DNA from: Arenicola marina
Taxonomy: Eukaryota > Annelida > Polychaeta > Arenicolidae
Assembly: GCA_964019135.1 (NCBI GenBank)
Contig: OZ025253.1
Location: 4,531,059 to 4,595,058, forward strand
Length of the DNA stretch: 64,000 nucleotides
Direction: 5' to 3'
Part shown: piece after piece, positions 1 to 64,000 of the stretch
How positions within the stretch are numbered: the first letter of the stretch is position 1
Layout: each line of letters starts with the position of its first letter
Translations under genes and position numbers: made by a program
The notes under the pieces: model-generated
What the model was told of the DNA's origin: nothing
Databases searched by the model: none
Seen by the model: only the letters and a program-made list of their open reading frames with translations

Positions 1-3
1 TAC

Positions 4-252
4 CTCATAAGTCACTTCTATCTGCGGACCGCTTGGGATGAAGTCAAAAAAACATTCTTCCTTCCCGGCTGGAACTTGAAATGTGAACCGGTCGTTGATC
101 GCGAGCGGCTTGCCGTTGCCATGGCCATATTGTATCTCCTCTGAAGACGTTGATGGTGTCACAATGGGCCACTCTGGCTGTGACGCACACTGGCACGTCA
201 GCGCCATAGCGAGCAGCATCCAACACGTCCTAGAGGCAGTTGCAGTGGCCAT
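4..252 (-). CDS. p24/TMED family gene, first exon (copy in unit A)
   Basis: This is exon 1 of a transmembrane emp24-domain (p24) protein; p24 proteins are ER-Golgi cargo receptors packaged into COPI and COPII vesicles. The exon starts at the ATG at 252-250 with a hydrophobic signal peptide (about residues 1-24). It then enters the GOLD domain, where the family motif FTFQVPAGKEECFFDF is plain. It ends at 4 with GAG before a GT donor at 3-2, the same splice point as the complete p24 gene at 57-60 kb. The remaining exons would lie beyond the left edge. The copy at 21,598-21,846 differs by only a few residues. The family assignment is confident; which subfamily is not clear. Confidence 0.8.
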
Positions 253-904
253 GACGAGTTGTTTTTCTTGGCGTTTTGCGATCATCGGGGAAGTATTTAA
301 GAGTTTGTGTTCTGTGAGGGAGTAGATCTATGTAGTAGGCTGTATTCTCTCTTGTCGCGGAATATTGTGCTGTCTCCTATGTATATCTCTGTGAGATTTT
401 GTCTGTTGTGTTATCTATGTGATGGAAACTGCGGAAAATGTCGACAGTTGTCTTCTCTGCCTGAGAATAGGTGTCGTCTGCTGTCTTCCCCAATGCGAGA
501 GAAAATGTTGCTTGCAGCATATTCTGCAAATCGTATATTTGACCACGTGCGTATATATGATAATTGTCGGACGACACGTTTCGTCCGCCGTGATTGGTGC
601 CTTATCCAATTAATATGTTATCGGATTTACCTGTAAATTTGATCAACCAACATACTGACAATCCGAGTGGCCATGCTTGGGTTTTGACGTTGATATTTAG
701 TAACCCCCCCTCCTCCCCACCCCCTCGCTCCCAGCACAAACTAATCAACTGATAAAGTCCCATGGCGCGATGTAATTAAACGCGTTAGATTCAAATACTC
801 CCCGTGTTCGTCAGTGGTTGGGTCCATCCGTTTTTATTGTTTGTTTGTTCTGTAAGTAACAATGCCATAGAACCAATCTACCCCTGAAAAAAGAAAATTT
901 GATA

Positions 905-1156
905 GATTGGTTATCCAGGACGCTTTAACCACCTTTGGTCATATCGCGTCAATGGGAGAGGGAAGAGAGAGTGAAGCCCTATCCCCGGGGGTAAGCCCCT
1001 ACTCTTTACGAAAAAAGACATGGGATCTTTATCCTGCGACCAAACAGACATGGCCACAGCAGTTCTCGAACCACCGACCCACGTGCCGTTAGGCTCTCAG
1101 GTGACCAGAGCACTCAATGCGAGCTTTCTAGCCCACTGAGCTGTCGCGCCGGCCCC
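905..1156 (-). mobile_element. tRNA-derived SINE
   Basis: On the minus strand a tRNA-like head begins near 1156. It has an A box CAGCTCAGTGGG (1143-1132) and a B box GGTTCGAGAAC (1072-1062), the RNA polymerase III promoter pair of tRNA-derived SINEs. A body of about 120 bp follows to about 905. That body recurs without the tRNA head and in the opposite orientation at about 61,005-61,140, which supports a dispersed retroposon. The unit B copy is at about 22,499-22,750. Confidence 0.7.
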
Positions 1157-3772
1157 AAGAAACCTTGAAGCCGGGCATCTGAATCAACTCCATAGGCATG
1201 CATGGTAAACGCATGCGAGAATCGGTTTTCTAACCCGTAACACGCAGTGTCTATATTTGACGATAGATGTCGCCTGGGGTATCTGGAACGGTCTATTGGA
1301 CGCAAGTGAAGCAATGGAAACGAGACGTCATATCAAGCAGGCGCTCCTTCTTTTAGTTTGCTTCTTAACTGATGATTTGCAGTGAGTGGAACCGCATCAT
1401 GTGCAATATTTCGTTTGATACTACAGAAAGACATGAATGCCAAAAAATAGAAAGCAAGGTTGAATTAATTAGGTTGTTGTTTTGTTTTCCATATGCGTGA
1501 AAATTCGGGACAATCGCTGAATGCTAGATGTTGTTGGTGGGACAGCTTGCACAGTGGCGCCGCTAGGCGAATGCAAAAAAGACCCTTTCTCGATTACCCC
1601 GTTGGAATCAATTGATCTATATTTTCACCCGGTCTATTCAATATATAACCGGATGTATGTAACTGTTGTAATAAATGTTTTAAAGTATAGCAGTATCACT
1701 AATAGTAAGAGCCTGATCCTAATGATAGGAAATTCTTTATTTTGGTGATATCAAATTATATCCTCAGTTAATGTTTATGACGAGATCCCCTGTAAAGTTA
1801 AAGGATGGCTGATTATGCCCGTACAATTCAACTTTTGGCACAGTCCTGGCAGTGTTCTTTTGTAGTCTGTGTGCATGTGTAAAAGTCAGAATGTAGCGGT
1901 TAATATGTGAAGTGTCTTATATATTATTCAAATAGATGTCTTGGAGGAGTGTATGTATAATATTCATATGTATATTTAATGGTGTGACATTACATATTAC
2001 TTTTTATTAGTAGATAGATAACTTGTGGATTTCATCTCGATACTCCTGGCGTTCTGCTAGTAACATTATTAGGGAAGACTCGGTTCCTGCTGGGTACAAA
2101 ACAGTATGAACTTTAACAAGAATGATGTATGTTGGGCCAACAGCTAATGCTTCACGCACATCGTAATAAGTCACGTTATCTAACCACAGTTAATTATTAT
2201 AGTCAGTAGATTCAAGTTTTGCGTACAGATTACACTGTTTGTGTTCATAATTTTGGTTTGCCGTGTTGTTATAATATCTAGTTTTCTAGAACAGATACTA
2301 TCCTTATTGTGTCATATGTCTTATTTTGTTAAATTTAAGCTGGGCAAGGTAAGAAAGTTTGCAATTATTCAAACAGGTGGTCGTATCGTGTTTGGATACG
2401 TATCTTATAGAACATACTATCAAGCGGTAAAGTTCTTCTTGTGGGTCATTCGTGTGAGCACTAATCGGTACACAACAATTATTCAAGACTTCAGTGTAGC
2501 AATACGTCTAAAAGCAGCTTATTTCCTGCTGTTGCAGATTTCTTTATCGATCATCCGCGAAAAAAAAATGTTTCTTACCTGAGAAACCTATGTTAGCGTT
2601 TACCGCATTTTTGTAATAAACCTTTTGCAGTTTTTAGTTAATATATCCTTTGGTGAAGGTGTCTATCAAGCCTTTCTTCTCTTGTATTAGTGCATCAAAG
2701 TTCTCGCGGGGCGTGTGCGATTTACCTGAAATCGACCGCTCTTGAAAAAGTTCTGTTTTTCCACGCTTATATTATCGAGCTGTAACGCCCCAAATAGTAG
2801 AAGGGCATACCTTTTCCACTTGTTTTCGCACCTACCAATTTAACTTCTGCGAGCGAGGAAAGTGACGTCAAAGGGGAACACAAACGCATGTGCTTTTGTA
2901 TTGAGACTCAGATTTTCTCTGCTCATTGGCTTGAACTCGCGAAACTCACTCAACCATGAGAACAATACACGCCCTCGACCACAGATGTCTACTCACTGCA
3001 TCAAAGGTCACCTTATGACATTATTGGGGAATGTTCAAATAACGCTCAGATGCAATGCTCCCAGAAATAATCCCGTCCGATCTCACTTTTATACTTTGAC
3101 GAACGTGTTTATAGTGATATCGTGGAATAAAAAATATAACTCCCATTAAAACAAATTGTGATTTGTTATCTTCCCTAAATTAAGTTAACTTTGAGAAAGA
3201 CGCAATCGTGGCACGAACACTTTAAGCCTGAACATTAAATAACCGGGAATCGGGAAATCTTGGTATTATTCTTTGTGATCTGCAAACGTAACACCCCCCC
3301 CCCCCCACCTTGCTCCCCCCCCCCCCCCTCCGTCTTTTATTACGGTTGAATAAAAGAATTTGGAAACGAAAACAACTACAACTGAATCCAAGCTTCATTT
3401 AATGATTATATTTTACGAAATACAACATATGCCTTATAGTCAGAGCCAATGTTCTAAAATGCAGCTTCATTAAATCTTCTTAACAGTGACCGATAATCAA
3501 CAGTGTATTATGCGTCATATATATTCAGTCTTCGTTTTAACACCTTTACCAGTACAATCATTGTGTCCAGTGAAGGCGTCTTGTATAACATATCCATTTA
3601 CCATATGATTAATTAATACAATGCCTAGCAGCATGATAATACAAAGGCATGTTATCAAATTGTGATCAATAAAACGTATTCTAAAAAGCAGTACATTTTC
3701 GCTTTTTTAACCAAATTGCATCGTCATCCATCAAACTGAATAACGGTGAAACGTTTGAAAATCCATTTGTGT
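1157..3772. other. Intergenic, no gene recognised
   Basis: This is AT-rich sequence between the p24 first exon and the 3' end of receptor A. A 113-codon open frame at 2,241-2,582 is kept in unit B, but the whole region is nearly identical there, so conservation says nothing; its composition (Ile, Phe, Tyr, Arg) is that of AT-rich chance frames. A double poly-C run lies at about 3,293-3,330 and is shorter in B. Relative to B, A lacks about 240 bp near 1,789. Confidence 0.6.
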
Positions 3773-6700
3773 TTACCAAGTAGACGTCACTGGCAACGGT
3801 CCAAGGTGTATTTCGGCGTCTGGGTTACGAAGAGGAGCCATTTTATCGTCCTGACGTCGGGATGTCCTCATGCGCAGCCCGAAAACCACAGCGATGATTG
3901 TTATAGCAAGCAATACTAACAAGGCGCCCCCTATTGAAAGACCGATAATCAGCTGTCGATTGGACCTGTAAGTCATCGAGCCAACTGCATAAACCAGACG
4001 GCGACCAGGACGCACCTGAAACAAAATGGTGGGAGCCTGGTACTGATCTGGTGCAGCAAGTCTACATGTTATAATAGGTGCAGCATCCTGTTTTAAAACC
4101 CTGTATACACAAACATATTAATAAATTGTCTAGAATTACTATTAGTAATTTTAGATAATTAGGCCCCAATCGCCTCTCCCTCTCAACACATCCCTCTCGG
4201 GCTACAAGCCTCGCTGACCGCCGGCCCACAATCTGGGCCTTCTGGATCCGGCGCTCCGATTGGACAGTTCCCCAGTCACTGGTCAGCGCTCCGATGGGTC
4301 AGATCCCCGGTCACTGGCCAGCGCTCGGCCTATAATCCCAGCGGCACCCCCTAGACCCGGCACTTGCAGGTCCCTGCCGTCGGAGCGCAATTTGGCTCCC
4401 AATACCCACCCACCCTTAAGCAATATTATAATTACTATGCATGTCATTATACAACATTTTACTTTTTAATGTTTGCTTATGTCGGCGCCACACCTTTGCC
4501 TTCTCTTCTTCTGACTGTTTACCTAATTACGCGTATATATTCCAAAATGGTCGCACGTTCGAGTTACCTTAATGGCATGAGTGACATCGCTGCCGCTGGG
4601 GGCGCCCTGGTCGTTCGGTGACGGTGTGAAACAGATGAGAAGCCGACTGGAGATCTCCACCTTCTGACACACGCCATCCCCCACCTCCACCACGTAGTTA
4701 CTGACGTCAATGCCATCCACGAAGTAACCCTGCGGAGAGAGATGAGACATGAGAGTCAGTCTGAATCTGAGCCTCCGCATGAGGGATGCGTCGCTATTGA
4801 GGCATCAAATGTAGCAATTTCCCTCCATTATGAAAACCCACAAAATGTGAACAACTTATGTCCCTCTAATGCAGCAAAAACCTCAAATGTACTTTTTCCC
4901 ACAAATCTAAATCCGCTTTCAAATATAACAACATATTTTCTCTCAAATATTTCTCTCAAGACGTCAACCTCTAATGTAGTAAACTTTGTCAATCACAATT
5001 GTAACAGCCGTTTGATGCTCTTGAGACATGTGTTGTTACACTTGAAGGCGGTTTACAGCTGTGGGATAAAAGTTACTACATTTGAGGGTTTTGTTACATT
5101 AGAGGGGAAAATGTTGTTACATCTTTTGAGCACCGACATTCTGAGGCTGTCGCACGATGCAGCCAGTTGCTGCTTAACGACGATGCAGCATGAGCGGCTG
5201 TCCGTGACACTCGCACTGATTTGCTTTCCCAATATGGTAGTTATCTAGGGAAGAAGACACAGGGGAATATAACATCACCCCAGCTAGCTTGGTTTGTTAT
5301 CGATACTTGCCGGGATGTGGAGTGGTGTCCCCTCAGAGTGTTCCGCCTCCAGGGTCACGTTAAAGTACGGCGTGACGACGATTTCCAGGACACCCTTGGC
5401 GGCCAGCGCCTCATCTGTGACGTTGCTGATGTTGGTGTACGCCTTGTAGCCGTCAAACTTGAAACCGATGTAGAGCGTGACGACGGCCAGGTCTGTGTCG
5501 TACGTCACGATGGCGGAGTCCGTATCACCTTGGGAACTGTTACCAGTGGCAGCCCGGATGTCGTCGGGAATGTCGCTAGGGGGTGTGGGGCAGAGTAGGC
5601 TGGTTTCACTGCTGATGTTGACGAGCTCGCAGATCTATATTTCCACAGGTGAAAGAGTGCGTGCTTAAATATTGCAGAACTACATTCATATTATTGGTGT
5701 AGTAGTAACAAATACGCGCGTGATTATCAAAGACCTTTCTCATATGAAGCATACCAATTTGGATATCAGCATTATAATTCAGTGTAAATAGGCATATTCG
5801 AGATGCACCGAAGCTGTCAGATGCAGCTGTAGGCCTGCCGACTGCATAATATATGGCATTGAATAGGCGAATATCGGCAAGGAATGATGCTTTCTAAACT
5901 GGAAATCGTAGCAGCGAGGAGTGGGCTACGAAGTAAAACTGAACCAAACCTCTGATGACTGAATGTTGGTCACATTGAAATCGGAGTTCTGACCGGCGGT
6001 GAGGAATCTCCTGATATTGGTGGTCACCTCGAGATACGGTTTCCACACAGAGTCCAAGGAAGACCCGGAGACAGTTAGGAAAGTACCGCCTCTGAAATCA
6101 AATGATTGTGTCCTTTGGGTTCAGATCAGACCATTCCGCTTGGTTAGGATATATAGTGGTAAAAGGCATGCTTCATCAATATCTCTTTTGTAATGAACAT
6201 TAACCACCTTCGAAAAAATGTAGATTCCCAATTGTTTCGTAACATGTGAATAATACACTGAACCCGATGTACCATTTGCCTGCATAAAAGTTGACCATTT
6301 CGAAATTTCGAATTAATATCAATAATAACCACTATACTTGCAATAACCACGATAGTGTACTAAACATGGTGCAAACGCTTCCTGTAATAACCAAGATACG
6401 TGTAATAACTATGATATATGTCATAAGCCCGATAAGTGTAATAACCATGATTTGTAAAATCACTAAATACATGTAATAACGTGTCATAACCACGATACAT
6501 GTTATAATCATAGTACGTGCATTGATCATGATACGTGTATAACCATGATAGGAAAAATAACTACGATACGTGTGATAACCATTATAAGCTAAATAACCAT
6601 GATACATCCAATAGACACGATACATGTAACAACCACGATAGTGTCATAACCACGATACGTGCATTAACCACGATATGTTCGATAACCACGATACGTGCAT

Positions 6701-9700
6701 TAACCACGATATGTTCAATAACCACGATACGTGCATTAATAACGATATGTTCAATAACCACGATACGTGCATTAACCACGATATGTTCGATAACCACGAT
6801 ACGTGCATTAACCACGATATGTTCGATAACCACGATACGTGCATTAATAACGATATGTTCAATAACCACGATACGTGCATTAATAACGATATGTTCAATA
6901 ACCACGATACGTGCATTAACCACGATATGTTCGATAACCACGATACGTGCATTAATAACGATATGTTCAATAACCACGATTCGTGCATTAACCACGATAT
7001 GTTCAATAACCACGATACGTAAAATAACCACGACATGTGAAACAACCACGATACCTCCATTCATCACCATGTTACTTACTCGAGTACCGTTAGTAGGGGG
7101 TTGATGTCCCTGATTGTGGGGTTAGACCTGTAGGTGAAGGTCACGTGATCGTCCACCGAGATGATACGTTGGTCTTGGAAGACGAGGCGAATGCGTAACT
7201 TCCGGTTTACATCGGTCTCCATGCCAACGCTTGTAGTAGCTTCTAGATAAGTGTCGTTACTGAAATTATATGGATTGACAGTTCACCAAATTGGTCTAAG
7301 TACTTACCCGATGTCCCGTAAATATCTAGTTCAGTATGTATTCATGATGATAATTGTCATGTCGACACCTTGAGATGGATGTAGAGGGTTCCGATAAACC
7401 TCGCAATGTGTTCAGCCTGATATTACATGCATAGATATCCCTTATGAAAATATCCTATGGTTATCCTATAGTATAACTATAGTTTTCATAGTATTACTAT
7501 AGTATTACTATGTCTTGTATAGTTATAATATAGTTAGTGGGAAATACTATGGTAGTTACTATACAATTACTATAGTCTCGCTAGGAATACTATGGTATTA
7601 CTATAGTTTTCATAGTAGTACTATAGTTTTCATAGTAATACTAATGTTATTTAGAAATACTATGGTAGTTACTATGGGACTACTATAGTCTCACTAGGAG
7701 TACTATAGTATTACTATAGTTTTCATAATAATACTATAGTTGTTTGGAAATACTATGGTAGTTACTATAGGATTACTATAGTTTCACTGGTATTACTATA
7801 GTTTCACTAGGATTACTATAGTCTCACTGGGAATACTATAGTTTTCATAGTATTACTATGTCCTGTATAGTAATACTATAGTTATTTAGAAATACTATGG
7901 TAGTTACTATGGGATTACTATAGTCTCACTAGGAGTACTATAGTATTACTATAGTTTTCATAATAATACTATAGTTGTTTGGAAATACTAGGGTAGTTAC
8001 TATATGATTACTATAGTTTCACTAGTATTACTATAGTTTCACTAGGATTACTATAGTCTCACTGGGAATACTATAGTTTTCATAGTATTACTATGTCCTG
8101 TATAGTAATACTATAGTTATTTAGAAATACTATGGTAGTTACTCTAGGATTACTATAGTCTCATTGGGAGTATTATAGTACTACTGTAGTTTTCATAATA
8201 ATACCATAGTTGTTTGGAAATACTATGGTAGTTACTATAGGATTACTATAGTTTTACTAGGATTACTATAGTTTCACTAGGATTACTATAGTTTCACTAG
8301 GATTACTATAGTCTCACTGGGCTTAGTATAGTATTGCTATAGTTTTTATAGTATTACTATGTCTTGTATAGTAATACTATAGTTATTTAGAAATACTATG
8401 CTAGTTACTATAGGATCACTATAGTCTCACTAGAAGTACTATAGTATTACTATTGTTTTCATAATAATACTATAGTTAGCAGGACTATGACGGCAGTTAC
8501 TTTATGTTTACTATAGTTTCACAAGGAGTACTATAGTATTACTATAGTATCATTAGGAGTATATATATATAATATTACTATAGTATTGGTAGAAGTATTG
8601 GTAGAAGCTGATACCCCATGACATGGGCCTGTGCCATATCTGCCATAGTTATAGTATTACTATAGTATCATTAGGAGTATTATAGGTACTACGATGGTAG
8701 TTACTATAGGATTACTATTGTTTTACTAGGAGTACAATAATATTACAATACCTACCATAGTAATACTATACTTGGAACTACGATGGTAGTTAATGTAGTA
8801 GCTTATTACTATACCCACCATACTAATACTACAGTATTTAGACAGTTTGTTACCGTGGGATTACTGTATAGTTACACTATGGTCTTGCCTCAATATGAGG
8901 TATTGAACGCGCAATCAAACACGATCAAACGTGCGACGTTTGATACCGACTGGGCCAACCGGTCTGCACAGTGGCAGGGGCGTTTGAATGCACCTGCCTC
9001 TTTGTGCACCCCGCCGGTCCGTTATTTACCTTTTCTTGAAATAATAACCTTAAGTGAAAAAACCGCGAAGAGAACTGCGTTTCGGTCGGCACTAAAAGCT
9101 ATAACGTTATTGAAATTAAATTTAAAAGTACCCATCTTTTATTCATTGGTAACATATACAATCGATCGCCGTTGTAAACGGGTGTCAAATCTCGCTGTTT
9201 ATCGGTGTAAATGGGCGTCAGGTTTGTATTTTGTAATCAGCGCATTCACGCTCCAAGTACAATTACAGGTTAAGAATTTGTGTCGGCCATCATACGTGGT
9301 GTGACATTGAGACAGGTAGGTTTGCTTGTTTCGCTCTTAGAGACGTGTGTATGTACGAAGAGATGGGGATGGGATGCTATCATGGAGCCCATGATAGAGC
9401 AGAGCGTACAGATGGAGGGGCTCGAAGCCGACGGGGTGGGTCCGCGCCCTATGCAGTCAGCAGTCAAAGAGGACTTCCCACTGCACCCATCTCACCCCGG
9501 CCAGTGGATACCTGCGTCTTGTAACAAGAGCCTCGCCTAGTTTATGGCTTCTGGACCCTCCTGCATCAGCAGAGAAGTACACATGCCGGCAACACTACTT
9601 GCCACATGTGTGCGCCGTTGCGCATCGACAAAGTTGGGGGAGAGGCAGGTTTTTATGACCCATACAGCGGTAGTGGGGCTGGCCCAATTAATGGGAGTTG

Positions 9701-12700
9701 TAAATGCTGGCGTCATGGCTGGGCATGGTGAGAGACTTGCACAAATTCAAACTTGTGTCAGTACTTGTCCTGCATGCTATAGGCTTGCCCAGTTGGGATT
9801 TCATCTACTGGGTATATTCAGTTCCAGCTTGAAATTTATCTAGTAGAAAAGAAAAAAAATGGCCTACCCAATTATTTGAGTACATGTGCCGGTATCTACA
9901 ACAAATTGTATATGAATATACATACAGAAGTTGCTGATGATATCAATGTATTTGTATTATATTTTATATTTGCAGAGAGTCATCAATTGATGCTTCCCAA
10001 AGATGCTGATCTGATATGCCTTTGGCGTTCAAGTTTTATTTATGCGAGTACATGGGCCGGTATCTATAACAAATTGTATATGCATACATACAGTTATTCC
10101 TTATGAAATCACTGAAATGTCTATTATATTTAATATTTGCAGTCACCAATGCTTCCCAAGGACGCTGCATGTATACCTTTTGGTATTTCAATAACATCTT
10201 TAAAAGTGATGAATTTGAGCTCCATATTATACAATGTCTGTTTATTATTATATTATTGCAGTTTGCAACAATACCAGATTATTTTTACATGGAAAATGTT
10301 TCTGATTTCTAACTCAAATTTCTGATCACCAGTATACCAGTGCATAAAACCAAAAGTATGAATAAAAGAGATAAAATGACAAAATGCAGGTCTTTTGCAA
10401 TATTTGTGGTTGATGCGTACATATATCTATACATGCACTATAAAATGATTTTGTATAGGTGCAATGATAAATGGTGATATGATATGACAAAAATACCATG
10501 ATTTATTATTGCAGTACTCTTGTCATCATTTTGGATAAGCTGATACCCCATGACATGGGCCTGTGCCATATCTGCCATAGTTATATACACTATAGTACTA
10601 TGGTATTCCAGGTGATATTGATACTATGGCTACCAAACTATAGTATTACTATAGTCAAGATAACTATGGTATTACTATAGTGAAGATAACTATGGTATTA
10701 CCATAGTCTAGATAACTATAGTATTACTATAGCCTAGATAACTATAGTATTGCTATAGTCTAGGTAACTATAGTATTACTATAGTCTAGGTAACTATAGT
10801 ATTACTATAGCCTAGATAACTATAGTATCACTATAGTCTAGATAACTATAGTATTACTATAGCCTAGATAACTGTAGTATTACTACAGTCTAGATAACTA
10901 TAGTATTACTATAGTCTAGATAACTATAGTATTACTATAGTCTAGATAACTAGTATTACTATAGTCTAGATAACTATAGTATTACTATAGTCTACATAAC
11001 TATAGTATTACTAGTCTAGATAACTATAGTATTACTATAGTAATACTATAGTCTAGATAACTATAGTATTACTATAGTAATACTATAGTACAGTACTATT
11101 GTGCACGAAATTACCACCGATTTACTATAGTTATAAAAAACTATAGTATTACTATAGCCTAGATAACTATAGTATTACTATAGTCCAGATAACTATAGTA
11201 TTACTATAGTCTAGATAACTATGGTATTACTATAGTGAAGATAACTATGGTATTACCATAGTCTAGATAACTATAGTATTACTATAGCCTAGATAACTAT
11301 AGTATTACTATAGTCTAGGTAACTATAGTATTACTATAGTCTAGGTAACTATAGTATTACTATAGCCTGGATAACTATAGTATCACTATAGTCTAGATAA
11401 CTATAGTATTACTATAGCCTAGATAACTGTAGTATTACTACAGTCTAGATAACTATAGTATTACTATAGTCTAGATAACTATAGTATTACTATAGTCTAG
11501 ATAACTAGTATTACTATAGTCTAGATAACTATAGTATTACTATAGTCTACATAACTATAGTATTACTAGTCTAGATAACTATAGTATTACTATAGTAATA
11601 CTATAGTACAGTACTATTGTGCACGAAATTACCACCGATTTACTATAGTTATAAAAACTATAGTATTGCTATAGCCTAGATAACTATAGTATTACTATAG
11701 TCCAGATAACTATAGTATTACTATAGTCTAGATAACTATAGTATTACTATAGTCTAGATAACTATAGTATTACTATAGTCTAGATAACTATAGTATTACT
11801 ATAGTCTATATATCTATAGTATTACTACAGTAATACTATAGTACAGTACTATTGTGCACGAAATCACCACCGATTTACTATAGTTATGAAAACTATAGTA
11901 TTACTATAGTTATGGACCATAGTACTTTTTCATAAGGGATGTTCCATTACTGTGAAGGCAACGGACACAGCAGATGCAAAGCAAGTCACGCAAGACAAAT
12001 TCATTCAAAATCAAGACAGACTGAGGTCTAGTTACTTTTTTTGAACGTCTGCCCGAATTATTATCTAGCGGGATCGAAATATCATCTAGGGGACCCTACT
12101 CATTATCAGAAGGGCCCTACTCATTATCAGAGGGGCCCTACTCATTATCAGAGGGGCCCTACTCATTATCAGAGGGACCCTACTCATTATCAGAGGGGCC
12201 CTACTCATTATCAGAGGAGCCCTACTCATTATCAGAGGGGCCCTACTCATTATCAGAGGGGCCCTACTCATTATCAGAGGGGCCCTACTCATTATCAGAG
12301 GGGCCCTACTTATTATCTAGAGAGGGTTGACGTATTAACTAGGGGGCCCTAGAGGGATCGACCCCGCCAGATAATAAGTAGGGCCCAATAAATAATAAGT
12401 CGATCTCCCTATATAATAAGTCGGAGATATACTTTCAATAAAAAGAAACACTTTCTTAAAAAGAGTTAACTTAGATATTAAACAGAGGCCATTAATAATG
12501 TTGCATTAATAAGAATGACACTCACCAAAATTGCACCGTTGCAAGGTAATCGTCTCCAATGTTGACGGTGGTGACCAGATAAGGCGACTGTAGGCCATTG
12601 CCTAGCAGTGTGATTACTGTACCTCCCGCCAGGGGGCCGCGATCGGGATACAATGAGTCTATAAGATTGGTGAAACACAATTATGCCATAGCGTAGTAAA

Positions 12701-15700
12701 TGATGTTTACATTTACCCCATATTTAGCACGGATTCATTGCTAATGACTGTATATGTGTCGACATTTTGTGTTACTTTCCAATTGAGTTGAATTTAATGC
12801 TCGAACCATCTGTGTGTTCATTGTGGGTTTATCGATGCCAACAGCTTGGGCACACAGTTAATTCGTAATGATATCAGCTGTAGCTGTGCAACAATATGTC
12901 AAACGGAGTTTGGGAGTTCTCATCGCGATGTTCATTTTGTGTAGCGGACTGACACAACGTTTACGATTTATGAGTCAAGGTTAATTTAGAACAAATTCAT
13001 TTTAAGCCAAATGACCTCTGACACGGTGCTAGGTTCATTTAACAATGAATCATACAAAAATGCACATGGTGCCACCCCCCCCCCCCACACCCTCTTCTCC
13101 AAAATAACATAAAATAACAGTCTCATAACAGAATAACTTGCAGTGATAGGCAATTACATGCTCTGCTGTAAGCCATAGCAGAATAACTTGCAGTGATAGG
13201 GAGTTACATATTTTGCTCTAAACCTCCTCAGACAAATAACGCTGATGAAACACTAACCGATCGTCGTCCAATCGGCTGTCGCGGTCGTGGTGTCCTCAGG
13301 TGCTGTTGTCCGAAGCGCATCGGGTCTCACTGCTCGTATAAAGTGCATATGGGTCACAAAGTGGGCTCCAAGTGTGTTTGCTGGGTGACATACACTATGT
13401 ATGATAACGAATAACGCGATAGTTGAACAATACGTATATATAATTAACGCGTGAGTCATTGTATGGAAGAATGAGCAAATTGTTTAAATGAGAAAACAAA
13501 TGTATATAACGTGTAAATAGGGTAGAACGTGAGAATTCTCTCGTAAAGACATCCCCCTCCAACCCATCCATCTTGCCAGGAGAACGCCTCCCCACAATCA
13601 TGTATGCAGTGTTTCGGAGAGCCACCCCCCGCCCCCCTCCCCCTCCTCACCGCGCCCAATCGTCTCTGAAGGGCTTTGGAGACCCCCCCCCCTATCCTCT
13701 GGCTGTCGTGCTTCGGAAAGCATCTAACGTCAATCCTATTTGCACAGTTTCAGGGATCAACCCCTGCCCCCACCCCCCCCCCCCCCCAATCCTATTTGAC
13801 CAGTTTCAGGGATCAACCCCTGCCCCCACCACCCCCCCCCCCACCACCCCGCATCCTGTGTGCAGTGTTTCTATGAGCCTCCTCCCCCCAATCCTATTTG
13901 ACCAGTTTCAGACAGCCTCCCCCCCCGCACCGTGTCAGCCGTGTTGCGGAGAGCCTGTCCCACCCCGACATTACATACGGATATGCGGGCCACGCGCATT
14001 GGCTCCAGGCTGCTGTCCACACTGCTCCCTGATCCGCCCATGCCCCGGAGCCTACCTTGCAGTCGGCAATACACTGTCTGAGGCACTCGTCTGTCCGATG
14101 TCCAGATCCACTTGGCGGCGGCGCTAATCCCAGGACGTGCGCCCCAGGGCTGCACACCGTGCGCGCCAAGCACAAGCGCAGCGTTCCAGCTGCTGTCGTC
14201 GAAGTTAGATTCCGTCCAACCGGGGACGAGACTGTGGAAGCCAATGGCGTGGCACTATTAAACTTACACATGCAGCAATATCTTTCCTCTCTGGATAATG
14301 AATATTAAATAGTTACGTAGAGATGACGACGTTAGATCTGTCGCAGTGTGCATCAGCGTATTCATCTGCTGAGTTTTGGCGCAAAAGATGGTCACCGATG
14401 CCCAGAGTTGTATGACGTAGTACACAAGAACGTCCCGTTTCCGTGCATTTATATGTACCAATCTGACAGAAAATATTTCTCAAGGCATCGCCGATTTATT
14501 CTTTGTACACTATTGCACTACAATAAATAGATTTAACAAAAAGTCCATCCTACAGATTTAAAATCTTTATCAGGGTAAAAAGCGATGTATTTTAATAATA
14601 TTTAATAATAATTTAATCACATCGAACTAGATTTGCGGATGATATGGGAATAATGATTTTACACATGTCCAGTGACTAGAACTAGAACGTAAGCAACATT
14701 ATTAACTTCGTTATTAACTTCGTTGCAGGTGTGTTGATTTGTCGACTTTGAACAAGGATTTCAATACACACCTGTCAGAACACTTCCACGTGCTGTTGGT
14801 AACGATACCGTTGTCGAAGGAGGCGATAACCCCGCACCAAGATGTTAAATTACTGTGGCACTGCAGGGCGAGCACTCTGGTGTCCTTTGGTATAGCGACC
14901 TGCAGTGTTTTTTGCCAATGAGTCATTTCCCCCCGGAAAATGCCGTCAGCAAAGAATTTTCCCACGTCATCACACACCACAGCAGCTGAAATGGTCGAGG
15001 CCGAATGTATAGCACAAAGAAATCTCCATATTACGATAAAGCCTAGTTCTATTGGGTGAATATCGTTTAATAAGTACAACTTCAACTGTAAAATGACCCA
15101 AATGAATGCTTCGATATCTCTATACAAAATTAGCGGTTATGAAATTACTTGTGTTAGATTTCAAATATTAACTGTTTCTGTCTTGGCAAGTAGCTTGCAG
15201 GCCAGGCATAGTGACTCAGTTGATCTCATTTAGGGTGAAGTTGATATTTCCAAGGCCGGGTCCAAATACATTATCCTATGCTCGAATCAATGGTTTATCA
15301 TCAGCTTGTCAGTTCCTCTCCTTGGTTTGACCACTTGCTTGTCACCTTATAGCTGAACTGATAAAGACTTCAAAACGTGTGTAACAGTTTGGGCGCCACT
15401 TTAACACTGGGTGATAATCCTTTTCGCCGTGTAATGTGTAAACTTAGATTTCGATTTCGGAATTTTACTTCGGGTCTTTATATAACAGTATAAGCCCATA
15501 TTGAGTAATTTTGATGGCGTCGCTAGGACCTCTGCTAGAACGTCCGTGCCTAAAAAAGGAGCTTTATGCCGGAATGTTAAATTTGCAGGCTCAATGATTT
15601 ATAATACATACGCATGGTAGTTTTGAGATGGTGATTTAAATTGCAAAATTATTCAAGATGGCGCATTTACATCTGATTTTAATATACGCCTTCTTTTAGC

Positions 15701-15874
15701 ACTAGTTAGATACGCACCAGAAATGGTCTCCGCCCTCAACGGTTGCCATGTCAACGCAGCGCAGAGGACAGTTAGGACATAAGTGTGGCTTAAACCGGAA
15801 GCGCTGACCTCGTGGCTCCACGAGAGAATGGAGAGCGCCACCGTCATAGTCCACAACATGGCGACACTTCTCAT
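3773..15874 (-). CDS. Receptor A: galactose-binding-like plus plexin-type TIG single-pass membrane protein (10 exons)
   Basis: Exons (minus strand): 15874-15718, 14985-14772, 14231-14056, 13329-13258, 12658-12526, 7259-7080, 6091-5950, 5634-5311, 4729-4568, 4087-3773. They join in frame to 1,875 bp, 624 residues. Order: signal region (1-52); galactose-binding-like module (53-182) with STWKCS, PWGARPGIS, KWIWTSD and TVYCR motifs; Thr-rich linker (183-206); TIG module (207-310) starting YPDRGPLAGGTVITLLG; second TIG (311-466) starting GGTFLTVSGSSL; plexin-like stretches LHIPGYFVDGIDVSNY and IITCRLAAP; membrane helix about 566-589; 35-residue basic tail without a kinase or GAP domain. Many N-x-S/T sites mark an extracellular ectodomain. 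Phases agree at every junction, and intron 8 uses a GC donor. It is probably a cell-surface recognition receptor; ligand and function are unknown. Fibrocystin-like TIG proteins are the alternative relatives. Confidence 0.82.
4776..5115. repeat. Degenerate inverted repeat in intron 8 of receptor A
   Basis: Short motifs such as CCTCTAATGTAG on the left recur inverted as TACATTAGAGG towards the right end. This suggests an old MITE-like palindrome between exons 9 and 8. Copy A contains a 35-bp stretch (about 4,961-4,995) missing from copy B. No gene is seen; the continuous plus-strand frame here is accidental. Confidence 0.4.
6340..7050. repeat. 36-bp minisatellite in intron 6 of receptor A
   Basis: The repeat is built from half-units such as AATAACCACGATACGTGC and ATTAACCACGATATGTTC. 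Degenerate copies begin near 6,340 and a regular block runs from about 6,650 to 7,020. Copy B keeps the degenerate flank but only about one regular unit (28,130-28,530). The near-identity between units A and B ends inside the degenerate part, at 6,480/28,275. Long frames on both strands here are products of the repeat, since 36 is a multiple of three. Confidence 0.85.
7439..8780. repeat. Left subterminal array of the 4.5-kb element
   Basis: Runs of ACTATAGTATTACTATAG-like modules alternate with short spacers (TTTTCATAG, TCTCACTAGGA, TTATTTAGAAA). The whole is organised in longer repeats of roughly 250 bp. Modules are their own near reverse complements, so the single strand could form serial hairpins. 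Confidence 0.8.
8781..10585. other. Non-repetitive core of the 4.5-kb element
   Basis: A 48-bp direct repeat beginning GCTGATACCCCATGACATGG brackets the core at about 8,607 and 10,539. At 9,880-10,210 a stretch of about 190 bp is duplicated, each copy with ATATTTGCAG (an acceptor-like site) followed by GATGCTTCCCAAAG or a variant. Open frames at 8,783-9,304 (173 codons) and 9,280-9,540 (86 codons) show no family motif that I recognise. This could be a decayed captured gene or an unknown passenger. Confidence 0.5.
10586..11938. repeat. Right subterminal array of the 4.5-kb element
   Basis: The unit is 26 bp, a TATAGTATTACTATAG core followed by TCTAGATAAC. About 45 units lie in higher-order blocks. 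A marker segment GTACAGTACTATTGTGCACG occurs at about 11,088, 11,606 and 11,842, showing block duplication of roughly 0.5 and 0.24 kb. Confidence 0.85.
12052..12425. mobile_element. MITE with internal 21-bp minisatellite, intron 5 of receptor A
   Basis: Ends of about 55 bp are imperfect inverted repeats around TTATTATCTAG and GGGATCGA. The interior is an array of about ten 21-bp units (GGCCCTACTCATTATCAGAGG). The copy in receptor B (29,033-29,327) has about five units. The repeated Thr-His-Tyr-Gln-Arg-Gly-Pro frame comes from the 21-bp period and is not a protein. Confidence 0.65.
13126..13215. repeat. ~51-bp tandem repeat beside receptor A exon 4, two units
   Basis: The unit begins CAGAATAACTTGCAGTGATAG and includes AATTACAT and TTTGCT(C/G)TAAAC. 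Unit B has four such units at 30,033-30,235, so the array has changed length since the duplication. It lies just downstream of the Thr-rich linker exon, within intron 4. Confidence 0.75.
13446..14046. repeat. C-rich tandem insert in intron 3 of receptor A
   Basis: This ~600-bp segment has no counterpart in receptor B. It includes at least three units of about 60 bp with TTTCAGGGATCAACCCCTGC and long C runs at 13,680-13,960. It also has fragments like the GGCGGATCC-type repeat described elsewhere. Its proline-rich open frames are a consequence of poly-C. Confidence 0.6.
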
Positions 15875-18253
15875 GGTTTCCTGGAGTGATAAATGAAATA
15901 AATGAAGTGAAGAAACTCCTACTAATAAACGAATTTACTAGGATAAGAATATATTCTTTTAATGTCGGTATTAGAAGTCAACAACAAACATGGTGTTGTA
16001 TTATGAATATATAACACTGAATAACAAGCACCCGTTTCACAAACATCACCATCGTTCCCTAGCATTAGCTAGGCTACATATTAAAGAATAATTGCATGTG
16101 CAAACTGTGCTATTTGTCGACATCATGCTTTTAAACTCAGGTAGTTTGAATCCCTTGGATATACCGCAATCTACCATCGCGATGCCTCATTTTGATTGAA
16201 TTTCGACCGTAACTTGTAGAAGTTGTGGTTCATCCTGGAACGCAACGACAGCTTACCCGTCTGTGTACATAGATACGGGACATGGCTCCCGAAGTAAATC
16301 GATAATGCAGTTGATTTCAAATATATCAAAACGAAAAACAAAACGTCATACAACTTCAACTTTACGTAAAGGGAACGATTGCCTCTTTACACTGTGGACT
16401 TGTGTGTCTGCTAACTTACATTTAAACAGAGGTCACAGATTCCAGGCCGCGATGGGGACAAGAGATACAAAAGAGTTATACAACTACCGTCAGTACATTA
16501 TGCCATATAAACTGCCGCACACATATAAAATGCCAACGGCCTTGCAGTATTCAATAAGAGCATATATATATATTAACTTACATTTCTACCTGTTCAGTCA
16601 GCCGGTGATGTATTATCTCGGTGATTTAACCGTGCACGCTTCACCCCAGGTTATGTTATCCTCGGCCGTTCCTGTGCAGTCAAGAGCCGTCGGTCGGAGA
16701 TCACCCTTGAAACGTCGTGCTTGATGCACTCACAGAGTAAGGAAGACGTAGCCCTCAAGTGTACACCTGCTCTTGTCATTGGTCGAACCAAAGCACAATA
16801 AATCGACGAATGGAGAGCAGATGGGGCAAGAGGGAGCCGGTAGGGCGCACAGACACTTATAATATATTAGGTGTCTGCCTCAACCAAGCAGCGTGCTTAA
16901 TGCCCTAGTGTCAAGCCCCCAAATCCCCTTCTTACCGGCTTGGTTTCATCCGATCAATTACCACCATTTTCGCGAAGTATTTAACTTGCTTCGCTCTCTC
17001 TCCGGCAAATTGGTTTCATTTACATCAATTATGTTATTATTTTATTTGTAATATTTTATTACATACATATACTTTACAATGAATGAGAATACATGGGACA
17101 TATATGTCCTTGCTGAAATTACAAATAAAACGTTATCACATGAAACACTTATATATATCGCAGTTAGAAGCTCCGCCAAAGTTGTTGTAATAGTATCTTT
17201 AAAAACATGTTGAGTAAGATGGTTGAGCCCAGGGTCCCTTGAAGGCGAGAAGAATGACACCGTGGTTTAAGTATGGAGTGCACTACTGTCGATTGGGCCG
17301 TTGTCAGAAGGGGGCTGTCTACATATGAACATTGTCAAAGCGCGTTACCCCAGCACACACATACATAGTTTAAATAAACTGCTTCTGTCCTCTACCATAA
17401 GAAATTGCAAGCGTATTGGAGTGTCGTTTTCGAGTGGATGCCTATAAAAAAGTAGCTCACAACAGTGGAGAATCCAGCGAGAGAGGCTACTGCCACTTAG
17501 TCTCCCCCACCTCACACAGACACCCCCAGAGAGGCTCAGCTCCCGATCATGGGCTTTGATCTTACCTACTCCTGGTTAAGGACATTCATAACCGCAAGGG
17601 CGCTTGGCAGTGTGAATAGTTTGTCGGCCAAGACTGTGAGAAGGCTTGGCAGACGGCGCCAATATTAGGTATAATCAATAATATAGTGAAAAAAACAGAC
17701 AACCATAATTTGTTTATTTAAGTTCTAAACATAACTTAAAATGAACAAACAAAAAACAGCACGCATATCAATATAATTGCAGTACATAAATACCCCATTA
17801 TATGCGTTATGCTGTCCTTATCGTTACTATCCACTTGATAGAGAATCATCATTTATTTCGACCAGGAATCAATACAATACAGCAAAAAAGGAAAAGATTA
17901 TATTCCTTCGCTGAGGAGACCACCATTATGACCGTCTCTGGCAGGGTGGCCACAAACTGATAGAATGTCTGGTGACATGAAATAAGACGCAACCGTTCGT
18001 GAAGGTCATTTAAAAACACAATTGTTTGTCATTTATCAATTTAACTCGAGAGGATGATATGCTCTTTCCTTTGTCTTCTTGGTTACACAAATGCCCAATA
18101 TTTCATTTCCAAGCATTATTCATTGTAGGTACATTTTTTTGGTTAAACTCATTGTTAGAACGACTATGTATTTATGTTTTTATTGTGTTATAACTACGAT
18201 ACGTGTTGTAGCGTAGTGGTATATACTATTATCCACGTCACCATGCCATTTAC
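15875..18253. other. Upstream region of receptor A, no gene recognised
   Basis: This is AT-rich 5' flank. About 700 bp (16,437-17,150) is missing from unit B, where the flanking ACAGAGGTCA and TATATCGCAG are joined. A moderately GC-rich stretch with CAGGCCGCGATGG and GCCGTCGGTCGGAG lies inside the segment, but I cannot assign it to any exon. The promoter of receptor A should lie here; no TATA-type site can be singled out with confidence. Confidence 0.5.
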
Positions 18254-18379
18254 TTGAGTACCGTTGTCAGGGGGAATATGTCCAAGATGTGGTCTTTGAG
18301 AAGGAGCCGTAAACGTAACTCCCGGTTTTCACCGGTCTCCATGCCAACGCTTGTAATCGTCTCCATGTAAGTGTCGTCA
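18254..18379 (-). pseudogene. Remnant TIG exon of a third receptor paralog (unit A)
   Basis: On the minus strand a TTTTAG acceptor is followed by a frame reading NDTY-like residues, ITSVGMETGENRELRLRL and then PLTTVL before a GT donor. This matches exon 6 of receptors A and B (VGMETDVNRKLRIRL ... PLLTVL). It is 126 bp against 180 bp, an in-frame loss of 18 codons that removes the DDHVTFTYRSNP strand. No neighbouring exons of this third gene are recognisable, so it is a relic of an older duplication. Confidence 0.8.
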
Positions 18380-18599
18380 CTAAAATTTTACCGTTTGATA
18401 TTTTGACGATATGTCAACATTTGACTATTTAACCATTCTGCATAAACCTTTATGAACGAATACAAGATGACTTGTTACAAGCATGGCTATTATGCATCAT
18501 GGTCATGTAATTACTTTAACATCAGCACTTATTGACGTCTACAGGCTGGATATGACATTTCCATGAACAAAATGATAAATATTTATTATATATTAATGA

Positions 18600-18860
18600 G
18601 AATGATCAGTTGGCATTGTTCCGTCTGGATTTGCAGCTTTGTTTTGGTTTAAGTGCGTCGCGGCATTTGGGCTTAATACTGAATAAGCCCTTAATCCTTT
18701 GATTTATCCTAGAACCGTTAAATAGTCGCCTGATTAAAGCAACCAGGTACTTCACTATGGCAAACTTCATCAAAACGGGTAAACTCCTTTTTATGTTCAT
18801 CAGTGAACATTGCCTTAATAAGTCAATCTTCCCAATCAAGTTAAGATATATAGTCAAACA
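18600..18860 (-). mobile_element. Decayed LINE 3' end (unit A)
   Basis: The frame includes IKGLFSIKPKCR and LKPKQSCKS. The better preserved LINE C-terminus at 55,908-56,267 has QIGLFSHKRNC, and the sequence beside it has LKPKQSC. The shared flank contains GCAGCTTTGTTTTGGTTTAA. It is a non-LTR retrotransposon relic, also present in unit B. Confidence 0.6.
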
Positions 18861-20024
18861 AACCGTGGCTGCTCAACTCAATCCACAACTCCAGTCAGTC
18901 TGCCCATCTGTCCCTGGTTCTTAATGAACACATTTGCGCACAACACCTTATCTGACGCCGCTCTTTGCGGATCGGGAAAATAGTACAATTTTAAATGGTT
19001 GATATGGCAAGTTACAAAAAACACCTTCGTGCAACGTCTCAAAGCCTACTCTTTTGGTTCTTATGTCCTGACATTATGTTTTGCCACAAGTAAGTTCTGC
19101 CGGTCTCAAGTACACCTCCCGCTAGTAATTCGCCCATGAGATCTTTATCGGCCACATTTAAAACTGCGTGATCGTTAATTCACTTCAAAACACGACCTTC
19201 GCTGCTGCCTGATTGGCTGGTGACACAGGCATGCAGGCATGTGAGTCTCTTCCGGGTTCCCAGAGCGGAATACAGCGACGCCTAGCGAGTGGAGCGTGCA
19301 CTGCATTATGAGAGGGCCCACGTTAGTTAGGCTGGTACTCAGCAGCTAGTCATGTGCCTTGTTCAAGCTCCGCCAATCACAGTGATGCAAAACTTACATG
19401 CCCGGTGCACACGTTGTAACGTGCACTGCAACAAATCAACTGTTCGACCAACTGTGCGACTAGAGGGCCGGTTTTCCACGCATTGTAAGTTTAGAGCATG
19501 TTCTAAAGTTTCCATCAAACTCACGATTTAGATTTTGTAAACTAATCAGCTTCGATCATTTTAGCCTATCAGACGATCACGTTGACATTATTTGCATTAT
19601 AACAGTTTTGAATGTATGTGTGGCTTGTATGCATAACGTTATGAATGATGCTCGAATGGTGGCGGTATTGGTAATTGTTGAGTCGGTTGGTGCTCGGTTT
19701 GACCGTGTGAAATGTTGACCAACCTACGCTTCGACCGTTGTTACGACTGTTGAGGGAATCCTCGTACCGTGTAAACCCGACCGACATTACCAGCTCTAGG
19801 TTTCAGGAAAATCTGACTCACTATCAACCAAGCTTATGCGACGCACGCAATAGCCTACTTTATACATTAAATGTTACGACCAGGCGTCGTCTGTCTGTAA
19901 GTGTTCTATCATGGTCGCCCTTAGAAAGAAATCGCTGTCAACAAGATTAAACAGAAAAACTGAAAAACAGTTTTGTTATTGCGCTGCAGCAAACTCTCGT
20001 GTGCAAATGTACCATAGCAAGGGC
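18861..20024. other. Upstream end of unit A, no gene recognised
   Basis: Unique-looking sequence is shared with unit B (34,707-36,410). The 555-bp MITE of unit B is absent here: the empty target reads CAGCAGCTAGTCATG near 19,340. No exon or RNA gene is supported. Confidence 0.5.
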
Positions 20025-20112
20025 GGATCCAAGTTCAGGGGGTCCTGATCCGCCCCCTCTTCTGAGGAATAACGCAATCTGAGGCGGCGTGAACTCCCCC
20101 CCCCCCCCTCAC
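20025..20112. repeat. GGGCGGATCC-type dispersed repeat
   Basis: The segment begins GGGCGGATCCAAGTTCAGGGG and includes a C run and TGAGGCGGCGTG. Related copies lie at about 21,345-21,440, 36,414-36,545, 59,110-59,345, 59,880-60,065 and 61,560-61,700. Many invertebrate MITE or SINE fragments look like this; the class is not resolved. Confidence 0.55.
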
Positions 20113-20213
20113 CGATCGTCCAAAAGTTTAGTGAAGTTAGCGTGCAGTATGAAGGCGTGGTAAACGAATGCAGCTAGACTAACATGGTGATTCTTTTTAA
20201 GGTGGGCAATAAT

Positions 20214-21018
20214 AAAATAAATCCATGCTCGGACTTTACATGATCAGGTATATACTGTTCTCTGAGTTCTTCATACAGTGGACATTGGAGTGAGACAGTT
20301 TAGACATGCAATAGTTGCATAGACGGATACATCTTTGAGTTTGCTACTCAAAACGGCGAATGCCGTTACCACAAGTAAGACACAACACCGACCAGACCAC
20401 ATGGAGTCAGTAACCACTTAATCGGCAGGACGCCTGACAGCCTAGCGGTCTGAACAACTTAATCGGCAGGTCGCCTGACAGCCTAGCGGTCTGTAACAAC
20501 TTAATCGGCAGGGCTCGCGAAAGCCTAGCGGCCCGTTACAACTTAATCGGCAGGGCGCCTGACAGCCTAGCGGCCCGTTACAACTTAATCGGCAGGGCGC
20601 CTGACAGCCTAGCGGTCCGTAACAAACTCAAAGAGAAAATGCAGGGCCCATATAATTTACATTTCCAGTTAAACTATAGGGAATTATCTAAACATTGCAC
20701 AAACATTTTTTATGCATACAGTGGTGAAGTTCCAAGCATTTTGCATGGCGATGAAACGACCAGTAGGTTTAGACGACTACTACTTCTTGAAGCTATAATA
20801 TCGAAGCGGTTTAATTACCTTCAGAGTTTTTTCGCGGAATGTACTTCCGGGTATTTACAATATGGCGGAGCAAGAACAAACTTCTGGCGAGTCGGACGAA
20901 GAACAGTGGCATGAAGGCAACGTAACATATAATACCGGGACATACATCTGACCATTGTTGGTTGGCACCCATCCGTGTGCGAAACACCATGGATTGCAGC
21001 TTTGTTTTGGTTTAAGGT
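20214..21018. mobile_element. Interspersed element E, copy 1
   Basis: It shares its start (AATAAATCCATGCTCGGACT) and end (TTGCAGCTTTGTTTTGGTTT) with a second copy at about 54,322-55,914, and its first ~150 bp with two partial copies at 52,702 and 53,510. Inside is a 42-bp minisatellite (20,415-20,625). At its right is a short frame MAEQEQTSGESDEEQWHEGN followed by a stop after 29 codons. The end abuts a LINE 3' region at 55.9 kb, so it may be a composite or a 3' UTR-derived element. Confidence 0.6.
20415..20625. repeat. 42-bp minisatellite in element E
   Basis: There are five units of the type ACAACTTAATCGGCAGG followed by GCGCCTGACAGCCTAGCGG and TCCGTA. The same array is split by a Harbinger insertion in the other copy of E. 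Confidence 0.85.
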
Positions 21019-21594
21019 CACTAGTAACATGACTTCGGCACTAAGTACATAATGCTTACAAAAACATGAGAACAGCACCTACCACGGTTATTTTCCACAG
21101 AAAGCGGACGGCAGTGCCTTTGGCACGTGTGATACGCGCCACAGGGGGCACGTGGCCCCCCTTTCAGACCCTAAACTATAGCTGTGCCCCCCCCCCCTTT
21201 TTTCAAACCATTGTGCCCCCTGGCCTCTCCTTAGATATATTAGAGCTTCGTAGTTTGCGTGTTCTTTCTTACAAACGATTATAAAATGTGCAAATAGTAC
21301 GCAACATGCAACGCCATTTTGGGAAAGTCGTAATTCATCAGTAGACCTCTCCTCCTGCGGAAGAACGCTATCTGAGGCGTGGACCCCCGGTCGCAAGTTT
21401 CAATGGATTCCCCTCTTTTCAAATTCGTGTATTCGCCCCTGATGTAGAATATTTCAGTGTGTCCCCCGTTTCAGGGATTCCTGCACACACCCCTGGCACG
21501 GTAGCTCTACCACTGGCGAATTCCCTGGTTTTGTACGCAGCGTAATGTGTGAGCCCTTCCATCCTGGCGGCTCTTTTCCTAACCCATCAATATC
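21019..21594. other. Junction between the two duplication units
   Basis: This lies between element E and the start of unit B homology. It holds a GGGGGCAC/GTGGCCCCCC-type imperfect palindrome and a C run at 21,180-21,235, and a GGCGTGGACCCCCGGTCGC repeat fragment near 21,375. The intron following the unit B p24 exon starts at 21,597 and runs leftwards into this stretch. No p24 exons 2-4 are recognisable here. Confidence 0.5.
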
Positions 21595-21597
21595 TAC

Positions 21598-21846
21598 CTC
21601 ATAAGTCACTTCCATCTGCGGACCGCTTGGGATGAAGTCAAAGAAACATTCTTCCTTCCCGGCTGGAACTTGAAATGTGAACCGGTCGCTGATCGCGAGC
21701 GGCTTGCCGTTGCCATGGCCATATTGTATCTCCTCTGAAGACGTTGATGGTGTCACAATGGGCCACTCTGGCTGTGACGCACACTGGCACGTCAGCGCCA
21801 TAGCGAGCAGCATCCAACACGTCCTAGAGGCAGTTGCAGTGGCCAT
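21598..21846 (-). pseudogene. Stranded p24/TMED first exon (unit B)
   Basis: It is a near-identical copy of the exon at 4-252: ATG at 21,846, signal peptide, GOLD-domain motif VPAGKEECFFDF, and a GT donor after GAG. Coding potential is intact, but the 5.7 kb to the left, before receptor A starts, contains none of the later p24 exons (FCIGN-type and C-terminal membrane exons are easy to see in the gene at 57-60 kb). It is either an orphan exon or would have to splice across the whole of receptor A. Confidence 0.65.
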
Positions 21847-22498
21847 GACGAGTTGTTTTTCTTGGCGTTTTGCGATCCTCGGGGAAGTATTTAAGAGTTT
21901 GTGTTCTGTGAGGGAGTAGATCTATGTAGTAGGCTGTATTCTCTCTTGTCGCGGAATATTGTGCTGTCTCCTATGTATATCTCTGTGAGATTGTGTCTGT
22001 TGTGTTATCTATGTGATGGAAACTGCGGAAAATGTCGACAGTTGTCTTCTCTGCCTGAGAATAGGTGTCGTCTGCTGTCTTCCCCAATGCGAGAGAAAAT
22101 GTTGCTTGCAGCATATTTTGCAAATCGTATTTTTTACCACGTGCGTATATATGATAATTGTCGGACGACACGTTTCGTCCGCCGTGATTGGTGCCTTATC
22201 CAATTAATATGTTATCGGATTTACATGTAAATTTGATCAACCAACATACTGACAATATGAGTGGCCATGCTTGGGTTTTGACGTTGATATTTAGTAACCC
22301 CCCCCCCTCCCCACCCCCTCGCTCCCAGCACAAACTAATCAACTGATAAAGTCCCATGGCGCGATGTAATTAAACGCGTTAGATTCAAATACTCCCCGTG
22401 TTCGTCAGTGGTTGGGTCCATCCGTTTTTATTGTTTGTTTGTTCTGTGAGTAACAATGCCATAGAACCAATCTACCCCTGAAAAAAGAAAATTTGATA

Positions 22499-22750
22499 GG
22501 TTGGTTATCCAGGACGCTTTAACCACCTTTGGTCATATCGCGTCAATGGGAGAGGGAAGAGAGAGTGGAGCCCTATCCCCGGGGGTAAGCCCCTACTCTT
22601 TACGAAAAAAGACATGGGATCTATATCCTGCGACCAAACAGACATGGCCACAGCAGTTCTCGAACCACCGACCCACGTGCCGTTAGGCTCTCAGGTGACC
22701 AGAGCACTCCATGCGAGCTTTCTAGCCCACTGAGCTGTCGCGCCGGCCCC
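22499..22750 (-). mobile_element. tRNA-derived SINE (unit B copy)
   Basis: It is the duplicate of the SINE at 905-1156, with the same A and B boxes and the same position upstream of the p24 exon. It differs by a handful of substitutions and therefore predates the duplication. Confidence 0.7.
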
Positions 22751-25601
22751 AAGAAACCTTGAAGCCGGGCATCTGAATCAACTCCATAGGCATGCATGGT
22801 AAACGCATGCGAGAATCGGTTTTCTAACCCGTAACACGCAGTGTCTATATTTAACGATAGATGTCGCCTGGGGTATCTGGAACGGTCTATTGGACACAAG
22901 TGGAACAATGGAAACGAGACGTCATATCAAGCAGGCGCTCCTTCTTTTAGTTTGCTTCTTAACTGATGATTTGCAGTGAGTGGAACCGCATCATGTGCAA
23001 TATTTCGTTTGATACTACAGAAAGACATGAATGCCAAAAAATAGAAAGCAAGGTTGAATTAATTAGGTTGTTGTTTTGTTTTCCATATGCGTGAAAATTC
23101 GGGACAATCGCTGAATGCTAGATGTTGTTGGTGGTGGGACAGCTTGCACAGTGGCGCCGCTAGGCGAATGCAAAAAAGACCCTTTCTCGATTACCCCATT
23201 GGAATCAATTGATCTATATTTTCACCCGGTCTATTCAATATATAACCGGATGTATGTAACTGTTGTAATAAATGTTTTCAAGTATAGCAGTATCACTAAT
23301 AGTAAGAGCCTGATCCTAATGATAGGATATTCTTTATTTTGGTGATATCAAATTATATCCTCAGTTAATGTTTATGACGAGATCCCCTGCTCCCACACCC
23401 CACCCCTATCCAGAAGAATAACAACACTCAATTGCTACGTAAATATTCAGGAGATAATGTAGTAAGATCAATGATTATATGCGTGTTACTGATTGCTAAT
23501 TCGTCAAAGAGATATATTTGGTTATAAACTGAGTTTACCTAGGTAAAAAAACAGCCCAACTTGTAATTTAATTTGATTCAAGATTTCGTAAGTGACGGAT
23601 ATCATTAATCTCAAAGATGGAGTTACGTAAAGTTAAAGGATGGCTGAGTATGCCCGTACAATTCAACTTTTGGCACAGTCCTGGCAGTGTTCTTTTGTAG
23701 TCTGTGTGCATGTGTAAAAGCCAGAATGTAGCGGTTAATATGTGAAGTGTCTTATATATTATTCAAATAGATGTCTTGGAGGAGTGTATGTATAATATTC
23801 ATATGTATATTTAATGGTGTGACATTACATATTAGTTTTTATTAGTAGATAGATAACTTGTGGATTTCATCTCGATACTCCTGGCGTTCTGCTAGTAACA
23901 TTATTAGGGAAGACTCGGTTCCTGCTGGGTACAAAACAGTATGAACTTTAACAAGAATGATGTATGTTGGGCCAACAGCTAATGCTTCACGCACATCGTA
24001 ATAAGTCACGTTATCTAACCACAGTTAATTATTATAGTCAGTAGATTCAAGTTTTGCGTACAGATTACACTGTTTGTGTTCATAATTTTGGTTTGCCGTG
24101 TTGTTATAATATCTAGTTTTCTAGAACAGATACTATCCTTATTGTGTCATATGTCTTATTTTGTTAAATTTAAGCTGTGCAAGGTAAGAAAGTTTGCAAT
24201 TATTCAAACAGGTGGTCGTATCGTGTTTGGATACGTATCTTATAGAACATACTATCAAGCGGTAAAGTTCTTCTTGTGGGTCATTCGTGTGAGCACTAAT
24301 CGGTACACAACAATTATTCAAGACTTCAGTGTAGCAATACGCCTAAAAGCAGCTTACTTCCTGCTGTTGCAGATTTCTTTATCGATCATCCGCGAAAAAA
24401 AAATGTTTCTTACGTGAGAAACCTATGTTAGCGTTTACCGCATTTTTGTAATAAACCTTTTGCAGTTTTTAGTTAATATATCCTTTGGTGAAGGTGTCTA
24501 TCAAGCCTTTCTTCTCTTGTATTGGTGCATCAAAGTTCTCGCGGGGCGTGTGCGATTTACCTGAAATCGACCGCTCTTGAAAAAGTTCTGTTTTTCCACG
24601 CTTATATTATCGAGCTGTAACGCCCCAAATAGTAGAAGGGCATACCTTTTCCACTTGTTTTCGCACCTACCAATTTAACTTCTGCGAGCGAGGAAAGTGA
24701 CGTCAAAGGGGAACACAAACGCATGTGCTTTTGTATTGAGACTCAGATTCTCTCTGCTCATTGGCTTGAACTCGCGAAACTCACTCAACCATGAGAACAA
24801 TACACGCCCTCGACCACAGATGTCTACTCACTGCATCAAAGGTCACCTTATGACATTATTGGGGAATGTTCAAATAACGCTCAGATGCAATGCTCCCAGA
24901 AATAATCCCGTCGGATCTCACTTTTATACTTTGACGAACGTGTTTATAGTGATATCGTGGAATAAAAAATATAACTCCCATTAAAACAAATTGTGATTTG
25001 TTATCTTCCCTAAATTAAGTTAACTTTGAGAAAGACGCAATCGTGGCACGAACACTTTAAGCCTGAACATTAAATAACCGGGAATCGGGAAATCTTGGTA
25101 TTATTCTTTGTGATCTGCAAACGTAACACCCCCCCCCACCTTGCTCCCCCCCCCCCCTCCGTCTTTTATTACGGTTGAATAAAAGAATTTGGAAACGAAA
25201 ACAACTACAACTGAATCCAAGCTTCATTTAATGATTATATTTTACAAAATACAACATATGCCTTATAGTCAGAGCCAATGTTCTAAAATGCAGCTTCATT
25301 AAATCTTCTTAACAGTGACCGATAATCAACAGTGTATTATGCGTCATATATATTCAGTCTTCGTTTTAACACCTTTACCAGTACAATCATTGTGTCCAGT
25401 GAAGGCGTCTTGTATAACATATCCATTTACCATATGATTAATTAATACAATGCCTAGCAGCATGATAATACAAAGGCATGTTATCAAATTGTGATCAATA
25501 AAACGTATTCTAAAAAGCAGTACATTTTCGCTTTTTTAACCAAATTGCATCGTCATCCATCAAACTGAATAACGGTGAAACGTTTGAAAATCCATTTGTG
25601 T
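22751..25601. other. Intergenic, unit B, no gene recognised
   Basis: This is the counterpart of 1,157-3,772. It contains about 240 bp (23,390-23,629) that A lacks; the flanks GATCCCCTG and TAAAGTTAAAGG are directly joined in A. No repeat boundary or target duplication is visible at its ends, so a deletion in A is the simpler view. The poly-C tracts near 25,128 are shorter than in A. Confidence 0.55.
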
Positions 25602-28600
25602 TTACCAAGTAGACGTCACTGGCAACGGTCCAAGGTGTATTTCGGCGTCTGGGTTACGAAGAGGAGCCATTTTATCGTCCTGACGTCGGGATGTCCTCAT
25701 GCGCAGCCCGAAAACCACAGCGATGATTGTTATAGCAAGCAATACTAACAAGGCGCCCCCTATTGAAAGACCGATAATCAGCTGTCGATTGGACCTGTAA
25801 GTCATCGAGCCAACTGCATAAACCAGACGGCGACCAGGACGCACCTGAAACAAAATGGTGGGAGCCTGGTACTGATCTGGTGCAGCAAGTCTACATGTTA
25901 TAATAGGTGCAGCATCCTGTTTTAAAACCCTGTATACACAAACATATTAATAGATTGTCTAGAATTACTATTAGTAATTTTAGATAATTAGGCCCCAATC
26001 GCCTCTCCCTCTCAACACATCCCTCTCGGGCTACAAGCCTCGCTGACCGCCGGCCCACAATCTGGGCCTTCTGGATCCGGCGCTCCGATTGGACAGTTCC
26101 CCAGTCACTGGTCAGCGCTCCGATGGGTCAGATCCCCGGTCACTGGCCAGCGCTCGGCCTATAATCCCAGCGGCACCCCCTAGACCCGGCACTTGCAGGT
26201 CCCTGCCGTCGGAGCGCAATTTGGCTCCCAATACCCACCCACCCTTAAGCAATATTATAATTACTATGCATGTCATTATACAACATTTTACTTTTTAATG
26301 TTTGCTTATGTCGGCGCCACACCTTTGCCTTCTCTTCTTCTGACTGTTTACCTAATTACGCGTATATATTCCAAAATGGTCGCACGTTCGAGTTACCTTA
26401 ATGGCATGAGTGACATCGCTGCCGCTGGGGGCGCCCTGGTCGTTCGGTGACGGTGTGAAACAGATGAGAAGCCGACTGGAGATCTCCACCTTCTGACACA
26501 CGCCATCCCCCACCTCCACCACGTAGTTACTGACGTCAATGCCATCCACGAAGTAACCCTGCGGAGAGAGATGAGACATGAGAGTCAGTCTGAATCTGAG
26601 CCTCCGCATGAGGGATGCGTCGCTATTGAGGCATCAAATGTAGCAATTTCCCTCCACTATGAAAACCCACAAAATGTGAACAACTTATGTCCCTCTAATG
26701 CAGCAAAAACCTCAAATGTACTTTTTCCCACAAATCTAAATCCGCTTTCAAATATAACAACATATTTTCTCTCAAATATTTCTCTCAAGACAATTGTAAC
26801 AACCGTTTGATGCTCTTGAGACATGTGTTGTTACACTTGAAGGCGGTTTACAGCTGTGGGATAAAAGTTACTACATTTGAGGGTTTTGTTACATTAGAGG
26901 GGAAAATGTTGTTACATCTTTTGAGCACCGACATTCTGAGGCTGTCGCACGATGCAGCCAGTTGCTGCTTAACGACGATGCAGCATGAGCGGCTGTCCGT
27001 GACACTCGCACTGATTTGCTTTCCCAATAAGGTAGTTATCTAGGGAAGAAGACACAGGGGAATATAACATCACCCCAGCTAGCTTGGTTTGTTATCGATA
27101 CTTGCCGGGATGTGGAGTGGTGTCCCCTCAGAGTGTTCCGCCTCCAGGGTCACGTTAAAGTACGGCGTGACGACGATTTCCAGGACACCCTTGGCGGCCA
27201 GCGCCTCATCTGTGACGTTGCTGATGTTGGTGTACGCCTTGTAGCCGTCAAACTTGAAGCCGATGTAGAGCGTGACGACGGCCAGGTCTGTGTCGTACGT
27301 CACGATGGCGGAGTCCGTATCACCTTGGGAACTGTTACCAGTGGCAGCCCGGATGTCGTCGGGAATGTCGCTAGGGGGTGTGGGGCAGAGTAGGCTGGTT
27401 TCACTGCTGATGTTGACGAGCTCGCAGATCTATATTTCCACAGGTGAAAGAGTGCGTGCTTAAATATTGCAGAACTACATTCATATTATTGGTGTAGTAG
27501 TAACAAATACGCGCGTGATTATCAAAGACCTTTCTCATATGAAGCATAACAATTTGGATATCAGCATTATAATTCAGTGTAAATAGGCATATTCGAGATG
27601 CACCGAAGCTGTCAGATGCAGCTGTAGGCCTGCCGACTGCATAATATATGGCATTGAATAGGCGAATATCGGCAAGGAATGATGCTTTCTAAACTGGAAA
27701 TCGTAGCAGCGAGGAGTGGGCTACGAAGTAAAACTGAACCAAACCTCTGATGACTGAATGTTGGTCACATTGAAATCGGAGTTCTGACCGGCGGTGAGGA
27801 ATCTCCTGATATTGGTGGTCACCTCGAGATACGGTTTCCACACAGAGTCCAAGGAAGACCCGGAGACAGTTAGGAAAGTACCGCCTCTGAAATCAAATGA
27901 TTGTGTCCTTTGGGTTCAGATCAGACCATTCCGCTTGGTTAGGATATATAGTGGTAAAAGGCATGCTTCATCAATATCTCTTTTGTAATGAACATTAACC
28001 ACCTTCGAAAAAATGTAGATTCCCAATTGTTTCGTAACATGTGAATAATACACTGAACCCGATGTACCATTTGCCTGCATAAAAGTTGACCATTTCGAAA
28101 TTTCGAATTAATATCAATAATAACCACTATACTTGCAATAACCACGATAGTGTACTAAACATGGTGCAAACGCTTCCTGTAATAACCAAGATACGTGTAA
28201 TAACTATGATATATGTCATAAGCCCGATAAGTGTAATAACCATGATTTGTAAAATCACTAAATACATGTAATAACCAAGTCACGTGTCATAACCACGATA
28301 CATGTTATAATCATAGTACGTGCATTGATCACGATACGTGTATAACCATGATAGAAAAAAATAACTACGATACATGTAATAACCATTATGCGCGAAATAA
28401 CCATGATACATCCAATAGGCACGATACATGTAACAACCACGATGGTGTCATAACCACGATACGTGCTTTAACCACGATATGTTCAAAAACCACGACATGT
28501 GCAACAACCACGATACCTCCATTCATCACCATGTCACTTACTCGAGCACCGTTCGTAGAGGGTTGATGTCCCTGATTGTGGGGTTAGACCTGTAGGTGAA

Positions 28601-31600
28601 GGTTACGTGATCGTCCACCGAGATGATTCGTTGGTCTTGGAAGACGAGGCGAATACGTAACTTCCGGTTTACATCGGTCTCCATGCCAACGCTTGTAATA
28701 GCTTCTAGATAAGTATAGTTACTGAAATGGCATGGATTGACATTTCACCAAATTGGTCTAAAGTACTTAACCGATGTCTTGTAAATATCTAGTTCGGTAT
28801 GTAATCATGATGATAATTGTCATGTCGACACCTTGAGATGGATGTAGAGGTTTCCGATAAATCTCAAAATGTGTTCAGCCTGATGCTACACGCATAGATA
28901 TGTTCCATTATTGTGAAGGCGACGGACACAGCAGAGGCAAAGCAAGTCACGCAAAACTAATTCATTCAAAGTCAAGACAGACTGAGGTCTAGTTACTAGT
29001 GAAGCCTCCTGTGGACTTTTTTTGAAAGTCTGCCCGAATTATTATCTAGCGGGATCGACATATTATCTAGGGCAGCCTACTCATTATGAGAGGGGCCCTA
29101 CTCATTATCAGAGGGGCCCTACTCATTATCAGAGGGGCCCTACTCATTATCAGAGGGGCCCTACTCATTATCAGAGGGGCTCTACTTATTATCTGGAGGG
29201 GGTGGACGCATTATCTAGGGGGCCCTACTTATTAAGTATGGCACCCTAGAGGGACCGACCACGCTAGATAATAAGTAGGGCCCATTAAATAATAAGTCGA
29301 TCCCCGTAGATAATAAGTCGGGGATATACTTTCAATAAAAGGAAACCCTTTCTTAAAAACAGTTAACTTAGATATTAAACAGAGGGCATTAATAATGTTG
29401 CATTAATAAGAATGACACTCACCAAAATTGCACCGTTGCAAGGTAATCGTCTCCAATGTTGACGGTGGTGACCAGATAAGGCGACTGTAGGCCATTGCCT
29501 AGCAGTGTGATTACTGTACCTCCCGCCAGGGGACCGCGATCGGGATACAATGAGTCTACAAGATTGGTGAAAAACAATTATGCCATAGCGTAGTAAATGG
29601 TGTTTACATTTACCGCATATGCAGCATGGATTCATTGCTAATGACCGTATATATGTCGACATTTTGTGTTACTTTCCAATTGAGTTGAATTTAATGCTCG
29701 AACCATCTGTGTGTTAATTGTGGGTTTATCGATGCCAACAGCTTGGGCACACAGTTATTTCGTAATGATATCAGCTGTAGCTGGGTAACAATATGTAAAA
29801 CGGAGTTTGGGAGTTCTCATCCCGATGTTCATTTTGTGTAGCGGACTATTATGACACAACGTTTACGATTTATGAGTCAAGGTTAATTAAGAACAAATTC
29901 ATTATAAGCCAAATGATCTCTGACACGGTGCTAGGTTCATTTAACAATGAATCATACAAAAATGCAAAAAACGGTGCCACCCCCCCCCCTCCCCGCCGCT
30001 CCCACACCCTTTCTCCAAAATAACATAACTGTCTCATAACAGAATAACTTGCAGTGATAGGCAATTACATACTTTGCTGTAAACTATAACAGAATAACTT
30101 GCAGTGATAGGCAATTACATACTTTGCTGTAAACCATTACAGAATAAGTTGCAGTGATAGGCAATTACATACTTTGCTGTAAACCATTACAGAATAACTT
30201 GCAGTGATAGGGAGTTACATATTTTGCTCTAAACCTCCTCAGACAAACAACGCTCATGAAACACTAACCGATCGTCGTCCAATCGGTTGTCGCGGTCGTG
30301 GTCGCCGCTGTGGTGGTCGCCGCTGTGGTGGTCGCCCTCGTGATGTCGTCAGACGCTGTTGTCCAAGGCGCATCGGGTCTCACTGCTCGTATAAAGTGCA
30401 TAAAGTGGGCTCCAAGTGTGTTTGCTGGCTGACATACACTATTTACGATAACGAATAGCGCGATAGTTGAACAATACGTATATATAATTAACGGAGCCCA
30501 CCTTGCAGTCGGCAATACACTGTATGATTCTCTCGTCTGTCCGATGTCCAGATCCACTTGGCGGCGGCGCTAATCCCAGGACGTGCGCCCCAGGGCTGCA
30601 CACCGTGCGCGCCAATCACGAGCGCAGCGTTCCAGTTGCTGTCGTCGAAGTTAGATTCCGTCCAACCGGCGACGAGACTGAACACCAATGACGTGGCATT
30701 ATTAAACTTCCTCATAAAGCAATGTCCTTCCTCTCTGGATAATGAATATTAAATAGTTTCGTAGAGATGACTTGACGTTAGATCTGTCGCAGTGTGCATC
30801 AGCGTATTTATCTGCTGAGTTTTGGTGCAAAAGATGGTCACCAAAGCCCAGAGTTGTATGACTAGTACACACGAACGTCCCGTTTCCGTGAATTTATATG
30901 TACCAATCTGACAGAAATAAAATAATAAATAAATTTAAAAAAAAGTCCATCCTACAGTTTTAAAATCTTTATCAGCCAAAAAGCGATATATGTTAATAAT
31001 ACTTAATAATAATTGAATCACATCGAACTATAATTGCGGATGACATGGGACTAATGGTATGGGAATTTTACACCCGTCCAGTGATTGAACGTGACATAAA
31101 CAACATTATTAACTTGGACACCATGAGTTGTTCAAAATCAACAGATCAACACACATGCAACGGTACTGCGCTCCCGAGACTTAGAATGCATCCAGCTGTT
31201 GTACTCCGTTGTACCCCGTTATAGGCGCAGATGGTAAAATGTGTGCAATATTTATCTGCAATTTCAGCACATTTAAAACTGTTTTTTGTACGGACCATAA
31301 TGGTAAGTATGTGAAACGATTTCAACACACACCTGTCTGAACACTTCCACGTGCTGTTGGTGACGGTATCGTTACCGATGGTGGCGATAACCCCGCAATC
31401 TGTTATATTATTTTGGCACTGCACGGCGAGCACTCTGGTGTCCTTTGGTATAGCGATATGCAGTGTTATTGTCCAACCAGTCAAGTTCCCCCGGAAAATG
31501 CCGTCAGCAAAGAATGTTCCCACGTCATCACACACCACAGCAGCTGAAATTGTCGAGGCCGAATGTATAGAAATCGCGCAAAGAAATCCTCATATTACGA

Positions 31601-32841
31601 TAAAGCCTAGTTCTATTGGTTGAATATCGTTTTATAAGTACGACTTCAACTGTAGAAAGGCACAAATGTATGCTTCGATATCTCTATACAAAATTGACAC
31701 AAATATTAAATCAGAAATTTACAATACTTCTAATTACGAAACCTATTTTCTGTTTAAAGTCTGAACAATAGCTTTTAAAAGTGTAAACATTAGCATTTCC
31801 ATATTTCAAAACCGGCATTTCCAAGTCTGAAAATTTGCATTTCAATGTGAAAATCCGCATTTTAAAGTAAAAATCCGCATTTCAAAGTGAAAGTCCGCAT
31901 TTCAAAGTTTAAAAAAATCGGCATTTCAGTCTCAAAATTACCGGTTATGAAATTACTTGTTTTGGTTTTCAAATATTAACCTAAACTTTGGACTCGCCGA
32001 TTACTTTAATACATAATAAAGATTGCAATAGTATAAACTTTCGAATAATGTGATTGATTTGTTGTTATTACAACAAACTTTCCCTTAGTGTGCTAAATGT
32101 TGAACAAAGTCAATCTTGTAAAGGAAGTCCACTGTATTATAGTACGTTCAAGTGTCGGGGGCTGGGGGGGGGGGGGGCTGGGGGCTGTTCCTGTCTTGGC
32201 AAGTAATTTGTGGGCCAGGCATAGTGACTCAGTTGATCTCAGTTGGGGTGAAGTTGATATTTCCAAGGCCGGGTCCAAATACATTATCCTATGCTCGAAT
32301 CAATGGTTTATGATCAGATTGTTTCTTCTTCAAAACGTTTGTAGCAGTTTGGGCGCCACTTTAACACTGGGTGATAATCCTTTTCGCCGTGTAATGTGTA
32401 AACTTAGATTTCGATTTAAGAGTTTTACTTCGGGCCTTTATATAACAGTATAAGCCCATATTGAGTGATTTCGATGGCGTCGTTAGGACCTCTGCTAGAA
32501 CGTCCGTGCTTAAAAAAGAAGCTTTATGCCGGAGTGTTAAAGTTACAGGATCGACAATTTTATGGTACATACGCATGGTAGTCTTGGGAAGGTGATTTAA
32601 ATTTGAAAATGATTCAAGATGGCGCATCTACATCTGATTTTAATACACGCCTGCTTTTAGCACTAGTTAGATACGCACCAGAAACGGTCTCCGCCCTCAA
32701 CGGTTGCCATGTCAACGCAGCGCAGAGGACAGTTAGGACATAAGTGCGGCTTAAACCGGAAGCGCTGACCTCGCGGCTCCACGAGAGAATGGAGAGCGCC
32801 ACCGTCATAGTCCACAACATGGCGACAGTCACACTTCTCAT
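25602..32841 (-). CDS. Receptor B: galactose-binding-like plus plexin-type TIG single-pass membrane protein (10 exons)
   Basis: Exons (minus strand): 32841-32679, 31543-31333, 30677-30502, 30382-30269, 29555-29423, 28721-28542, 27886-27745, 27429-27106, 26558-26397, 25916-25602; 1,920 bp, 639 residues, open throughout. Architecture equals receptor A: signal peptide, galactose-binding-like module (PWGARPGIS, KWIWTSD, NHTVYCR), Thr-rich linker, TIG modules, membrane helix, 35-residue tail. Differences: two extra residues at the N-terminus, a linker 14 codons longer through an (Thr)3-Ala-Ala repeat, one codon fewer in exon 2, and many replacements in exon 2. Exons 7-10 are almost unchanged from A (one silent change seen in exon 8). 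Intron 5 is only 0.7 kb because the 4.5-kb element is absent. It is probably a functional recognition receptor; the ligand is unknown. Confidence 0.82.
28130..28530. repeat. Contracted 36-bp minisatellite, receptor B intron 6
   Basis: It is the counterpart of 6,340-7,050, with the same AATAACCACGATA motif. The regular 36-bp block is reduced to about one unit. A and B are almost identical up to 28,275 and diverge after it. Confidence 0.75.
29033..29327. mobile_element. MITE with 21-bp minisatellite (receptor B intron 5)
   Basis: Inverted ends are CCCGAATTATTATCTAGCGG on the left and, reversed, CCCCGACTTATTATCTACGG on the right. About five 21-bp units lie inside, against about ten in receptor A. 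The element predates the duplication and only its array length changed. Confidence 0.65.
30033..30235. repeat. ~51-bp tandem repeat, four units, receptor B
   Basis: Units begin CAGAATAACTTGCAGTGATAG. The two-unit state in A (13,126-13,215) shows expansion or contraction after duplication. Confidence 0.75.
31770..31945. repeat. ~21-bp tandem repeat in receptor B intron 1
   Basis: Units resemble ATTTCAAAGTGAAAATCCGC, with seven or eight copies. The segment lies between exons 2 and 1 and is missing from receptor A, where CAAAATTAGCGG is continuous near 15,125. Confidence 0.7.
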
Positions 32842-34146
32842 TGGTGAATGTAATAAAAGAAGTGAAGAAACTCCTACTAATAAACGAATGTATTAGAAAA
32901 CGAATATATTCTTTTAATGTCGGTATTGGAAGTCAACAACAAACATGAGCAAAAGTGATATGGAAAGACAATGACGATAATGGTGTTGTATTATGAACAT
33001 ATAACACTGAATAACAAGCACCCGTTTCACAAACATAACTATCGTTATTAGCTAGGCTGCATATAAAAGAAGAACTGCAGACTGCGTAAAGAGAACGATT
33101 GCCTCTTTACACTGTGTTCTTGTGTGTCTGCTAACTTACATTTAAACAGAGGTCAATATATATCGCAGTTAGAAGCTCCGCCAAAGTTGTTGTAATAGCA
33201 CCTTTAAAAACATGTTGAGTAAGATGGTTGAGCCCAAGTCCCTTGAAGGCGAGAAGAATGACACCGTGGCATAAGTATGGAGTGCACTACTGTCGATTGG
33301 GCCGTTGTCAGAAGGGGGCTGTCTACATATGAACATTGTCAAAGCGCGTTACCCTAGCCCACGCATACATAGTTTAAATAAACTGCTTCCACTAAAAGTG
33401 GCGAATCCAGCCAGAGAGGCTACTGCCACTTAGTCTCCCCACCTCACAGTGACCCCCAGACAGGCTCAGCTGTGGACTTTGATCTTACCTACTTCTGGTT
33501 AAGGACTTTCATAACCGTAAGGGCGCTTGGCAGGCGGTGTGAATAGTTTGTCGGACAAGACCGTGAGAAGGCTTGGCAGACGGCGTCAATATTAGGTATA
33601 ATCAATAATATAGCGAAAAAAACAGACAAGCATTATTTGTTTATTTAAGTTCTAAACATAATTAAAAAAAAAAAAACAGCACGCATATCAATATAATTCC
33701 AGTACATAAATACTCCATTATATGCGTTATGCTATCCTTATCGTTACTATCCACTTGATAGAGAATCATCATTTGTTTCGACCAGGAAGTAATACAATAC
33801 AGCATACAGAAAAAAAGGAAAAGATTATATTCCTTCGCTGAGGAGACCACCATTATGAGAGAGTCTCTGGTAGGGTGGCCACAAACTGATAGAATATCTG
33901 GTGATATGAAATAAGACGCAACCGTTTGTGAAAGTCATTTAAGCACACAATTGTTTGTCATTTATCAATTTAACTCGAGAGGATGATATACTCTTTCCTT
34001 TGTCTTCTTGGTTACACAAATGCCCAACATTTCATTTCCGAGCATTATTCATTATTTATGTTTTTATTGTGTTATAACTACGATACGTGTTGTAGCGGCC
34101 AAGCGTAGTAGGTATACACTATTATCCACGTCACCATGCCATTTAC
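32842..34146. other. Upstream region of receptor B, no gene recognised
   Basis: This is AT-rich 5' flank matching 15,875-18,253 without the 0.7-kb segment. A poly-A run lies at 33,665. No further exon can be supported. Confidence 0.5.
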
Positions 34147-34228
34147 TCGAGTGCTCAGGGGGAATATGTCCGAGATTACACCGGTCTCCATGCCAACGCT
34201 TGTAATCGTCTCCATGCAAGTGTCGTTA
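34147..34228 (-). pseudogene. Remnant TIG exon of a third receptor paralog (unit B)
   Basis: This is the copy of the relic at 18,254-18,379. It keeps the TTTTAG acceptor, ITSVGMETG and a GT donor. It has lost 44 more bases, a length not divisible by three, so the frame is broken here while it is still open in unit A. Confidence 0.75.
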
Positions 34229-34448
34229 CTAAAATTTTACCGTTCGATATTTTGACGAAATGTCAACATTTGACTATTTAATCATTCTGCATAAACCTTT
34301 ATGAACAAATACAAGATGACTTGTTACAAGCATGGCTATTATGCATCATGGTCATGTAACTACTTTAACATCAGCACTTATTGACGTCTACAGGCTGGAT
34401 ATGACATTTCCATGAACAAAATGATAAATATTTATTATATATTAATGA

Positions 34449-34706
34449 GAATGATCAGTTGGCATTCTTCCGTCTGGATTTGCAGCTTTGTTTTGGTTTA
34501 AGTGCGTCGCGGCATTTGCGCTTAATACTGAATAAGCCCTTAATCCTTTGATTTATCCTAGAACCGTTGAATAGTCGCCTGATTAAAGCAACCAGGTACT
34601 TCACTATGGCAAACTTTATCAAAACGGGTGAACTCGTTTTTATGTTCATCGGTGAACATTGTCTTAGTAAGTTAAGCTTCCCAATCAAGTAGGGATATAT
34701 AGTCAA
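34449..34706 (-). mobile_element. Decayed LINE 3' end (unit B)
   Basis: It is the copy of 18,600-18,860 with KGLFSIKRKCR and LKPKQSCKS in the frame, and the same flanking GCAGCTTTGTTTTGG motif. Confidence 0.6.
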
Positions 34707-35184
34707 ACAAACCGTGGCTGCTCAACTCAATCCACAACTCCAGTCAGTCTGCCCATCTGTCCCTGGTTCTTAATGAACACATTTGCGCACAATACCTTAT
34801 CTGACGCCGCTCTTTGCGGATCGGGAAAATAGTACAAATTTAAATGGTTGATATGGCAAGTTACAAAAAAATCCTTCGTGCAACGTCTCAAAGCCTACCC
34901 TTTTGGTTCTTTATGTCCTGACATTTTGCTTTGCCACAAGTAAGTTCTGCTGGTCTCAAGTAAACCTCCGCTAATAATTCGCTGAAGAGATATTTATTTT
35001 ATCGACCGAATTTAAAACTGCGTGATCGTTAATTCACTTCAAAACACGACCTCAGCTGTTGTCTGATTGGCTGGCCTCAACAGGCATCTGACTTCCTAGA
35101 GCGGAATAAAGCGACGCCTAGCGAGTGGAGCGTGCACTGCATTATGAGAGGGCCCACGTTAGTTAGGCTGGTCCTCAGCAGCTA

Positions 35185-35739
35185 AAGTCAAAGTCATAAA
35201 TGCCGTAGACTCACGTTTCGGCCCATATTTTCCGCGAATTTGCCGCGATCGATCTAAAAATCACTGACGTGACAAAGCAACCCTGTGCAATTTAAATGAT
35301 ACCAAACTTACGTGTGTACTGCGAGGTTATCCTTTTTTAAGACACAAACAATATTTCTCCATGCTGACACTCCATTGGCAGCAGACACTTTGTCGCAAAT
35401 AGACTAAATCACAGACAATGAAAGGCTCTATAGTTGCCATGGCGCGCGTGGCTGGTGCAAATATAGCTCAGAGCACGTTCGGCGCCATGGCAACTACGTC
35501 ATCTTATGACGTGTGCTTTAGTATGTTGGCGAAACAGCGTTTCGTGCCAATGGAGTGTCAGCATGGAGAAATACTGTTTGTGTCTTAAAAAGAATAACAT
35601 CGCAGTACGCACGTAAGTTTGGTATCATTAAAATTGCACAGGGTTGCTTTGTTAGGTCAGTGATCTTTAGAGCGATCACGCCAAATTTGCGGAAAATATG
35701 GGCCGAAACGTGAGTCCACGGCATTTATGACTTTGACTT
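35185..35739. mobile_element. 555-bp hairpin MITE, TA target (Tc1/mariner-like)
   Basis: The ends AAGTCAAAGTCATAAATGCC and its reverse complement open long inverted arms of about 200 bp. The centre has a second pair, GTTGCCATGGCGC / GCGCCATGGCAAC. TA stands on both sides. Unit A has a single TA at the empty site (near 19,341), so insertion followed the duplication. No protein is encoded. A TA duplication points to Tc1/mariner mobilisation, but no transposase sequence confirms it. Confidence 0.85.
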
Positions 35740-36413
35740 TAGTCGTGTGCCTGGTTCAAGCTCCGCCAATCACAGTGATGCAAAACTTACGACATGCCCG
35801 GTGCACACGTGGTAACGTGCACTGCAACAAATCAACTGTTTGACCAACTGTGCGACTGGAGGGCAGATTTTCCACGCATTGTAAGTTTAGAGCATGTTCT
35901 AAAGTTTCCATCAAACTCACGATGTGGATTTTGTCAGCTAATCAGCTTCGATCATTTTAGCCTATCAGACGATCACGTTGACATTATTTGCTTTATAACA
36001 GTTTTGAATGTATGTGCGGCTTGTATGCATAACGTTATGAATGATGCTCGAATGGTGGCGGTATTGGTAATTGTTGAGTCGGTTGGTCGGCGGTTTGACC
36101 GTGTGAAATGTTGACCAACCGACGCTTCGACCGTTGTTACGACTGTTGAGGGAATCCTCGTACCGTGTAAACCCGACCGACATTACCAGCTCTAGGTTTC
36201 AGGAACATCTGACTCACTATCGACCAAGCTTATGCGACGCACGCAATAGCCTACTTTATACATTAAATGTTACGACCAGGCGTCGTCTGTCTGGAAGTGT
36301 TCTATCATGGCCGTCCTTAGGAAGAAATCGCTGTCAACAAGATTAAACAGAAAAACTGACAGTTTTGTTATTGCGCTGCAGCAAACTCACGTGTGCAAAT
36401 GTAGCATAGCAAG

Positions 36414-36545
36414 GGCGGATCCAAGTTCAGGGGGTCCTGATCCGCCCCCCCTTCTGAGGAATAACGCAATCTGAGGCGGCGTGGACTCCCCCCCCCCCCC
36501 ATTTGAGGCGGCGTGGACCGCCCCCCCCACCCCCCCCCCCCCCCC
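36414..36545. repeat. GGGCGGATCC-type dispersed repeat with poly-C (unit B)
   Basis: It matches 20,025-20,112 but has a tandem repeat of the ATTTGAGGCGGCGTGGAC segment and longer C runs. Confidence 0.55.
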
Positions 36546-36696
36546 GATCGTCCAAAAGTTTAGTGAAGTTACCGTGCAGTATGAAGGCGTGGTAAACGAA
36601 TGCAGCTAGATTAACATGGTGATTCTTTTTAAGGTGGGCAATAATAAAACAAGAAGTCAGTGAGGACACTGATGATGACGAAAATCGACTTTGGGT

Positions 36697-38455
36697 CAAA
36701 GAGCGTGTCTTTTGCAACCAGTCCCGACTCTCTGGCGTCGCTATTAAGCGAACGGCGGCCATCGACGAGTAAGAAGTGCCGGTCGATATCGCCGTTCACT
36801 CATAATGGGAGCCTCAGCAAAGAGGTGTGCAACTCTTGCGAGCGCTCTACCGGCCAAACTAAGCGTCCTAGAGCAATTATATGGCGACTTTCGCTGATCA
36901 ACCTGCCATCTCTCTCTCGCTTCATGCCAAATCTCCCTAGCTCGAATATTAATCGAGTTATGGCCCTTTGAACGTCAAAACGCCACTTAACGCGAGGTGG
37001 ACGTCAACTATTGCTTTCACATCGATGCCATTGGGCGCACATGACGTCACTGACGCTTACCAAATGAAACAAATTGGCTTTCCAACAGTTCATATGTTAC
37101 CTACTTATAAACTTATAGTGAAAATGAATTGCTTTCACAATTTTGTCCGGTAACGTTAACTTCGACGTCATCTTTGACGCGCACGTTTTGGTACTGAGAA
37201 AAAAGTTACCCACGGCAGCATCTGTCCCTGGATATACGGTACAACGTCAAATAACTCGGAAGTCGCCATGAGGTATAATAACCGAGTAATGACCTTTGTA
37301 AAATTATGACGTCGTGACGTCATGGTGACGTCATGATGTGACGCACGACAACGTCCAAGTAGCAATGGGCCAAAGTTCACTGTCACATCTCATTTGAATA
37401 AAGAGCTAGGCGATGGGACGAATAGTCCTTCAGCTATGGTATGACGGATGGGCAAAAGTTGCATTTGTTTATCATTGCGGAGACACGGATACCGACGACA
37501 ATATCAAAGAACACTGCAGGCGAAGTGATATAGCAACTAATTTGTTTATTGTGCTAGTTCTCTGGAGATGAATGTTCCCTACCATTCGGCGCCAAGAGCA
37601 CAGCTCTAGCATGTTTTTTGTGATTTTCGACCTATATTTCAAGGTGTACACAATCTCCATTCACTCATCATTGGCGGCCCCGCAAAGGTGTCGTCCCACT
37701 TCAAAGCGCTCTAGCGCCGTAACTAGACAGCATCCGCCTAATTGACGCATTAGGTGATCTGTAGATGCTTATCGGCAACTAGTTGGCGAAAAGATTGCAA
37801 TTTTTAAAAAATTATCAGAATGTTGACGATTTTTCTTTAAGGAGCAAGAATATGTATGTTTATCATTAAGCCAATTGTTTCGTTGCCATGGAAACGAAAA
37901 ATAATATTGCGATCGCCGTGTTTGTGCTGAAGCTTGCTTTGCGATAATAGTAACACAATGTGTGGCGAAGGAGACTGAAATAACTTGAACGGAAGTAGGT
38001 CATAGTCACTCAAGTTCACTTTTCCCCATAGGATCCAATGTTAAACGATTTCAACTATATACCAAAAAGTAATACAGCTATATCACCGTGTTCGCAAATT
38101 ATGACCCAGCTTAGTATTATCTATCCCCAGCTGCAAGCATTGAGTGATTACTTGAAAAAATGTATTTCTTCAAAAAATCGCTGTGACCTTAACCTTTGAC
38201 TATTTGATCTGCATAACCAATATGTTGTAGCCCTATTGCGTTATTATTAGGCAATAATGATTGCAAATCGATGTATGCATCCATTAGGACGCAATGAGAC
38301 TTGTAATTTTCAAGTGAAACAGATATCGTTACATACTTACAAACTAACAAGCAAACACGACCGACCGACATATACCGAAAATTGAAAAGTTCAATTTTCG
38401 TCATAATAAACAAACAAACACGACCGACTGACAAATGACGAAAATTGAAAATTTC
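36697..38455. repeat. Interspersed repeat family R, copy 1
   Basis: It is related to about 50,560-52,706. Shared blocks include ATTGGCGGCCCCGCAAAGG (37,670; 51,247), TGACGTCATGGTGACGTCATG-like tandem sites (37,310-37,340; 50,888-50,920), GACGCACGACAACGTCCA, and an end of palindromic GAAAATTGAAAA/TTTTCAATTTTC sequence followed by ATAATAAA. Its first ~270 bp also recurs in the arms of the large palindrome (42,697-42,920). No intact protein is seen; probably a retroelement, class uncertain. Confidence 0.65.
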
Positions 38456-38599
38456 AATGCTGTTTCAGTTCAACTATAGGGAATAACCTAAACACAACAC
38501 AAAATTGACTTTTTTTAAATCATACGTCAGTGAAGTTCCAAGTAAACACCGAATTTACACCAACTGATCATGTAATCGAGTACCAGTTTGAACCCGTAA

Positions 38600-38790
38600 G
38601 GTCGTTCGCGCATCGCGTGGTCAGTCAAGCCGTGCTGCATTAGAAAGGGTGCGGGGGGGGATGGGGGGGGGCGGGAGGGGGGTAGTGGGAGTGGAGTCAG
38701 GGGTCCAACGTCGTCTTTGGCAGGGTGCCCAATTTTGATTTGACTCGTAGTGCTGTAACTTGATACAGCTGCTGCCTTAGAACCTCACTG
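38600..38790. repeat. Dispersed repeat, related to 46,705-46,890
   Basis: Matching blocks are CGCATCGCGTGGTCAGTCAAG (against GCGTCGCATGGTAAGTTAAG), TGGCAGGGTGC and ATACAGCTG. A G-rich run (38,648-38,690) is inserted here. The two sites lie outside the two ends of the 5.2-kb palindrome region. Confidence 0.5.
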
Positions 38791-38829
38791 TCACTGAAGG
38801 GTGTATGGACAGGACGGCCGTACTACCAG

Positions 38830-39080
38830 AACGGCCGTATGGGTTCGGGTGGGTTGGTTGGCGGTCTATAGGGGTGGTGGGGTGGGGTGGAGGGGGGAGA
38901 GGTGCGTTAAGCTAGCAGCCAGGTGGGTTGGGTGGCGGTCTATAGGGGTGGTGATGAGGGGTGGATAGAGGAGAAGTGCGTGAAGCTAGCAGCCGGGTGG
39001 GTTGGGTGGCGTTCTATAGGGTTGGTGGGGAGGTGTGGAGGAAGGAGAGGTGCGTGAAGCTAGCAGCCGGGTCGATTGGC
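38830..39080. repeat. G-rich ~80-bp minisatellite
   Basis: Three units contain GGGTGGGTTGGGTGGCGGTC, CTATAGGGGTGGTG and GTGCGTGAAGCTAGCAGCC. One strand is strongly G-rich and could form quadruplexes. Confidence 0.8.
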
Positions 39081-41433
39081 GGGCCATGTGCATACTGTGC
39101 AGCAGGGGGTGGAGGCAGGGGATGGCGCTGGCAAAATACGGTTGGACCAGTCTTCATGTCCATGTTTGGTGGGTTTAAAACTCACACGGGCAATCTTGCC
39201 CCAAAAGGCTGCTGGTCGCTTAGTAGATAGCGGTAGAAAGATATCCAATGATTCCTCTTCTTTTTTTGCAATTGAATTGTTACAGCCAACAGATGAACGG
39301 TACATCATTGTGTTTTAAATGCATCAATGGTTCAAATTTGTAAGTCAAAGTCGCTTGTCACTATTCATGAGAGGTCTTAAGCTGACAGCTTGTTCAGCTG
39401 CTCGCATGTGAACACATTTGTGGTTCAGAGGGTCGTCGTCGGGTGACGCCAACGCCTTGCGTGTGATTGGCTAAATCTGGTCACGCGTTCAGAACATGTC
39501 GGCACCCGCCTGACGGGCGAAAATCAGTGTTTTATACTGGTGATGTGCGATTTTCTCGATGACGGTTTTATTTTGAACAAAACGATTGATTGGCAAATAG
39601 ATTTTATACCAACAGAGTTTAACTATTATATCACATTGCAGACGCCCGGTATTTTGCGAACTAGACCTCTGGAGATCGTTTCACTAAGCATGCTAAGGGT
39701 GTGTGCGATTTGCCTGAAACCAAAGCCGGTTTGCTCGAAACAGTGAAACTATTGAGGACGCTGGTTTGACGGTTTCGGTTCCTCGGAACTGCCAGCTCAA
39801 TCAACACATACACCATAGTTAACCATTATTGTAATGAATAGAGACTTATGGAGAAAAGTATGACAGTCCAATCGCGGGCAGAGAATGAAAGAGCCGGCAT
39901 ATTTTTGCTGGCATAAATTCATAAGCACATGGCCATTGCCAACATACATGCTGGAACTGTAAATAAATGAAACTCTGCGTTCGCCTGTAGGTGGGCAAAC
40001 CGTTGAAACCGGTTTCAAAAACGGTTTCGGTTTTCCCTCGGTTTGAGGTAAATCGAAAACGCCCTAAGAGTTACGAGCTCGTAACCGTATCTTTTACATG
40101 CTAATTTAACGACACATCGTAATGTTGCAATTAACCTTATTAAATGACCGTTACACGGCGATTACTGTGGTGCGGCCATCTAGGTGTAATTTATTTTCTA
40201 CCAATATCATTCATAAACATGTTTGCCATATATTTATGATAAATTAAACATTTTGCATTTCTCTTCGGTCCGGCAGTTATTTTCTTTTTATCTGCAATTA
40301 TTTGGGATCTTTTGGCGAAGTTTGACAATCATAGCTGCAAGCCTTGGAGAATTATTAATCGAGGACAGAGACAAGAAACGGCGAAATGATTACAGACACA
40401 CAAACGGGAGGAAGTGACATGACTTGCGCTTGCATTCTGTCCACGTACAACAGATAAAGCATGTTATGGCCTAGGATGTTAAGTCTAGTGCGAACAGGAG
40501 GGTGGTTTTACGAGCAGTAAACACAAATTGTCCAATATAAGGCGGCTCCCTTGATTTTCGTCACTTTTATTTGAACAGGCGGCAGGGGGTGCGATCTTAT
40601 CCCATATAAACCCTCACCCTACGACCCTCTTCTGCATATTTAGATATGCTGCTGGTTTCTTCTTTTAACATTAAAGATGTAGGGGGGCAGGGGGGTCAGT
40701 CACTTGAGCTTTGATCTTACGTCGGCCATACTGGTGGCAGATCTTGCATTTTCGCCAGCAACACGTCCCCCATGCAGTAACAGACATTCTCACGCTTTTC
40801 CTGACTCTAACCCGCTTACAAAGTTATCAAATGTATTGTAAATGTGTAACAATCGCCTTCCCACTCATTCTGCCAACATGGATCACCCAAAGCGTGTCTC
40901 CGTAGTTTGACTTTGTGCTTCCATACATAAGCGGGTCAGTTCACGGGCAAGGGAAATTTGTGTTATGCCTTTTGATGGCTAGGTACAAATAATTTATTTG
41001 CATTGGAAATTTATGTGGCATCAGTAATTTATCTGACATACAGTGCTTAAAGTTGCATGTGGAGTTGTTTCGCTGTTTTTGAATGCCAAATTTGCGTATA
41101 AGAACATAAACCTAAGGCCTTAATGTTCATAACAGACAATAAACACCTACCATATCGCACACCAATTATCTGCCAATGAGCAAAACATTTTAAATTCATG
41201 AATTGTCCGCCATAAAAATGAAAACTTGTGCTGATTTGAAACGTCATGAACGTGTGTACACAAGTCGTTTACCGGTGCCACCGACAGGGGGCCCAAGCGC
41301 TAAATTATATGAGACAATAGAAGCATCCGGAGCGCCACTTTTCTTTGGCGGTGGCCGTTGACACTGCTTGTGGTCAAAGGTAACATTTCCTGTTTATGTT
41401 TATTTTGGTACAGGCGTTGCAACGGTCAGCTCC
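39081..41433. other. Gene-poor stretch
   Basis: No exon or RNA is supported. A pair of GGTTTCGG/CCGAAACC-rich segments at about 39,700-39,785 and 39,995-40,050 (GAAACCGGTTTCAAAAACGG) suggests a small inverted-repeat element. The rest is AT-rich unique-looking sequence. Confidence 0.45.
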
Positions 41434-43132
41434 ACATGTAGCTTTAACTTGCGAACAATATTCTTTAGTAGTTTGAATATATATAATAACAAAGTTTACA
41501 TATGATTCACGCCTGCCATTTCCTAGAATAATCCATTTCGTTGGCACACATGACATTATCTGACTATGTGAGTGTCAAGTCCGTACGAAATAGATTTGTC
41601 ATCATGCGAAAGGAGGCAAACAACCCGCAGTGATGGCATTATTATGATGACTTTCCCACTCGAGATGCAGGAGTTTGGCATAAAAAGTGGCTTTAGAACA
41701 TGCATATTATTGTATACAAATATGTGTATCCTTATCACTAAGAACATATACACCTTATTTCAAATATTGTTTAAGTTTCGGGAATATTAAGTTTAAGGGA
41801 AGATATTGCTCTATGAGTAAGTTTAACGGGAATCGTTGTTTCAAATAGGGCTCGCGTCCATTAGTGCAGTGCAATTGATTTTTTTGGTCCCTTGAAACAG
41901 GTCTCCTGCTACTCGGCGACTGTTTGCTAACACTTGTGCATGATAACGTAGGTGTGTCGGTGGGGTGGGTGCAAGGTGGCGGCAGACAAGCATCCAGAAA
42001 GGTTAGGACAGGCCCAGGACATTGCCGCTGGTGACAGGAGCACAGCTGCCCAGTCCGAAGTGGGTGGTACGTGACCCGCATCGACATTAGGTGAGAGATT
42101 CGAGAGCAAACTGATGAGGTAGAGCGCGCCGGACCATTACTCCCACTTGTCTTATTATTGACTTGTTATGACGTATTTAAAGTATCCAACTTAGGTCAGT
42201 AAATCTCTTGAAGCAGCTATCAGGAACGCGAACTGCATCCGGCGGTCGTTCGTTAACTGTTAACCGCTAACATACTTGCATGAAAAACGTGTGGATCGGG
42301 TGGGCGTAGCTCTAAGCGATTAGGATAACAGTCACACACAAGGGTCGCCAGGCATTAAGTTGAGAGGCTGCGATAGACATGTTCGTGGCCAAGATAAATC
42401 AGAAGTCAAGTTTCGTTTGACCCGACGCGACGACGCACCAGTATCAAGCGTTCTATGTGACACGATCTGACTGGAAACGCGCGTCATTACCGCAGTAGGA
42501 GAGAGAGAAAAGTGGTACAGAGAGGCCAAGTAAAGATTAGACATTTCCTGTGAAATCAGATTCGGATCAGAGGCAACACTCTTGGATCTGGTTGTTAAGT
42601 CACTGGTTATGTATTCATAGAACAGATAATCTCATTTGTAGAAGCTTTAAGTATTGTTACTTTAAAGTAATACTAGTACAGACGCCTATAAGCATTCTAC
42701 GGCGGCCATCGCAACCCGAAGGGGTGTCGGTCGATATCGCCGTTGACTCATAATGGGAGCCTCAGCAAGGTTGGGGCACCTCTTGCGAGCGTTCCAGCGG
42801 CCAAACCAACCATCCTAGGGCAATTCTGTGGCGATTTACCATAGTCAACCATACATTTCTCTCTCGCTTCATGCCAAATCTGGGTTCCCTATCTCAAATA
42901 CTAACCGAGTTATGGCCATAATCTGTATACTGTACGACGGGCTGGTGATTTTGAATTTTTGATATGCTATGGTGCATATGGATTTTCATCGAGCCTATTT
43001 ACCGTGCAGTAATGCTATAAACCCGCCAATAGTTCCGTTTTTATTGTCTAATTACCAGACGGGTTCGTTTACGGCGGGGTTTGAAGCATTAACACTTGCT
43101 ATCACACTTTGAAGTATCGTCGTGAACATGTT
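41434..43132 (+). repeat. Left arm of 5.2-kb inverted repeat
   Basis: It pairs with 44,912-46,610: positions sum to 88,044 at the outer end, in the middle and at the inner end, so the 1,699-bp arms align without net gaps and with only scattered mismatches (for example TTGCGAAC against TTGTGAAC). It contains a piece of repeat family R at 42,697-42,920. No target duplication is seen at the outer ends. Confidence 0.92.
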
Positions 43133-44911
43133 TCGTTGGGGTTTGAGTCGTTGTCAGGAGTGAGGCGGAAGCGTGGTGCTGCGATGGACCTTATGGAAGG
43201 CCGATATCAGGATATTGTGGGGAAAACTACATTTTGAAAGCTATAATTTTACGAATATTGTCACCGCCCGAAACTGAGCAACCAGGCCATTGGACATCAA
43301 TCACATGCGACACGCCAACTATAACGCTGTCTGGCTGGCTCAGTGGGTATTGCATGGGACTTTGGATCCAAAAGTCGCGCGTTCGATCCCGCCTGGCTGC
43401 TTGCCATATTTTTCTTTCTTTCTGATCAAAATTGATATCAACAGAATGATTCGGCTTCAGGGCGTCATTTTGTTAAGTACTGTGGCTATAGTTTACCATG
43501 TTTAAAGGGAACCACCAGCCTGGCCTCTAACGCTGCTTTACCGATTCATATATTACCCAATTGTCTACCCTCCATATTACAGAATTTTTCGTCATATCTG
43601 TAGCTTACAATAACATTTAGAAGTGACCACCAGGCACGATTTCGCCGCCTAGGCAGGCGGCAGCCCTTTTTGGAGGAGTGTCTGCGATTGACCAATCAGG
43701 AGGCGATAATCTAATTTATTCAAACCGGAAATTGCGCCTATTGTGTGAGCAAAACAAGAGCGCGTGATCATCGGTAATAAAAATAGCTGCGATTCTAACT
43801 CCAGTCATGGCATTGTTGCGGAGTCAATCGTCGTAAGACGTATATCAATTTGTGTGGATGGTACTTTTCCATAATACACTAAGATCATGGTCTACTGCGC
43901 GGCTTGAAACTGCCGCTGTTCATCTGTAAATAGCGGCCCTAATCTCTCTCTTCGCGAGTTATGACGTAAGGCGGCGCCACATGAATAGTCACAATATGCG
44001 TCACTGCTCTAGGCAAAATGGCGCTCTGCTTGACATTGCTGGGGGCGGGTTGCCTTAATTTTTTTCTCCTTACCAGTCGGCCGAAAAAAAGCGTCAACAC
44101 TCGCCAATTTAATTTTAAGATGTAAACTTTCGATGCTGTGGGACTCCCCATGTTAAAGGGGACGAGAAACAGCTAGAAAAACTTATTTATTTCCAACCTA
44201 GGTCCCTTAAGCCTTGTTTTCCGTCACGAATGACTCGCTAAGTGGCATAGATTAATTAAAACAATTATTTTAAAGTGTGCACTATGCTTATTTTTTCCGT
44301 ATGCGTAAATTAATCCATTCGATAGGTGGCGCTGCGTATGATGTCACTGGATGGAGAGCGCGACAAGCTTCCGCTTTAGAACATTTAGAAGTTGTTTACA
44401 CTGTGCTTCCGACCAGTTTGCTTCAGAAAAAAAGTTTTGAAAGCGACGACAGTTTTGAATCGTTGGGGAATCGCGTTTGTTCCCAAATGCTTATGCATTT
44501 GAGCCAGTACTGGTTACGAAATCCGTGAAAGGTATATCAATAGGACACCGACAACTGTGAGGCGGGCACCATGCAGAGCCCGAGCCGAGAGCGACGGCGA
44601 GAAAGAAATGTCAGATGACTGGTGGCGCGGAAAACGAAAACGCGAGAATCCATACGACAGACTGGTGTGGTGTTGACAATGTCATCAGATGCCCACCACG
44701 CAAGAGTGAATTTGTTGTACAGAATACCGGCCTTGGAAGGATTATTGGATGGAAACTGTGACTGTGTTTGTGAACACCAGACTTTCAGCATTGTGTGCCT
44801 CAACATTGATTGCTGTCAATATAGCCATGAATCAATGTCTCTCAGCCAACACACAGCCTATGCCTAAGCTAGGGTACTGTCAATCCGAGGGTTCCGTGAT
44901 TCCGTGATATG
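43133..44911. other. Spacer of the 5.2-kb inverted repeat
   Basis: This is 1,779 bp of single-copy-looking sequence with a tRNA-like retroposon head (43,331-43,400). Open frames at 44,277-44,528 and on the minus strand at 44,537-44,806 have no recognisable family. No transposase is visible. Confidence 0.55.
43331..43400 (+). mobile_element. tRNA-like SINE head
   Basis: An A box TGGCTCAGTGGG (43,336-43,347) and a B box GTTCGATCCCG (43,381-43,391) are correctly spaced. The arms flanking TTTGGATCC can pair weakly (GACTT/AAGTC), but the acceptor ends do not pair. This therefore looks like a SINE promoter rather than a working tRNA. Confidence 0.55.
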
Positions 44912-46610
44912 AACATGTTCACGACGATACTTCAAAGTGTGATAGCAAGTGTTAATGCTTCAAACCCCGCCGTAAACGAACCCGTCTGGTAATTAGACAA
45001 TAAAAACGGAACTATTGGCGGGTTTATAGCATTACTGCGCGGTAAATAGGCTCGATGAAAAGCCATATGCACCATAGCATATCAAAAATTCAAAATCACC
45101 AGCCCGTCGTACAGTATACAGATTATGGCCATAACTCGGTTAGTATTTGAGATAGGGAACCCAGATTCGGCATGAAGCGAGAGAGAAATGTATGGTTGAC
45201 TATGGTAAATCGCCACAGAATTGCCCAAGGATGGTTGGTTTGGCCGCTGGAACGCTCGCAAGAGGTGCCCCCACCTTGCTGAGGCTCCCATTATGAGTCA
45301 ACGGCGATATCGACCGACACCCCTTCGGGTTGCGATGGCCGCCGTAGAATGCTTATAGGCGTCTGTACTAGTATTACTTTAAAGTAACAATACTTAAAGC
45401 TTCTACAAATGAGATTATCTGTTCTATGAATACATAACCAGTGACTTAACAACCAGATCCAAGAGTGTTGCCTCTGATCCGAATCTGATTTCACAGGAAA
45501 TGTCTAATCTTTACTTGGCCTCTCTGTATCACTTTTCTCTCTCTCCTACTGCGGTAATGACGCGCGTTTCCAGTCAGATCGTGTCACATAGAACGCTTGA
45601 TACTGGTGCGTCGTCGCGTCGGGTCAAACGAAACTTGACTTCTGATTTATCTTGGCCACGAACATGTCTATCGCAGCCTCTCAACTTAATGCCTAGCGAC
45701 CCTTGTGTGTGACTGTTATCCTAATCGCTTAGAGCTACGCCCACCCGATCCACACGTTTTTCATGCAAGTATGTTAGCGGTTAACAGTTAACGAACGACC
45801 GCCGGATGCAGTTCGCGTTCCTGATAGCTGCTTCAAGAGATTTACTGACCTAAGTTGGATACTTTAAATACGTCATAACAAGTCAATAATAAGACAAGTG
45901 GGAGTAATGGTTCGGCGCGCTCTACCTCATCAGTTTGCTCTCGAATCTCTCACCTAATGTCGATGCGGGTCACGTACCACCCACTTCGGACCGGGCAGCT
46001 GTGCTCCTGTCACCAGCGGCAATGTCCTGGGCCTGTCCTAACCTTTCTGGATGCTTGTCTGCCGCCACCTTGCACCCACCCCACCGACACACCTACGTTA
46101 TCATGCACAAGTGTTAGCAAACAGTCGCCGAGTAGCAGGAGACCTGTTTCAAGGGACCAAAAAAATCAATTGCACTGCACTAATGGACCCGAGCCCTATT
46201 TGAAACAACGATTCCCGTTAAACTTACTCATAGAGCAATATCTTCCCTTAAACTTAATATTCCCGAAACTTAAACAATATTTGAAATAAGGTGTATATGT
46301 TCTTAGTGATAAGGATACACATATTTGTATACAATAATATGCATGTTCTAAAGCCACTTTTTATGCCAAACTCTTGCATCTCGAGTGGGAAAGTCATCAT
46401 AATAATGCCATCACTGCGGGTTGTTTGCCTCCTTTCGCATGATGACAAATCTATTTCGTACGGACTTGACACTCACATAGTCAGATAATGTCATGTGTGC
46501 CAACGAAATGGATTATTCTAGGAAATGGCAGGCGTGAGTCATATGTGAACTTTGTTATTATATATATTCAAACTACTAAAGAATATTGTTCACAAGTTAA
46601 AGCTACATGT
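44912..46610 (-). repeat. Right arm of 5.2-kb inverted repeat
   Basis: It is the reverse complement of 41,434-43,132. Near-identity along the whole arm implies recent formation or ongoing conversion between the arms. Confidence 0.92.
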
Positions 46611-48699
46611 TTCGTTGATGGGTACCCGGAGCACAGTTTCAGCGGCACCGGCTAGCTTACAGTCAACCAATAGGAGCGGGCGAGTCAATTAGGCATTGTT
46701 TATAGAGGTGGTTGATGCGTCGCATGGTAAGTTAAGCCGTGTTGCAATTGTTGAGAGGGAATGATGAGTCAATCGTCATTGTTGGCAGGGTGCAAAATTT
46801 TGACTTTTCTCGGAGAGGCGAGGCATCGTTCAGGAAGCGGCAGTCGATGGTGTAACTTTATACAGCTGTTGTTTTAGACATTTGGGCCATAAAGAAAGTT
46901 GATACCGGGTCGGCGCTATGCAACAGTGGTTCTACAATTGGCGCCGAAGTAATTGGCTTTATTTGCCGGATGGAATTATGATAACTGAGGATGATCGAAG
47001 GACTCAGATCTCAGGGCCCGTGTCAAATTGGTAGGGGGGGTGGGGGCAGAGAGAAAACTTAGACTTAGATGATATATAATTTGCACTGGTGTATAAGTCG
47101 CACCCCTCGGACTCGACAAAAAGAGGTGTGACTTCTACACTGGAAATTACGGTAGTTTAAACAATATTTATTATTAGCCCAAAATATATATCTAACCAAA
47201 TTATAATAAAATTTAATTAATAACTGTTGTCATAATTGGTAGTTTTACATATTGTGATTTATACTACCGATTATACATCCGATTAAATAATCTAAATTTA
47301 ACAATTTGTATAATTTGTTCACACAAAAAGTCACTAAAATTTTAATAAATAAACAATATAATTGATAGTTCTACATGTTATATAAAATGCTGAATATGTC
47401 TAGCCACATAACTTTATCACTAAAAATAAATGAGACACAGTTAAAAAATATACAGTTTGCATTAAAATTGTTGATGAAAGTTGATGATGTTGATGAAAGT
47501 CAAGGAAATGGGGTACGCCATATGAAATATATAATGTGTGGTAACCTTTATATTTATTAGTATTTTGCAATGATTTTTCTTTATATATGTTGTAATATAG
47601 ACCTCTTACTTTAGTAGTCTCGAGGTAAACAAACAGAGACAGGATTCCGTTGATTTGAAATTCTCTTCTGGAGAGGCAATCATTTCTTCCTGCCTTGTAT
47701 GCAGAAAAATCAACTTTTCGTGGGGATTACAGCATCCTTGTGTCTACCCCTTTTTGGATTCCTGAACTGTCAAAACTTTTTCTGGTAGTCATCTGGCGAC
47801 AAAATGGTCGCTTCATAAGAGGACGAAAGACTTCACGGGCGGGTCGCGTCCTGGGCTGGAGCCACCGCCTCAGAACCGAAACAAATATTTGGACCTAGGC
47901 TTGTGCTAGAAATTTGTCCAGCCAGGAGCACTGCAATAAGTGAGTGACCAATGTTTTTTTTTATCCGCATCCATCTGCCATGCGGATTCTCAAAATTACT
48001 TTGTCTTTAAAGCCTTGGCCTTATCTTCGATCCTAGCAGACCTTGTGTGTACCAGATGCCACGCCTGTAGATTTCACCAACTGAATTTATTTGTCTTCAT
48101 CCAGTGACGTCACGCTCAAAAATGTATCGGAGGCAGAATACGCAGTGCGATTTACGCGCGGCTTGTGTTTTTTATTATCACAAATGTAGGAGGAACATAA
48201 GCTGTTAATCAGGCTCAAATAAACCATTATGGGTCTTAGCAGCCATACGCAAAATTTGTAAAAACATTTCCTGCCCCCTTTAAAGCCGTTTATCCTGCTT
48301 GCTCTCACACTGGGACAAATGCTTTGTCCTTTCGTCAAATAGTACCAGGATTAGTTTTTTGGCTAAAGCGGGTGTCCAACCTAATTTAATGGTAAATGGG
48401 TCAAAAAGCGAAAAAACTGAAGGAGGTCATTTAGTGCGTTTTCCGCAAAACTTATGACCTCATTTTACTCGAAAAAAACGCATCAAAAAGTGAACAATGA
48501 CCGAAAACTTGCGAAAGTAAAAAGTTAGTGGCCCAAATGGTGTGTATTGTTTGTCCGAAGGTCGTCTCTTACATTGCCGCTGCATGACACTTTGGTGAAA
48601 TTTTCCTCAAATTTTGTTTCCGGATTTTCTGGGGGTATGTGTTGGGATGACAGCACCGTGGCCACTGGTCATTCATTAGAGGACTAAACAAAATCACCC
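46611..48699. other. Gene-poor stretch with dispersed repeats
   Basis: 46,705-46,890 matches 38,600-38,790. At 47,090-47,150 the inverted pair TATAAGTCGCACC / GGTGTGACTT marks a small hairpin element. 48,393-48,520 (GTCATTTAGTGCGTTTTCCG) matches 52,190-52,300 in repeat family R. A 67-codon frame at 47,695-47,898 is unrecognised. Confidence 0.5.
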
Positions 48700-50340
48700 C
48701 CCTGAAGTGATCAGGCGTGTATCGATGATGCCTTGGGTTGTCCTCCGCAAGTGGCGGTCCGCAGGGTCTTCGAATAGGGATGCGGGAGCTCTAATCAGGA
48801 TTCCTGGGACCAATAGGGATCTGATGGGTCGATTAGGGTTGCGTGGCACAAATCGAGATGTGCAGGGTCGAATTCGACGGTTCGAAACGGGATCAGTGGG
48901 ACACATTGGTATACGACGGGTCAAAGCTGGTTTCGTTGGGTTCAATCTGGATTAGCAAGGTTCAATCTGGATCACCAAGGTCGAATCGGGATCTGAAGGT
49001 CAAATAGGGATGCGACGGGTCAATCTGCATCCTAGTTGCCAAATCTCTATCGGGCGGCTTCCATCAGGTTCTGAGGGAGTCAATAAGAATCATATGAGTC
49101 CAGTCTGGATCCGACAGATTAAATCTGGGTCTGACGGGTCTAGTTGGGATGCCAGATGACTACTCGGGATCTGAGAGGGCAAATGTGGATGTCCAGGTCG
49201 AATGGGGAGCTGAGAGGTCAATCTGGATCTGAGAGGCAAAATAGGCGTCTGTGAATGATATCTGGATCTGAGGGGTCAATATGGATCTGAGAGGTCAAAT
49301 CTGGATCTGAGTAATCAAATCTGGATCTGAGGGTCAAATATGGATCTGAGAGGTCAAATCTGGATCCAAGAGCCAAATCTGGATTTGAGAGGTCAAATCT
49401 GGATCTGAGAGGTCAAATCTGGATCTGAGAGGTCAAATCTGGATCTGAGGGGTCAATATGGATCTGAGAGGTCAAATCTGGATCTGAGGGGTCAAATTGG
49501 GATCTGAGGGGTCAATTAGTGCCTTCAATTGACAATTTGGATCAAGTAGAGGTTTCAGTGGGCAAAATAGAGTTTTAGTGAGTAAATTTGGCCCAGTAGG
49601 CCATTACACATACAATTTGGCCCAAATAGAGCTTTTAATGTACAATCTGGGGTAAATAGTGCTTTCGCTGGGCCAAATATAACCTTCAGAGAGCAATTCA
49701 GCATAGATATCGGCGTGGGATAGCAACTTATTCCAAATAGAGCCTTCTGTTGACAAAATAGTGCTTTCTCTTTACAACATATAGCTTTCTGTTGACAAAA
49801 TAGAGCTTTCTGTTTACTAAATAGAGCTGTTTGTTGACCAAATGAGCTTTTGGCTTACTAAATAGAGCTTTTTGTTGGCAAAATGTAGCTTTTGGTTTGC
49901 AAAATAGAACTTTCTGTTGACAAAATGGAGCTTTTGGTTCGCAAAATAGAGCTTTCTGTTGGCAAAATAAAGATTTTGCGACCTAAGTAGAGCTTTCAGC
50001 AGGCAATTTGAGCTAAATATCGCACATAACTGGCAATTTGGGCTAAATAGCGAGTATGACAGGGAATTTTAGGTACACTGGGCATCTAACTGGCAATTTA
50101 TGTTAAACAGCGCGTATAACGAGCAATTTAGGCTAAATTGCGCATGTAGCGGGTAATTGTTGGTTAAAAAGCGCATGTAACGCTCAATTTATGCTAAATA
50201 GCGAATATAACGGGAGATTTGAGCTGAACAGCGCATATAGGGGGCAATTTTGGATAAACAGCTCGTATACGGGACAATTCGGGCTAAACAGCGCGCATAA
50301 CGGGAAATTTGAGCCAAATAGCGCATTCATCCGACAACGT
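48700..50340. repeat. Serial tandem arrays with changing period
   Basis: From left to right, degenerate ~20-bp units pass into regular GAGAGGTCAAATCTGGATCT units (49,200-49,520). Mixed units lead into ~22-bp AAATAGAGCTTTCTGTTGAC units (49,730-49,990), then ~30-bp units with AATTTGGGCTAAATAGCGC (50,000-50,320). Motifs carry over between neighbours, so one array seems to have changed into the next. No coding is implied. Confidence 0.8.
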
Positions 50341-50559
50341 GCGCACCGCAGGCTCTATTTTCGGCAATGTGCAATGAGCAATTAACCGATATTAACGGAA
50401 TTACAGGTAAAACCGTTTATTGTGCCGGTGACGTGAGGATCGCATCGTGTAACGCATCTTCCGCCCGCCAATTTAATGCCATATTAGAGTTTAAGTGAAC
50501 ATGAAATTTTGTTCTCCAGAGCGATTGCTCGACTAATTATGAATGGCCCCCCAAGAATT

Positions 50560-52706
50560 TTACTTTTTATCTAATAATACGTCATCGTGACGCGACATGA
50601 CGTCATTTGACGATTGCGAAAGTGCTTAAGATGGCTTCTATTTCTTTAATATACCTACGTATCAACTCGGGTTATGACAGCTATTGCCAAAGTGGCTGAA
50701 AATAAAGCAAACCCAACATATCGTAGGAGCACGTTAGCTATGACGTCATTTTTGATGCATACTTATCCCCTGCGCCAAACAAGTTACACACGGCACAAAA
50801 TGTCCCTGAACACGACCTGCAACGTCAAGCAACCCGAAAGTCGCCATACCTTATAATAGTTGAGTAATAGCTTACGTAAGATATGTGACGTCATGGCGTC
50901 ATGGTGACGTTATGACGTGACGCACGACAACGTCCATGCGGCAATATGCCAAGCTTTACTGCCACAACTTATTCGATTAAAGAGCTAGCCGATAGTAAGA
51001 TTAGTCCTTCAGCTATGGCTTGGCGAAATGGTCAAAAATTGCATTAGCTTATCATTGCGGAAACACTTAGACCGACGACAAGAACAAAGAACACTGTAAG
51101 CGAAGTGACATAGCAACTAATTTGTTTCTTTTACTATTTTTCTGACCATCAATGTTTCCTACCATTTGACGCAAACATCACAGCTCTAGCTTGTTTTTCT
51201 GATTTTTGACGATTTTTTCAAGATGGACACAATCTCTATTCACTCATCATTGGCGGCCCCGCAAAGGTGTCGTCCCACTTCGGAGCGCTCTAGCGAAAAG
51301 ACTGCAATTTTAGCATTTGTATCTGATTTCTGACGATTTTTCTTTAAATGGCCAGAATCTGTATGTTTATCATTAGGCCAGTGGCTTCGTTGTCATGGAA
51401 ACAAAAAGTAATACAGAGATCGCCCTGTTTTTCTTATAACTTGCTTTAAGGTGATATTATCTCACTGTGTGGCGAAGGAGACTGAAATAGCTTGAGCGGA
51501 AGTAGGTCATATTCGATCAAGTTCATTTTTCCCCATAGGATCCCATGTTAAACGATTTCGACTATATACCGAAAAGTAATGTGGCTATGGAAACATATTG
51601 ACAGATTATGATTCAGCTTAGTATTATCCATCCACAGCTGCAAGCATTGAGTGATGGCTTGAATAGGACACCCGTGGGAGCCTCTGCTAACACCAAAAAG
51701 CCGTATCTTTCACCATGGGCCAAATTTCAAAAAAATCCTGTGACGTCACTTTTTTCTCCAATTGCATATGATAAGCACTGTTGCTACTAGGTATCATGTT
51801 TAACTAAGACAAAAATCCCGGTGTTGTTTGCTGGAGGCACTTGCGACATACGCGACAAAACATTTTTTCCCAGCCTAAAGATACAGCCCTTTTAACATGG
51901 GAAGTCCCATAGAGAAATTCCCCCGGCCCTGGAACCGGAAGTAAGATAGGAACGTATTGTTTTTAGTTTGTAGCTATACGAGGAACTACTTTCCCTACAA
52001 TATAATGCTACTCTCGCATTTTTGTGATTTTTTTCTGATTTTTGATGATTTTTTGTAAGTACCGAAAGTGACGTCATCGTTACGTCACGTGACGTATCAG
52101 GAAACTCTAAGATTCGACACAACTCATCTCAATTCAGATTTCTATGACATATTTGAACATCATAGCGATAGCTTGATGGCAAATGTACCAAAAAGCGAAA
52201 AAACTGACAGAGGTCATTTAGTGCGTTTTCCGCAAAACCTATGACCTCGTTTTCCTCGAAAATGAGTATTACGCATCAAAAAGTGAACAATACCCGAAAA
52301 CTGCACCTGAAAGCGGGGCACATTCTGAAACTAATTCGAGATCTCTAACTTTAATATTAACGGAGATATAAGCGTTTTTAGTGTTTTGTTCACAAAATCG
52401 CTGTGACCTTGACCTTTGACCTTTCGATCTGCGTGACGAAAATGTTGTACCCCTATTAGCTGGCTATAAGATGTTAAAGATTGCGAAACGATACATGTAG
52501 CAGTTAGGCCACAAAGAGACTTCCCGTTTTCGAGTGGGACAGACATACATACATACATACATACATACATACATACATACATACATACATACATACATAC
52601 ATACATACATACATACATACATACATACATACAAACATACATACATACACACAAACACGACCAACCGACATATGCCGAAAATTGAAAATTTCAATTTTCG
52701 TCATAA
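50560..52706. repeat. Interspersed repeat family R, copy 2
   Basis: It is homologous to 36,697-38,455 over most of its length, including the TGACGTCA-rich block, ATTGGCGGCCCCGCAAAGG and the terminal palindrome followed by ATAATAAA. It also includes TGTGACCTTGACCTTTGACC and ends in a microsatellite. Short frames in it are not conserved as proteins. Confidence 0.65.
52540..52650. repeat. (CATA)n microsatellite
   Basis: About 27 tandem ACAT/CATA units have one interruption near 52,632. It sits just before the terminal palindrome of repeat R copy 2. Met-Tyr-Val-Cys frames on the minus strand are repeat artefacts. Confidence 0.95.
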
Positions 52707-54260
52707 TAAATCCATGCTCGGACTTTACATGATCAGATATATACTGTTCTCTGAGTTCTTCATACAGTGGACATTGGAGTGAGACAGTTTAGACAGGCAA
52801 TAAATAGTTGCATAGACGGAGACATCTTTGAGTTTGCTACTCAAAACGGCGCAGACAATTTGTCAGCAACTGAAGAAGTCTTTGTGACGAAACCGGTCTT
52901 GCTGATTTCGGGCAGCGATTTTGCATTCTTTCACATATTTGTATTACTTGATTCGCATTTTGTCATCATTTACTTGCCGCATCATCATCTGGATTGACCA
53001 TTTACTTGCCGCATCATCATCTGGATTGACCATTCACTTTCATATTGGATTTCATTTTGGATCATTCATCCCGCTGGATATACGGCTTATTTCTCTGGAT
53101 TCCATCAGGGTGGATTTTCACTCGTCATCAGGGTGGATTTTCACTCGTCGTCATTGGACACTGGTCTTCCATCAGATAAGTCGTATCTATCTAACTTTAT
53201 ATTTTTCATTGATATTTGATTGTAGCATATTCACCCATTTATTTCTTTATTGCATGCATTACTTGCTATTTGATGCTAGGAGAGTTAGTATTATTGGTAC
53301 CGTATAATCCCCCACCCACCCCCCACAACTAGGACAGGTTGATTTGCTAGTATTATCGTAATCTGCAACGTGTTGATTACGACCCGTTTAGTAGACTAGA
53401 GAGAACCCATCGCTTTGTTGAGTCCTGAGCCCGAGCGTTTAATTCACCCATAATACACACAAACACGACCAACCGACATATGCCGAAAATTGAAAATTTC
53501 AATTTTCGTCATAATAAATCCATGCTCGGACTTTACATGATCAGATATATACTGTTCTCTGAGTTCTTCATACAGTGGACATTGGAGTGAGACAGTTTAG
53601 ACAGGCAATAAATAGTTGCATAGACGGAGACATCTTTGAGTTTGCTACTCAAAACGGCGCAGACAATTTGTCAGCAACTGAAGAAGTCTTTGTGACGAAA
53701 CCGGTCTTGCTGATTTCGGGCAGCGATTTTGCATTCTTTCACATATTTGTATTACTTGATTCGCATTTTGTCATCATTTACTTGCCGCATCATCATCTGG
53801 ATTGACCATTTACTTGCCGCATCATCATCTGGATTGACCATTCACTTTCATATTGGATTTCATTTTGGATCATTCATCCCGCTGGATATACGGCTTATTT
53901 CTCTGGATTCCATCAGGGTGGATTTTCACTCGTCATCAGGGTGGATTTTCACTCGTCGTCATTGGACACTGGTCTTCCATCAGATAAGTCGTATCTATCT
54001 AACTTTATATTTTTCATTGATATTTGATTGTAGCATATTCACCCATTTATTTCTTTATTGCATGCATTACTTGCTATTTGATGCTAGGAGAGTTAGTATT
54101 ATTGGTACCGTATAATCCCCCACTCACCCCCCACAACTAGGACAGGTTGATTTGCTAGTATTATCGTAATCTGCAACGTGTTGATTACGACCCGTTTAGT
54201 AGACTAGAGAGAACCCATCGCTTTGTTGAGTCCTGAGCCCGAGCGTTTAATTCACCCATA
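52645..54260. repeat. 808-bp direct tandem duplication (two full units)
   Basis: Units are 52,645-53,452 and 53,453-54,260, essentially identical; a third start at 54,261 follows for 207 bp and then switches to the element E sequence. Each unit joins the 3' palindrome of repeat R to the first ~150 bp of element E and ~600 bp of other sequence. That part holds internal direct repeats (CTTGCCGCATCATCATCTGG twice, GGGTGGATTTTCACTCGTC twice). The repeated 76- and 128-codon frames are not recognised proteins. Confidence 0.9.
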
Positions 54261-54578
54261 ATACACACAAACACGACCAACCGACATATGCCGAAAATTG
54301 AAAATTTCAATTTTCGTCATAATAAATCCATGCTCGGACTTTACATGATCAGATATATACTGTTCTCTGAGTTCTTCATACAGTGGACATTGGAGTGAGA
54401 CAGTTTAGACAGGCAATAAATAGTTGCATAGACGGAGACATCTTTGAGTTTGCTACTCAAAACGGCGAATTCCGTTACCACAAGTAAGACACAACACCGA
54501 CCAGACTACATGGAGTCAGTAACCACTTAATCGGCAGGACGCCTGACAGCCTAGCGGTCTGAACAACTTAATCGGCAG

Positions 54579-55321
54579 GGGCCCGTAACTGGAAGCAGTC
54601 GCAACGCGCACCTAGAGTTAGGACTGTCTTAAGACAATCCTAAATATTTAGTAGTGTAACTCGAAGGGCCCGTAACATCGGATGAAATGTTGCGTGCACG
54701 TAAGTTTACCAAAATTTAGTTGTGCCTCGGACCTGACTTAGGACTGTCGTAGTACATTTGGACAGTACAAAAATGACGCTTCAACACCGTCGGAGACGAG
54801 AACAAATTGAAAGGATATTTCGTGACAGACGGAATCCCTCGGACACGCTGTCAGACATTGAAATTCAGGATTGCTATAGACTTACTCAAGCGACCATTTT
54901 GGAACTCTGTTATATTCTAGAGCCATATTTGAGGCGACCAACAAATCGCTTTCAGTCACTGCCAGTGTCCCTGCAGCTTATGGTTGCACTGCCGGAGATA
55001 CTATGCCTGTGGAAGCTTCTTGGCAGTGAATGGCGACATCCATTGACTCAGATCGTGCCATAAACTATGGCAAGAAAGCTCGCGATCATGCTTGAAAGCA
55101 GTGACACCCTCCACATGATTACGTCATCGAGGGGGAATCACGATTACTTTGGTCTAGTAGCGCTTTGAGTTACAGGACATTTTCGACGACCTTGCGACGG
55201 CACTATGATCACCAGAGGTGCGCTTCGAGTCACGCTACTAAATTTGACGTGCTATTATCTTAACGCACACGCATCATTGGCGCAAATCGGAAAACTTAAG
55301 ATTGCTTCCAGTTACGGACCC
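54579..55321 (+). mobile_element. Truncated PIF/Harbinger transposon, 743 bp
   Basis: Terminal inverted repeats are GGGCCCGTAACTGGAAGCA and, at the right end reversed, GGGTCCGTAACTGGAAGCA. It is flanked by CAG on both sides, a 3-bp duplication typical of Harbinger elements. Subterminal TTTAGTAG(T/C)GT(A/G)ACTCGAAG is also inverted. It inserted inside a unit of the 42-bp minisatellite of element E. The transposase gene is cut short (see next entry), so it is non-autonomous. Confidence 0.88.
54758..55063 (+). pseudogene. HARBI1-like transposase fragment (N-terminal part)
   Basis: The 101-codon frame reads with the Harbinger N-terminal pattern RIFRDRRNPSDTLSDIEIQ, then ILELCYILEPYLRRPTNR and SLPVSLQLMVAL. 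It then leaves the family pattern at PEILCLW and stops. Family transposases are around 350-400 residues with a DDE catalytic domain further on; none of that is present. It is a dead fragment. Assignment to the family is confident from the motifs. Confidence 0.85.
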
Positions 55322-55907
55322 CAGGTCGCCTGACAGCCTAGCGGTCCGTAACAACTTAATCGGCAGGGCTCCCGAAAGCCTAGCGGCCCGTTACAACTTA
55401 ATCGGCAGGGCGCCTGACAGCCTAGCGGTCCGTAACAACTTAATCGGCAGGGCTCCCGAAAGCCTAGCGGCCCGTTACAACTTAATCGGCAGGGCGCCTG
55501 ACAGCCTAGCGGTCCGTAACAACTCAAAGAGAAAATGCAGGGCCCATATAATTTACATTTCCAGTTAAACTATAGGGAATTATCTAAACATTGCACAAAC
55601 ATTTTTTATGCATACAGTGGTGAAGTTCCAAGCATTTTGCATGGCGATGAAACGACCAGTAGATTTAGACGACTACTACTTCTTGAAGCTATAATATCGA
55701 AGCGGTTTAATTACCTTCAGAGTTTTTTCGCGGAATGTACTTCCGGGTATTTACAATATGGCGGAGCAAGAACAAACTTCTGGCGAGTCGGACGAAGAAC
55801 AGTGGCATGAAGGCAACGTAACATATAATACCGGGACATACATCTGACCATTGTTGGTTGGCACCCATCCGTGTGCGAAAGACCATGGATTGCAGCTTTG
55901 TTTTGGT

Positions 55908-56290
55908 TTAAGGTGTACGATTTGTAACGCGGCAGTTACGCTTATGACTGAATAAGCCAATCTGGGATCGACAGAGCTTGCCGCTGTCGTCGCATCGGTG
56001 ACCTGCCGATAGGTCTTGGTTTGTGCTCTCTGATGGACGCCTAGATTGGCGTTTCAAGCCCAGTTTCACAAACCAAAGCCCGTCGTAGTGGGCCATTCCG
56101 TCACGCACGACACGTGCCCATCCCCTCTTTTGGGATGCCAGGTCCTCCCAAAAATCTGGATCCATGCCGAAAGCCTTGATGTCCCGCTTGCAAACATACT
56201 TAAACCTAAACTTTGGCCGTCCAGTTGGCCTTTTGCCGTCGGCGAGTTCACTGTACAGCACATCCATTTGACCATGACTGTAACATTTGA
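55908..56290 (-). pseudogene. LINE (non-LTR retrotransposon) C-terminal fragment
   Basis: The frame carries the C-terminal signature of LINE reverse transcriptase polyproteins: LYSELADGKRPTGRPKFRF, then KRDIKAFGMDP, WEDLASQKRGWARVVRDG and a terminal zinc-finger-like CRSQIGLFSHKRNC. Only about 120 residues remain; the endonuclease and reverse transcriptase cores are missing. It abuts element E, whose end may be the LINE 3' UTR. Confidence 0.8.
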
Positions 56291-56595
56291 ATAACTTATT
56301 GCTTTAATGTTTTTATTTGGAACTCGTCTCGACAAGTCAACACAACGCAAGTGTAAATCTAATAAAATACTATGTTCACTCGGACGTCAGGAAAGCTCAG
56401 AAACCAACACCTGTCGCTGTCTTTTATGTTAACATGATGACATTGATATACATAAACAATGAGACATTTGACGTTCTGGAACTCTTTATCATTCAAACAG
56501 ATTCACAACCATCGTCTCTGCAAAGGAATACCTCCCACAACATGTCAAAGTTAGGTTGTCCATCGACTCATTGTCTTGGATGACCCCCTTTCCAT
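56291..56595. other. Spacer, no gene seen
   Basis: AT-rich sequence between the LINE fragment and the C-rich minisatellite; an 88-codon frame here is unrecognised. Confidence 0.4.
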
Positions 56596-56599
56596 TACC

Positions 56600-57240
56600 C
56601 ACTCCTACACCACCACTCCTTCGCTCAGGGTGTAGACACGGACCCCCCGCCACCCCCCCCCCCCTTCCCTCACCTACCCCTCACTCAGGCCCTCGGTTTT
56701 AGACACCAACCCCCCTTTCTATCACCCACCCACCCCCTCACTCAGGCCCTCGGTTTTAGACACCGACCCCGCCCCCCCCCCTTTTCATCACATACCCACT
56801 CCCTCACTCAGGCCCTCGGTTTCAGACAACGCCCCCCCCCCCTTTACATCCACCAACCCACCCCCTGACTCAGGCTCTTTGGTTTTAGACACCGACCCAC
56901 CCTTTCCATCCCCCACCCACCCTCTCGCTGAGGCCCATGGTTTTTGACACTGATCCCCCTTTCCATCACCCACCCACCCCTCACTCTTGCCCTTGGTTTT
57001 AGACACGGATCCCCACTCTCACCTCTCCATCACCCACCCACCTCACTCATGCCCTCGGTTTTAGACACGGACCCCTCTTTTTCCTCATCCACCGACCCCC
57101 TGACTCAGGCCCTCGGTTTTACACACGGACCCCCTCCCCCCATTCTCTTGCCCACCCCCTCACTCATGCCCATGGTTTTAGACACGGACCCCCCTTTTTC
57201 CTCATGCACCCACCCCCTCACTCAGGCCCTCGGTTTTGAA
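56600..57240. repeat. C-rich ~60-bp minisatellite at the 3' end of the p24 gene
   Basis: About ten units contain CTCAGGCCCTCGGTTTTAGA, CACGGACCCCCC and CACCCACCC. The innermost unit overlaps the last codons and the TGA stop (57,222-57,224) of the p24 gene. The gene's sense strand is purine-rich here. Confidence 0.88.
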
Positions 57241-60200
57241 GTCGGGGTCACGTTTGGCGTCCGGAACAGTCTCCTGACGAAGAAGACCTGCAGACCGGAA
57301 GTGGCGACGATGACGCTGCACATAAGTACGGACCAGTTCTGGATGTGGCTGTTGTTGCCACTGATGATGTACCAGTCGGTCACGTGGTGCTGGCGAGATG
57401 ACGCGATGTGGCGCCTGGCGTCTCGTATCACGTTGTCCACCGCCTCCAGCGTATTCTGGAAGAAAGACACACCCGGAATAGCAAGAAAGTACTTCCTGGC
57501 ATTATGCTCCCCTGCTTTACAGTGATATGTCGTCTATACCATAGCCATCTACTGTTAACGTGTCACCATACAATGTTATTCTGTATGGCTCTGTGGCCTG
57601 TGGACACGGAATATCAAGACGTTGTTGTGTATGCATTGCACCAAGTTATTAGTGATATACATGTATCTATAGCACATATGCCAATAACATTTCGTACATT
57701 TCGTTCAATGCGAGATACATGAGCTCTAGGATGGAGAAATAACAAGTGACACGTCAGACTAGGAGACTATGAGTAATAGTCAGAACCAAACGACAAAACA
57801 TCATTTTTATCTCTATTGCTCTGTTTGAGATATTCAGTCATCAGCGTAAAAATGTGAGGAAAGAAATCTAAATACCTCAATGATAAAATAAGTCTTACGC
57901 GGACGGATGCATTTCGCCCTCGCAACTACTAAGTATTAGGCATGGTACTGCCCAGTCATCCACTTGTAGCAACCTTATAGTGCTGCAGCCCGCTTTATTG
58001 CTACCTCAATATACTAACCGTAAAATTCTGAACAGATATGTCGAAGTCCTCTATTTCCTGAGTATATTTCTGCCAGTCCTGGTGTAGGTAGGCGGCAATA
58101 TAGATGTAGACAAGCTTGTGGGAGACTGTGCTCTGCCCGTTGCCGATGCAGAAACCGTAATCTCCTGGATCACAGAAAGCGAACTGTTATCAGCATAGTT
58201 TATATTTAAATGTGTAATATTTTGTATCATATCTGCAAAATCGCATATTCACATGTAAATCTGGTGATCTAATATAATTATCTTAACTGGCATATGCGTT
58301 GGGTAACATAAGAAACGATGAAGCTGCATTTAAAGATCCAATGAGAACGAAAATAAAAACATTGTAAATATGACCATTGTTAGTCTGAAAGGTCAGTAGC
58401 AAACACTTTTAAAATTGAGATATGCGCGACGGGCCAGTAAGCACGACACATGTATTTGAGGATTCTACAACTCATGAATATTCAAATAGGACGTCATGTA
58501 CTGACGTAATATTGTGGTGTACTGTTACTACTAAAATTAATATTATTGTCAATGTCATAGTTAATAATACTATCAATATGCCTACTACAATTGCCCTCCA
58601 TTAATTCTATAATTAATATTACCATTAATTATATCACTAATGTCATTATTAATACCATTACCGATATCATTATTATCATTATCAATATTTGTATATTATT
58701 ATCCTGTGAATCACCAGCATAATCACCCTTAAGGTTACTGGTGATCATACTGTTACTGGCCTGACCTTCCATGTCCACGGTGGTGTCCACAGTGCCCTGC
58801 GTGGCCCACGGATGTCCCGCTATAATCTGCCCATCAGGCCGCACGACTGCTAGCTCCACCTTGCGGTCGGCTCCTTTCAGACCCTGTAATAACGGTTTCG
58901 AGTTCAAAAATAAACGTTTCACCACGCCCGATCTCCCAATTCCTACCTATCCAATGATGAATCACTAGCCCCTGTGTCTAGCCTGGTGGGGGTATTGGTA
59001 GGGGCGGGCCTCGATGGCAGCCTCAAACAGACTGTAAAGGTTACTCAATTATAGTTTCGATCCGCGCACTACCACAACCACCCCCCGCGTACCCAGGGAT
59101 AGTGGTCATGGGGGTACGCAGGGCCGGATCCAGGGAGGGGGGTGTCCAAGGGGTCTGAAACTCCCCTTTTTGAGGAAGAATACCGTTTTTCAATGCCAAG
59201 TTCAGGCCATCTGAGGCGTGGACACCCCCCCGCCCCCCAATAGTCGCCGTCCCGGTCGCAGTTTTGTTTCAGAGCCCCCACCCCCCCCCCCCCTTGTCGC
59301 AAGTTTCAGCAGACCCCCCCATTTTCTAATTCCTGGATCTGTCCATGCGTACCCCACGACCACTACCATACACCACCATGGTTTGACTTTTAGTTCAGTC
59401 GCTTACAATCCACAACGGTTGTCATCATCACATCACCAACATTACCACTACTATCACTGTCACCACCACCTCCGCCGCTACCAGTACCGCCCCCTCCCTC
59501 ATCCCCTCTCCTACGCTCAGCCCAGCCCCTATTGCCCGACGCGACATGTGGCACATGGCCGCCAGCTATGTAGCATATTTGTATAGTCTACATGCACTAC
59601 GAATATTCCAGGTCATCATTGTCACCAACTAACCCATATGTAGGTCGAGTGGCTGGCGGACAAACTGCTACCTTCGTCACTCTAATTGTGTCTGGGCCAG
59701 CCCGTGGAGCGGTGCGGTGCGGGTCGTTTGGTTGCCATTCGCCAGATGGCGCAAGTGTAGATAGGCCTACATCGGATAGGCCTACATTGCCCTGCACTTT
59801 GCATATTTATAGACATACTTGTGCTCAGTAACTTACTTTGAAGCGAATGTAGTCGAACAACCACCGGCAGGTAGGCAGCCAGGGCGGACCAAGGGTGGGG
59901 GGGGGGGAGGCCCGGGCTTCCAAACCCCCACCCCACCCCAATTTTTGTGGAAGAATTGTCGTTTTTCAATGCACACTTAGGGCATCAGGCGTGAACACCC
60001 TGGCAAAAGTAGTGCATTTCCAGTGTGCCCCACCCTTTGCAAAATCCTGGATCGTCCCATGCGCAGCACAGACCGCTGATAAAATAGCATCGACGTGGAG
60101 CATAAGTATCCCTGTCTCAAAGGGTTGCGATCAGATATATCCCGTAGTGAGTGTAAGGCCCTATTACAAAGGTCCGACAAGTTGACAATGCAGAACAATA

Positions 60201-60569
60201 GTGTTCATAATTGAGAGCTACTGTAGCCTACGAAATTGTAATTAAATAACGCCTAATTACCTCAAAGATGACGTGAACTTTAGCTCCTTGTTTAACTCTC
60301 TGAAACAAGCACTCCTGTCTCCTGGGTGGGACGTTCACCTTCAGCTCGAACTGCACGCCGGGAAGTCCGTCGTAGTCAAAGTCGTGATACTCCGGTTCTT
60401 GAGGTTCATGGTATTCCTGGGGCGGGACTGGCCTGGGAACCATCGGGGGTTGCCCCCCACAGAGCTGTGGCAGCCACAGTGACGCCAGACATACCCACCA
60501 TATGGTGGGAGTGAGCGTCCCGCACCGTGGACCCATCGTGTGGCCGGCGAGAGCGAAGAACGCCGCCAT
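57222..60569 (-). CDS. p24/TMED family cargo receptor, complete (4 exons)
   Basis: Exons 60569-60261, 58883-58766, 58164-58019 and 57455-57222 join in frame to 268 residues; all introns are GT/AG. Signal peptide about 1-40 (TIWWVCLASLWLPQLCGGQ); a Pro/Glu/Tyr-rich spacer; GOLD domain from about residue 75 (FELKVNVPPRRQECLFQRV) through GDYGFCIGNGQSTVSHKLVY; helical stalk about 190-225; membrane helix about 232-250; short tail VRRLFRTPNVTPTSKPRA. p24 proteins oligomerise and select cargo between ER and Golgi. The tail keeps the Arg/Phe start but lacks a terminal dilysine, so COPI retrieval may depend on partners. Start chosen at MAAFFALAG; an upstream Met at 60,674 and a later one at 60,536 are possible. 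Confidence 0.85.
58410..58740. other. AT-rich intron segment of the p24 gene
   Basis: Imperfect ATTATTAATACC/ATTAATATTATTG runs fill intron 2 between 58,165 and 58,765; no additional exon is seen. Confidence 0.5.
59110..59345. repeat. GGGCGGATCC-type dispersed repeat, intron 1 of the p24 gene
   Basis: It starts GGGCCGGATCCAGGGAGGGG and includes CGTTTTTCAATGCCAAGTTC and two long C runs. A sister copy at 59,880-60,065 has GTCGTTTTTCAATGCACACT. Confidence 0.6.
59880..60065. repeat. GGGCGGATCC-type dispersed repeat, second copy in intron 1
   Basis: It starts AGGGCGGACCAAGGGTGGGG and ends AATCCTGGATCGTCCC. Both copies share the order G-run, C-run, GTTTTTCAATGC, CGTG-AACACC. It lies 196 bp from the end of exon 1. 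Confidence 0.6.
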
Positions 60570-60747
60570 TTTTGTTTCTGTGAATGTCGTCTGCTCGGGC
60601 TCAGAGCGCGGGACGCTGGACGGCTCGGTTACTAGTGACAGCCTACACGAATGGCGGATCCCCGGGGCCGGCACGTTGCCTGCGCGAGGAGAGTGGACGT
60701 GGCCTCAAATTAATGACCTTGTTTGGCTGCGGCGTACTAGCCATGTG

Positions 60748-60930
60748 CCAATTGCAATGACCAGTGACTTCCCCCCTCCTCCGCCCCCTCCCCTCTCCCA
60801 ATTGCAATGACCAGTGACCCCTCTCCTCCGTCCCCTCCGCTCCCCCAATTGCAATGACCAGTGACCCCCCTCATCCGCCTCCTCCCCTCCCCCAAGTTAC
60901 GATGGCCAGTGACCCCCCTACCCCCCTCTT
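60748..60930. repeat. C-rich ~47-bp minisatellite upstream of the p24 gene
   Basis: Four units begin CCAATTGCAATGACCAGTGA (the last AAGTTACGATGGCCAGTGA) followed by CCCCCCTCCTCCGCCCCCTCC-like stretches. It lies about 180 bp upstream of the chosen start. Confidence 0.8.
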
Positions 60931-61004
60931 CCTCCTCCCACCTCATTGTGGTTGCACGCAGACACACGCATGGCGCGTTCATGAATATGCAAAGAATATT
61001 AAGG

Positions 61005-61140
61005 CGCCGTGTACAATGCATCGAATGATTTTCGCAAAGAGTAGGGGTCACCCCCGTGGCCATGGCCCCACTCTCCCTTCCTTCTCCATTGACGCGATAT
61101 GACCAAAAGTGATTAAATCGTCCTGAATATACAACCAACC
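61005..61140 (+). mobile_element. SINE tail fragment
   Basis: It shares GACGCGATATGACCAAA, AAAGAGTAGGGG and the order of blocks with the body of the SINE at 905-1,156. The tRNA head is absent, as in a 5'-truncated copy. Confidence 0.55.
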
Positions 61141-62500
61141 AAAAATGCATCGGAAGAATGCTGTACTAATGTAATATGTCTCTAGGGGAGGGATAAGTTT
61201 TCGCGGCAACCCGCTCTATTAACGCACATTTTCAGAGCCCCCCCCCCCCCCCCCTCCAGGTCGCAAGTTTTAAAATATATCTTTTTCATCATAAATGTCC
61301 GCTCTATAGGGGTATCTTTTGCATCACAAATATCCGCTCTCTCAGGCATCAGGGCAGCTGGACCTGCCCCGCCCCTTCATCCCTCCCCTCCCCACCCCCC
61401 TCCCCCATTTCCGCATGGGACACCGGTCTCCTGCAACTCCAGGTTCTGCGGACAGGCTGATTCACGGCCAAAGATACAGGCTATATCATTTTACTGAACT
61501 CGCGAACATTTAGCTGTGGAATTTATGTTGTAATTTAAAATCTGGCTTATCGTCTCGTTTCAGGGGCGGATCTAGGAATTTGAAAAGGGTAGGATCCACT
61601 GTAAACTTGCAACCGGAGACGGGAGGGTGAGGGTTATCCACCAAATTTACGACCGAGTGGGCGGGAGGGGGGGGGGGGGCACACGTCTCACCTGGCCTAA
61701 ATTTTGCTTTGAAAAATGGCATTCCTAATCAGAAAGTGGGGTGGAGGTCCGGACGCGGCCTCGACATAGCAATTAGCCATTGGCACATAAATAGATCATA
61801 ACGCAAACATGTAAGATTCACTGTTTGACTAACTGTTTATCGTGACAAGGAGACATTTTGTCTCTGGTGTGCAAAATAATAACACAATGGGCATGACGAA
61901 AGGCATGTTATTTAGTTTAGGAGTAAGAAGAATAATTTACCTGGACAACCTTAATATTACCACTTACCAAAAAGCATAATTAACAGCGACAATTGAGGTA
62001 AATTTACCGCTTCATTTACAGATGTAGAAATGGTTAAAGTAATATCGGTGCGTGACCAGTAAATATTTACCAGCTAGAGAATCTTTGGACCCTTTTGAGA
62101 AACCTCTGCAGTGTGCAATTAAGTGCATTTGTTCACAACTGTGAAGAAAAAGAGCAAACGGCGTTAATCCTGGGTAAACCCCCATATATGCCGTTAACAG
62201 AAAATGAGCGCAAAGCGTTTATTTAAGCGTTTGTGCCAATTCTTGACAAGTCCTCACATATGAACGTACCCTGAGGTATTTCTCACTTAAAACGCTATAC
62301 CTAATGGATAGGTACCTAGTGAATACGTACTATTTAAAGCCTTCTCCTTTCGTTCTTTAGTTTAAGCTTGGTGTTATATCAGTATTGGTACTTGTATTTT
62401 AATTTAATTTTTCATGTAACTCTTCAGCAAATGGAGGAACTAAATAAAAGCAAGCAATCAATCAATCAATCAATATAATTCTCTCTCTCGCTCGAGATCG
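61141..62500. other. Intergenic between the two p24 genes
   Basis: It holds a C run at 61,235, another GGGCGGATCTAGG-type repeat (61,560-61,700) and, at 62,420-62,475, GGAACTAAATAAAAGCAAG followed by a (CAAT)n run, which looks like the 3' tail of a retroposon. No exon is supported. Confidence 0.5.
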
Positions 62501-62539
62501 ATGTAGCTTTGAGGGTTACCCAAGCCCTAAGAGCTCCCT

Positions 62540-62815
62540 TTTTGGTTACTGTGGTAGCGCCCACCCCACCCCCACCAGCCCCCACTTTGGTTAATGTGGT
62601 GCCCCCCACCCCATCCCCACCAGCCCCCACTTTGGTAACTGTGGTTACCCCCACCCCCACCCCCACCAGCCCTCACTTTGGGTACTGTGGTTGCGCCCAC
62701 CCCACCCCCACCAGCCCCCACGTTGGTTACTGGGGTTACCACCACCCCCACCCCCACCCGCCCCCACTTTGGTTACTGTGGTTACCCTCAGCCCCACCCC
62801 CACCAGCCCCCTGGT
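62540..62815. repeat. C-rich ~47-bp minisatellite at the 3' end of the second p24 gene
   Basis: About six units contain CCCCCACTTTGGTTACTGTGG, TTACCCCCACC and CCCCACCAGC. The right edge overlaps the last coding codons (Gly-Gly-Trp-Trp-Gly-Trp-Gly) and the stop at 62,788-62,790. Confidence 0.88.
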
Positions 62816-64000
62816 TTGGCTGAGGGAGTCGCGTTGGGCGTACGGAACAGTCTCCGGACGAACCACACCTCCAGACCGGAAGTGACGACGATGGCGACCG
62901 TTATGGCGGCGGACTTCTTCTGGACGGCCTGGTGGTTGACGTAGAACGAGTGCATGTGCACCTGGTGCTCCAGTCGGGACGCCTCCAGATGGCGTCTGGC
63001 AGAACGGATCGCACTCTCAACCGATTCCAGCGCATTCTACATCAAGAATTTATAATTAGTTCATATTTCATAATGTATTACGCTGCAGCAACTCTTTTGG
63101 CACACGTCATCGCTTCCGAAACAATAAAACCAGGAAAATTGGCCAATAACTATATGATTATTAATTGTGTTTTTGTCATGAAAGGTATAAGTTACATAAC
63201 ATGTGCACAACGCATCAGGACTTAATTATACGATTATTACACTAATATATTACGTTAACTATTTTGCGACACATCCCAAACAAAACAAGTTGATGATCAT
63301 TCCAGTAAAATTGTCCAATAGCTCTAAAGTAATTGGTTGGGTTTTCGAGAAAGCCACAACTTAGGTAAGTATTTTTTGCAAAATACTGCTAAACACAAAC
63401 TAATTGTATATACGATTTTCTTGTATTCAATGGTTCAACGATATGAAATATCAACTTGTACGCGCGTGAGTGAGAGTAGAAGCGGCCCCCGCCTCGCGGC
63501 CTGTTATGCTTCTGCCAACAATTAACGCTCTATAGGACGGCTCCCGCACATTATGAAATTAATGTTGTTTATGACAATATAGTAAAAAGTGTATTATCTA
63601 TCAGATTATTAGCAACCAGTCAGTTCACCCTCGGTGGGGAGCTAACGTAATAAACGTGAATGAACTAACGACAGAACTATTGACCCACAATTACAGTTTG
63701 ACTTATAAAATGTTTATCATGCACGTGTCGGACGCCCGGAAAAATGAATTTATGTAATTGTAGTGGTTCATAATATCAAGAAAATATAGGCGTCTTATTC
63801 ACTTGCATTTCAAAGTGTGAAAATAGATACTCACAACTATCAATGGAAGATTGTATAGTGCAATGGGGCTAAAACTAACTTACCGTGAAGTTTTCCACTG
63901 ACACATTGATCTCTCTCATCACATCTGCATACTCCGACCAGTCGTAGAATAAAGAACCAGCGACAGAGAGGAGGAAGACCTTGTGGGTCAACAGGCTCTG
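62788..64000 (-). CDS. p24/TMED family gene, last two exons (partial)
   Basis: Visible exons are 64000-63884 (continues off the right edge) and 63036-62788. The first reads SLLTHKVFLLSVAGSLFYDW and ends VSVENFT before GTAAGT; the second starts NALESVESAIRSARRHLEAS, crosses the membrane (AAITVAIVVTSGLEVWFV) and has the tail RRLFRTPNATPSAKP. Splice positions are the same as in the neighbouring complete gene, and the tails match through TPN-TP--KP, so the two are tandem paralogs. The C-terminus continues as Gly-Gly-Trp-Trp-Gly-Trp-Gly and stops, all encoded by minisatellite sequence. Confidence 0.85.

Follow-up and report, generated by a model that had tools for sequence, protein, structure and literature searches.

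A tandem array of presumed membrane receptor genes in Arenicola marina with a signal of diversifying selection at a few codons of the lectin-like head

In this study, we followed up two related genes (A and B) in a stretch of 64,000 nucleotides of the Arenicola marina genome (the window; C6 4531059-4595058) and found that they belong to a tandem gene array, whose products are presumed to be membrane receptors. We consider it probable (about 0.72) that this array is diversifying through selection on codons of the head together with recombination, the encoded proteins carrying a sugar-binding-like head on an IPT stalk. For the lectin head, diversifying selection is supported only at a small number of codons in exons 2 and 3, and purifying selection is supported for exons 5 to 9. 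The array genes are also mosaics of head and scaffold, and A itself is a recombinant whose 3′ half comes from the B lineage.

RESULTS

Gene models and protein architecture

Both genes lie on the minus strand and have ten exons apiece with matching splice sites (Table 1); their spliced frames are open from end to end (607 aa in A and 619 aa in B). Scans of the window with Rfam (at the gathering threshold) and for tRNA returned no matches.

Table 1. Exons of genes A and B and other features of the window (position 1 is its first letter)
Feature	Position	Strand	Comment
A exon 1	15718..15874	-	start codon; leader region by eye
A exon 2	14772..14985	-	first part of POL/CBM67-like lectin head; DD58-59 conserved
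A exon 3	14056..14231	-	remainder of lectin head; PWG 152-154, WIWT; selected codons 145, 173, 174
A exon 4	13258..13380	-	Thr-rich linker; in-frame length differences from B
A exon 5	12526..12658	-	MET/plexin-like (IPT) stalk begins; within MET match, residues 221-350
A exon 6	7080..7229	-	IPT stalk
A exon 7	5950..6091	-	IPT stalk; within best TIG match, residues 305-386
A exon 8	5311..5634	-	stalk
A exon 9	4568..4729	-	stalk end (putative domain assignment)
A exon 10	3773..4015	-	hydrophobic helix, presumed to be transmembrane, then a short tail lacking tyrosine (from sequence)
B exon 1	32679..32841	-	
B exon 2	31333..31543	-	
B exon 3	30502..30677	-	
B exons 4-7	30424-30269, 29555-29423, 28691-28542, 27886-27745	-	
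B exons 8-10	27429-27106, 26558-26397, 25844-25602	-	
Homogenised or duplicated block, recent	1..6711	.	shares 98.3-98.5% identity with 21595-28515 in both coding and noncoding sequence
Minisatellite of A intron 6 (36-bp unit, 13 copies)	6594..7061	.	switch from A′-like to B-like at or beside the repeat

In both proteins a POL/CBM67-like lectin head is followed by an IPT stalk, a hydrophobic helix and then a short tail, a layout from which we infer the membrane topology of the receptors. The head (exons 2 and 3) matched the Pleurotus ostreatus lectin (POL, the name used for entries 6T1D and 6LI7 in the available text of PMC11512411) with E values of 6e-13 for A and 9e-16 for B, the alignment spanning residues 6-109 of the 135-residue B head query, and it also matched the CBM67-bearing rhamnosidase 3w5m (E 1e-6 for A, 8e-6 for B); a Pfam search of the head matched no family. 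As in POL and CBM67 (Streptomyces avermitilis rhamnosidase), the calcium DD pair is kept in the A/B head. Unlike these proteins, A and B carry a single module, encoded by two exons, ahead of an IPT stalk, and sugar binding is predicted. By homology of sequence, the head may bind both sugar and calcium.

The stalk of A contains three TIG stretches (Pfam; best E 4e-14), and it matches MET (E 5e-8) and plexin-A4 (E 3e-6) chains, the TIG/IPT likeness being what it has in common with the ectodomain stalks of MET and the plexins. Plexins, as described in the available text of PMC6374515, have domains of the Sema, PSI, Ras-GAP or kinase kinds, whereas Pfam on A at E values up to 1 returned TIG only, with no Sema, PSI, kinase or Ras-GAP. 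The tail lacks tyrosine and thus holds no ITAM or ITIM.

A tandem array of nine genes

The searched genome comprises 867 Mb in 762 contigs; in COX1, TGA is read as Trp and AAA is retained at a Lys position, which argues against an echinoderm source. A DNA search with exon 2 found 8 copies, all on C6 between 4.374 and 4.563 Mb, and protein matches across a 264-kb region delineated nine genes (g1 to g9), with A as g8 and B as g9. A and B each have a near copy in the array, g6 (A′) and g7 (B′), respectively. Protein matches in this region revealed neither exon 1 nor exon 2 of g2 and no exon 1 of g4; g3 has a stop in exon 7, and B′ is without most of exon 8. From their sequences, g2, g3 and g7 look damaged.

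The near copies raise the question of whether A/A′ and B/B′ are uncollapsed haplotypes, in which case the array would be partly an assembly artefact and those differences would be allelic. We regard this as somewhat unlikely. Some stretches of the g6-g7 block, 3 to 24 kb long, do show 99.3-99.5% identity to g8-g9, as haplotypes would, but A′ and A differ by about 1.5-6% per window over the 3′ half, and B′ lacks part of exon 8. The main tests below are independent of this question because only one member of each pair was used.

Comparison of A and B

A sequence-only reading of the window had held that amino acid-changing differences dominate the distal exons of A and B while the membrane-proximal part stays constant. 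Its counts for exons 1 to 3 agree with our codon alignment, which gave replacement/silent differences of 3/0 (plus a two-codon gap) in exon 1, 22/3 (25 base differences, with one codon absent from B) in exon 2 and 7/1 in exon 3. The alignment likewise bears out the absence of replacements and the one silent change reported for exons 7 to 10 (0/0, 0/1, 0/0 and 0/0). Exon 6, which had been described as about even, shows 1 replacement and 5 silent changes; exon 5 has 0/1, and exon 4 has 5/1 plus 17 gapped codons.

By itself, this contrast proves little. With A and B alone, Fisher tests of replacement (N) versus silent (S) change gave p values of 0.21 for exon 2 and 0.10 for exons 1 to 3, and the binomial P for the number of replacements was 0.07-0.14 and 0.017-0.045, respectively. 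As a neutral yardstick we took A/B introns 1 to 4 and the 5′ flank (2042-2084 aligned bases), which diverge by 154/2084 (7.4%) to 167/2042 (8.2%), depending on aligner settings. Against this rate, replacement divergence is 13.3% in exon 2 (1.6-1.8 times the introns; p 0.010-0.029), 5.3% in exon 3 (0.64-0.71 times), 2.5% in exon 1 (0.31-0.34 times) and 7.7% for the three exons pooled (0.94-1.04 times). Of the distal exons, exon 2 exceeds the intron rate, whereas exon 1, exon 3 and the pooled set do not; for these latter, this is the outcome that the sequence-only reading had named as one that would refute it. A forced global alignment that includes poorly alignable stretches puts intron 1 at 20% and intron 2 at 14%, values by which exon 2 would not exceed neutral. 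Silent sites in exons 1 to 3 change more slowly than the introns (4/126, or 3.2%; p 0.04-0.08), and the A/B ratios of replacement to silent change are therefore inflated. Whole-exon pairwise dN/dS, which for exon 2 is 0.38-1.03 in array pairs (pairs of A-type versus B-type excepted), was set aside as too blunt a measure, since it averages variable segments with framework.

Homogenised 3′ halves and mosaic genes

The identity of the A and B 3′ exons had been read as constraint, a reading that we rejected: there are 5 differences in 1414 sites of introns 7 to 9 and 16 in 1966 sites of the 3′ flank, so that the match of exons 7 to 10 reflects a recent homogenisation of the 3′ half as a whole, with its introns. 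The remaining matched pieces of the duplication show 82-91% raw identity with gaps counted. Along the genes, A versus A′ (g6) identity is 99.2-100% in 16 windows of 400 bases from the 5′ flank through exon 6 (with 8 intervening windows unaligned by that chain and one repeat window at 83%) and 94-98.5% from exon 7 onward, and A versus B identity climbs from 81-96% to 99.5-100% from exon 7 on. Consistent with this, A groups with A′ in exons 2 and 3 (the grouping g8,g9 being rejected, AU p 0.019) and with B in exons 8 to 10 (the grouping g8,g6 being rejected, AU p 0.0028). Two further genes, g3 and g5, are near g1/g4 in exons 1 to 3 and introns 1 and 2, near A/B in exons 6, 7, 9 and 10 (where the g1 introns no longer align with those of g3 and g5) and about equally close to both in exon 8.

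Site models and predefined codons

Site models (M0 to M8 with F3x4 frequencies, in a codon-model program of our own, with branch lengths taken from M0 and fixed up to scale) were fitted to six genes: g1, g3, g4, g5, A and B. We left out g2 because its exon 2 is missing, and g6 and g7 because they nearly duplicate A and B. The models cover exons 2 and 3 and exons 5 to 9, exon 4 being too poorly alignable for inclusion. Over the 130 codons of exons 2 and 3, 2dl was 53.6 for M1a/M2a, 56.4 for M7/M8 and 53.0 for M8/M8a, with about 15% of codons at an omega of 6.4; the M7/M8 value was 41.8 for exon 2 alone and 8.8 for exon 3 alone. In exons 5 to 9, by comparison, 2dl was zero, there was no class with omega above 1, and the M0 omega was 0.28. 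These tests compare paralogues of one genome rather than alleles, and recombination between copies can inflate them. A second tree gave an M1a/M2a value of 50.5 for exons 2 and 3, and a near-star tree one of 55.4; the value was 27.4 when 24 of the 130 columns, those near gaps, were masked and 33-51 with any single gene omitted, and in 120 null simulations under M1a it reached at most 5.76. Ten codons had posteriors above 0.95 (A residues 73, 74, 75, 77, 99, 100, 101, 145, 173 and 174); residues 62 (0.93), 72 (0.86) and 151 (0.75) had lower ones.

The proposal of diversifying selection on the distal domain is thus supported at some codons of exons 2 and 3, by site models across six of the array genes, but not for exon 1, which evolves more slowly than neutral. 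Similarly, constancy of the proximal part holds in that exons 5 to 9 are under purifying selection; the A/B identity of exons 7 to 10, in contrast, reflects homogenisation.

A further check used codons chosen without reference to A or B, namely those with at least three residues among g1, g3, g4 and g5 (15 of 126 ungapped codons). At these 15, A and B differ at 14 of 35.5 replacement sites (39%, versus 7.4% in the introns; p 1.8e-7) and at 0 of 9.5 silent sites (N versus S p 0.04); at the other 111 head codons replacement divergence is 5.9%. In the mirrored checks, replacement change at variable codons again exceeded the introns (p 1.5e-5 for g3/g5 and 0.005 for g1/g4), but silent change was also high (N versus S p 0.54 for each pair).

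These results bear on the idea that diversifying selection is absent and that the contrast is a patchwork of older and of recently homogenised sequence, with exons 1 to 3 drifting at the intron rate. The near-identity of exons 7 to 10 and their introns alike, the pooled replacement rate of exons 1 to 3 and the nonsignificant A/B Fisher tests are all as this account would have it. Drift would not, however, account for the recurrence of change at matching codons of the head across different genes, nor for predefined codons that change faster than introns in A and B, and it leaves the site-model result unexplained; we therefore consider it quite improbable.

Position of the selected codons on the head

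The variable segments of A exon 2 (residues 72-78 and 97-101) and the other variable segments alternate with blocks that are identical in all aligned genes. According to the available text of PMC11512411, calcium binding in such lectins involves two Asp residues, and sugar binding involves a third residue, which is P in POL and V in Shictin. The calcium Asp pair of POL aligns with DD58-59 of A; the pair is DD in 5 of the 6 modelled genes and DN in g1. In Shictin the third residue lies 53-54 positions past the Asp pair, and, by our own mapping, the POL proline closest to this spacing falls in the same alignment column as A residue 101, a codon with a posterior of 0.999. This column holds I, K, I, Q, S and D in g1, g3, g4, g5, A and B, respectively. 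On this mapping from spacing and alignment, one selected segment may lie at the sugar-contact position. The proline of the PWG motif (152) was also considered as the third sugar-contact residue and was dropped since its spacing does not fit. Of the remaining sites, 62 lies close to the DD pair, three residues away, and 145 and 151 adjoin a proline kept in all six genes. The head has five N-glycosylation sequons in B and two in A, and two of the three B-only sequons coincide with codons in the site-posterior list. The selected sites may form one face of the head.

Relaxed constraint or decay, in which redundant heads have been freed from purifying selection, might also produce variable heads. 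Lesions or absent exons in g2, g3 and g7 fit such an account, as do A/B framework codons that change near the intron rate (5.9%) and variable codons of g3/g5 that are fast in silent and replacement change alike. Relaxation by itself, however, is unable to raise replacement above the introns, the variable segments interleave with blocks that are invariant across the aligned genes, and the site omega is significantly above 1 in the six-gene model set; we give this account little credence.

The wider family

Beyond the array, exon 8 gave at least 30 matches (A exon 8 included), each covering 107 or 108 of the 108 residues, 8 of them within the array and the others on C6 (3.66-4.27 and 9.83-10.09 Mb), C14, C3 and C4. 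The lectin head gave at least 113 matches, many of them in arrays on C7 or as single open frames on C3. Head and scaffold thus have separate histories. In the 10-20 kb around 5 of the 22 exon-8 copies outside the array, no convincing lectin exon was found (best E 0.006, with a stop).

DISCUSSION

The account that we favour, an array diversified by both selection on head codons and recombination, would work as follows. Amino acid change would be favoured at about 15% of head codons, giving variable segments between conserved framework blocks, and recombination would join heads to other scaffolds and homogenise the 3′ halves, in the case of A at the intron 6 minisatellite. Given a selected segment at the likely sugar-contact position and a kept DD pair, the members of the array probably use one common core to bind ligands that differ between them. 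Such a role may lie in the recognition of variable ligands, whether microbes or other individuals, that is, in immunity or allorecognition.

One wider, albeit speculative, possibility, which we hold only tentatively and at rather less than even odds, is that some thirty genes share one IPT scaffold with heads swapped by recombination, and that the sugar-binding-like head of the array varies, in the manner of antibody loops, at ligand-facing segments around the kept calcium pair, for allorecognition or microbe recognition. This would make it a complex unlike those described. Among the matches listed from published work, chiefly openly available, we recognised no paper with an architecture of lectin head and IPT stalk.

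The nearest system in logic, as presented in the available text of a preprint (PMC12324515), is that of Dictyostelium TgrB1/TgrC1, transmembrane recognition proteins with TIG/IPT domains from a variable locus diversified by recombination. There, allorecognition has been shown and binding is attributed to the TIG domains; in the A/B array, by contrast, the variable part is the lectin-like head, and recognition is what we infer. Botryllus fester and sea urchin Sp185/333, which serve recognition or immunity, are reported to be under selection or to form clusters with segmental duplications, and are likened to the array by description only. Their domains are, we presume, unrelated to those of A and B.

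There is also a caution here for comparisons of two gene copies, which can mislead: half of the apparent contrast between constant and variable parts of A and B was gene homogenisation. The array provides, for an animal genome, a defined group of candidates for receptors diversified in the germline, in which specificity is predicted to depend on the codons named above and calcium is predicted to be held by the retained DD pair.

The two ten-exon receptor genes, A and B, differ greatly in the length of intron 5, which is 5296 bp in A vs 731 bp in B; the A intron carries two long minisatellites (see the table). The window's inverted repeat was also found in the adjacent unit that holds g6 and g7, the near copies of A and B. 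The duplication edge at 21595 falls inside the first of two p24/GOLD-type exons.

Features in the window and on contig C7 of the same genome (G000)
Feature	Position	Strand	Remarks
Long minisatellite, CTATAGTATTAC type, A intron 5	7466-8587
Long minisatellite, CTATAGTATTAC type, A intron 5	10636-11831		Self-match in inverted orientation
p24/GOLD (EMP24_GP25L) type exon, first	21454-21921	minus	Pfam
Inverted repeat, 1699-bp arms	41434-43132 and 44912-46610		Arms 99.2% identical
Tandem duplication, copies overlapping, offset ~810 bp	52640-53659 and 53449-54467		99.8% identical
p24/GOLD (EMP24_GP25L) type exon, second	60228-60704	minus	Pfam, score under cut-off
Lectin-head relatives, two-exon, densely arrayed	C7 25.28-25.50 Mb and 33.54-33.64 Mb

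Relative to B, g7 lacks ~860 bp at exon 8 (C6 4494196), including codons 1-80 of that exon; this gap reflects either a deletion or a join in the assembly.

Relatives of the lectin head (exons 2-3) also occur on C7, with roughly 42-48% identity to A in the N part and 46-57% in the C part. At two further loci (L029 on C14 and L032 on C3), scaffold exons 5-8 on these other contigs are 93-100% identical to those of the array genes, and no lectin exon was found within the 10 kb examined at either. These scaffold copies may be recent and headless, or may be fitted with new heads.
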